Shown here piece by piece: positions 1-44,218 of a DNA stretch of 44,218 nt. The first letter of the stretch is position 1. Each line of letters begins with the position of its first letter. A program made the position numbers and the translations under genes. The notes beneath the pieces are model-generated. The model had not been told where the DNA came from. It saw only the letters and a program-made list of their open reading frames with translations, and ran no database searches. Source of the stretch: an uncultured beta proteobacterium (GTDB taxonomy: Bacteria > Pseudomonadota > Gammaproteobacteria > Burkholderiales > Burkholderiaceae_C); the NCBI GenBank assembly GCA_903822205.1, contig CAIJOK010000032.1:1-44218 (forward strand), written 5' to 3'.

Positions 1-288
1 CGTGAACAAATCCGCTACCTGCACTATAGCCTAAGAACCGAAGAGGCTTACGTCTATTGGGTCAAAAACTTCATCCGGTTTCACGGCCTTCAGCATCCTC
101 GCAACATGGGACAAGCCGAGATTGAAGCGTTTTTGTCTTATCTGACCACACAGCGCAAGGTGTCCGTTTTGACCCACCGGCATGCTTTGAGTGCCTTGAT
201 GCGTGATTGGCTGGACAGCCAAAACGCCTTCCCCATCGGTGCAGCGAGCTGTTGGGACAAAACAAGTTGCGTTACCATGCGGGCCTAA
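1..288 (+). pseudogene. Integron-type tyrosine recombinase, N-terminal remnant
   Basis: Frame 1 is open from the window edge to a TAA at 286-288. Up to about position 200 it reads like the N-terminal SAM-like core-binding domain of integron integrases: a segment with [20 protein letters not shown], then FIRFHG, then EAFLSYL, then RKVS and THRHALSAL. After about position 200 the similarity stops, the frame ends, and I see no catalytic-domain motif (R...HxxR...Y) in any frame before hda. The 5' end lies outside the window, so whether the start is intact is unknown. The assignment to the IntI/XerC-like family comes from remembered sequence pattern. The gene is inactive as seen, because the catalytic half is absent. 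Confidence 0.75.
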
Positions 289-564
289 GATGGTGCTTGG
301 TCATTGGATGATCCATGCGCTACGCTGGGCTGATGTCGGTCTTGGCCTGTGCCTTATTGCCCACTTGGCCAAACAGTACGTTTGACTGGCAAAGTACATC
401 GGACACCGGGCGCAGCCCCCTGACTCTTCGACATTGCATTTTTGCCCTGGCCTTATTTTTCGCCATTTGATGTCCTTGACCTTTTCTCAAAAAAGAGCTT
501 TTGTTGGGCTGCTGCTTGTGGGCACGGCTGACGTTGGGTGGCTATTGGCCCATAGGGACGCATC
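289..564. other. Non-coding or decayed stretch before hda
   Basis: No convincing gene is seen here. A short open frame runs from about 203 to 385 on the plus strand, but I do not recognise it and its start lies inside the integrase remnant. The stretch probably holds eroded sequence plus the hda promoter. A weak Shine-Dalgarno-like AGGGA at 554-558 precedes the GTG at 565. Confidence 0.4.
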
Positions 565-1356
565 GTGAAGCAGCTTGTTCTGGACATGGGTTTGAGTGAT
601 GGCCCCAGCCTGCAAAACTATTGCCCAGGCCCAAACGCCCAAGCGGTGGCTCATTTGCAGCACTGGCTGGCATCACGACAGCCTGGCACAGCAAACGCAA
701 TACAAATGGACGCAGCGCCCCAGTCACCCCCATGCCTTCCATTACGCCTTCCGTCGCGACTACCCCCTGTGCCGACCTACCTGTGGGGCGATACCGGCAT
801 GGGCAAGACCCATTTGCTGCGTGCCCTTCAGATCAGTCTGCATACCGACGGTGCTGCCACTGGCTGGCTGGATGCCCAGGCGCAACCAGCAGATGAGTTT
901 CAAGAACACTGGGCCGCCGTGCTGATGGACGATGTCCATGCCTTGGACGCTGCACAGCAACACGTGGCATTTCAGTGGTTGATCCATGCTCAAACGCACG
1001 GTATTCCTGTGGTGGCCGCCGGTGCCCTGCCGCCGGCTGACCTGCCATTGCGCGACGACCTGCGATCACGTCTGGGGTGGGGTGATGTGTTTGGCCTACA
1101 GCCCCTGGACGATTCCCAAAGGCGCACGGTACTCAGTCAGGCCGCACACGTGCGCGGTGTTCACCTGAGCGCTGAGGTGCTTGACTTTATGCTCAGCCGC
1201 TTTAGCCGCGACATGGGCAATCTGATGGCATTGCTGGACCGCATGGATGGCTACGCCCTGCAAACCCACCGCACGGTCACCATCGCCCTGATCAAATCCA
1301 TGTTGGATGAACCTGAACCTGAACCTGTTTTGATGCATGAAACTTACTTTGTTTGA
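565..1356 (+). CDS. hda: DnaA-homologue regulator Hda
   Basis: Hda is the AAA+ protein that, bound to the DNA-loaded sliding clamp, stimulates ATP hydrolysis by DnaA and so prevents re-initiation. The product has 263 residues and starts with GTG. The N-terminal KQLVLDMG fits the QLxLxL clamp-binding motif of the family. The Walker A motif GDTGMGKT lies at about residues 75-82, Walker B VLMDDVHAL at about 119-127, and a conserved Arg-containing segment LRDDLRSRLGWG at about 162-173. There is no DnaA-type DNA-binding domain IV, as expected for Hda. A proline-rich stretch at about residues 50-70 lengthens the region before Walker A. The C-terminus ends in an EPEPEP run encoded by three GAACCT copies. 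The gene overlaps the next one by 20 bp, which suggests translational coupling. Confidence 0.88.
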   Translation: MKQLVLDMGLSDGPSLQNYCPGPNAQAVAHLQHWLASRQPGTANAIQMDAAPQSPPCLPLRLPSRLPPVPTYLWGDTGMGKTHLLRALQISLHTDGAATGWLDAQAQPADEFQEHWAAVLMDDVHALDAAQQHVAFQWLIHAQTHGIPVVAAGALPPADLPLRDDLRSRLGWGDVFGLQPLDDSQRRTVLSQAAHVRGVHLSAEVLDFMLSRFSRDMGNLMALLDRMDGYALQTHRTVTIALIKSMLDEPEPEPVLMHETYFV

Positions 1357-2026
1357 CCTGGATCACACCCTGCTCCCCCTCGACTCTGACCATGCATGGG
1401 GGGTATTTACCACTGCCATGGGCTGGAACGATGCCCACTGGTTTAACCAGCGCAACCGAGCGTATTACGCTCACTACCGTGCCGGCACACTCGATATTCA
1501 TGATTACGTTCGTTTTGCCACTGATGCCATTCGCCGACAGGGCGCAGAGCTGTCGCTGGCCGCGCACAAGCGTTTTATGGCCGAGGTGATCCATCCCGCT
1601 ATCCTGCCGCAAGCGATTGATCTGGTGCAGCAGCATCGGCAGGCCGGCGACCATGTGCTGATCGTCACGGCCACCAATGAATTTATCACCCGCCCCATTG
1701 CAGCGGCGTTGGGTGTGACCGGTGCAGACCTGATCGCCGTCAACCTTGAACGCTGCCCGATCAGTGGCTGGTTGACTGGTGAAATCGCCGGCACACCGTC
1801 TTTTAGGGCGGGCAAAGTGGCACGGGTACAAGACTGGCTGGCCGCGCATCAATTAAGCTGGGACAATGTACAAACCACTTTTTATAGCGACTCGATCAAC
1901 GACCTGCCGCTGCTTGAGCGCGTCACCCACCCCGTCGCCACCAACCCCGATGCCGTGCTGCGCCCCCTGGCCCTTGAGCGTGGTTGGCGCATCCTTGACC
2001 TGTTTGACACGCAACCGACACATTGA
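1337..2026 (+). CDS. HAD-IB family phosphatase (SerB-like)
   Basis: A 229-residue haloacid-dehalogenase phosphatase. Motif I is FDLDHTLL, with nucleophile D7 and D9; motif II is VTATN; a lysine segment follows; motif IV is YSDSINDLPLL. This layout, with a helical cap between motifs I and II, matches subfamily IB, which includes phosphoserine phosphatase and some histidinol-phosphate phosphatases. The substrate cannot be told from sequence. The gene overlaps the end of hda by 20 bp and lies 43 bp upstream of pcnB, the usual order in many Burkholderiales. The ATG at 1337 is chosen because the DxDxT motif then begins at residue 7, as is typical. Confidence 0.85.
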   Translation: MKLTLFDLDHTLLPLDSDHAWGVFTTAMGWNDAHWFNQRNRAYYAHYRAGTLDIHDYVRFATDAIRRQGAELSLAAHKRFMAEVIHPAILPQAIDLVQQHRQAGDHVLIVTATNEFITRPIAAALGVTGADLIAVNLERCPISGWLTGEIAGTPSFRAGKVARVQDWLAAHQLSWDNVQTTFYSDSINDLPLLERVTHPVATNPDAVLRPLALERGWRILDLFDTQPTH

Positions 2027-2069
2027 TGTAGCAACGCAATGATGCCATGATGCACGTACCCTTATCCCC

Positions 2070-3659
2070 ATGATCAAAAAATTCATCAAAAGTCTCTTTG
2101 GCAGGGCCTCTTCTGCGGCCAAAAATCCACTGGGCAAACGCCTGGAAATCGGGCCTGATCGGCATGGCATCGACGCATCCAAAGTGGATGATCAGGCCAA
2201 AGACGTGGTGCTGACCCTTAAAAAAGCCGGCTTTGAGGCCTACATTGTGGGCGGTGCCGTACGCGACATGATGCTGGGGCTGTCGCCCAAAGACTTTGAC
2301 GTAGCCACCAACGCCACGCCTGAGCAGGTGCGGGGCTTGTTCAGGCGCGCCTTCATCATCGGCAGGCGATTTCGCATTGTGCATGTGGTCTTTGGACGGG
2401 GGCGCGACCATGAGGTGATCGAGGTGTCCACCTTTAGAGCCTATCTGGACCATGCTGCGGCCGAACAGGTGGCCGGCAACGAAAAAACCAGCCGCAGTGA
2501 CTTAGCAGGTGTCAAGCACGCCGTCGATTCAACCGGCAGGGTGCTGCGCGACAACGTCTGGGGCACCCAAGAGGAAGATGCCGTGCGGCGGGACTTCACC
2601 ATCAATGCGATGTACTACGACCCCGACCAGCAGATCGTGGTGGACTACCACGGCGGCCACAAAGACACCCAAAACCGTGTGATCCGCATGATCGGTGATG
2701 CCGCCACGCGCTACCGAGAAGACCCCGTTCGCATCATCCGGGCTGTGCGCTTTGCGGCCAAACTGCACACGCTGGGGTTCAAACTTGACCCCAAGACCAT
2801 GGCCCCGTTGATCAAAAGCCTGCCTTTGCTCACTGACGTTCCACCCAGCCGTATGTTGGACGAGGTTCTCAAACTGCTGCAAACCGGTCACGCTTTGGCA
2901 TCCATCGACAAACTGGTCGAACTTGGCTTGTCGCAGGGGTTTTACCCCCTGATGGATGTGGTTGTCGAACGTTCGGTTCAACCCTTTGTACGCGCAGCAC
3001 TGCAAGACACCGACCGCAGGGTGAGCGAGGGTAAAACCGTTGCCCCCAGCTTTTTGCTGGCCTGTGTGTTGTGGTCAGACGTGCGCGATGGCTTTGACCG
3101 GCGCATTCAAGCGCAGCAGCATGCCCATCCGGCGCTGATGGATGCGATCGACGAAGTATTTGATGCCCGCATCGGGGACATGTCAGGCCGTGGCAAGCTG
3201 TCAACGGACATGCGCGACATCTGGATGATGCAGCCGCGCTTTGAAAAACGCGTGGGCATTGCGCCATTTGGCCTGGTTGATCAACCCCGATTCAGGGCGG
3301 CATTTGACTTTATGCGGCTGCGTGCTGAAAACGGCGAGCTGGACCTGGTGTTGTCAGACTGGTGGCAGGACTTTAGCCAAGCCGACGACAGCCTGCGCCG
3401 CGACATGGTCGATGAGGTACGGCTGGAGCACCAAAGGCAGCAACGCGCCAAATCTGCCCGCACGCCCCATGTTTCCCGTGCTCGCCAACCTGCGTCCACA
3501 GACCCCGCTGTGCCTGAGGCCACGGTACCCAACGCCGCCCCATCCGGTGATCGATTTCCTGACGCGCAAACCGACACCCAAGAGGATGCCCCCAAAAAAC
3601 GCCGCCGTCGTCGCAATGCCAAGCGACCAGACACAGGTTCTTCGGTGCAAGATGCCTAG
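2070..3659 (+). CDS. pcnB: Poly(A) polymerase I
   Basis: A 529-residue class II nucleotidyltransferase that adds 3' poly(A) tails to RNA and marks it for decay. GGAVRD lies at residues 61-66, the metal-binding DFD at 75-77 and the signature RRDFTINAM at about 173-181, followed by the RNA-binding neck (RAVRFAAKL). The C-terminus is long and strongly basic (KKRRRRR), typical of proteobacterial PcnB and likely to bind RNA. PcnB is closely related to CCA-adding enzymes; the long body and basic tail favour PcnB. It lies between the HAD phosphatase and folK. No strong ribosome-binding site is visible at the ATG. Confidence 0.92.
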   Translation: MIKKFIKSLFGRASSAAKNPLGKRLEIGPDRHGIDASKVDDQAKDVVLTLKKAGFEAYIVGGAVRDMMLGLSPKDFDVATNATPEQVRGLFRRAFIIGRRFRIVHVVFGRGRDHEVIEVSTFRAYLDHAAAEQVAGNEKTSRSDLAGVKHAVDSTGRVLRDNVWGTQEEDAVRRDFTINAMYYDPDQQIVVDYHGGHKDTQNRVIRMIGDAATRYREDPVRIIRAVRFAAKLHTLGFKLDPKTMAPLIKSLPLLTDVPPSRMLDEVLKLLQTGHALASIDKLVELGLSQGFYPLMDVVVERSVQPFVRAALQDTDRRVSEGKTVAPSFLLACVLWSDVRDGFDRRIQAQQHAHPALMDAIDEVFDARIGDMSGRGKLSTDMRDIWMMQPRFEKRVGIAPFGLVDQPRFRAAFDFMRLRAENGELDLVLSDWWQDFSQADDSLRRDMVDEVRLEHQRQQRAKSARTPHVSRARQPASTDPAVPEATVPNAAPSGDRFPDAQTDTQEDAPKKRRRRRNAKRPDTGSSVQDA

Positions 3660-3778
3660 ATGATGCATGGACAGGGGGTGACCTGCGGCATCGTAACATA
3701 AAAAATAACATACATAATCCATAGCGTCAATTATGTTGTAACGCCCGTCTATCAAGCATACAACGCTATAGATTTATG

Positions 3779-3797
3779 AATTATCAGGTAGATAATT
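3779..3797. other. AT-rich inverted repeat before folK
   Basis: AATTATC (3779-3785) and GATAATT (3791-3797) form a perfect 7-bp inverted repeat with a 5-bp loop, five bases before the folK GTG start. The whole 3660-3801 gap is markedly more AT-rich than its surroundings. It could be an operator or a leader hairpin that affects folK translation, or simply a promoter region. No run of T follows, so it is not a typical terminator. Confidence 0.35.
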
Positions 3798-3801
3798 TAT
3801 T

Positions 3802-4329
3802 GTGAATTATTCAACCGTGCTGAACGATGGCTGGAGGCCAGAGGTCACGGCCTACATTGCGCTGGGAGCCAATCTGGGAGACGCGCAGGCCGCCGTGCGC
3901 GGGGCTGTCCGCAGCATTGCGGCACTGCCACATACCCGCACACTGGCGTGCTCTGGCCTGTACCAGACGGCTGCGCTGGGCGCAGAGGGGGCAGAAGGAA
4001 CCGTGGCTGACAGCCCAGATTTTGTCAATGCCGTCATGGCCGTTGTCACCCGACTGGATGCGCATGATCTGCTCAGCCACTTGCAGCGTCTGGAGAACCA
4101 AGCCGGTCGCACACGGCCCTACCCCAATGCCCCCAGGCGGCTTGACCTGGACCTGTTGCTGTATGGCCGTGTCACCCTTTGCACCCCCACCTTGCAGATA
4201 CCCCACCCACGAATGAATGAGCGCGCTTTTGTTTTGGTGCCGCTAGCAGAGATCGCGCCAGATCAGGTCCGCACTGCTGCGCTGCGTGCGGTGTCTGCGC
4301 AGCGCATTCACAGACTGGACGGGGTGTAA
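3802..4329 (+). CDS. folK: HPPK, 2-amino-4-hydroxy-6-hydroxymethyldihydropteridine pyrophosphokinase
   Basis: Transfers pyrophosphate from ATP to hydroxymethyl-dihydropterin in folate synthesis. The 175-residue product shows the family pattern in order: YIALGANLGD at about residues 18-27, PDFVNAVMAV, the ATP/Mg segment ending in RRLDLDLLLYG, then IPHPRMNERAFVLVPLAEI. The start is a GTG, giving about 15 residues before the first domain strand; no in-frame ATG lies closer. It is separated from pcnB by an AT-rich 142-bp gap. It is convergent with glgC, with only 30 bp between the stop codons. Confidence 0.9.
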   Translation: MNYSTVLNDGWRPEVTAYIALGANLGDAQAAVRGAVRSIAALPHTRTLACSGLYQTAALGAEGAEGTVADSPDFVNAVMAVVTRLDAHDLLSHLQRLENQAGRTRPYPNAPRRLDLDLLLYGRVTLCTPTLQIPHPRMNERAFVLVPLAEIAPDQVRTAALRAVSAQRIHRLDGV

Positions 4330-4359
4330 GAGTTACGAGGGGCGAGGGGAGGGCGCTGT

Positions 4360-5658
4360 TCACCGAATCACATTCACATCCTGGCCCAGCATGACACGGG
4401 TGACCAGGGTGATACCCGACGGGGTGACATGAAACCGCTTGCGGTCAGCGGCAATGTCCAGGCCAATTTCGGTGCCTTCCGGGATCACGCAGTTTTTATC
4501 GATGATGCATTTCTTGAGGGTGCAACTGCGACCGATCTGAACATTGGGCAACACGATCGAGTCTTCTATCAGCGAATAACTGTGCATGTGGACACCCGAA
4601 AAAAGCATGGTACGCCGCAGGATGGAACCACTGACGATGCAGCCACCCGAGACCATGGAGTCGATCGCAGAGCCTCTGCGGGCTTCATCGTCAAAGACAA
4701 ATTTGGCCGGCGGGTCTTGGGGCTGCCACGTCCAGATGGGCCAGTTATGGTCGTACAAATTGAGCTGTGGTGTCACTTGAACCAGATCCATGTTGGCGGC
4801 CCAGTAAGCATCAAGGGTTCCAACATCACGCCAATAAGCGGGTTTACCGGGGTCGCCTACGCAACTGTCGGCAAAGTTTTGGGCATAAGTGCGGTAGCGT
4901 TTGACGCAATGCGGGATCACGTCCTTGCCAAAGTCATGGCTTGATTTGGGGTCATCGGCATCACGTTGCAGTTGTTCAAACAAAAAACGGGCGTTGAACA
5001 CATAAATGCCCATGCTGGCCAAAGCAACCTCGGTGTTGCCGGGCATGTGCTGCGGACGGGCAGGTTTTTCGTCAAATTCCATGATGCGGTTGTCTTCGTC
5101 AACCGACATCACGCCAAACTCATGGGCGATCTGAATGGGAACCTCGATACAGGCCACTGTGACATCGGCTTTGTGCTCTGCATGTGCGGCCAAGATGCGG
5201 CCATAGTCCATTCGGTAAATGTGGTCGCCCGAAAGCACCAGGACGTATTCGGGGCTGGCATGACGAACCTCGCGCAAATTTTGAAAGACCGCGTCAGCCG
5301 TACCGATGTACCACTGAGACTCATCCACTTGCTGCTGGGCGGGCATGATTTCAATGAATTCGCCCAGTCTGCCGTCCAAAAAGCTCCAGCCCAACTGGAG
5401 ATGGCGGATCAGGCTCTGGGACTTGTACTGGGTGGCCACGCCTACGCGACGAACGCCTGAGTTCACACAATTGGACAAGGTGAAGTCAATGATGCGAAAT
5501 TTGCCGCCAAAGGGTACGGCGGGTTTGGAACGCCAGTCGGTCAGTTCTCGCAATCTGCTGCCCCTGCCGCCCGCAAGCACCATGGCAAAGGTATTGCGCG
5601 TTAACTGACTGACAAAACGTGGCTCATGTCCGGTTTTGCGATCTGTATCAGGGATCAT
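4360..5658 (-). CDS. glgC: Glucose-1-phosphate adenylyltransferase
   Basis: Makes ADP-glucose from ATP and glucose-1-phosphate, the committed step of bacterial glycogen synthesis. The chosen ATG at 5658 gives 432 residues and has AGGAA about nine bases upstream; the frame stays open to 5727 without a better start. AGGRGSRL (about 29-36) is the nucleotide-binding loop, followed by [10 protein letters not shown], then [11 protein letters not shown] and EFDEKP. The C-terminal part has the left-handed beta-helix hexapeptide pattern ([18 protein letters not shown]). No other glycogen gene (glgA, glgB, glgP) is in the window. It lies 141 bp downstream of the hybrid kinase gene on the same strand, with no functional link implied. 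Confidence 0.93.
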
Positions 5659-5799
5659 TATGTTTCCTATTATGAGTGAAATAAGTGGTGGGGCATGCGC
5701 GACCCGTGGCTTCAAGGCACGGGCCAAAGTTGCTATCGCGATATGTCCACCCTGTGGGACTGATTATCGAACGAGGTTCAACAAAATCTGACAAAAACA

Positions 5800-8139
5800 T
5801 CATGTGATAAACCGCAGCAAAACAGTCACCACGCGATCCAGCGTCAGCGGCTTAACCATGTACGCATTCATTCCGGTCCGTAGGCAGCGCATGCGGTGAT
5901 CGTCCGCCGCATGGGCGGACACGGCGATGATCGGCAAGGTTTTGCTGATGGCTTGGCGGATCTCCAGCGTGGCCTCCAAACCGTTCATCACCGGCATTTC
6001 ACAATCCATCAGAACCGCATCAAACGCCCGTGGTGCCTGGCGCAGCAGGTCAATGCACTGTCTGCCGTCACCTGCTAGGGTGACTTGTGCGCCCTCAGCC
6101 GTCAAAAACTCTTGCAAAATCTGCTGATTGATCGGCGTGTCATCGACCACCAGCAGACGTTTGCCAGACAAGCGTTTCAGCGATGATCCTTCATGGTGTA
6201 CATCTGCTGCCAACTGGTGAGATTCAGCAAAGGGCGGCGGGCCATCAGGCTGAGGCAGCGTGGTTCGCAAAAATACCAGTCTAAAAAAGAAGCGGCTGCC
6301 AACACCCAAGGTGCTTTCCAGTTGCAAATGCCCCCCCATCAGCGCCACCAGACTGGCACTGATGGCAAGCCCCAGTCCCGTGCCGCCAAAGTGCCTTGAA
6401 GTGGAATTCTCAGCCTGCGCAAAACGGTTAAATATCTGGGTCTGATGCTCGGGCGCTATGCCAATGCCCGTGTCACGAACTGAAAAATCAAGTGTGACCT
6501 GCCGGTCTGAGCATTCAAAAACATGAACACTCAAGACGACCTCGCCCTGTTGCGTAAATTTGAGCGCATTGCCTCCCAGGTTGATCAAAATTTGGCTTAA
6601 GCGCAAATCGTCGCCCACCAAGGCATCAGGCAGGGTGGGGTCAATGTCCAGTCCAAACATGACAGACCTGCCCACCGCGATAGCGCTCAAAATGACTGAA
6701 ACATGGTCAAGCAGTGTTTGGGTGTCAAAAGGCTGCGGGTCCAGCGTCATTTTGTTGGCTTCTATTTTTGAAAAATCCAGGATGGTGTCGAGCAGCCGCA
6801 GCAAAGACCGTGCTGCGGACTCGGATTTGTCGGCATACGCCTCTTGTTGTGCCGTCAGCGGGGTTTTTTTGAGCAATTGCAGCATACCCAAAATACCGTT
6901 CATGGGGGTACGAAGTTCGTGGCTGGTGGTGGCCAAAAATTGACTTTTGGCCATACTGGCCTGTTCGGCTTGGTCAGCCTGCTGTTTGGCCTGACGCAAC
7001 GCGGCCCAGTCATCGGCCCGTAGTGCCATGTCGCGAACCATGCTGCGGTAAAAACTGGTAAAACTGTAAGCAGCCAGCATCAGCAACAAGCCCACGATCA
7101 GCCCCAAAGTAGCGTGTTCAACCCTGATCTTGTGCAATCTGGCTTCCAGCAGGCCGGCAAGCGTAGGCAGCAACGCCTCGTACGCACGTTCCAGCTCAGC
7201 CACCACATCGCCGCCACCCAGCCACAGTGCCGCTGTGTCGGTGTCATCTATCGCCATGACAGACTGAAAGGCCGTCGCCCTGAAACGCTCCAAGCTTGTC
7301 AACGGGGCTGTATTCAATCGGGACTTCAGGGTGGGGTTGTAGGCAATAATTTTGTCCCTGTATTTACCAAAAGTATCCATATCTTGACGCACATCGGCAT
7401 CCCAGACGGCATAGCGCTGTCGCGCCAGATGGATCTCATGCGAAGCAATGTGACCGCCCACGGCCTTTAGATAGGTGCTCCATCCCCATAGCTGCCCTGT
7501 GTTTTCAAGCAGCCGAGGCAGCACCTGACTGATCAGCAAACTCAAATAAACCGTGTCAATGTCGGGGTCCAAAACCAGTCCCGAGACATCGGCGATCTGA
7601 GCAATAAAACGGATGCTGTCCGCCGTAAGGGCACCATACTGTGTGCGCTGCAAGCCAGGATCAGCGGACTTGGTACCAGGCGATCTGGCGGCCACTTGCC
7701 AGTTTCGTTCGATAGCATGCCAGCTTGCATGCAATTCTTGCCCATTCACACAATGAGACAGCTCTTTTTTGAGAAGGATGGAAAGCGTGTCAATGTCCGC
7801 CAAACTCAGCTTGCGCTCTGACGCAGTCTTCATTCCACCCAGTTGCACCCTGGCATCTGCCCTGGCCAACACCCATTGCAAATTGATGGGCAAAAAAGCG
7901 CGAATGGCGTGGATACCATGCAATTCGCGCTGGGCGAGGATCTGGTGTTCCAAAAAATCATCGATGACGGCCACCCCCATCAGCAGCACAGGGGCAAAAA
8001 ACACCAGCAAAATGACGACGGCTTTGGACGCAAAGCTCAGCCGCTGCATTTGCCTGATGCCGGGTTCAAGCAGGTGGCGACAAAGTCTGGGGTGGGATGC
8101 CAAACGGGGGATGTTGGGAGGTTCTGCGGGTGGGTTCAT
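5800..8139 (-). CDS. Membrane hybrid histidine kinase with MCP-like sensor domain
   Basis: A 779-residue hybrid sensor kinase. TM1 lies at about residues 39-58, an all-helical periplasmic domain at about 62-340, TM2 at about 343-363, then a short coiled linker. The HisKA box SHELRTP places the phosphorylated His at 407; the ATPase domain has an N box with N524, DTGIG at 556 and GGTGLG at 585. A C-terminal receiver has D712 as phosphoacceptor and K763. The sensor domain matches the receptor at 18883-21744, including LVLDPDIDTVYL followed by a GQLWGW element. The N-terminal extension PGIRQMQRLSF also resembles [11 protein letters not shown] there, which supports the upstream start over an internal ATG. 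The receiver may pass phosphate on to a histidine phosphotransfer protein not in this window. The ligand is unknown. Confidence 0.85.
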   Translation of the reverse strand: MNPPAEPPNIPRLASHPRLCRHLLEPGIRQMQRLSFASKAVVILLVFFAPVLLMGVAVIDDFLEHQILAQRELHGIHAIRAFLPINLQWVLARADARVQLGGMKTASERKLSLADIDTLSILLKKELSHCVNGQELHASWHAIERNWQVAARSPGTKSADPGLQRTQYGALTADSIRFIAQIADVSGLVLDPDIDTVYLSLLISQVLPRLLENTGQLWGWSTYLKAVGGHIASHEIHLARQRYAVWDADVRQDMDTFGKYRDKIIAYNPTLKSRLNTAPLTSLERFRATAFQSVMAIDDTDTAALWLGGGDVVAELERAYEALLPTLAGLLEARLHKIRVEHATLGLIVGLLLMLAAYSFTSFYRSMVRDMALRADDWAALRQAKQQADQAEQASMAKSQFLATTSHELRTPMNGILGMLQLLKKTPLTAQQEAYADKSESAARSLLRLLDTILDFSKIEANKMTLDPQPFDTQTLLDHVSVILSAIAVGRSVMFGLDIDPTLPDALVGDDLRLSQILINLGGNALKFTQQGEVVLSVHVFECSDRQVTLDFSVRDTGIGIAPEHQTQIFNRFAQAENSTSRHFGGTGLGLAISASLVALMGGHLQLESTLGVGSRFFFRLVFLRTTLPQPDGPPPFAESHQLAADVHHEGSSLKRLSGKRLLVVDDTPINQQILQEFLTAEGAQVTLAGDGRQCIDLLRQAPRAFDAVLMDCEMPVMNGLEATLEIRQAISKTLPIIAVSAHAADDHRMRCLRTGMNAYMVKPLTLDRVVTVLLRFIT

Positions 8140-8258
8140 GGTGTGGGGCGGGGGGCATCATGACGATGCGCCTGCAAAGTGCGGTTTTTGACTTTATCCC
8201 GAAAGTCAATTTTGTGCTGAGGACACAAACACAGTCAAAAACGGTCAAAAACCGAATG

Positions 8259-8320
8259 ACATCCGATGCAACGCGGGCAAGCCCTTACCGACAAAAACAT
8301 CCAATGCAGCGCGGACAAGC
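8259..8320. repeat. Imperfect 24-bp direct repeat between kinase and rfbB
   Basis: Positions 8259-8282 and 8297-8320 are 24-bp copies that differ at three positions; both contain ATCCxATGCA. They lie in the 214-bp gap between the rfbB stop and the kinase start and no gene overlaps them. A further short repeat (GTCAAAAAC twice at 8234-8252) sits beside them. Function is unknown; regulator sites or slippage products are both possible. Confidence 0.5.
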
Positions 8321-8354
8321 ACATTCCGCAAATAAACGCCGCAGCCTCAACGCG

Positions 8355-9416
8355 TCAATCAGACCGGTATTGCTTTTGAACCCAATCCCGATAAGCCCCG
8401 CTTTGAACGTGAGCCACCCAGTCGGGGTGGTCCAGATACCACTGCACGGTTTGACGGATGCCGGTGTCAAAGGTTTCGGCAGGCTGCCAGCCCAGATCAC
8501 GCGCCAGTTTGCCTGCGTCAATGGCATAGCGGCGGTCGTGGCCCGGGCGGTCTGTCACGTGCGTGATTTGGCTGCTGTAGGGCCTCGCGTCGGCGCGGGG
8601 ACGTAGCAAGTCCAGCAGCGCACACACGGTGTGGACGATCTCCAAGTTGGTCTTTTCGTTGTTGCCACCAATGTTGTACGTCTGGCCCGGGCTGCCAGCT
8701 TGCAGGATGCAGCGCAGGGCACTGCAATGGTCTTTGACGTAAAGCCAGTCGCGCACTTGTAGGCCGTCGCCATAGACGGGCAGGGGTTTGCCAGCCAAAG
8801 CGTTCACAATCAACAGCGGGATCAGCTTTTCTGGAAAGTGAAACGGGCCATAGTTGTTGCTGCAATGCGTGGTCAAGGTGGGCAGGCCATAGGTGTGATG
8901 CCAGGCCCGCACCAGGTGGTCGCTGGCGGCCTTGCTGGCCGAGTAAGGACTGTTGGGCACGATGGGATGCTGCTCGGTAAAGGCCGATGCCTCTGCGTCC
9001 AGACTGCCAAAGACCTCGTCGGTTGAAACATGCAAGAACCTAAACGCCGCTTGCCGGGCCGGTGACAGAGCCTGCCAATAGCCGCGCACAGCCTCAAGCA
9101 GGTGAAAAGTTCCCACGATGTTGGTTTGAATAAAGTCACCCGGGCCGTGAATGGAACGGTCCACGTGGCTTTCGGCGGCAAAGTGGAGAACCGCTCGCGG
9201 CTGGTGTTGCGCCAACAATGGAGCGACCAATTCACGGTTGCCAATGTCACCTTGCACCAAGAGATGGCGGGGGTGGCCGTCCAGACTTTGTAAATTTTCT
9301 AGGTTGCCAGCGTAAGTCAGCAAGTCAAGATTGACCACGGCCTCATCGCCCTGGGCCAGCCAGTCCAAAACAAAATTGGCACCGATAAAACCGGCACCGC
9401 CTGTGACAAGTATCAT
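8355..9416 (-). CDS. rfbB: dTDP-glucose 4,6-dehydratase
   Basis: An NAD-dependent short-chain dehydrogenase family enzyme that converts dTDP-glucose to the 4-keto-6-deoxy sugar, en route to dTDP-rhamnose and related surface sugars. The ATG at 9416 is preferred: AAGGA lies upstream, and the protein (353 residues) then opens directly with [12 protein letters not shown]. An upstream TTG at 9431 is a less likely start. The NAD loop GGAGFIG lies at 6-12, active-site STDE at 131-134 and YSASK at 158-162. The usual partners rfbA, rfbC and rfbD are not adjacent. It follows ccoP by 60 bp on the same strand and may be cotranscribed with it. Confidence 0.93.
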
Positions 9417-9476
9417 GCTGAAGTCCTTCAAAAAAATGGAAAAAATAAATCCATCAACCGCGTGGCATCAACACAG

Positions 9477-10379
9477 CTATTTGTGCGACAAACCCCAAAC
9501 GTAGGCTGTCAGAACGTGAATCTGGGCCGGTAACAGTTTGCCGCCCTGGGCGGGCATAACGTTGACCCTGCCGTTGCTCACCATATCGACAATGGTTCTT
9601 TCAACCCCCGGGCCATGCAACCATATTTTGTCGGTCAAGTTGGCTGAGCCAATCGCCTGCATGCCCTTGCCGTCCGGGCCATGACAGGCCGCGCACACCA
9701 CAAACTTGTCGCGCCCTAGCGCCGCCCGCACCGAATCATGGGCCAGACCCGACAGGCTTAACACATACTGCGCCAAGTTTTTGACATCGTCACCACTGCC
9801 CACAGCCGCAGCCATGGGCGGCATGTTGCCAACACGACCTTGTGTGATCGTCTCCTTGATCTTGTCCGGTGTACCCCCGTGCAGCCAGTCGTCGTCGGTC
9901 AGGTTTGGAAAGCCTTTGTTGCCCCTGGCATCTGAGCCGTGGCACTGGGCGCAATGGTTGCTAAACAGACGCTCGCCTACCACCATGGCGGGGGCATCTT
10001 TGGCCAGGTCCTCAGGAAGCATAGACACAAACCTGGCGTAGAGGGGGTCGGTCTGAGCGCGGGCACGTTCAAGCTCGGTCTGAAGCTGCGCAGTGGCCGA
10101 CCAGTTCAAGCTGCCCAGACGGCTGCCCAGCCCGGGGTAAAGCCATAAATAGGCAAAAGCAAACAGCACGGTCAGCACAAACATATACGTCCACCAGCGC
10201 GGCAAGGGATTGTTCATCTCACGCAGGTTATCGTCCCATACGTGGCCCGTTGTGTCGTCTGCGGCAGTTTTAATCTTGAGCCGGCCAACAGCGATCAGCA
10301 AGACCAAACAAAAAATAATACTGACCACGGTGATCGCAGTTACATAAAAAGCCCAAAAGTCACTGGTAAAGTCGCTCAT
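9477..10379 (-). CDS. ccoP: cbb3 oxidase diheme subunit CcoP
   Basis: The diheme cytochrome c subunit that passes electrons to CcoN in the high-affinity cbb3 oxygen reductase. It has 300 residues, an N-terminal membrane segment at about 11-31, a second hydrophobic segment at about 64-81 (the two-helix form of CcoP), and two class I cytochrome c domains with CAQCH (143-147) and CAACH (229-233). Methionines in PPMAAA and NVMPAQGG are the likely axial ligands. It is the last cco gene of the operon. Normally ccoG and ccoH would follow; here rfbB does. Confidence 0.95.
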   Translation of the reverse strand: MSDFTSDFWAFYVTAITVVSIIFCLVLLIAVGRLKIKTAADDTTGHVWDDNLREMNNPLPRWWTYMFVLTVLFAFAYLWLYPGLGSRLGSLNWSATAQLQTELERARAQTDPLYARFVSMLPEDLAKDAPAMVVGERLFSNHCAQCHGSDARGNKGFPNLTDDDWLHGGTPDKIKETITQGRVGNMPPMAAAVGSGDDVKNLAQYVLSLSGLAHDSVRAALGRDKFVVCAACHGPDGKGMQAIGSANLTDKIWLHGPGVERTIVDMVSNGRVNVMPAQGGKLLPAQIHVLTAYVWGLSHK

Positions 10380-10448
10380 AATGTATTGGAGAGGAAGTAT
10401 GATGTTTAATGTTTGATGTTATGAAGAAAGACTGACAAACAATGGATG

Positions 10449-10592
10449 TCAATCCTGCTCAAATGGCAATTGGGAAGCCTGCTCAAAATCATCCGATTGT
10501 TTTTGAGAAAAAGCCCACACCACAATACAAACAAAAATCAGCAGGGAGATGACCGTCACAATGGATCGCAGAGAATTAAGGTCAAAATTCAT
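10449..10592 (-). CDS. ccoQ: cbb3 oxidase small subunit CcoQ
   Basis: A 47-residue protein read directly in the gap between ccoO and ccoP. It starts MNFDLNSLRS, has a single hydrophobic segment (IVTVISLLIFVCIVVWAF, about residues 11-28), and ends in a short polar tail rich in Q, D and E. Size, position and topology fit CcoQ, which stabilises the cbb3 complex. The spacing is 31 bp from ccoO and 69 bp to ccoP. Sequence conservation in the family is low, so the call rests mainly on context. Confidence 0.85.
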   Translation of the reverse strand: MNFDLNSLRSIVTVISLLIFVCIVVWAFSQKQSDDFEQASQLPFEQD

Positions 10593-10623
10593 GGTGTGAC
10601 TTGCCAATGTTGACGAAATAATA

Positions 10624-11316
10624 TTATTTAACCCAAGTTCCCAATATCTGCAAATAGGCGATAACGGCCTCTATCTCGGTCTTGCCCTTCAAGGCAGCCG
10701 ATGATGCCGCAATCTGGGCATCGGTGTAGGGCACACCCACGCGGCGCAGCGCAGTCATGTGGGCGGGCATGGACGCAGCATCCACCAGATTGGCCAGCAG
10801 CCAAGGATAGGCGGGCATATTGGACTCAGGCACCACATCACGCGGATTGTTCAGGTGCGTGGTATGCCACTGGTCGGTGTATTTGCCGCCCACGCGGTGC
10901 AAATCTGGCCCTGTGCGCTTGCTGCCCCACTGAAAAGGATGGTCATAAACAAACTCTCCGGCCATTGAATAATGACCGTAGCGCAGTATCTCGGCGTGCA
11001 GCGGGCGAATCATCTGGGAGTGGCAGTTGTAACAACCTTCGCGTTGGTAAATGTCGCGCCCGGCCAATTGCAGTGCCGTGTAGGGCAGCAAGCCAGGAAC
11101 CGGCGTAGTGGTCGATCTTTGAAAAAACAACGGGATAATTTCAACCAGGCCGCCAAATAACAGGACGACCAATATCAGCACAATCATCCAAAAATTATGG
11201 GTTTCTACCTTTTGCGACAAACCGCCGTTCGTTGGGTGATGATGATCCAAAGAGGCCAAAGGAGCAGAAGGGACGGGGGGTATCTCAGAAGGGTGACCTG
11301 AATCAAGGGTGGACAT
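10624..11316 (-). CDS. ccoO: cbb3 oxidase monoheme subunit CcoO
   Basis: The membrane-anchored monoheme cytochrome c subunit of cbb3 oxidase. It has 230 residues, a hydrophobic anchor at about 43-63, and heme motif CYNCH at 95-99 followed by SQMIRP, the family signature. The N-terminus carries about 30 extra, proline- and histidine-rich residues before the conserved start of the family. It lies 9 bp downstream of ccoN and 31 bp upstream of ccoQ, so it is tightly operonic. Confidence 0.95.
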   Translation of the reverse strand: MSTLDSGHPSEIPPVPSAPLASLDHHHPTNGGLSQKVETHNFWMIVLILVVLLFGGLVEIIPLFFQRSTTTPVPGLLPYTALQLAGRDIYQREGCYNCHSQMIRPLHAEILRYGHYSMAGEFVYDHPFQWGSKRTGPDLHRVGGKYTDQWHTTHLNNPRDVVPESNMPAYPWLLANLVDAASMPAHMTALRRVGVPYTDAQIAASSAALKGKTEIEAVIAYLQILGTWVK

Positions 11317-11325
11317 AAGGTTTCC

Positions 11326-12807
11326 TCAAGCGTGTGCAGCAGAAGTGGAAATATTAGAAATATTGGATGTGTTTGAGATATTGGAGATATTGGGAATATG
11401 TACCACCACCGATCGCCCTCGTGCCGCCGTCTGGAGGGTATTCCACAACATGATCACCATGCCGGTCAAATACAACAAACCGCCCAACAATCGAATCACA
11501 TAAAACGGATAACTGGCCTTGACAGATTCAACAAAAGTGTAGGTCAGAGTTCCGTCGCTTTGTACCGAGCGCCACATCAGCCCCTGCATCACACCGGCTA
11601 TCCACAGCGCTGCAATGTAGAGCACGATGCCCGTGGTGGCCACCCAAAAGTGGATCTCGATGGCCTTGACGCTGAACATTTGTTTTTGACCAAACAAACG
11701 CGGTATCAGGTAGTACATCGACCCCATCGTGACCATCCCAACCCAGCCCAGCGCGCCTGAATGCACATGCCCGATCGTCCAATCGGTGTAGTGCGACAGC
11801 GCATTCACGGTCTTGATAGACATCATGGGGCCTTCAAAGGTGGACATGCCATAAAACGACAGCGACACGATCAAAAACCGCAAAATGGGGTCATCGCGCA
11901 ACTTGTACCAGGCCCCGGAAAGGGTCATGATGCCGTTGATCATCCCGCCCCAACTGGGGGCCAACAAGATCAGCGAAAACACCATGCCCACCGACTGCGT
12001 CCAGTCCGGCAAAGCGGTGTAGTGCAGGTGGTGCGGCCCCGCCCACATGTAGGTAAATATCAAAGCCCAAAAGTGAATGACAGACAGCCGGTACGAATAG
12101 ACCGGACGCTCAGCCTGCTTGGGGACAAAGTAATACACCATGCCCAAAAAACCCGCCGTCAAAAAGAACCCCACGGCATTGTGGCCATACCACCACTGCA
12201 CCATGGCATCTTGTACACCGGCATAAGCCGAATAGGACTTCATCCATCCTGCCGGAACCTCGGCGCTATTGACAATGTGCAGCAGCGCCACGGCGATGAT
12301 CATCGCCCCAAAAAACCAGTTGGCCACATAGATGTGGCGCACCCGCCGGATGCCGATGGTGCCAAAAAACACAACAGCGTAAGCCACCCACACCAGCGCG
12401 ATCAAAATGTCGATGGGCCATTCAAGCTCGGCGTATTCCTTGGACGTGGTGTAGCCCATGGGCAGCGTGATCGCTGCAGACAGGATGACCAACTGCCAGC
12501 CCCAGAACGTGAAGGCCGCCAAGGTGTCGTTAAAGATGCGCACCTGACAGGTGCGCTGCACCACGTGGTACGAGGTGGCAAACAGCGCACAGCCGCCAAA
12601 CGCAAAAATAACAGCGTTGGTGTGCAAGGGGCGCAGGCGGCCATAGCTGAACCACGGGATGCCAAAGTTAAGCTCTGGCCAGGCCAACTGGGCGGCAATG
12701 ACCACGCCCACCAACATACCCACGACACCCCAAACCACCGTCATCAGGGCAAACTGTCTGACAACCTTGTCGTTGTAGGTCGTTGCCTGCGAATTTATCC
12801 ATGCCAT
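11326..12807 (-). CDS. ccoN: cbb3 oxidase catalytic subunit CcoN
   Basis: The heme-copper catalytic subunit that reduces oxygen to water at high affinity, with multiple membrane helices. It has 493 residues. Family segments include TSYHVVQRT (heme ligand region), [19 protein letters not shown] (metal-site helix), [14 protein letters not shown] (copper histidines) and [17 protein letters not shown] (heme ligands). The ATG at 12807 has GAGGA at a good distance. The last residues after [11 protein letters not shown] are odd: a run of NIS/NTS tripeptides followed by TSAAHA, encoded by a low-complexity repeat at about 11345-11400. That tail is not part of the conserved fold. Confidence 0.95.
11345..11400. 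repeat. Low-complexity AATATT/GATATTGGA-type repeat in the ccoN tail
   Basis: Units resembling (G)ATATTGGA and GAAATATTA recur in tandem with small changes, and code for Asn-Ile-Ser repeats at the CcoN C-terminus. The AT-rich run contrasts with the GC-rich body of the gene, which suggests slippage expansion. Confidence 0.6.
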
Positions 12808-12875
12808 CTGTCAGTCCTCAATCTGGTTGCTGTGTATGAAATTTTATTCAAAATCAATGTGTTATCACGTGTTTT

Positions 12876-12900
12876 CAGTCATCTTTCAGTCATCTTTCAG
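12876..12900. repeat. 11-bp tandem repeat at the ccoS stop codon
   Basis: CAGTCATCTTT occurs at 12876-12886 and 12887-12897, followed by a partial third copy (CAG). The array spans the last codons and stop of ccoS and runs into the ccoS-ccoN gap. Confidence 0.7.
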
Positions 12901-13023
12901 GATGCTTTCACCGTGTGAGTCTAAATCATCAAACTGCCCGTGATAGACAGCCCACCCCACGGCACCCAGGATAAAAAACACCAAGACCACCGACAGGGGA
13001 ATCAATAATAAAAGAATGTCCAT
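12886..13023 (-). CDS. ccoS: cbb3 oxidase maturation protein CcoS
   Basis: A 45-residue protein read directly upstream of ccoN. It starts MDILLLLIPLSVVLVFFILG, one membrane helix, followed by AVGWAVYHGQFDDLDSHGESIL. The QFDDL motif after the helix is characteristic of CcoS, which is needed to assemble heme and copper into CcoN. There is no clear Shine-Dalgarno sequence before the ATG. It precedes ccoN by 78 bp. Its usual partner, the copper-exporting ATPase ccoI, is not next to it. Confidence 0.88.
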   Translation of the reverse strand: MDILLLLIPLSVVLVFFILGAVGWAVYHGQFDDLDSHGESILKDD

Positions 13024-13037
13024 TTTATTTGTGGATA

Positions 13038-13117
13038 TGCAATATCAGGTTAGAAATAACAAAATTTTCTGGCAGTCAAACATGCCGTTTTGTGCATTGT
13101 TATTGCAATATCAGGTT
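13038..13117. repeat. Two 14-bp direct repeats upstream of the cco operon
   Basis: TGCAATATCAGGTT occurs exactly at 13038-13051 and 13104-13117, 66 bp apart start to start, inside the 223-bp gap (13024-13246) between ccoS and the end of lolB. Apart from these copies the gap holds no gene or RNA that I can see. Position and spacing suggest binding sites for an activator or repressor of the oxidase operon. They do not match an FNR/Anr box. Confidence 0.5.
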
Positions 13118-13246
13118 GGAATGTCAGTCAACGACAGCCTGTAACCTAAACCGTTGATCGGTAAAACAAATTTCTTTCATGCGATCAAGGCCAGGATGTC
13201 TGGAGTCCAAAAAGCTGAAAAGTGTCGCACACACCAAAGGAATACG

Positions 13247-13771
13247 TCACCGATCAAGAACGATGCGAATCTCTGCCTGGGGCGCTGGCGCATTGCGCAT
13301 TGCAACAATTTTGCCGTCCGCAAACCCCGTCAGATCAACCGTCCAGCCGTCAACCGGCAGGTTGTTGCCATCCAACCAAGCCAATAGCGCGTCTATCGGC
13401 ACCGTGATACCCACCACATCGCTGATCAGTGCATCGATATGGTCAAAGCTGCGACTGTCACCGCGCGTCCGTAGCACCGCTTGTTTCGGTGTCCAGGCAA
13501 TATCAGCCGTTGTGATTCCAAAAGGGGTGAGCAATTGCAACTCACCCAAGTCAGAGTGGCCCCGCAGTACAAAGTTTGAACTCCATCGCTGGTCTTGATC
13601 CTCGCCATGGGTAGGGTCAGCCGGGACATGAACGGCCAGTCGCCCTTGCCAAACTGGATCAGTGGCCCTGTTTGCGGCATTCTGGGTGTGATGGCCCGCC
13701 GACACCGCACACCCAGCTATCAAAAAAATAGCTACTAGGCGACAAAAGAGTGCTGCCCAACGTACGATCAC
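13247..13771 (-). CDS. lolB: Outer-membrane lipoprotein receptor LolB
   Basis: LolB accepts lipoproteins from LolA and inserts them into the outer membrane. The GTG at 13771 overlaps the stop of the TPR gene (GTGA) and places a lipoprotein signal at the N-terminus: VIVRWAALFCRLVAIFLIAGC, with lipobox LIAG and lipidated Cys21. The longer frame starting at 13882 would bury the signal peptide. The mature part (WQGRLAVHV, ELQLLTPFGIT, LLAWLDG..LPVDGW) follows the LolB beta-sandwich pattern, and the 174-residue length is normal. ispE, which commonly follows lolB in relatives, is absent here; the gene is followed by the cco operon. Confidence 0.85.
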   Translation of the reverse strand: MIVRWAALFCRLVAIFLIAGCAVSAGHHTQNAANRATDPVWQGRLAVHVPADPTHGEDQDQRWSSNFVLRGHSDLGELQLLTPFGITTADIAWTPKQAVLRTRGDSRSFDHIDALISDVVGITVPIDALLAWLDGNNLPVDGWTVDLTGFADGKIVAMRNAPAPQAEIRIVLDR

Positions 13772-15549
13772 AGAGTAACCCGAAGGCGTTTGAGGGTGTT
13801 GGCCAGTGTGGCGTTGTCGGGACTTAACCGAAGGGCTTCGCGCCATATCTGCAGGGCATCTTGCTGACGCTTCACTGACCACAACACCTCGCCCAAATGG
13901 GCAGCGATCTCGGCATCGGGCTTTTGTTGGTAAGCGCTTTGCAACAGTTGAAGTGCTCTGGCGTGTTCACCCATGCGAAATTCTGCCCAGCCCAGACTGT
14001 CGGTGATAAAGGGGTCACCCGGGGCAAGTTCAAGCGCTTTGACGATCAGGCTGCGGGCTTCAGGCAAGCGCAGACTGCGATCCGCCAGCGAATACCCCAA
14101 GGCGTTGTAAGCCTGGGGGTCGTCTGGACGGGCAGCGATCAACTGGCGCAAAAGACGCTCCATGGTGGTGAGATCGCCCATTTGTTCGGCCACCAGCGAC
14201 AGGTCGTAGATCAAATCGACATCCTGTGGAGACTGTGCGAGGGCCTCTTCAAGGATGGCGCGGGCACGCTCATACCGGCCAGCGTCCCGCAACAACTGCA
14301 CCTCTGCTGCGCGTTTGATGCGGACATCAGCGTCTGAACCTTCGGGTATCTGATGCAGCATGGTGATGGCATCGTTAAGCTGCCCTTGCATGGCCACCAA
14401 ATGGGCGCGTCGTATCTGTGAATGCACGAGCACATCAGGATGCTCTACCCGTTTCAGCCACGCATCGGCCTGAAGCCAGTCTTTGCTCTGTTCGGCTATC
14501 TGCGCCATGGACAAATAGACTTTGGACAATTCCAGGCGAACCTCGGGACGAAGGTGCTCAGCGGAGACGACCGTAACGCCATCAATGTAGCGCTGAAAGT
14601 GCGCTTTGGCCTGTGCCACATGACCCTCCTCCATGTCCACGGCACCGTGGGTTAGCCAGGCATCGGCAAACCCAGGGTGGCTGACGTGAATGGTTTGCAA
14701 TAGAGCAAGAGCCTCTGGGGTGTGTTTGGCTTTTAACAATACTCTGGCGTATATCAAGGCAAACTCGGGTCTGGCATGCTGGCTGGCCAAGTGATTTTGG
14801 ATGATGTTTTGGGTCTGCTGCTCATAGTGGGCATCGACCGTCAAAATGGACATGGCCAAAAGGGCAGGGCGTTCATGCCAAACACCAAAAGCCTGACCTT
14901 TGGTGGCGGCCATCAGTGCGGCCCGTGTGTCACCGGCATTGAGCCACATGCGCCCCACGGTGGCCCAGGCTGCTGCCCCCAACTGAGGATCATGCAGTTC
15001 GTGACGCAAGGCTTTTTGCACGATGGATGCAGCCAGTGGCTTGTCGCTGACACCTTCAAACAATCTGTAAATCTCCCAAACCGCGTCCTGACGTTCTGTG
15101 ACAGGTGTCAAGGCCAGATAGCGCCGAAGAGGCTCTATGGTTTGGGCTGGGCGGTTGAGTTTCAGCAGGATTTGCAGCACATACCGATTGGCCTCGCGAG
15201 AGCTGGGTAGGGCGGTGCTCCAGGCCTTTGCGGCCGCCAGGGAGGAGTCCCCGGAGCGTGCCTGAAGTGCAATCTGCACGGCACGCCTGTACAGCTCGGC
15301 ACTTTGGGTCTTGTACGCTGCCCCCAGTATCAGCGCATAGGCCGCCCCAGGGTCGTCAGTGCGGGCGTAAAGCTCGCCTTGTAACAATTGGTAAAAAAGC
15401 TGACCGTCCAGCGCTGAAACCATGGAAGCGCTGTGGACAGCGACACCGGATTCTGGGGCAGGGGCGGCAGGGGCCTGGGCGGATGCTTCCAGCCAACAAG
15501 CCAGCGTGATGGGTACAAAGATAAGATATTTGGATGGCATGGTATCCAT
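13768..15549 (-). CDS. Exported TPR-repeat protein
   Basis: A 593-residue tetratricopeptide-repeat protein. The N-terminus MPSKYLIFVPITLACWLEAS followed by AQA is a probable signal peptide, so the protein is likely periplasmic or envelope-bound. Degenerate TPRs fill the body; the clearest are near the C-terminus (ARPDDPQAYNALGYSLAD, LAPGDPFITDSLGWAEFRMG, LRLSPDNATLANTLKRL). It is translationally coupled to lolB through a GTGA overlap, as in many Burkholderiales, and may act with envelope lipoprotein handling. That role is inferred from context only. The start could be either of two ATGs, at 15549 or 15540; neither has a good ribosome-binding site. Confidence 0.8.
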   Translation of the reverse strand: MDTMPSKYLIFVPITLACWLEASAQAPAAPAPESGVAVHSASMVSALDGQLFYQLLQGELYARTDDPGAAYALILGAAYKTQSAELYRRAVQIALQARSGDSSLAAAKAWSTALPSSREANRYVLQILLKLNRPAQTIEPLRRYLALTPVTERQDAVWEIYRLFEGVSDKPLAASIVQKALRHELHDPQLGAAAWATVGRMWLNAGDTRAALMAATKGQAFGVWHERPALLAMSILTVDAHYEQQTQNIIQNHLASQHARPEFALIYARVLLKAKHTPEALALLQTIHVSHPGFADAWLTHGAVDMEEGHVAQAKAHFQRYIDGVTVVSAEHLRPEVRLELSKVYLSMAQIAEQSKDWLQADAWLKRVEHPDVLVHSQIRRAHLVAMQGQLNDAITMLHQIPEGSDADVRIKRAAEVQLLRDAGRYERARAILEEALAQSPQDVDLIYDLSLVAEQMGDLTTMERLLRQLIAARPDDPQAYNALGYSLADRSLRLPEARSLIVKALELAPGDPFITDSLGWAEFRMGEHARALQLLQSAYQQKPDAEIAAHLGEVLWSVKRQQDALQIWREALRLSPDNATLANTLKRLRVTL

Positions 15550-15653
15550 AATAATCCAAGCCTGTGGGGTCTGTCTGTGTTTGGCCCTGTCCGTGGTCTG
15601 TATCCAAACAGTCGGTGGGTACGATGCGGCGTGCTGGGTGCATCGTTCCTGTG

Positions 15654-15686
15654 TCGATGATGGGTCGATGATGGTTCGATGATGTC
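15654..15686. repeat. 11-bp triple repeat across the dynamin-like gene start
   Basis: TCGATGATG plus two variable bases occurs three times at an 11-bp period (15654, 15665, 15676). The third copy contains the candidate ATG codons at 15679 and 15682. Each earlier copy also carries ATGATG in a different frame, so gain or loss of a unit would change the initiation region. Confidence 0.7.
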
Positions 15687-17673
15687 GGTGCTTTATGACT
15701 TGAACATGCCCATCGGGGGAATATTGGAAACTTCATTTAACGAAAAATTTGACCAGCATGGCACGTGGCGACGCGAGTTTGCATTGCGCCTCAAACTGCT
15801 GGCACAGTGGCTTAAAGACCAAGACATGCTGAATGCTGCCGTGCAAGACCGCCTGCAAAGGCTAGAGACACAAATTCGCATCGACAAGGTGATGGTGGCC
15901 TTTGTTGCAGAGTTTTCGCGCGGCAAATCCGAGCTGATCAACGCCATCTTTTTTGCCGATTATGGGCATCGCATCATGCCTGCCAGCGCTGGGCGAACCA
16001 CCATGTGCCCCACCGAAATGGGCTATGACCCCGAGATTCCGCCGTGTTTGCGTCTGTTGCCTATCGAAACTCGGCTACAACCCCAATCCCTGATGGACTG
16101 GCGTATGTCGCCCGAAAAATGGGAGCGCATTGACCTGGATTTGAATCAATCCAAAAAATTGGCCGAGGCCTTTGCCAAGGTGGCTGAGACCCGTCGTGTG
16201 TCGTTAGCAGAGGCCCATGCACTGGGTTTTTGGCAGTCCTCATCGCCCGACAACAGCGTATTGCCAGATGCAGGTGGCCAGGTTGAGATCCCAAAATGGC
16301 GTCACGCGCTGATCAACATTGCGCATCCATTGCTCAAACAGGGACTGGTCATTTTGGACACGCCCGGACTCAACGCCATCGGTGCAGAGCCTGAACTGAC
16401 GGTCAGTCTCGTTCCGCAGGCCCACGTGATCGTGTTTATTTTGGGGGCCGACACCGGTGTCACCCAGTCTGATCTGTCGATCTGGCGTGAGCACCTGGTC
16501 GATGACCAAGATGCCAGCACCCGTTTGGTGGTTCTCAACAAAATTGACACGTTGTGGGATGCCCTGGACAGTCCGGCCCAGGTGCAGGCACAGATCACGA
16601 AACAGCAGGTTCATACGGCAGGTATTTTGGGCGTTCCGGCAAGCCAAGTGCTGGCAGTATCTGCCCAAAAAGGTCTGGTGGGCAAGGTGACACAAGACAC
16701 GGCCCTGTTGCAGCGCAGTTGTTTGTCGTCGCTTGAGGACGCGCTCAGTCAGGGCATCATGGGCCGCAGGCACAAAATTTTGAGCGATGCAGTCACTCGG
16801 GGCGTATCGGACTTGCGGGTTGAAACGGGCCGCATCTTGCAAATTCGCAGGCGAGATTTGAACGAGCAATTGCTTGAACTCAAAGGCCTCTATGGCAAAA
16901 ACGCCCCCGTCATCAAAAACATGCGGGCACGAATAGCCCAGGAGCAGGCTGAGTTTGATGCAGGCGGCATCAAAATTCACGCCGTGCGGTCGGTTCACAT
17001 GAAGCTGTTGCGTGAGATATTCAGTCTGCTGGGGGCAGCGACGTTAAAGAGCGAAATGTCCCAATTAACCCTTGAGCTAAACCACAGAGGCCTGAAGCTG
17101 GGTGTCAAAACGGTCTATGGCGAAACCTTTGCTCGGCTGCGCAACAACCTTCAACAGGTTCACGCCAAGTGTCAAGAAATCCGTGCCATGCTGCAAGCCA
17201 GCTTTACACATTTGAATACGGAATACGGTTTTTCACTTCAAATGCCAGAGGACCCCACGGTTGATCCTTATGTGCGTGATCTGGATTTGATCGAGCGCGG
17301 CCACCTGCAATACTTGGGTCTCGGCAATGCCCTCAAACTGGCACAGCCTGAATTTGCAGACCGTCTGGTGCGTGCCTTGGCCACCCGTTTGCGAACCATC
17401 CACGACACCGCCGTGGGTGATATTGAGGTCTGGAGCAAGTCTGCTGCGTCGCAGTTGGATGCCCAGTTGCGGGAACGTCGCAAAAACTTTGTCCGAAGGC
17501 TGGAAGCCATCGACCGCATTGCCCAGGCATCTTGTGGACTGGATGAGCGGATAGCCGATGTCAATAGCCGCGATATTGCGATGGATCAGATGGAACTCAA
17601 ATTGGCCGAGTTGACCGACCACCTGATGCACATGACGACCTCGTCGCGTGTGGTGAATGACACAAAGCCTTGA
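15679..17673 (+). CDS. Dynamin-like GTPase
   Basis: A 664-residue large GTPase of the bacterial dynamin/GBP-like type. The P-loop is AEFSRGKS at about residues 77-84, the switch I threonine lies in SAGRTTMCPTE, G3 is DTPG at 227-230 and G4 is NKID at 287-290. Long helical segments follow the GTPase domain (about 370-660), as in proteins that bind or remodel membranes or DNA. No transmembrane helix is evident. It overlaps mutY by 4 bp (TTGA), so the two are cotranscribed. Function in this family is unsettled: membrane stress response and chromosome-associated roles have been proposed for relatives. The start lies within an 11-bp triple repeat; an ATG at 15706 is an alternative. Confidence 0.82.
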   Translation: MMSVLYDLNMPIGGILETSFNEKFDQHGTWRREFALRLKLLAQWLKDQDMLNAAVQDRLQRLETQIRIDKVMVAFVAEFSRGKSELINAIFFADYGHRIMPASAGRTTMCPTEMGYDPEIPPCLRLLPIETRLQPQSLMDWRMSPEKWERIDLDLNQSKKLAEAFAKVAETRRVSLAEAHALGFWQSSSPDNSVLPDAGGQVEIPKWRHALINIAHPLLKQGLVILDTPGLNAIGAEPELTVSLVPQAHVIVFILGADTGVTQSDLSIWREHLVDDQDASTRLVVLNKIDTLWDALDSPAQVQAQITKQQVHTAGILGVPASQVLAVSAQKGLVGKVTQDTALLQRSCLSSLEDALSQGIMGRRHKILSDAVTRGVSDLRVETGRILQIRRRDLNEQLLELKGLYGKNAPVIKNMRARIAQEQAEFDAGGIKIHAVRSVHMKLLREIFSLLGAATLKSEMSQLTLELNHRGLKLGVKTVYGETFARLRNNLQQVHAKCQEIRAMLQASFTHLNTEYGFSLQMPEDPTVDPYVRDLDLIERGHLQYLGLGNALKLAQPEFADRLVRALATRLRTIHDTAVGDIEVWSKSAASQLDAQLRERRKNFVRRLEAIDRIAQASCGLDERIADVNSRDIAMDQMELKLAELTDHLMHMTTSSRVVNDTKP

Positions 17674-18761
17674 CCCTTCAGTCTGCCTCTTTGTCTCCCT
17701 CTTTGTCTGCCACTGAGCTTGTTTCTGACCCATTTCTGGCGCAAGAGGTGGTGCAGTGGCACATGCGCTTTGGCAGGCGCAACATGCCGTGGCAAAACAC
17801 CCTTAACCCTTACCATGTCTGGCTGTCTGAGGTCATGCTGCAACAAACCCAGGTGGCGACGGTTCACGGTTATTTTGTGCGCTTTGTCGCTAGGTTTCCA
17901 GATGTAGCGGCTTTGGCGCAGGCTTCACTGGACGATGTGTTCTGTTTATGGTCCGGTTTGGGCTACTACAGCCGTGCCAAAAACCTGCACCAATGTGCCC
18001 AATACATCGTGCAAGGGTATGACGGGGTCTTTCCGCAGACGGCCCGTCAGTTGCAAACCCTGCCGGGCATTGGTCGATCGACCGCATCTGCCATAGCGTC
18101 CCTGTGCTTTGGCGAGCGCGTGGCCATTTTGGACGGCAATGTTCGGCGCGTGCTGGCTCGTTTTATCGGGTTTGATGCCGATTTGGCACAGGCCGCCAAC
18201 GAAAGACGTTTGTGGGACTTGGCCACACATCAACTGCCGGCTGAGGGCGAGGACTTACCGGACCGCATGGCGCATTACACCCAAGGCATGATGGACTTGG
18301 GGGCGACTGTGTGCCATGCCCGCAGGCCAGACTGCGGGGCCTGTCCACTGGCGCAGCGTTGCGTGGCTTGCAAACTGGGCCAGCCTGATCACTATCCAGT
18401 CAAAACCCGCAAAATCAAACGAGGCCAACAATCGATCTGGCTGCTGTATGCCGCAACCCACGATGGGTACGTCTGGCTTAGGCAGCGGCCTGCGCCAGGG
18501 GTTTGGGCGGGTTTGTATTGCCTGGCGTGGTTTGACGACATGCATGCGTTGCAGTCGGCGCTAGTAGAGCATGGCTCCCCATCGCTGCACATCGAGCCGG
18601 CATTTCGCCATGTTTTAACGCACAAAGACCTTGACTTACATCCGGTGCGTGTTCAGTTGGCGCGTGATGTCAAGGTCACGGCTGACGGGGCTTGGTTTGA
18701 ACCCGAACGATGGCAGGGACTGGGCATGCCTGCGCCCATTAAAAAAATGCTGAATGTGTGA
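17670..18761 (+). CDS. mutY: A/G-specific adenine glycosylase
   Basis: Removes adenine mispaired with 8-oxoguanine. The 363-residue product has a HhH-GPD core: catalytic E54 in SEVMLQQTQ, the helix-hairpin-helix LPGIGRSTAS at about 131-140, catalytic D155 in AILDGNVRR (101 residues after E54, the same spacing as the E. coli enzyme), and four iron-sulfur cysteines at 215, 222, 225 and 231 with the canonical 6-2-5 spacing. The C-terminal Nudix-like domain recognises 8-oxoG. The start is uncertain: the frame opens at a TTG overlapping the upstream stop, with no ATG before residue 32. A CCTCTTTGTCT repeat at 17686 and 17698 lies in the first codons. Confidence 0.93.
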   Translation: MTLQSASLSPSLSATELVSDPFLAQEVVQWHMRFGRRNMPWQNTLNPYHVWLSEVMLQQTQVATVHGYFVRFVARFPDVAALAQASLDDVFCLWSGLGYYSRAKNLHQCAQYIVQGYDGVFPQTARQLQTLPGIGRSTASAIASLCFGERVAILDGNVRRVLARFIGFDADLAQAANERRLWDLATHQLPAEGEDLPDRMAHYTQGMMDLGATVCHARRPDCGACPLAQRCVACKLGQPDHYPVKTRKIKRGQQSIWLLYAATHDGYVWLRQRPAPGVWAGLYCLAWFDDMHALQSALVEHGSPSLHIEPAFRHVLTHKDLDLHPVRVQLARDVKVTADGAWFEPERWQGLGMPAPIKKMLNV

Positions 18762-18882
18762 GACGGTCGCTGGTGAGCTTCAGAGCCACGTGACTTAACA
18801 TAATATACATCGTATGACATGGCGGGGGGTGTCTTCTCTAGCGTTTTTTGCGCGGTCACGGGTGCAATTCAAACTGAGGTGA

Positions 18883-21744
18883 CTAATCAAAATGGGCTGG
18901 CGCACCAGACAGGCCGGTGTGAAAGAACGCGATGCTTTGCTGCAACTGGCAGGCCTGTGTGGAGAGTTCCTCGCTGGTGGATGCCAGCTCTTCGGATGCT
19001 GAAGCATTGTGCTGAGTGATCTGGCTAAGCTGCCCCATGGCGCTACCGATCTGCATGACTGATTCGCTTTGTTCAGCACTGGCTGTCGCGATCTCTTGAA
19101 CGAGTTCGCTGGTCTTTTTAACGCTGGGCACGATGGCCAAAAGCAGCTTGCCAGCCAAGTCGGCAGTGGTCACACTGGACGCTGCCAGTTCGCCGATCTC
19201 CTTGGCGGCCTGCTGACTGCGTTCGGCCAGTTTGCGAACCTCGGCGGCCACGACGGCAAAACCTTTGCCGTGTTCACCGGCGCGGGCGGCCTCGATCGCG
19301 GCGTTAAGCGCCAGCAGATTGGTCTGGTACGCGATGTCATCGACGATGCCAATTTTGTCGGCAATTTGCTTCATGGCGGCCACTGTTTGGCTGACGGCGT
19401 GTCCGCCCTGAACGGCCTCTTGCGTGGTTTTGGCGGCCATGCCGTCGGTCACTCGGGCGTTGTCACTGTTGTGGCTGATGGACGCTGACATGATATCGAT
19501 CGATGCACTGGTTTGCTCAACGCCGGCAGCTTGTTCACTGGTAGCCTGCGACAGTCCCTGAGCGGTGGCATTGACCTGATTGGCAACGGTGATCAGCGAC
19601 TCTGCGGCGGACCTGACATCGTCCATGACTTGCTTCAATTTGTCGCTGGATGTGTTCACACTGTCCTTGACGGCAGCAAACAGTCCGCCATAGTCACGGT
19701 CGATGCGTGCAGTTAAATCGCCTTCAGCCACGGCGGCCAACACACGTGCCACATCGCTCAGACTGTGTTCGCTGGTGTCCATGAGGTGGTTCATGCTGGT
19801 ATAAATTTTGCCAAAAAAGCCTGTCTTGCCGGCCAGGGTCAGACGGTGGCTAAAGTCCCCACGAGTGGCTGAACCAACCATGTCGTCCAGTTCTTGCTCG
19901 GATGCAATCTCATCGCTGCGGTCGATCCATTGTGTGATGCGCCCAATCGGCATACCTTTGCTGTCATGCACCGGACGCGCCAGCAACTGCAGGCTGTGAC
20001 CCGCCACCACCATATCGACAGTGGCACCGGTACGCACGGCCTGGTCAAAGCGCGCCGCGTGGTCGGGGTCTTTGAACAGGCTTGAGAGTTTGTTGCCATA
20101 AAACCGGTCGGTGTCAAAGCCGGGGCCACCAAACAGCTTGAGCAGTTCTTTGGCGCAGGGCGTGGCGTGAACCAATAAGGCCTGCGTGTCCGAGACGGTG
20201 ACACATACCGGCAGACTGTCCAGGGACAGCCGAACGCGTTGGTTAAAGGCTGCGGCCTCTGCGGCATCTTGCAAAGATTGCCGCACCCTGTCCACGGCAT
20301 CGCTGATGCGAGCTTTTTGGCCAGGCAGGCGTTCCATCACCACGTCAAAGCGACCCTGGGTGTAGGCGGCGGCAACTTCGATCACCCGCAGTTGAAGGGT
20401 AATGTGCGATTGCACCAGTTGATTGACGGAGCAAGCCATGCTGCCATAGACCCCTGGCAGGCCTTGGGTGTTCATGCGAAAGTCAATCTGGCCTTGGTCA
20501 TGTTGTGCTGCCAGCTCTTGCTGGGCTGTCTGAAACTGTTCAAGTACGCTCTGCATGGTGATCAGAGATGCAAGCACTTGGGCTGCCTCGTCACACCCCG
20601 TGGGCTGGGCCGGGGTGTGGCGTAAATCGCCCTCGGCAACGTCACGCAAATGGCGGTTAATCTGCCCCAGACCGTCGTTGGTCACCCGATAAAAGCTGTA
20701 AAACAAATAAGCCACCAGCAACAGGGCCAACAGGCCACCGCCGGTTGAATAGGCTAGCCGCTGCTGCATGGCATCCAGGCGCGTCACCAACAAATGATCC
20801 AGGACGGGCAGGCCTTTATCATAAAAAGATTGCAGCCGCAGCACGGCGGCCTCACCGCTGTCGTAGTACTTGCCGGGGGTCAGATTGACCTGCCCCATCA
20901 GTGCCAAGGGGTCTTTGGCCAATTGGTGAAACGTGGCAACGTCATCCAGCACCGCCATGTCCAATTGGGATGACAGTGCAGGATTAGCGTGAAATGCGCG
21001 CTGCAAATAGGCTCGGGCTTGCTTCAGGCCGGTCTCCACCCCCACGGCCCACACCAGATAGCGCTTGTCCTCAGCGCTTGTCAGGCCGGAATGCACCAGC
21101 GCATAAGTGCCCCAGCCCCATAACTGGCCCAAGTCCTCGGTCAGGTTGGGCAGGGCCAAAACCATCGCATCGACCAGATAAAAACTGTCGATGTTGGGGT
21201 CAAGCACCAGATTGGCGTTATCTCCGATCTGCACCAGCAAGGACGTGACCGAGGTGGATACCGGCCCAAACACGGTGTGACCGTCTTTGTCAGCCCCATT
21301 GACAGCGCCTGCGGTATCTGCCCAGGCAGCCGTTAGCTTGTCAAACTCAGGTTTCAGTTGGAGCATGTCGTTGGACTCTGCGATAAAGGCAGCAAAGTCT
21401 TTGAGTGCCAGATCGGTCTGAACACGTGCCGCCTGGTACTTGTTCTTGCCATCAAACCCGCCCAAAGTGGCACGGGTGGCGTTGCGGGCCGCCAGAACGC
21501 CGGTGTAGATCGGCACAAAGTGGCGCAGGGCCACCACGCCGGTGCGTTCTCGCTGGGCAAAGTTGATTTGCTCCAGTTGGGTCGTTGCAAACAAATAGCC
21601 AAACAACGCGACAGGCAGGGCAAACAAACAGGAGATCAGCAGGGCCTTGCCCGTAAATTGCAGATTGCCCATCAGGCGCATCCCGGGCATCCACAGAATG
21701 GCTGGTTGCGACCGCAAAGATGATGAATGTAAAGGGCTCGCCAT
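18883..21744 (-). CDS. Methyl-accepting chemotaxis protein 1 (large helical sensor, HAMP and PAS)
   Basis: A 953-residue chemoreceptor. The second of two adjacent ATGs (21744) is chosen because GGAG sits six bases upstream; 21747 is also possible. TM1 lies at about residues 32-52, a large helical periplasmic domain at about 55-332, TM2 at about 334-351. A HAMP domain (about 355-405) is followed by two HAMP-like segments, a PAS-like domain (about 505-610, [20 protein letters not shown]), two more HAMP-like segments (about 620-710), and a signalling domain whose tip is [20 protein letters not shown] (801-820). The sensor domain is shared with the hybrid kinase at 5800-8139. The C-terminus ends in HFD with no tether motif. 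It lies downstream of cheV after a 235-bp gap, so it may have its own promoter. Confidence 0.92.
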
Positions 21745-21795
21745 CATGAACTCCGATCTTAAAAAAATGTAGAACGAAAAAAAGTTTTCTACGTC

Positions 21796-21812
21796 AAATA
21801 GCAAAGCTATTT
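21796..21812. other. Hairpin upstream of receptor 1
   Basis: AAATAGC and GCTATTT form perfect 7-bp arms around a 3-bp loop in the leader of the receptor at 18883-21744, about 50 bp before its start. It sits in a locally AT-rich 235-bp gap after cheV. It may be an operator, a leader hairpin or a weak terminator; the T-tract on the minus strand is short. Confidence 0.4.
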
Positions 21813-21979
21813 TTCATCAAAGCACGCCATCAAAGCAATGATTGCTATCATTCACATACTAATTATGATTGGTAATTTATTGTGTGATCTTGTAGGTTGC
21901 TTAGCCAAAGAGAGCTAACCCGACAGTGTCATGATGCCTTAGTGCAGCCCTTTTGGCAGTAACCAACGGTCGATCATGC

Positions 21980-22936
21980 CTATTGCGTCAACACTTTGCG
22001 CAGGGTGATGGCCAGCTCTCGTGGAGAAAACTTGGCCACATAACCATCCGCGCCCACACTTTTGATATGGTTTTCGTTGGTATTGCCCGTCAGCGAAGAG
22101 TGAATCACGACCGGGATGCCTTTGAAGCGTTTGTCTTCCTTGATCAAACGGGTCAAGGTAAAACCGTCCATCTCGGGCATTTCCAGATCGGTCAGCACCA
22201 CGGCTATCTTGTCTTTGACGCGAACACCGTCGGCTGCGGCCTGATCGGCGGTTGCCTGCAAATGATCCCAGGCTTGTTTGCCTGTATGCGTCATCACGTA
22301 ATGCACATTCATGGCCTGCAAGCCCAGCTCAATAACCGCCCGGGCCACTTGCGAATCATCTGCTACCAAGATAGACGCACCTTTCGGCATGGGCAGATCA
22401 GGGCCAACCACTTCACGCGACAACTCTTCTTTACTCACGGGCATGACTTCACGCAACACCTGCTCTACGTCCAGCACCTGGGCCAGACGGGTGTCTTGCC
22501 GGCTGCCGTCCAGCCGAGCGATGCCGGTGACCATGGCACCGGCGTGGCTGCTTTCGGCGGGCAGCACCTGGTTCCATTCGAGGCGAACGATCTCGCGCAC
22601 GTCCTCAACGGCAAAAGCCTGCACGGTTCGGCCAAATTCAGTCACCATCAAAATAGTGAGACCCAGCTTGGGGGTGCAACCCACCACAGCAGGCAGGTTG
22701 ATGACAGGGATGATCTGGCCGCGAATGTTGGCCACCCCCATCAGGTGCTGGTGAGAATTAGCGAGGGCCGTGATTTTGGGCATGACCAGAACCTCGCGAA
22801 CCTTGAACACGTTGATGCCGTAAAGCTCTCGCTCACCCGTGCCAGGAGATTCGCCCAGCCTAAACAACAGCAATTCAAACATGTTGTTACCCGCCAGGCG
22901 AGTGCGTTCTTCCAGTTCTTCTTGGGCTGATTTCAT
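21980..22936 (-). CDS. cheV: Chemotaxis coupling protein CheV
   Basis: A 318-residue CheW-receiver fusion. The N-terminal CheW-like domain (about 20-170: FELLLFRLGE, GINVFKVREVL, GVANIRGQIIPVINLP) couples receptors to CheA. The C-terminal receiver (about 185-315: SILVADDSQVAR, phosphoacceptor Asp in VVLTDLEMPEMDGF, Lys in YVAKFSP) is phosphorylated by CheA and is thought to tune adaptation. It lies 65 bp after the receptor at 23002-25029, and a triple 10-bp repeat fills that gap. No cheA or cheY lies nearby. Confidence 0.93.
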   Translation of the reverse strand: MKSAQEELEERTRLAGNNMFELLLFRLGESPGTGERELYGINVFKVREVLVMPKITALANSHQHLMGVANIRGQIIPVINLPAVVGCTPKLGLTILMVTEFGRTVQAFAVEDVREIVRLEWNQVLPAESSHAGAMVTGIARLDGSRQDTRLAQVLDVEQVLREVMPVSKEELSREVVGPDLPMPKGASILVADDSQVARAVIELGLQAMNVHYVMTHTGKQAWDHLQATADQAAADGVRVKDKIAVVLTDLEMPEMDGFTLTRLIKEDKRFKGIPVVIHSSLTGNTNENHIKSVGADGYVAKFSPRELAITLRKVLTQ

Positions 22937-22964
22937 AGAGGGTACTCGGTCATGAGGGTAAGTG

Positions 22965-22994
22965 ACAGGTGATTACAGGTGATTACAGGTGATT
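22965..22994. repeat. Triple 10-bp repeat upstream of cheV
   Basis: ACAGGTGATT occurs three times without mismatch (22965, 22975, 22985), in the short gap between the receptor at 23002 and the cheV start at 22936. The period is close to one helical turn. Confidence 0.85.
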
Positions 22995-23001
22995 TGAGGG
23001 G

Positions 23002-25029
23002 CTAATAAGGCGTGAAGTTGGACAGCCCTGACGGCAATGCCCGCACGGGCCTGGGCTGGTCAATCGCCTGAAATACAGCCGGACGGCTGCGCGATGTCTT
23101 GCTGGCCATGTGGCGATCTCTGTGGCGATCCGTAGGGGGGAGTGCTTCGTCGCCGATGTTGAAGAATGCTATGCCTTGCTGAAGCTGCTCGGCCTGTCCT
23201 GACAGCTCTTCGCTGGTGGCGGCCAGCTCTTCGCTGGCCGATGCGTTTTGCTGGGTGGCGATGCTTAACTGGCCCATCGCTCCGCCAATTTGCGTGACAG
23301 ATTCGCTCTGTTCGGCGCTTGAGGATGCGATCTCTTGCACCAGATCGCTGGTTTTTTGGATGCTGGGGACGATTTCGTCCAACAGCTTGCCGGCACGCTC
23401 AGCGGTTGAAACGCTGTGTCTGGCCAGGTCGCTGATTTCACGGGCGGCCTCTTGGCTGCGCTCGGCCAGTTTGCGAACCTCTGCGGCCACAACCGCAAAA
23501 CCCTTGCCGTGGTCTCCGGCACGGGCGGCTTCAATGGCGGCGTTGAGCGCCAACAAATTGGTCTGGTACGCAATGTCATCGACGATGCTGATCTTAGCGG
23601 CAATCTGCTTCATGGCCGATACGGTTTGTCCAACGGCGCTGCCACCCTCAACGGCTTCTTTGCTGGTCTTTGTGGCCATGCCGTCGGTTAAACGGGCGTT
23701 GTCACTGTTTTGATTGATGGTGGCTGACATGGCCTCAATAGACGCGGTGGTCTGCTCCACGCCAGCAGCTTGTTCGCTGGCGGCTTGCGACAAACTTTGG
23801 GCGGTGGCAGACACCTGATTGGCAGCATTGGTCAAGGCATTGGAGGCTGCACGCACGTCGAAAAGGACACGGGTTAGATTGGTAGCGGTGGCATTGACGC
23901 TGTCTTTGACTTTGCCAAACAGTCCCTGGTAGTCATGTGTGATGCGCTGCGTCAAATCGCCCTCGGCAAAAGCACCCAGCACTCCTGCCACGTCGGTCAT
24001 GGCGGCCTGGCTGATGTCCAGCCATTGGTTCATGCCCGTAGATAAATTGGCAAAAAAACCAGTCTTGCCGGCCAACGCCAAACGCAGACTAAAGTCGCCT
24101 GCCACTGCGGCCAGCACCAATTGGGCCACTTCTTTTTCGGTTGCAACCTCATGGGTGCGATCGGCCCACTCAACCACTGTGCCACTGCGGCTGCCGTCCT
24201 CATCAAAGACGGGGCTGGCGCTCAAGTTAAAAGCCAAACTGCCAACATTGATTTGCGTCTTGTAGGTGGAACGCAGCCCCGCCAGCAGGTTTTGCTGGTG
24301 GGCGGGATTTGTGTGAAAGATGTCGATGTTTTGGCCCACCAGTTTTTGACTATCAAACTGCGGCAAGACCTTTTGCAGCTCAGACTGATTGCGCTGCATC
24401 ATGCTGGTAACGGAGTCGTTCATGTAGATGATGGTGTTGCTGGCATCTGCGATCATGACGTTGGTGCTACACCGGTCCAAGGCATTTCGAATGCGCAGGT
24501 TTTCGGCATAGATGCGTTGTAGGTTGTCCTGGGCGATTTGCTTGTCGATCGCGGCTTGTGACTCTTGGCGGGCCTTGTCGGCCATGATTTGCAGCGAATG
24601 GTTGGTCTGGGCCAAGGCCATGGCAAAGCTGCCGCGCATACCCAGCGGCTGGGCACACCTGAAATACTGCCCACGGCTGGCGTATTGCAGCACGGTCGAT
24701 TGCTCTCTAAAGCAGGTTTCCAACTGATCGAGCATGTCATTGATGTCCCACAAGACTGAGTGAAATTGCCCACGAATTGGAATGTGCAGAATGCGCCTGT
24801 CAAACTGACCATGCGCGACATCCCTGGCAATCGCCTGCACCTGCAACAAATGGCGGTGATTGATAAGGTTAGCCCGGTGCCACCAAAGCAGCCAAAGCAG
24901 ACAGGGCAGCAGCCAGATCACGGCATTCCAGTCGGGGTAAGCGTTCTGCACGGATGCGCCGGCCACCAGCAACACAGCCATGACCAATGTATAGAGGGAA
25001 CTTTCAGAGTGAGAGGATAAGCTGCTCAT
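23002..25029 (-). CDS. Methyl-accepting protein 2, hairpin-anchored (CetA/Aer-like)
   Basis: A 675-residue receptor without a periplasmic sensor domain. The ATG at 25029 is chosen because AAGGAG lies six bases upstream; the longer frame to 25200 lacks support. Two hydrophobic segments (about 12-27 and 35-51) are joined by a very short loop (VQNAYPDW), giving an Aer-like membrane hairpin. A HAMP-like linker follows, then a cytoplasmic PAS domain ([18 protein letters not shown]), HAMP-like repeats and a signalling domain with tip [20 protein letters not shown]. The C-terminus ends in SNFTPY, which fits an aromatic CheR/CheB tether pentapeptide. The gene overlaps the upstream PAS gene by 26 bp. 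Topology and partner suggest energy or redox taxis (inference). Confidence 0.88.
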
Positions 25030-25522
25030 AGCTAACTCCTTTTTGGGTAAGGATATTGACAAGCAAAGCCAGCGAAGCATCACAGGCATCACGGGGACCG
25101 GCGCGGCGCTCTTCGTCCAGCATCCGTTGATAGACCTCTGACATCGTGGTGGTGGCCTGTGGCTTGGCCTTGCGGCGCACTGAAAAATAACCCGTGGCAT
25201 TGCCCTGCGGGTCCAGGTCAGGTGTCACGTTGGCAAACACCCAATAAAAACCACCGTCTTTGGACATGTTTTTAACGTACGCAAAGCACTCTTTTTTTTG
25301 CGCCAGGGTGTCCCATAAAAACTTAAAAACGCCGCGCGGCATGTCGGGGTGTCGGATGATGTTGTGCTGGGTACCCAACAGTTCAGCCTCTGAATAGCCT
25401 GAAAACTCGACAAAAATGCGGTTGCAGTAGGTGATGCAGCCTTTCAGGTCGGTCTTGGAGACGATGAAATCGTCCTCTCGCATGAGTCGCTCATGCCGTG
25501 TGGGTTGGATTTTGTGCTTCAT
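25004..25522 (-). CDS. Stand-alone Aer-type PAS protein (CetB-like)
   Basis: A 172-residue soluble protein made almost wholly of one PAS domain. It follows the Aer pattern closely: [64 protein letters not shown]. In Aer this type of PAS binds FAD and senses redox state. There is no transmembrane segment, HAMP or signalling domain. The C-terminal 40 residues are helical and could contact a partner. The stop overlaps the receptor gene at 25029 by 26 bp, so the two are translationally coupled. The pair resembles Campylobacter CetB (PAS) and CetA (receptor). The ATG at 25522 is preferred over a TTG at 25549; neither has a good ribosome-binding site. Confidence 0.85.
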
Positions 25523-25561
25523 GGGGGCCAGTCGGTCAGGGTTGGACAAAATAAAACGAAG

Positions 25562-28027
25562 TTAGACGAGATGGGGCAAGCTGCGGGGTTGGTCGCTGCC
25601 GGTGTCAAAAAACGCCATGCTTTGCCGCAATTGGTCGGCCTGAGCGGACAGTACTTCGCTGGTGGCGGCCAGTTGTTCGCTGGCCGATGCGTTTTGCTGG
25701 GTGGCGGCGCTTAACTGCCCCATCGCGCTGCCGATTTGCTTGACGGACTGTGATTGTTCGCCTGACGCTGCAGCGATTTCTTGCACCAGTTCGCTGGTTT
25801 TTTGGATGCCTGGAACGATTCCGTCCAGCAATTTGCCGGCATGTTCGGCAGTGGTCACGCTGTTGCCAGCCAGTGTGCCGATCTCTTTGGCGGCCTCCTG
25901 GCTGCGTTCTGCCAGTTTTCGAACCTCGGCGGCCACGACCGCAAAACCCTTGCCGTGCTCTCCGGCACGTGCGGCCTCAATGGCTGCGTTCAGGGCCAGC
26001 AGGTTGGTCTGGTACGCAATGTCGTCGACGATGCTGATCTTGGCGGCGATTTGCTTCATGGCTATGACGGTTTGACTGACGGCACGACCACCGTCGATGG
26101 CCTCTTGGGTGGTTTTAAGCGCCACGCCGTCGGTGGTGCGGGCGTTGTCACTGTTTTGGTTGATGGAGGCTGACATGAGGCCGATGCTGGCGGTGGTTTG
26201 CTCAACATTGGAGGCCTGCTGGCTGGCTGCCTGTGACAAATTTTGGGCGGTGGAACTGACCTGATCAGCGACATGGATCAGGGCATCAGCCGCTGCTCTG
26301 ACCTGTTCAATGACGCAAGTCAGGTTGTCGGCGGTCGTATTGACGCTGTCCTTGACCTGGCCAAACAGGCCGTCGTAGTCACGGCCGATGCGCTGTGTCA
26401 AACACCCTTGCGACAGAGCGGACAACACGTGTGCTGTGTCTGTCATCGCGCTCTGACTGGCCTCTAGCAACTGGTTCATGGCGGCCGCCAAAATACCTAA
26501 AAACCCAGACTTGCCGCTCAGACTGACACGCTGGGCCAAATCACCGCAAGCTGCCGCAGACACAACGCTGGCCACCTCTTTTTCTGCGGCGATCTCATCG
26601 GTGCGATCGAGCCACTGGGTGATGCTGCCTATCTGCAAGCCACTGGCATCGTGGACAGAGCGCACCACCAATTGCAGTTCGCGGGTGTTGACCACCATGT
26701 CGGTGGGCTGCCCTGTTTTGAGCGCCAGCGCTAACAAACCGGTGTGAGCAGGGTGAGTGAACAGACTGGCGAGGGGCCGGCCATAGAACTGGTGGATATC
26801 CAATCGGTCTGTGGCGATGAGCTGCAAGAGCTGGATGGCCGCAGGTGTCGCGTGGACAAGCTGCCCCTGGGGGTCACAGACGGTCACACAGGCTGGCAAA
26901 CTGTCCAACGACTGCCGAATGCGCTGGTTGAAGACAGCATCGGCGGCAGCCGTTTGCATGGTGGCCCTGACCTGATCAACCGCCGCACTGACGCGGGCTT
27001 TTTGGCCTGGCAGGCGGTCCATCATCACGTCAAAGCGGCCCTCGGTATAGGCCACCACCACGTCGATCACGCGCATTTTGGCGGCGATATGCGACTGCAC
27101 CAGAAGGTTCATGGACTCTGCCATGCTGCGGTAAGCCCCCTCAAACTGGTCTGCGGGCAACTGGTAGTCCAGCATTCCAGCATCGTGCTGGCGCGCCATT
27201 TCGGTCTGTGCCGTCTGAAACAGGGTCAGCACAGACTGCATGTGGGCCATGGCCCCCAGCAATTGACCGATCTCGTCGTTGCCCGTGACCGTGATGGGGA
27301 CCGAAAGGTCGCCCATGGCCACAGCCGATGCAACTGCCTCGGTAGCTTTGAAACCCGCCGATATTCTGCGCAAAGAGGCATACGCCAGCCATGAGGCCGG
27401 AATGACCACCAGCACCATCAGCCCGCCCATCACCCTCATCAAGGTGTCAAACCGACGCTGCGCTGCCTGCACTTCTTCGTTGGCTTTTTGAATATGAAAC
27501 TCGCGCACGGCATCAAGGGCTTTGACAGCGGCGGCCCCTTCAATGCGGCCTGCCCGCAAAAAAAACGCCATGGTGGCAGTGCTGAAGTCTCCCGACACGA
27601 TCGCGCTGAGTGCCTGATCGGCCAATACCAGCCACGCGGTCAGTTTGGTGTTGGCCTCTTGGACACGGGCCATTTCATCAGACGACTGGGGTGCATTCAG
27701 GTAAGTCTGCCAAAATTTTTGGTTTTCAAGCGCCCTCAATTGAATGGCGTTGATGTGGCGGGACAGGGGGTGGTCGTGAATTTTGGACTGCGAGCCGGTG
27801 GGGTCATGCTGAAAGGCTTGAAACATTTCCATTCGGTTGGTCAGCACCCGTTGCGACATTTGGGCCAAAAGCTCGGCGGTTTGCATCCGCTTGTCGTGAA
27901 CTTCCCTGATGCTATTGCGCGATGAGAACATGCCCCAGTAACTGACGGTTGATACAGACAGCAGGGCCAGCCAAAAGGCGACGACCACAAGTCCCATGCG
28001 CTGGGTAATGCGGATATTCTGAAACAT
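25562..28027 (-). CDS. Methyl-accepting chemotaxis protein 3
   Basis: An 821-residue receptor. The ATG at 28027 has AAGGA at good spacing, while the open frame further upstream covers a repeat array and is unlikely to be coding. TM1 lies at about residues 14-34, a four-helix-bundle-type periplasmic domain of about 160 residues follows, then TM2 at about 195-217, HAMP (about 220-270), HAMP-like segments (ending [16 protein letters not shown]), a PAS-like domain ([20 protein letters not shown]), further HAMP-like segments and the signalling domain. The C-terminus ends PRSLPHLV with no tether motif. From about residue 255 on it aligns with receptors 1 and 4. It lies between cheW and the PAS gene. 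Confidence 0.92.
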
Positions 28028-28033
28028 GGGTGT

Positions 28034-28063
28034 CCTTGTGGGGCCTTGTGGGGCCTTGTGGGG
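28034..28063. repeat. Triple 10-bp repeat carrying AAGG upstream of receptor 3
   Basis: CCTTGTGGGG occurs three times in tandem (28034, 28044, 28054). On the coding strand each unit reads CCCCACAAGG, and the last one forms the start of the AAGGA ribosome-binding site of the receptor at 28027. Extra copies of AAGG stand 10 and 20 bp further upstream. Confidence 0.85.
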
Positions 28064-28147
28064 TAATGGTGAAAAGATACGATCAACGCAGTGAGCAAAT
28101 CGACCATACGGGCTGTTTGCGCCACATAGCACTCAGGCTTAAGAGGC

Positions 28148-28723
28148 CTAATGACCATGCTGCCGCGCAGCAATGGCGGCCATGTCGTCAATGTTGAGCG
28201 CACGCTCTGGCTCAAGGATGACGATAAACCTTTTGTCAACCTTGCCCAATCCATGAATAAATTCGCGCTGAATGGTGGTTCCAAACTGGGGGGGTGGTTC
28301 GATCTGTGCGGTGGCAATGTCAATCACCTCGCTCACCGCATCCACCCACAGGCCCAGTTCGATCTTTTCAGTGCTGCTGCTGGCATCAAAGATGACGATG
28401 CAGGTTTTTTTACCCACATGCGCATTGGGCCGCCCAAAGCGTGATTGCAAGTCGATCACCGGAACCACAGCCCCCCGCAAATTGATCACGCCCCGCACAA
28501 AATTAGGCATCAGGGGCACAACTGTCATGGCGCAATGCTGGATGATCTCGCGCACCGTGCGAATGTCCATGGCAAAGACCTCGTCGCCCAGGCTAAAGGT
28601 CAGGTATTGCAAGGTCTCTTGGGGGTTGCCGCCCAAAGCAGGCGAAGCGGGCTTGTTGTCAGCGGTACGTACCGGCGGCCTGGCCAATGTGGCAGATGCC
28701 TGGATCGCAGATGGATGGGTCAT
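28148..28723 (-). CDS. cheW: Chemotaxis coupling protein CheW
   Basis: A 191-residue scaffold that links receptors to the CheA kinase. The CheW fold is clear: QYLTFSLGDEVFAMDIRTVREII, PNFVRGVINLRGAVVPVIDLQSRFG, CIVIFD, GLWVDAVSEVIDI. An N-terminal tail of about 35 polar residues precedes the domain. GAGGT lies seven bases upstream of the ATG. It is placed between receptors 4 and 3, with 9 bp to receptor 4, so it is transcribed with them and may serve them specifically. Confidence 0.93.
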   Translation of the reverse strand: MTHPSAIQASATLARPPVRTADNKPASPALGGNPQETLQYLTFSLGDEVFAMDIRTVREIIQHCAMTVVPLMPNFVRGVINLRGAVVPVIDLQSRFGRPNAHVGKKTCIVIFDASSSTEKIELGLWVDAVSEVIDIATAQIEPPPQFGTTIQREFIHGLGKVDKRFIVILEPERALNIDDMAAIAARQHGH

Positions 28724-28732
28724 GGGAATACC

Positions 28733-31309
28733 TCATTGGTAGGGTCTAAAGTTGGCAGAGGCGGTGCTGCGTGGAGATCGGGTGACTCTGCTGCTGGGCA
28801 GCAAGGCCGCCACTGCTGCGCGGCGCTCTGGTGCAGGCCGTGCGCTAGTTGGCGGTGTCAGCCGACGTGTCGCACCCGTACCCGCACCCGTACCCGTGCT
28901 TGCGCCGGTATTAAAAAACGCAATGCTTTGTTGCAATGCATGGGCTTGGTCTGACAGTTCTTCACTGGTGGCGGCAAGCTCTTCACTGGCACTGGCGTTT
29001 TGCTGTGTGGCCTCGCTCAATTGGCCCATCGCATGGCCGATCTGGGTGACAGAATCGCTCTGTTCGCCCGACACAGCGGATATTTCTTGCACCAGCTCGC
29101 TGGTTTTTTGAATGCTGGGGACGATCTGGCCCAAGAGTTTGCCAGCACGCTCGGCAGTGGTCACACTGCTGCCGGCCAAGGTTCCAATCTCTTTGGCGGC
29201 CTCTTGGCTGCGTTCGGCCAATTTGCGAACCTCTGCGGCCACGACGGCAAAACCCTTGCCGTGCTCACCTGCTCGGGCGGCCTCAATGGCGGCATTGAGT
29301 GCCAACAGGTTGGTTTGGTACGCAATGTCATCGACGATGCTGATTTTTGCGGCGATCTGCTTCATAGCAGTCACCGTTTCGCCCACAGCGTCGCCGCCAT
29401 CGACAGCCTCTCTTGAAGTTTTGGTGGCCATACCATCGGTCAGTTTGGCGTTGTCGCTGTTTTGATTGATCGAACGCGACACGGTGACGATGCGCGAAGA
29501 AGCCTCATCGACGTGCGCAGCTTGCAAGCTGGCGGCCTGAGACAGGTTTTGGGCGGTTGCGCTGACCTGACTGGCGGCCACAGTCAAAGCCTCTGCGGCG
29601 GCGCGAACTTCACCGATGACGCGGGTGAGGTTGTCAGACGTGGCGTTCACGCTGTCCTTGACCTGGCCAAACAGACCGCAGTAGTCGCGGGTGATGCGCG
29701 ATGTCAGATCACCCTGGGCCACGGCACCCAATACCCGGGCCACATCGCTCAGGCCTTGTTCGCTGGTCTGAAGCAGATCGTTCATACCGATACTCAAATT
29801 TGCAAAAAAACCGCTTTTGCCCGCAGTGTTTAAGCGCTGGCTAAAGTCGCCGTTTCCGGCGGCGGCTACAAGACTGGCGACTTCCGTCTCGGAGGTGATC
29901 TCATCCGTGCGATCTGTCCAGTGTGTCACACGCCCCAGCTCTGCGCCCGTGGCATCCATGATGGGCTGAGCCAACAACCGGATGTAGCGGCCTTCCATTT
30001 CCAGATCAACACTGTCACCGGACTGAACTGCGCGCTCAAACCGCGCGGCGGTGTCAGCGTTTTGAAACAAACTGCTGAGCTTGTTGCCATAGAACCGCTC
30101 AGCATCAAACCCCTGACCGCCAAACAGTGTGAGCAACTGCTTGGCCGCCGGGGTGGCGTGGACGAAAACGGCATTGGCATCAGACACCGTCACGCATTCG
30201 GGCAGACTGTCCAAAGACGAACGAATGCGCAGGTTAAAGCCCGCAGCATGGGCGGCATCGCGCAGTGACTGCTGCACCCTGTCGATGGCATCTGTGATGC
30301 GGGACTTTTGGCCGGGCAGGCGATCCATGGCGACATCCAGGCGGCCCTCGGTATAGCCGGCCACCACATCGACGATCTTCAGGGTCATGGCCAAGTGCGA
30401 CTGCACCATGGCGTTGGTTGACAAAGCCATGTCGCCATAGGCCCCGGGCAGGTGGTCGGTGGGCATGCGGTGGTCGATCTGACCTTTGTCGTGCAGAGCC
30501 GCCATATCGTTCTGAGCCGACTGAAACTGCCCCAGCACGGCCTGCATTTTGGCCAGCGCAATCATCAGGTGGCCGGTCTCGTCATGGCGGTCAGTGGCGA
30601 TGTGACCGTCAAGCCGGCCTGCTGCAACGTCGTCAGCCACGCGCACGGCTTGGGCGATGGGTATGGTGATGGATCGGGTGATCAGCCATCCAAACAAAAT
30701 GGCCATGAAGACGCTCAGCCCCGAGCATCCGATCAGGACGTTGCGCGCCGTTTGGTATTGCCACTTGGATTGTTCAAAATCTTGGGTGTTCAGCTCTTCT
30801 TGGTACGCAATGTTTTGCTCAATGCACTCAAGCCACTTGTCCGTCGCTGGGCCAGCTTGTTGCTGAAGCAGGTGTGTGGCCTCTGCTGGCAGGTCGGCCA
30901 GGCCGAATGTCAAAATTTGTTCATTGACCGCCAAAGCATTCGCCCTGGCCCCGACAATTTTGTTGCGAATAGCCAAACCGGTCTCGCTGGTGGGGTACTT
31001 TTGCAGCAAATCCCATTGCCGCTGGTAGGCCGCACGTGCTGCAACCATTTTGGCCATCTCAAGGTCTTTGCCCGCCTGATCGGGTATCAAGATGATCGAC
31101 CGCAAAACACGCGAAAACACGTGCACGGAGTCAGCCAGCTTGGTGTTGATGCGAATTTTGACGAGGTTGTCTGTGACAACATCCTCAAGGTTGGCCTGAA
31201 TCCGGGCCATGTTGAACACGGCAATCACGGTCGTGGTGATCGACAAACAAACGATCAGGCCAAAAGTGACAAACAGGCGGGAGCCGATGGAGAGATGACG
31301 GAAATTCAT
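28733..31309 (-). CDS. Methyl-accepting chemotaxis protein 4
   Basis: An 858-residue receptor, first gene of the cluster. TM1 lies at about residues 12-32, a four-helix-bundle periplasmic domain of about 155 residues follows ([20 protein letters not shown] early on), TM2 at about 190-212, then HAMP, HAMP-like segments, a PAS-like domain ([20 protein letters not shown]), HAMP-like segments and a signalling domain with tip [20 protein letters not shown]. The C-terminal tail after AFFNTGA is a flexible linker rich in Thr, Gly, Pro and Arg. It ends in NFRPYQ, a likely CheR/CheB tether motif plus one residue. The Gly-Thr part is encoded by a degenerate CACCCGTACCCG repeat. The ATG is preceded by AGGG. 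Confidence 0.92.
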
Positions 31310-31370
31310 GAATAACCCTGGTTGGCTGATGGAGCGTCTAGGCCGGACGAGCGCGGCGTGCCTATCTTAT

Positions 31371-31400
31371 GCGTTCTTTGGCGTTCTTTGGCGTTCTTTG
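31371..31400. repeat. Triple 10-bp repeat upstream of the chemoreceptor cluster
   Basis: GCGTTCTTTG occurs three times in perfect tandem (31371, 31381, 31391), 62-91 bp before the start of receptor 4 and within the 128-bp gap after fmt. This is the probable promoter region of the cluster. I see no clean sigma-28 or sigma-70 promoter there. Confidence 0.85.
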
Positions 31401-31437
31401 GGCATGGATGAGTGCGCTTGGGTGGGGTCAGACAGCG

Positions 31438-32403
31438 TCAAACACCATCAAAAACCATACCGATCTGGAGTCGGCAGCCACGTACAAAGTCAGACAGCGA
31501 CAGACGTTTGCCACCTGCGCGTTGCAAGTCGGTCACGACCACCACGCCCTGCCCTGCCCTTACGGCAAGGCCCGTTGGCGTGATGTCCAGAATCTGACCG
31601 TGTGGCAGGGACGGCTGCTCGGCGTGGGGTAACGGGTGTGCGGCCCAAAGCTTAAAAACATCGCCACCCGTTTTGGCCGTGCAGCCAGGCTGGGGGTTCA
31701 AAGCGCGGATGCGGCGACAGATGGCATCAACTGGCTGTGACCAGTCGATCACGGCCTCAACTTTGTCAATTTTGGCGGCGTAGGTCACGCCACAGGCGGG
31801 CTGCACAATGGGCGTGAGTCGCCCATCTGCCGCAGTTTGCAAAACCCGCACCATCAGGTCTGCGCCCAGGCCCGCCAGACGGTCGTGCAAACGGGCCACG
31901 GTGTCATCGCCCCATACGGGACATTCAGAGGCAGACAAAATGTTGCCAGTGTCCAGGCCTGCGTCCATCTGCATGATGGTAACCCCCGTTTTCGTATCAC
32001 CGGCCAAGATGGCGCGGTGAATCGGAGCAGCCCCCCGCCACCTTGGCAGCAGCGACGCATGAATGTTGAAACACCCCAGTGGGGGGGTGTCCAAAATCCA
32101 CTGCGGCAGCATCAACCCATAAGCGGCTACCACACAGGCCTGGGCATCTGCGGCACAGACCATGGAGCGGGCGGCCTGGGCATCGGTGGCATATGGGCCA
32201 TCCAGCCGCAGGCTGCGTGCTTGTGCCAAGGGCAGCGCGTGTTGCAACGCAAATTGTTTGACGGGGGACGCTTGCAATCGCAAGCCACGTCCGGCGGGAC
32301 GATCGGGCTGAGTGAGCACCAGTGCAATGTCGTGTCCGGCCTCATGCAGACGGGCCAGGGCCACACGGGCAAAGTCAGGTGTACCGGCAAAGATGATTTT
32401 CAA
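31438..32403 (-). CDS. fmt: Methionyl-tRNA formyltransferase
   Basis: Formylates initiator Met-tRNA using 10-formyl-tetrahydrofolate. The 321-residue product has FAGTPDFA at the N-terminus, catalytic N113 and H115 in [16 protein letters not shown], and D151 in MDAGLDTG, followed by the C-terminal tRNA-binding domain (LNPQPGC). The start is TTG at 32403, overlapping the def stop as TTGA; this is the natural family start ([12 protein letters not shown]). def and fmt form the usual bacterial pair. Confidence 0.95.
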
Positions 32404-32909
32404 TCTTTGGCCTCGCGCTGGGCTTTGATCATTTTGGCCCGGATGCGGCTGCGCTTGAGCTGCGACAAATATTGCACAAAAACCTTGCCCATCAGATGGT
32501 CCATTTCGTGCTGGATGCAGCGTGCCAAAAGACCCTTGGCCTCTATAGGGCGCGACACGCCCTGCTCGTCCAGCGCCTGGACGGTCACACAGTCATACCG
32601 CAGCACCTGGTCATAAACGCCGGGCACCGACAGACAGCCCTCCTCGTTGAGGCAGTCTTCCGGGCCAGCAGAGATCAAGACAGGGTTGATCAGTACCAAC
32701 GGTTGGTCGTAACTGGGTGACACATCGACCACGATCAGACGCTCATGCACATCGACCTGCGTGGCCGCCAAGCCGATGCCTTTGGCGGCAGTCATGGTCT
32801 GCAACATGTCGTTGATCAGGGTACGGATGCGGGCATCGACGGCCTGCACGGGCCGGGCCACGATGTGCAATCGGGGATTAGGATAGGTAAGGATAGGGAG
32901 CAGTGCCAT
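32400..32909 (-). CDS. def: Peptide deformylase
   Basis: Removes the formyl group from new proteins. The ATG at 32909 gives 169 residues, the usual size, and the family start [14 protein letters not shown]. Motif 1 is GIGLAATQ (44-51), motif 2 is EGCLSVPG with metal ligand C92, and motif 3 is QHEMDH with H134, E135 and H138. The open frame upstream to 33125 is a repeat-rich artefact that overlaps the divergent gene. It is coupled to fmt by a 4-bp overlap. Confidence 0.95.
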
Positions 32910-33064
32910 AGGCCAGCAAAATGTGTCAAGGTACAGGTTGAGGGTGCATTTTCGCCAATCCGCGCTGGGACTTGGTCTGCCACAGGTGACAATTGTTGTT
33001 TTCGTCCTTGTTTCCGTCTTTGTTTCCTTGTTCTGTCTGGCCCCATCAACCCTCTGACACCACC

Positions 33065-34264
33065 ATGACGATTTCCCCCATTTGCAACGCTGCGGCAATG
33101 TTGGCCCTTTGTGCGTCCCTGACATGGGTCGATACGGCCACAGCCCAAAGCATTGTCACCACTGAGCAGCAGAAATCCACAGCATCCCAGGTAGCCCAAA
33201 ACGGCGTACCTTTGAGCGACCTAAGTCCCGATGCGCCGTCCAGCTACACCGTCAAGGCACGCGACACCCTGTGGGGCATATCGGGTCTGTACCTTAAAAG
33301 TCCATGGCGTTGGCCTGAGCTTTGGGGCATGAATCTGTCTGATATCCAAAACCCCCACCGCATTTACCCGGGCCAGACGCTGGTGCTGGTCACCCAGGAC
33401 GGTGTGGCACGCTTGCGCCTGAAGGCCTCACCTGGTAGCTCTACCGCGTCAGACACCGGGCTGCCCACAGTGCGGTTGTCACCCCGTACACGTGTTGAAA
33501 ATCTGGCCCCACTTGCATTGGCCACCTTGAAACCCCACCTGATCGAACCCTTTTTGGCCGAACCTGTCATCGTCGATGAATCCAGTTTGAATGCCGCCCC
33601 CCGTATCGTTGCCGCCCAGGATAACCGGGTTCTGCTGACACGTGGCGACAGAGCCTATGCCCGTGGATCGGTCGGCACACCTTTGCTGGATGATTTAGGT
33701 CGTCGCCAGCAAAAATTTCGGGTTTTTCGCAATGCCACCCCGCTCAAAGACCCCTTGACCGGTGAAATTTTGGGCTTTGAGGCCCAGTACGTTGGCCGCG
33801 CCTTGCTGGTACAAAGCGAATCTGTGGCCACCGGCGGCAAAGAGCCTGTTCCCGCCACCATCGATATTGTCGAGGCCAAAGAAGAAATGCGCATGGGCGA
33901 CCGCCTGCTGCCTGAGCCTGTCCAGCGTTTGCAAAGCTACGTTCCTCACGCCCTAACCGGGCCTATGGAGGCCCGCGTCGTCTCGGTCTATGGCAGCGCT
34001 GTGGCCAACGCCGCACAAAACCAGGTGGTCACCATCAACAAGGGCATCCGCGACGGTGTAACCAGTGGCCAGGTATTGGCCATCCTGAAAGATGGATCCC
34101 GGGTGATCGATAAGACTGACCCTGCCCTGGTGCAGCTTAAGCTACCAGATGAGCGCAATGGTCTGCTGATGGTGTTCTTGCCATTTGACAAGGTGTCCTA
34201 TGCCTTGGTTCTGGACATCACCAGCGGAGTCAAGGTGGGCGACCGTTTGATCAACCCCCGCTGA
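33065..34264 (+). CDS. Exported LysM-domain protein
   Basis: A 399-residue protein with a signal peptide (MTISPICNAAAMLALCASLT, cut probably after TATA or AQS). A LysM domain lies at about residues 58-110 (SYTVKARDTLWGISGLYL, then NPHRIYPGQTLVLV) and should bind peptidoglycan. The rest is a beta-rich region conserved among Burkholderiales LysM proteins encoded beside dprA. The ATG at 33065 is chosen because it places the signal peptide at the N-terminus; the frame is open back to 32993. It is divergent from def, with about 155 bp between starts, and lies 25 bp upstream of dprA. Confidence 0.87.
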   Translation: MTISPICNAAAMLALCASLTWVDTATAQSIVTTEQQKSTASQVAQNGVPLSDLSPDAPSSYTVKARDTLWGISGLYLKSPWRWPELWGMNLSDIQNPHRIYPGQTLVLVTQDGVARLRLKASPGSSTASDTGLPTVRLSPRTRVENLAPLALATLKPHLIEPFLAEPVIVDESSLNAAPRIVAAQDNRVLLTRGDRAYARGSVGTPLLDDLGRRQQKFRVFRNATPLKDPLTGEILGFEAQYVGRALLVQSESVATGGKEPVPATIDIVEAKEEMRMGDRLLPEPVQRLQSYVPHALTGPMEARVVSVYGSAVANAAQNQVVTINKGIRDGVTSGQVLAILKDGSRVIDKTDPALVQLKLPDERNGLLMVFLPFDKVSYALVLDITSGVKVGDRLINPR

Positions 34265-34289
34265 TCTCGGCAGCCTGACCTTGCCCCAC

Positions 34290-35567
34290 ATGGACACCGA
34301 AGACCTCAACGCCTGGTTACGACTGACACTAACCCCTGGGGTTGGCAATGTGGCCGCTTGTGCCCTGCTGCGGGCATTTGGTGGGCCACAGGCTGTCTTT
34401 CTACAGTCTATGAGCGCATTGCAACAGGTGGTATCGCCCGCTCAGGCCAGAGCACTGCGGTCTGTGCCCCCCGGACTGTCCGATCTGCTTCGCACCACGC
34501 TGGCCTGGCTACAGCAGTCCGATCACGAATCCACACATCGCAAGATCGTCTCACTGGCTGATGCCGACTACCCTGCGGCTCTGCTCTCCATCGATGATCC
34601 ACCCCTGATGCTTTACCTGATGGGGGCGGCCACCTTTGTGCCCAACCACCCTGCCCTCCCCCTCAATCAAGCATCGCTTGCTACTGATTTCGCATCAAAC
34701 CTGACACCCCATGCGATCATCATGGACCCCGATCGCAGTCTGGCCGTGGTGGGCAGCCGCAACCCCACCCCCCAGGGTGAATCCAACGCCCGTCTGTTTT
34801 CCAAAGCACTGTCCCAGGCTGGACTGACCATCGTCAGCGGCATGGCGCTGGGCATTGACGCTGCTGCACATCTGGGCGCTCTGGACAATTTGGACAATAC
34901 TGAACCACGTGCTCTGACGCTGGCTGTGGTGGGGACAGGGCTGGACAGGGTCTATCCCCGGGTACATCGGGACCTGGCGCATCAGATAGCCGATCACGGA
35001 ATGATCGTGAGCGAATACCCGCTGGGCACCCCGCCGCTTCCGGCTAATTTTCCGAAGCGTAACCGTCTGATCGCCGCGTTGACGCGGGGAACTTTGGTGG
35101 TTGAAGCCACGCTGCGATCCGGTTCTCTGGTCACGGCCCGCATGTCCGCTGAGCTGGGACGCGATGTCTTTGCCGTCCCGGGGTCGATCCACGCTGTGCA
35201 GTCCAGAGGCTGTCACGCGCTGATCAAGCAGGGGGCCAAGCTGGTGGAGTCCGCCCAGGATATTCTGGACGAACTGGCCTTGACTGATGCCAAGCCGCTA
35301 TCAACTGCGTTGGCTATGAAAGCGACAGTCAGCACTCAGGATAGTATGGATCTCATCGCTCTGTGTGCAGAGACAACGAGCGTATCGGGCCAGTCCGACT
35401 GCGACTTGCTGCCAGCCATGGGCTTTGACCCCCTCGGTCTGGATGCCCTGCAAGTACGCACGGGGCTGGACGCTGCCGCGTTGCAGGTGCATTTGATGAC
35501 GCTTGAGCTGTCCGGGCAGATCGCACGACTGCCGGGCGGTTTGTTTGTGCGCTTGGCGCAGGCCTGA
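34290..35567 (+). CDS. dprA: DNA processing protein DprA
   Basis: Binds incoming single-stranded DNA and loads RecA during natural transformation. The product has about 425 residues from the ATG at 34290 (a TTG at 34281 is an alternative). An N-terminal SAM-like region is followed by the Rossmann-fold core: VVGSRNPTPQG, GLTIVSGMALGIDAAAH, GTGLDRVYPRVH, SEYPLGTPPLPANFPKRNRLIA, GTLVVEATLRSGSLVTAR, DVFAVPGSI. The C-terminal winged-helix (DML1-like) domain ends the protein. The linker between LMLYLMG and the Rossmann core is about 35 residues long, more than I expect. Com genes are not in this window, so competence is not shown. Confidence 0.93.
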   Translation: MDTEDLNAWLRLTLTPGVGNVAACALLRAFGGPQAVFLQSMSALQQVVSPAQARALRSVPPGLSDLLRTTLAWLQQSDHESTHRKIVSLADADYPAALLSIDDPPLMLYLMGAATFVPNHPALPLNQASLATDFASNLTPHAIIMDPDRSLAVVGSRNPTPQGESNARLFSKALSQAGLTIVSGMALGIDAAAHLGALDNLDNTEPRALTLAVVGTGLDRVYPRVHRDLAHQIADHGMIVSEYPLGTPPLPANFPKRNRLIAALTRGTLVVEATLRSGSLVTARMSAELGRDVFAVPGSIHAVQSRGCHALIKQGAKLVESAQDILDELALTDAKPLSTALAMKATVSTQDSMDLIALCAETTSVSGQSDCDLLPAMGFDPLGLDALQVRTGLDAAALQVHLMTLELSGQIARLPGGLFVRLAQA

Positions 35568-35590
35568 TGGTTTGATTTTGGATAATGCCC

Positions 35591-35614
35591 AACGATAGAA
35601 CGATAGAACGATAG
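35591..35614. repeat. Triple 8-bp repeat abutting the HDOD gene ribosome-binding site
   Basis: AACGATAG occurs three times in perfect tandem (35591, 35599, 35607). The last unit runs directly into GGAG, the ribosome-binding site of the gene at 35628. The array lies in the short gap after dprA. Confidence 0.85.
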
Positions 35615-35627
35615 GAGATAAAAATAC

Positions 35628-36497
35628 ATGAGAGCACAGGAAATCAACCGCGAACTCACACTTGCCCAAGATGTCGGACCGGTCAAGGACATCGTTATCC
35701 CACCTTGTCCCCAGCTTTTGATTCAATTGCAGCATGCGATTGACCAGCCTGACCCCGATCCCGAGGTGGTGGCCTCCATTGCCGGCAGCGATGTGGCCAT
35801 GGCGGCAGCCCTGATTAAGCTGTCGAATAGCTCCTTGTTTGCGCTGCGTGAGCCTGTCAAATCCGTCAATCAGGCCGTGTCCATGCTGGGGGTTAGGCCC
35901 ACCGCCACCGTGCTGACTTGCTTTTTGCTGCGCAACACCATCCGCATTGACCCCACCGTGATCGAGCATTTTTGGGAATCGTCCACCCGCAGGTCCTTGG
36001 CCATGGCCCACATTGCTGGCCAGATGTACTCTGTGGATGTTGAGTTAGCCCAAACTTGCGGATTGTTTATCCATGTGGGCATTCCGGTCCTGCTGCAAGG
36101 CGTACAAGGCTACAGCGGCACTCTGGTTGAGGCCATGGCCCGGCAAGATCGCACATTTATCCAGACTGAAAATGCCGCGCACCGCACCGACCATGCGGTG
36201 GTGGGGGCCCTCGTTGCCAAAACCTGGCGGCTGCCCCTTGAGGTTGTCTATGCGGTGCGCTTGCACCATGATTTTTCAGCGCTGTCTGACACCCACGTGG
36301 CGCTTGAGGTTCGCCGCCTTGTGGCCATTGCGGCCATTGCAGACCACCTGGTGGCCCGTCATGAGGGGGTCAAGGTGCAGCGCGAGTGGCTCATGCACGG
36401 TATGAAATGTATGGCTTTTTTGCAGATCAGTGCTGACGAGGTCGAAGGCTGGGTGGATGCACTCTATCCAGCGTTTGAAGGTGTCGTGGTGGTCTGA
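35628..36497 (+). CDS. HDOD-domain signalling protein
   Basis: A 289-residue protein consisting of an HDOD domain (about 20-225): IVIPPCPQLLIQLQHAI, SDVAMAAALIKLSNSSLFA, VNQAVSMLGVRPTATVL. HDOD proteins resemble HD hydrolases but lack the metal ligands; where a true HD domain would read LLHDIG this one reads FIHVGIP, so it is probably non-catalytic. Members act as regulators in signalling, motility and stress, often near two-component genes. It lies 60 bp after dprA, has a good GGAG site, and is convergent with the HD-GYP regulator. Confidence 0.85.
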   Translation: MRAQEINRELTLAQDVGPVKDIVIPPCPQLLIQLQHAIDQPDPDPEVVASIAGSDVAMAAALIKLSNSSLFALREPVKSVNQAVSMLGVRPTATVLTCFLLRNTIRIDPTVIEHFWESSTRRSLAMAHIAGQMYSVDVELAQTCGLFIHVGIPVLLQGVQGYSGTLVEAMARQDRTFIQTENAAHRTDHAVVGALVAKTWRLPLEVVYAVRLHHDFSALSDTHVALEVRRLVAIAAIADHLVARHEGVKVQREWLMHGMKCMAFLQISADEVEGWVDALYPAFEGVVVV

Positions 36498-36545
36498 CTC
36501 TCTGGGGCGACGACATCTACCAGCCATGCCCTGTGGCCCCCCCGA

Positions 36546-37604
36546 TCAGGCCAATGTGACTGTCTCAAAGATGTCCTGAAAAGCCGCGTGGTTTTGTGCA
36601 AACGCCGCCAAAATGGCCGGATCAAAATGCCCTGGCTGGGTACGTCCGTCACCCTTGGTGATGATCTCGACCGCTTTGGTGTGGTCAAAGGCGGGTTTAT
36701 AGGGGCGCTTGCTTCGCAGTGCGTCATAGATGTCGCCAATATTGAGGATGCGTGCTGCCAGTGGAATTTGCTCGCCTTGCAGGCCATTGGGGTAGCCACC
36801 ACCGTCCCATCGCTCATGGTGGCAAAGTGCGATTTTGACCCCCATTTTGAGATAGGGCGACTTGCCGTTGCCCATGATTCTGGCCCCTATCTCTGAATGT
36901 GTTTTCATGACGGCCCACTCATCAGGCGTAAACCCCCCTGGTTTAAGCAAAATTTGGTCCGGGATGCCGATCTTGCCAATATCGTGCATCGGACTGGCAA
37001 AAAAGAGGATGTCAACAAACTCTTCATCCTGGCCCAAAGCCCGGGCCAAAGCGCGGCTGTAGAAACTGACGCGCTGGACATGCGATCCGGTGTCTTCGTC
37101 CTTGTGTTCCGCTGCACGCGTCATGGTGAACATGGTTTCAATATAACCTTCGCGCAATTCAGCGGTGCGTGCCTGCACACGTTGCTCCAACACGTCGTTT
37201 TGGGATAGCAACTCTTTTTGCAGTAGCCGAACCTCCAGCATATTGCGAACCCGCGCCAGCACCTCGACGATTTCAAACGGTTTGCTGATGAAGTCCCGGG
37301 CTCCAGCGTTCAGTGCACGCAGTTTGTGACCAGGGTGGGCCGTAATGACCAGTACGGGCAAATAGCTCACAGCCTCGATCTTTTGCAATTCGTCCATCAC
37401 CTGAAAACCATCCATGCCGGGCATCTGAATATCCAGCACGATCAAGTCATACTGGTTTTGTCGGTGCAAATCATGCACGGCTGCGGGGGTGGTTGTGCTG
37501 GTGACTGCGGTATAGCCCGCCACGTGCAGTATTTGCTCCAGCAATATCACATTGGCTTGCTCGTCATCGACGATCAGAATATTGGCGTTCAAAATGTTCA
37601 TCAT
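36546..37604 (-). CDS. Response regulator with HD-GYP phosphodiesterase domain
   Basis: A 352-residue receiver plus HD-GYP output. Receiver at about 7-122: IVDDEQAN, phosphoacceptor D58 in LIVLDIQMPGMDG, K108. A short coiled coil (about 125-150) leads to the HD-GYP domain: HDIGKIGIPD with H207 and D208, then HHERWDGGGYP at 262-272. The metal ligands and the GYP signature are present, so c-di-GMP hydrolysis is expected. The start overlaps the stop of the large hybrid kinase as ATGA, so kinase and regulator are coupled and probably cognate. Confidence 0.92.
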   Translation of the reverse strand: MMNILNANILIVDDEQANVILLEQILHVAGYTAVTSTTTPAAVHDLHRQNQYDLIVLDIQMPGMDGFQVMDELQKIEAVSYLPVLVITAHPGHKLRALNAGARDFISKPFEIVEVLARVRNMLEVRLLQKELLSQNDVLEQRVQARTAELREGYIETMFTMTRAAEHKDEDTGSHVQRVSFYSRALARALGQDEEFVDILFFASPMHDIGKIGIPDQILLKPGGFTPDEWAVMKTHSEIGARIMGNGKSPYLKMGVKIALCHHERWDGGGYPNGLQGEQIPLAARILNIGDIYDALRSKRPYKPAFDHTKAVEIITKGDGRTQPGHFDPAILAAFAQNHAAFQDIFETVTLA

Positions 37605-40600
37605 GGTTTGCCCCCATCTGTGAGTTCCAAAGCAGCGTACAGCGCATCCATGAACTCATCGACCTTGATGGGTTTGGTGAGGTAGCGCAAAAAGCCAGCC
37701 TCTTTGCCCTTCTTGATGTCGCTGGGCATGGCGTTGGCGCTGATGGCCAGTGCCGGAATGTGCGCTGTAGCAGGGTCTTCGCGCAATAGCCTCAAAATCT
37801 CAAAGCCATTGATGCCCGGCAAATTGATGTCAAGCAAGATCACATCCGGCAACACCTCATGGGCCAGTGCGATGCCGATTTTGCCGTTGATGGCCGTCAG
37901 CAGGCGAATGGAGGCATGGCGCTCGATGATTTTCTCAACCAGTGTCATGTTGGCGGGGTTGTCCTCCACATAAAGCAGGGTGCGCACCTGGCTAGGCACG
38001 TCGGGCATTGCGCTTAGTCCCAGGGCCTGGATGCGGCTCTCCAGACCCACCTCGGGTGCGGCCACAGATGGCAGCTCAAACCAGAACACACTGCCTGTAC
38101 CCACGCTGCTCTCTACACCGATGATGCCGCCCATCAGTTCAACGAGTTGCTTGGCCACCACCAGCCCGATACCGGTGCCCTCCACACTGCCGGCCTCTTG
38201 ACCCAAACGGTTGAATGCCTGAAACAACTGGGATTGCTGGGTCAGGTTCATGCCGATACCGGTATCACGGATGCTCACGCGGATGCGATCTTGGGCATTA
38301 GGTGTGCAGATCACCTCGACACTGCCGTGCTCAGTGTTGTATTTGATTGCGTTGGTCAGCAGGTTGATGAAAACTTGCTTCAGCCGTGTGCGATCGGCCA
38401 GGACAAACAGCCCCATGCCCACCGGCGGAAAGATCATCTGGATGCCCAGTTGTTGCACCTGAGGCTCAAACATGCCCTTGCACTCCTGCAAAATTTCATC
38501 CAGCAACACCGGCTCTTTGGACATGGGTATCAGCCGCGACTCGATTTTGGTCATGTCCAAAATCTCGTTGATCAGCTTGAGCAAATGCCAACCGGCCCGC
38601 AAAATCTGCGAAATGCTGGCCTGCTGGCCGTCGGTGGGCGCAGGCAGTTCAGACTCCATCAACTGGGCAAACCCCAAAATAGCATTGAGCGGGCTGCGCA
38701 GCTCGTGGCTCATGCTGGACAAAAAGTCGGATTTGGCCAAGTTGGCTTTTTCGGCCAGGGCGCGGGCAGATTCAAGCTCAATGCTTTTCTCTTCCAGCAC
38801 ACGGTCCAGGCGTTTGCGCTCGGTGATGTCACGCGCCGCAGCAAACACCCCTTGCAGTATGCGGTCACGGTCATAAAACGTGGTGGCGTTGTAGGACACC
38901 TCGGTCTCAAGCCCTTCGCGGGTGCGTGCCGTCAGTTCGTAATCGGTCACTTTCTTTTCAACCAGCGCCAGATTGATGGCGGCCTCGGCGCGATCCGGGT
39001 CTGTAAAGTATTTTTTGAAAGGTGCTCCGATCAGTTCGTCGCGGGTACATCCGGTCAGCGCCTCCATTTGCTTGTTGGAGTCGGTGATGATGCCCGCAGG
39101 GTCGGTGGTCATGATCGCGTCAATGTTGCATTCAAACAGCGATCGGGTATAGAACTGGTAGTCGCGCAGACGTTGGTCCAGTTTTTTGCGCTCTTCTTCG
39201 ATCTGCATCCGTGCGGTGTTGTCTGTACCGATCAGCAGATAGCCAATGATGGCATCTTGATCATCGCGCAGTGCCGTGACCGACACCACCGCCGGAAAGC
39301 GGCTGCCATCCTTGCGGATATAGGTCAATTCATAAATGTCTTCAATCCCGCGTGAGGCCTTGAACACCAGGGCCTCAAACCCGGGGGTGATCGGAGTATC
39401 CAGCTCGGTGCTTAGACTTTTGGCACGGGCGATCACCTCTTGGGGGTCAGAAATATCGGCGGGTGTGATCTTGTTCATCACCTCCAACGCGGTATAGCCC
39501 AACATGCGCTCGGCACCCACATTAAAAATCTGGATCACACCCTTGGCATCGGTGGCAATGCTCGAGAAATTGGCACTGTTAAAAATTGCATTTTGTAGTG
39601 CACCCGCTTTGAGCAAGGCCTCTTCGGCCTCTTTGCGCGCAGTGTTATCGGTGCCGATCAGCAGATAGCCAATGATGGCCTCTTGATCATCACGCAGTGC
39701 CGTGACCGACACCACAGCCGGAAATCGGCTGCCGTCCTTGCGGATGTAGGTCAGCTCGTAAATGTCTTCAATTCCGCGAGAGGCCTTGAACACCAGGGCC
39801 TCAAACCCGGGGGTGATCGGAGTATCCAGCTCGGTGCTTAAACTTTTGGCGCGGGCAACCACCTCTTGGGGGTCAGAAATATCGGCGGGTGTGATCTTGT
39901 TCATCACCTCCACGGCGGTATAGCCCAACATGCGCTCGGCACCCACATTAAAAATCTGGATCACACCCTTGGCATCGGTGGCAATGCTCGAGAAATTGGC
40001 ACTGTTAAAAATTGCATTTTGCAACGCACCTGCTTTGACCCCTGCCTCTTCGGCCTGTTTACGCATCGACACATCCCGCACAATACCGGTGAAATGACGC
40101 TCACCGCCCAGTTGCATTTCATTGAATGCGATCTCTAACTCAAACAGGCTGCCGTCTTTTTTGCGCCCTGTCACTTCACGTTCACAAGCAGCGGTTTGCC
40201 CCCCATTGAACTGAACCCACTCCGGGATCAGCAAATTGAGGGGTTGGCCGAGGATGTCTGCGCTGTGGTAACCAAACATGGTTTCAATGGCAGGATTGAC
40301 GGTCTCAATGATGCTGCCATTGGCGTGGAGGGTGATGATGCCGTCCATCACGGCATTCAGAATGGCTTGGATCAGGGCAGCACTGTCGCGTGCTGTTTGT
40401 TGCACGGCATATTCTGCGGTCACGTTGCGAAATACCAGCACAGCACCGATCACTTCACCATCATGGCACCTGATGGGGGCGCAACTGTCGGCAATGTCGT
40501 ATTCGTGGCCATCGCGGGCCAGCAATACGGTGTGATTGGCAAGGCCTTGCACCGTGCCATGCAGCAAAGCATCCATGACCGGAATGGCCACGGCCTGACG

Positions 40601-41500
40601 AGTGTTCTTGTTGATGATCTGAAGAATGTCGCCGATCTGGCGGCCAATGGCCTGTGTACGGGGCCAACCGGTCAACTGCTCGGCCAGTGGATTAAGACGG
40701 GTCACACAGGCATTGGCATCGGTAGAGATCACCGCATCGCCGATCGAATTGAGCGTGACAGCCAGTTGCTCTTCACTGGCCTGCAGGCTTAGATTGGTTT
40801 GCTGCAACTGTAGGTTTAAGGCCTCTTGCTTGTCGAGCAACTGCCGGGTTTCAAGGTGTCGCTGTGCATCAAGCTGCAACCGGGCTTGTCGGTAGAACAC
40901 CCAAACCAACGATAGTGCAGTCAACAGCACCAGCAGGCTTGCCCCAGCAATCAGCCCAAACAGATGGCGCATGTTGGACTCAAACTCGGCTTCGCGCTGG
41001 GTCAGCAGAGTGTCTTCTTGTTGGATAAAGCGGCCCATCTCTGTCCGAATGGCATCCATAAGCGGCCTGCCGTTGCCGTTGCTGACCATTTGGGTGGCGA
41101 CACCAGTTCCCTTCTGGTGGCGACGCACCTCGATGACCTGTGCCAACTCTGCCATCTTGGCGTTGATCAGCGGCAGAGCCTTGTCCAAGTGTTGGCTGGC
41201 CGCATCCAGTTTGACCTGCTGGCGCAGGGTGGTCAGTCGGATCGGAATGTCATCGCGCACTGCCAGATAGGGCTGCAAAAACACTTCGTCACCCGTGATC
41301 AGATAGCCCCGCTGACCGGTCTCGGCATCTTTCAGGTCAGACAAAACATCCCCCGCGCTGTGGATGACCCCACTGACGTGCCGCCGATCCTCCGCACTGG
41401 TGGCGATCTGGTCAAAAGACCAGAATGTGAGCGTCATGCCCAGCCCGGTCAGCAGCATGGCGACCACCATGCCCGCCATGATTTTGGGTGCGAATTTCAT
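37601..41500 (-). CDS. CHASE3 multi-PAS hybrid histidine kinase
   Basis: A 1299-residue hybrid kinase. The ATG at 41500 has GAGGA at good spacing and begins the TM helix directly. Order: TM1 (about 8-27), periplasmic CHASE3-like domain (about 35-175, with DAETGQRGYLITGD), TM2 (about 182-203), coiled coil, five PAS domains (about 243-365, 373-480, 490-620, 632-765, 780-895), HisKA with H932 in SHELRSP, ATPase with DTGIG and GTGIGL, and a receiver with D1224. PAS 3 and PAS 4 are nearly identical, 142 residues apart. It is coupled to the HD-GYP regulator downstream, which suggests control of c-di-GMP breakdown. The signal is unknown. Confidence 0.93.
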   Translation of the reverse strand: MKFAPKIMAGMVVAMLLTGLGMTLTFWSFDQIATSAEDRRHVSGVIHSAGDVLSDLKDAETGQRGYLITGDEVFLQPYLAVRDDIPIRLTTLRQQVKLDAASQHLDKALPLINAKMAELAQVIEVRRHQKGTGVATQMVSNGNGRPLMDAIRTEMGRFIQQEDTLLTQREAEFESNMRHLFGLIAGASLLVLLTALSLVWVFYRQARLQLDAQRHLETRQLLDKQEALNLQLQQTNLSLQASEEQLAVTLNSIGDAVISTDANACVTRLNPLAEQLTGWPRTQAIGRQIGDILQIINKNTRQAVAIPVMDALLHGTVQGLANHTVLLARDGHEYDIADSCAPIRCHDGEVIGAVLVFRNVTAEYAVQQTARDSAALIQAILNAVMDGIITLHANGSIIETVNPAIETMFGYHSADILGQPLNLLIPEWVQFNGGQTAACEREVTGRKKDGSLFELEIAFNEMQLGGERHFTGIVRDVSMRKQAEEAGVKAGALQNAIFNSANFSSIATDAKGVIQIFNVGAERMLGYTAVEVMNKITPADISDPQEVVARAKSLSTELDTPITPGFEALVFKASRGIEDIYELTYIRKDGSRFPAVVSVTALRDDQEAIIGYLLIGTDNTARKEAEEALLKAGALQNAIFNSANFSSIATDAKGVIQIFNVGAERMLGYTALEVMNKITPADISDPQEVIARAKSLSTELDTPITPGFEALVFKASRGIEDIYELTYIRKDGSRFPAVVSVTALRDDQDAIIGYLLIGTDNTARMQIEEERKKLDQRLRDYQFYTRSLFECNIDAIMTTDPAGIITDSNKQMEALTGCTRDELIGAPFKKYFTDPDRAEAAINLALVEKKVTDYELTARTREGLETEVSYNATTFYDRDRILQGVFAAARDITERKRLDRVLEEKSIELESARALAEKANLAKSDFLSSMSHELRSPLNAILGFAQLMESELPAPTDGQQASISQILRAGWHLLKLINEILDMTKIESRLIPMSKEPVLLDEILQECKGMFEPQVQQLGIQMIFPPVGMGLFVLADRTRLKQVFINLLTNAIKYNTEHGSVEVICTPNAQDRIRVSIRDTGIGMNLTQQSQLFQAFNRLGQEAGSVEGTGIGLVVAKQLVELMGGIIGVESSVGTGSVFWFELPSVAAPEVGLESRIQALGLSAMPDVPSQVRTLLYVEDNPANMTLVEKIIERHASIRLLTAINGKIGIALAHEVLPDVILLDINLPGINGFEILRLLREDPATAHIPALAISANAMPSDIKKGKEAGFLRYLTKPIKVDEFMDALYAALELTDGGKP
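39213..40039 (-). repeat. Tandem duplication of one PAS-coding unit (426-bp period)
   Basis: The copies span about 39213-39613 and 39639-40039 and are offset by 426 bp (142 codons). Long blocks are identical at DNA level, including most third codon positions; only scattered changes are seen, clustered toward the ends of the units. This indicates a recent duplication or gene conversion inside the kinase gene. Confidence 0.9.
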
Positions 41501-41629
41501 CCTTGAGTCCTCAGCGAAATGTGCGCACGTGGGCCACTGGCAATGCCGCAGCAGGATGGATAAGTCCATAAGTCACCCATGACCTTTGATGTTGCGCGAA
41601 GCGATCTCAGAACTTACCGCACGACCGAT

Positions 41630-41644
41630 GGTGCAGGTTGCACC
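41630..41644. other. Palindrome in the gap between the two kinase genes
   Basis: GGTGCA and TGCACC form perfect 6-bp arms around a 3-bp loop in the 276-bp divergent gap between the kinase starting at 41500 (-) and the gene starting at 41777 (+). It could be an operator shared by both promoters. I see no convincing -35/-10 pair beside it and no other feature in the gap. Confidence 0.35.
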
Positions 41645-41776
41645 TTTACAGCAAGGTCACATAATGACACACTTTGTGATGATTCGCTGACGAAAGATGG
41701 GCGAAAGCACAATTAATCTGACAACGTCAACGATCAAAGGCGGATCGTCATAAATTGATGAAAGAGATGCTGTGAA

Positions 41777-43360
41777 ATGTCCAGTCTAAAAACAGTCTAT
41801 TTGGTGGTCGATGACTTTGATGTCATGCGCAAAGTGACAGCAGGGCAACTGCGTGCTTTGGGTGGAGACAAAATTTTGACCGCCGCCAACGGGGTTGAAG
41901 CGCTGCGCATTTTGCGCAGAGAGCACGTTGATCTGGTGTTGTCGGACTTAAGCATGCCTGTGATGTCAGGCTTGGACCTGCTGCGGGTGATTCGCGCTGA
42001 CGAACACCTGTGCCGACTTCCTTTCCTGATGATTACATCTGAATCTGACCGACAAATGATTCAAGAAGTGATTGATGCGGGTGTCAACGACCTCTTGTTC
42101 AAGCCCTACACACCCCAGCGTTTGGCCACACACATTCAAAAAATCATGGCATTTCAACATCGGAGGGCGGACCAATTTCAAGCGCAGGCATCGGCCATGC
42201 TGCTTGCGCAGTCGATCACGAGCACATCAACATCCTCTTGTTCTGATTTGACCTTGGACAGCGACTCTCGTCCCAGTGTTCTGATCGTGGATGATGATGT
42301 TGCCAACCAGCTCTTGCTGTCGCGATTGTTCAATAACAATTACCTTGTGCGCACGATCGGCAGTGGTGAAGGAGCCTTGTCCCTTTGTGGTTCAGACGCG
42401 CCTCCTGACCTGGTACTGCTCGATGTCATGATGCCAGGTATGGACGGTTTTGAAGTGGCGCGTCGCATACGTGAGCACCCTGGTTCTGCCAACATTCCGA
42501 TCATTTTTGTCACGGCCATGACCGACCATGAAACTCAATTGAAATGCATGTCGCTGGGTGCCGTTGATTTTGTCAGCAAGCCGATTGACCTGAAAATTTT
42601 GCGGCTGCGCGTCAGCAATTTCATGCGCTATGTGGCGCTGCACAAGCAGTTGCAGACTGCTTATGACGACGTGGTAGAGATGTCTCTTATGCGCGATGTG
42701 GTGGATCAAATCACGCGCCACGATATGCGTGGGCCTTTGGCGGGTGTATTGGGTCTGGTACAGGCCATGACCTGTGACGATGCACCCAACACCCCCGCAA
42801 CCGGTCAACTCAGGCTGGTCGAAGAGACCCTGCTGCAAGTCCTGGACATGATCAACTTGTCGGCTGAAATTTTTAAGATTGAAACGGGTCGATTCAATCT
42901 CAACGCCCTGCCCATCCAAATCGGCGAACTGTTGCAGCGCATTGTGCAAATGGCCCGCATCACTTTTGCAACCAAAAATCTGGATCTGCAAGCCACCACA
43001 GATGTTCGGACAAATAACGAACCCGTGCAAGCGCTGGGTGATGCCTTGTTTTGCTACTCGCTGTTTCAAAACCTGATCAAAAACGCCTGCGAGGCTGCGC
43101 CATCCAACAGCCAAGTGGTGGTATCGATCTCGGACACCCAACCGCTGCGCATTCTCATCCAAAATAACGGTGTCGTGCCAATGGACATCAGGCCAAGGTT
43201 TTTTGACAAATTTACGACACGCAAAAACAGGGGTACTGGACTGGGCACATACTCTGCCAAGTTGCTGGTGGAAGCGCAAGGTGGCCAGATTGCACTGGAG
43301 GTTTCGGATGAAGACAACTTGACTTCCGTGTGGGTGACGCTGCCCCGTGTGTTGGCGTGA
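41777..43360 (+). CDS. Soluble REC-REC-histidine kinase protein
   Basis: A 527-residue cytoplasmic protein with reversed layout: two receivers first, then a kinase module. REC1 (about 5-125) has D57 in LVLSDLSMPVMSG and K109. REC2 (about 167-290) has D216 in LVLLDVMMPGMDGF and K268. The dimerisation/phosphoacceptor helix carries H315 in RHDMRGPL, a variant H box. The ATPase part has NLIKNACEAA and GTGLGTYSAKLL. No membrane segment is present. Such proteins integrate inputs from other kinases. It is divergent from the large hybrid kinase and may be its partner (inference from position). The ribosome-binding site before the ATG is weak. Confidence 0.88.
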   Translation: MSSLKTVYLVVDDFDVMRKVTAGQLRALGGDKILTAANGVEALRILRREHVDLVLSDLSMPVMSGLDLLRVIRADEHLCRLPFLMITSESDRQMIQEVIDAGVNDLLFKPYTPQRLATHIQKIMAFQHRRADQFQAQASAMLLAQSITSTSTSSCSDLTLDSDSRPSVLIVDDDVANQLLLSRLFNNNYLVRTIGSGEGALSLCGSDAPPDLVLLDVMMPGMDGFEVARRIREHPGSANIPIIFVTAMTDHETQLKCMSLGAVDFVSKPIDLKILRLRVSNFMRYVALHKQLQTAYDDVVEMSLMRDVVDQITRHDMRGPLAGVLGLVQAMTCDDAPNTPATGQLRLVEETLLQVLDMINLSAEIFKIETGRFNLNALPIQIGELLQRIVQMARITFATKNLDLQATTDVRTNNEPVQALGDALFCYSLFQNLIKNACEAAPSNSQVVVSISDTQPLRILIQNNGVVPMDIRPRFFDKFTTRKNRGTGLGTYSAKLLVEAQGGQIALEVSDEDNLTSVWVTLPRVLA

Positions 43361-43563
43361 GTGTTGATGCCGACCGAAAATTGACCCAGGGCTGGTTGCC
43401 AATTTTCAAACTGGCAACTGTGGATAAGTTTACTGACTCCTGCTTTTGATGTCCTCTGTCCACGCGCATCAAGGACGTGGCGATGCGACCGGCCTTGCCT
43501 TGGGATTTCTCCTGCTCCAACTGATTGACCAAATGCCCCCCGTACAGCCTTGCGTTTTGATTT
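43361..43563. other. Possible insertion-sequence scrap
   Basis: No intact gene. A perfect 7-bp inverted repeat (GTTGCCA at 43395, TGGCAAC at 43412) with a 10-bp loop follows the upstream gene and could end its transcript or mark an element end. On the minus strand, frames just below 43600 read RTVRALFVEIKTQGCTGG before a stop, which resembles a segment of several transposase families (IS21 or ISL3 type), but this is recognition by eye only. Confidence 0.3.
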
Positions 43564-43737
43564 CTACAAACAACGCACGGACTGTGCGCCGGTAAAGATT
43601 TTAATGACATTGAGGCTCATCTCTTGGGCGAGTTTCTTGAGTTCTTCGATCTGCGAGGGGACGGAGGCGACCTGCTTGTCTTCGTTCTCGGATGACTTGC
43701 GGGCGTAAAGAAAATATCTGACAGGTTTGGCGATCAT
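43564..43737 (-). pseudogene. Serine recombinase, N-terminal fragment
   Basis: A 57-codon frame whose first 45 or so residues match the start of serine site-specific recombinases: VRYFLYARKSSENEDKQVAS, then PSQIEEL and AQEMSLNVIKIF. S15 in YARKS is the expected nucleophile. The frame then ends in SVRCL and a stop, so the rest of the catalytic domain and all DNA-binding parts are missing. The break lies near 43580-43600, where transposase-like sequence begins in another frame. Its ATG overlaps the stop of the upstream HTH gene (ATGA), so the two were once a coupled pair. As it stands it cannot be an active recombinase. Confidence 0.75.
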
Positions 43738-43910
43738 TTCTTTTCTATTTTGTTGAGGAGCTTGACCATATCAGACTTCTTATACAGCCGGTAGTTGTTG
43801 AGCGGATGGCGGTGAGGTTTAAGCTTTCCTTGCTTATCCCAGTTCCGCAATGTCTGCTTGGTGATCTTAAGCAGGTCCGCCGCTTCATGGATTGTTAGAT
43901 ATTCTGGCAT
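43734..43910 (-). CDS. Small MerR/excisionase-type HTH protein
   Basis: A 58-residue protein, MPEYLTIHEAADLLKITKQ at the start, then TLRNWDKQGKLKPHRHPLNNYRLYKKSDM and a Lys-rich end. This is the winged-helix fold of MerR/excisionase proteins; the WDKQGKLKP wing is also seen in the N-terminal domain of IS607-family TnpA. AAAGGAG lies seven bases before the ATG and a strong promoter precedes it. It is coupled by ATGA overlap to the truncated serine recombinase. It probably bound the recombinase's element ends or regulated its expression. The gene itself appears intact. Base composition is visibly more AT-rich than the chromosomal genes. Confidence 0.8.
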   Translation of the reverse strand: MPEYLTIHEAADLLKITKQTLRNWDKQGKLKPHRHPLNNYRLYKKSDMVKLLNKIEKK

Positions 43911-43937
43911 AGCTTTTCTCCTTTAAGGTTATAAAAC

Positions 43938-43966
43938 ATTATAACTTGTGTCCGATTTCGGTTCAA
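43938..43966 (-). promoter_or_regulatory. Sigma-70 promoter for the HTH-recombinase pair
   Basis: On the minus strand TTGAAC (43966-43961) and TATAAT (43943-43938) are separated by exactly 17 bp, close to consensus. Two TTATAA palindromes (43929-43934 and 43939-43944), one overlapping the -10, could serve as an operator for the HTH protein. Confidence 0.75.
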
Positions 43967-43984
43967 GTCCTTTGTCGTCTCTAA

Positions 43985-44000
43985 AAAAAGAATTCTTTTT
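43985..44000. other. 16-bp perfect AT-rich palindrome
   Basis: AAAAAGAATTCTTTTT is a perfect palindrome about 20 bp upstream of the -35 box of the HTH gene. It may act as a bidirectional terminator or a protein site. The surrounding 43967-44133 stretch shows no gene. Confidence 0.5.
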
Positions 44001-44133
44001 GCTTTAATGACCATGACATGACATTTCAAAATTTTAAATCACTCACGGCCAGCGCCTCGCCCGACCCGCGACCGACACCCCCTTCCAAGGACCCGTAAAC
44101 TTACACAAGCATTTGTGCCAAAACAAAGCCATC

Positions 44134-44218
44134 CTACCGCATAGATTGAAGCCTTTTTAAGAGGGCAAGGTTTTGCAGGATAGAACGCTGGACAGCTTTC
44201 TCATACTTGATAACCTTC
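44134..44218 (-). CDS. C-terminus of an unidentified protein (partial)
   Basis: The minus frame is open from the window edge to a TAG at 44134-44136 and reads KVIKYEKAVQRSILQNLALL followed by KRLQSMR. The amphipathic, Lys/Leu-rich end looks like a real helical C-terminus, and resembles the ends of short proteins often seen beside mobile elements, but I cannot name a family. The start lies beyond the window. Confidence 0.4.
   Translation of the reverse strand, partial: KVIKYEKAVQRSILQNLALLKRLQSMR

Follow-up and report, generated by a model that had tools for sequence, protein, structure and literature searches.

The window, a stretch of 44,218 nucleotides, carries an overlapping gene pair that probably encodes a bipartite energy-taxis receptor of the CetB/CetA type with a second sensor, a heme-PAS, built into the receptor chain as an exchangeable cassette. 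A more specific version stands at about an even chance. Here one receptor would pair a redox-sensing flavin, carried by a detachable subunit, with a heme in the receptor chain itself that binds oxygen, and would compute one output, the plug-in second sensor having been exchanged repeatedly behind a constant CetB docking module. The sequence-only reading had suggested that two inputs may meet on one receptor, and this gains support from the flavin-PAS residues of the CetB-like protein and from an Aer2-type PAS with its ligand histidine in the receptor. The parts of the pair and of the surrounding array are as follows.

25004..25522, minus strand: CetB-like soluble PAS protein of 172 aa with an ATG start (phmmer, AlphaFold fold match, FAD residues)
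CetB residues about 16-118: predicted FAD-binding PAS domain (sequence and fold match)
25004..25029, minus strand: 26-bp overlap between the 3′ end of the PAS gene and the 5′ end of the receptor gene (sequence reading)
25036..25043, minus strand: AAAAGGAG, lying in the PAS gene upstream of the receptor ATG and likely serving the receptor as ribosome-binding site (sequence reading)
23002..25029, minus strand: CetA-like receptor, 675 aa counted from the ATG (ORF and homology)
24865..25011, minus strand: membrane hairpin without periplasmic domain, receptor residues about 7-55 (Kyte-Doolittle for the first segment only, and AlphaFold)
24550..24864, minus strand: CetA-type HAMP region (HAMP1), proposed CetB docking site, residues 56-160 (motif and homology)
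24142..24492, minus strand: predicted Aer2-type heme-PAS, residues 180-296 (3VOL at E 6.9e-39, 4HI4, 6CEQ; top three fold matches)
24313..24315, minus strand: H239, equivalent of heme ligand H234 of P. aeruginosa Aer2 (gapless alignment and entry numbering)
24166..24168, minus strand: W288, equivalent of Aer2 W283 (alignment and entry numbering)
23824..24141, minus strand: Aer2-like HAMP region behind the PAS, residues about 297-402 (Pfam HAMP_2; 3VOL alignment through residue 389)
23110..23769, minus strand: signalling domain, residues about 421-640 (Pfam and identity to neighbours)
25562..28027, minus strand: neighbouring receptor MCP3 (4HB, HAMPs, another PAS, HAMP, MCP), start codon assumed (Pfam)
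28148..28723, minus strand: CheW (family search)
28733..31309, minus strand: neighbouring receptor MCP4 (Pfam)
21980..22936, minus strand: CheV-like protein, CheW plus receiver (Pfam)
18883..21750, minus strand: neighbouring receptor MCP5, start codon assumed (Pfam)
9480-12810: ccoNOP-type genes (cbb3), about 10 kb from the receptor end

Reading of the ORFs confirmed the sizes and coordinates first proposed for the PAS protein and the receptor, as well as their 26-bp overlap, in which the receptor ATG falls within the codons for SYEQ of CetB. FAD-PAS and receptor occupy two reading frames rather than the one chain of a single-chain Aer. A longer receptor frame of 732 residues exists and was rejected against the ATG, which lies at the exact 26-bp position in 57 of the best 80 of at least 561 relatives. 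The pair had also been placed next to an oxidase region. This does not stand, as about 10 kb with CheV, MCP5 and other frames separate the receptor from the ccoNOP genes, and an operon link between the receptor pair and the cbb3 oxidase was rejected. Elsewhere in the window, on the minus strand, a CHASE3 hybrid kinase with several PAS domains (37604-41572) lies beside a receiver-HD protein (36549-37655).

The relatives were found by scanning named genomes with four CetB rows, and the best 80 of at least 561 confirmed ones were taken. By record title the 80 belong to Burkholderiales, Rhodocyclaceae, Gallionellaceae, Hydrogenophilaceae, Gammaproteobacteria, Holophagaceae, relatives of Ignavibacteria, and Campylobacterales. 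A CetA-like receptor adjoins CetB in 79 of these 80 loci (74 downstream, 4 upstream, and L056). L080 is counted as downstream via a second CetB copy, its matching CetB having CetA upstream, and the locus without a seen partner (L058) stops 380 bp past cetB. At the overlap, the C-terminal end of CetB in the relatives is a SYE[EQ]-like motif. With 79 of 80 pairs, 57 of 80 overlaps and the reported overlap of cetB2 and cetA2 (Herz 2025, PMC12442639), the split pair and its overlap are a known and widespread arrangement. Sequence and predicted fold bear out the initial likening to CetA/CetB, as do the order and the overlap of the genes. A split system is not unusual in a betaproteobacterium, as many of the 80 listed pairs are betaproteobacterial by title.

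Closer to the window, a 13-row model of the CetA front end at E 1e-8 matched 12 of 61 genomes in the window's genus (9 of 33 when limited to those of good quality) and, in a family sample, 9 of 399, the window's own genome included in both counts. Three of the nine family matches are frames of 501-507 aa, the size of a short CetA. This search superseded two looser ones, a family search matching 5 of 150 genomes at E 1e-3, among them the window's own and G145, which reads as a single-chain Aer, and a class search matching 115 of 369 genomes, many by weak matches to the HAMP part. Several variants of the pair were also seen among the listed relatives. The Campylobacterales partners L086, L088, L090, L092 and L093 start right before the HAMP without a membrane hairpin and could possibly be soluble; the CetA start of L042 (Rhodocyclaceae) has the same hairpin-less look. 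In L067, L071, L074, L077 and L080 (Thiodiazotropha and a related symbiont) a CetB copy with a different C-terminus (..YEEFIHTLG.) lies downstream of CetA, with L080 carrying CetB copies on both sides. The CetA frame of L082 (Methylococcaceae) is broken, its N-terminal part and the remainder forming two frames.

The domain set described for CetA comprises a hairpin, a HAMP and a signalling domain alone. The window receptor has an extra sensory PAS, which makes it a variant of CetA. Pfam recovers the signalling domain and HAMP_2 in the receptor, with the PAS under its cut-off, and also a PAS in the 172-aa protein. That the receptor has its own, different PAS was an initial claim that proved real, both by sequence match to the Aer2 structures 3VOL, 4HI4 and 6CEQ and by fold. 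The internal PAS is 48% identical to the PAS of P. aeruginosa Aer2 versus 23-26% to those of the three neighbouring receptors. With receptor model residues 174..311 set against 3VOL 169..306, H239 takes the place of the heme-ligating H234. W288 corresponds to W283, a residue with a role in Aer2; W288 was rejected as a heme marker because it occurs in all three cassette types described below, so that the assignment to heme depends on H239 together with the similarity as a whole. On this basis the domain is predicted to be an Aer2-type heme PAS and not a flavin PAS.

The internal PAS was compared across 24 long CetAs, namely the window receptor, 13 from the best-80 list and 10 from a search of the genus; L014 and L022 stop early at contig ends, and a few more long CetAs are cut by the fetched stretch. 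All 24 have cetB directly upstream, complete in L140 and as a 3′ part at a contig end in L143. Eight carry the heme cassette (the window, L016, L017, L019, L020, L021, L141 and L148), four have Tyr in place of His (L014, L015, L140 and L145), and twelve have the PAS type of the neighbours, which lacks the His. As 16 of the 24 lack the histidine, heme is dispensable for the architecture. The ligand histidine is absent from all three neighbours in the window's own array. Separately, receptors with two tandem Aer2-type PAS domains were seen in the same genus (L178, L180 and L173), with the ligand histidine in both PAS domains of L178 and L180 and Met in one of the two in L173.

The three types are scattered over the tree of CetB and the CetA N-terminus. 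This tree has 30 rows, 24 long and 6 short, with L140 and L143 lacking the CetB part; six of eight named short pairs entered as outgroup, L032 and L038 not being among the rows. Seven changes of cassette type are needed on it, a number only partly forced, as well supported branches require a minimum of four for heme, three for the neighbour type and two for Tyr. A topology that unites the heme rows in one clade is rejected (p-AU 0.00014), and with it a heme cassette that arose only once on the CetB/CetA tree. The window lies within a well supported set of 13 rows (99/95) that holds only one other heme row. On the PAS tree, by comparison, the window PAS sits in the Aer2-like half and groups with L016, L017, L020, L021 and L148 (89/80, not starred), and CetAs and other receptors are mixed in each of the three deep groups. 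Heme and Tyr cassettes also occur in non-CetA receptors of the genus, some of them close to a CetA within one contig (G806:C126, G766:C21). The best reading is that the PAS between front end and signalling part is an exchangeable cassette, and the direction of each exchange is something we infer.

The same counts bear on a rival in which CetB is the sole sensor and the internal PAS is a cofactor-less structural spacer that passes the HAMP signal on. With 12 of 24 long CetAs lacking the ligand histidine and another 4 having Tyr there, the slot evidently works without heme. Against a spacer in the window receptor itself stand the 48% identity to Aer2 and the position in the Aer2-like half of the PAS tree, together with the residues retained by the window and its seven heme-cassette relatives (H239, H244, L269, W288 and the D-x-T end), whose PAS domains are invariant at 56 of 121 positions. 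This rival is unlikely, if the best placed of those considered, and a PAS that binds heme in the window receptor is preferred.

The partner protein has the features of a flavin sensor. The best PDB sequence match of this small, separate PAS protein is the FAD-PAS of E. coli Aer (8DIK, phmmer E 2.7e-27), which also heads its fold matches, followed by NifL and MmoS. Its AlphaFold model has a mean pLDDT of 95.4 and places three C-terminal helices behind the PAS. FAD binding by CetB2 and its interaction with CetA2 have been demonstrated in M. gryphiswaldense, with FAD contacts at H54, N55, R58, F67, W71, N86, V100 and R117 (Herz 2025, PMC12442639). The window protein has the same eight residues when aligned to CetB2 (H53, N54, R57, F66, W70, N85, V99 and R116). 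Of 80 CetB rows (79 loci from the best 80 of at least 561 relatives, and the window), all have H53, W70, N85 and R116, while 79 have F66, 73 have N54 and 59 have V99. H53, W70, N85, R116 and F66 played no part in the choice of rows, whereas counts for R57, H58 and D60 are circular, the rows having been chosen by the RHPD motif. D60 is not invariant even so (RHPS in L056, RHPA in L140). The CetB alignment A4 took in 37 of the 80 loci. The FAD contacts, whose comparison with those of Aer was put forward at the outset as a check, are thus present in the window protein, and most occur in all or nearly all rows. The window protein is CetB-like and predicted to bind FAD.

This conservation weighs on a second rival, that of a membrane-tethered Aer2 in which the heme PAS is the sole sensor and CetB an assembly or stability factor. 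The curated NCBIfam model of Vibrio Aer2 is the best such model for receptor residues 178-632, at 374.6 bits under a cut-off of 1200 for the whole protein. A stability factor would sit poorly with FAD contacts most of which are shared by all or nearly all 80 rows, and when four changes to the CetB2 FAD pocket were tried in M. gryphiswaldense, three abolished CetB2 function (Herz 2025, PMC12442639). A sole heme sensor is consequently rated improbable, and CetB is better read as a sensor in its own right.

Behind the PAS the receptor resembles its neighbours. Compared with the three neighbours, its identity is low in the front half, at 13-25% for the hairpin, 17-20% for HAMP1 and 23-26% for the PAS, and rises to 56-69% for the later HAMP and 76-77% for the MCP part. 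In the MCP part the short CetA L023 is 34% identical over 154 positions versus 74-85% for the 11 long CetAs complete there. By these identities the receptor is a chimera of a CetA front end and a PAS-HAMP-signalling part like that of local array receptors, and it would have originated when a CetB/CetA front end was joined to such a part. A plain CetB/CetA receptor as already described, its extra PAS without consequence, would agree with CetB and with the receptor to about residue 160, both of which fit the known family. Residues 178-632, however, match Aer2 and array receptors and not short CetAs, of which one was compared (L023), and this rival is about as improbable as a sole heme sensor, or marginally more so.

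The front end would carry the link to CetB. An Aer-like hairpin without a periplasmic domain, as originally described, is upheld in its first segment by Kyte-Doolittle and in its second by AlphaFold and reading of the sequence. Kyte-Doolittle exceeds its threshold at about residues 9-31 and at 304-320, the latter in the cytoplasmic part. The AlphaFold model of residues 1-403 is moderate (mean pLDDT 75.2, pTM 0.44) and has two N-terminal helices (7-30 and 37-72) separated by a six-residue turn, then HAMP-like helices, a PAS spanning about 187-290, and HAMP helices again. The gene adjacent to cetB thus encodes a hairpin, a HAMP and a signalling domain with no periplasmic domain, the second membrane segment resting on model and reading. 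Elliott 2009 reportedly named nine conserved HAMP residues for CetA-type receptors. A CetA motif derived in this analysis, N..LDQ.E..FRE with close variants allowed, is present in the window receptor and in 57 of 78 partners from the best 80 of at least 561 loci, with even the LDQ.E part missing in 17 of the 78; it is absent from MCP3, MCP4 and MCP5 (0 of 3).

Evolutionary distances were compared over 20 of the 24 long pairs, L014 and L022 being incomplete and L140 and L143 lacking CetB there. Correlation with CetB is highest for HAMP1 (rho 0.78), then the hairpin (0.60), the later HAMP (0.45), the MCP part (0.44) and the PAS (0.24), a comparison that cannot separate contact from linkage. Hairpin distances track the MCP part (0.71) and HAMP1 (0.68) to much the same degree, and the internal PAS tracks no segment well (0.07-0.24). 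As CetB distances follow HAMP1 best and the PAS least, CetB, hairpin and HAMP1 tend to travel as a unit, and what is swapped is the PAS that lies between HAMP1 and the signalling part. That CetB serves a neighbouring receptor instead of the overlapping one is very improbable: pair and neighbours do share one array on one strand, but the CetA motif is found in the window receptor and in none of the three neighbours, and overlap and co-variation belong to the CetA kind of receptor.

The analysis shows the gene arrangement, the homologies, the residues, the predicted folds and the mixing of cassette types; in the mechanism proposed for the pair, cofactors, docking, integration of both inputs and response direction are what we infer. 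CetB would bind FAD and track the redox state of respiration, docking on the HAMP region just under the membrane hairpin and so signalling to HAMP1. Further down the same chain, the Aer2-type heme PAS would bind oxygen and pass this signal in line to the later HAMPs, as proposed for Aer2. Both inputs would then run in line through the later HAMPs to the shared signalling domain, which could couple via CheW/CheV to a CheA. In the window's genome the signalling domain is matched 36 times, over 34 frames, and three of its Hpt proteins look CheA-like as judged by eye. The same genome holds two further receptors, L002 and L005 (G000:C44, G000:C122), which read as a single-chain Aer and a double-PAS AerC/CetZ-type receptor, the signalling part of the latter resembling that of the array receptors. 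CetBA2 mediates an oxygen-repellent response (Herz 2025, PMC12442639), and P. aeruginosa Aer2 expressed in E. coli gives a repellent response (PMC13401364). How the two inputs would combine is a matter of guesswork, an additive repellent effect being one guess and a threshold or gate another.

Oxygen itself and its effect on respiration are usually studied with separate receptors. If the proposed reading is true, a dual-sensor receptor allows one to ask how one molecule combines both signals. The cassette also comes in three natural types, all behind one CetB docking module, which gives a ready domain-swap series for following HAMP/PAS signal passage through a receptor.

Taken singly, the bipartite receptor with its overlap and FAD is known, and so is the heme PAS of Aer2. 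The literature searched showed neither the two combined in one receptor, with a second sensor exchanged behind a constant CetB module, nor a CetA with a heme PAS; Elliott 2009 could describe relatives. CetA/CetB of C. jejuni shares a separate PAS protein beside a hairpin and HAMP receptor, linked genes, and the Arg and His of the FAD site. Its genes are 17 bp apart whereas those of the window overlap, and its CetA is described with a transmembrane region, HAMP and signalling domain only, to which the window receptor adds the heme-type PAS and further HAMPs (Elliott & DiRita 2008, PMC2628428). CetB2/CetA2 of M. gryphiswaldense is closer in its overlapping genes and the same eight FAD contacts, with FAD shown for CetB2, but the accessible text describes no second PAS in CetA2, unlike in the window receptor (Herz 2025, PMC12442639). 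E. coli Aer (8DIK) resembles the pair in FAD-PAS fold and residues and in its membrane hairpin; it is one chain, however, and the window system is split (PMC9668731).

Aer2 of P. aeruginosa and V. cholerae (3VOL, 4HI4, 6CEQ) shares the heme-PAS, the equivalent position of its ligand histidine, and the HAMPs and signalling domain behind it (PMC13401364). In P. aeruginosa, Aer2 is described as a cytoplasmic protein whose PAS is preceded by three HAMPs (PMC13401364), while the window receptor has a CetA hairpin and HAMP ahead of its PAS and CetB encoded alongside. Signal transfer may therefore differ from Aer2, since its three pre-PAS HAMPs are replaced by that of CetA. The cytoplasmic AerC/CetZ type likewise brings two PAS inputs to each receptor, as in the window, but is described with both PAS domains in one soluble chain (PMC3558505).
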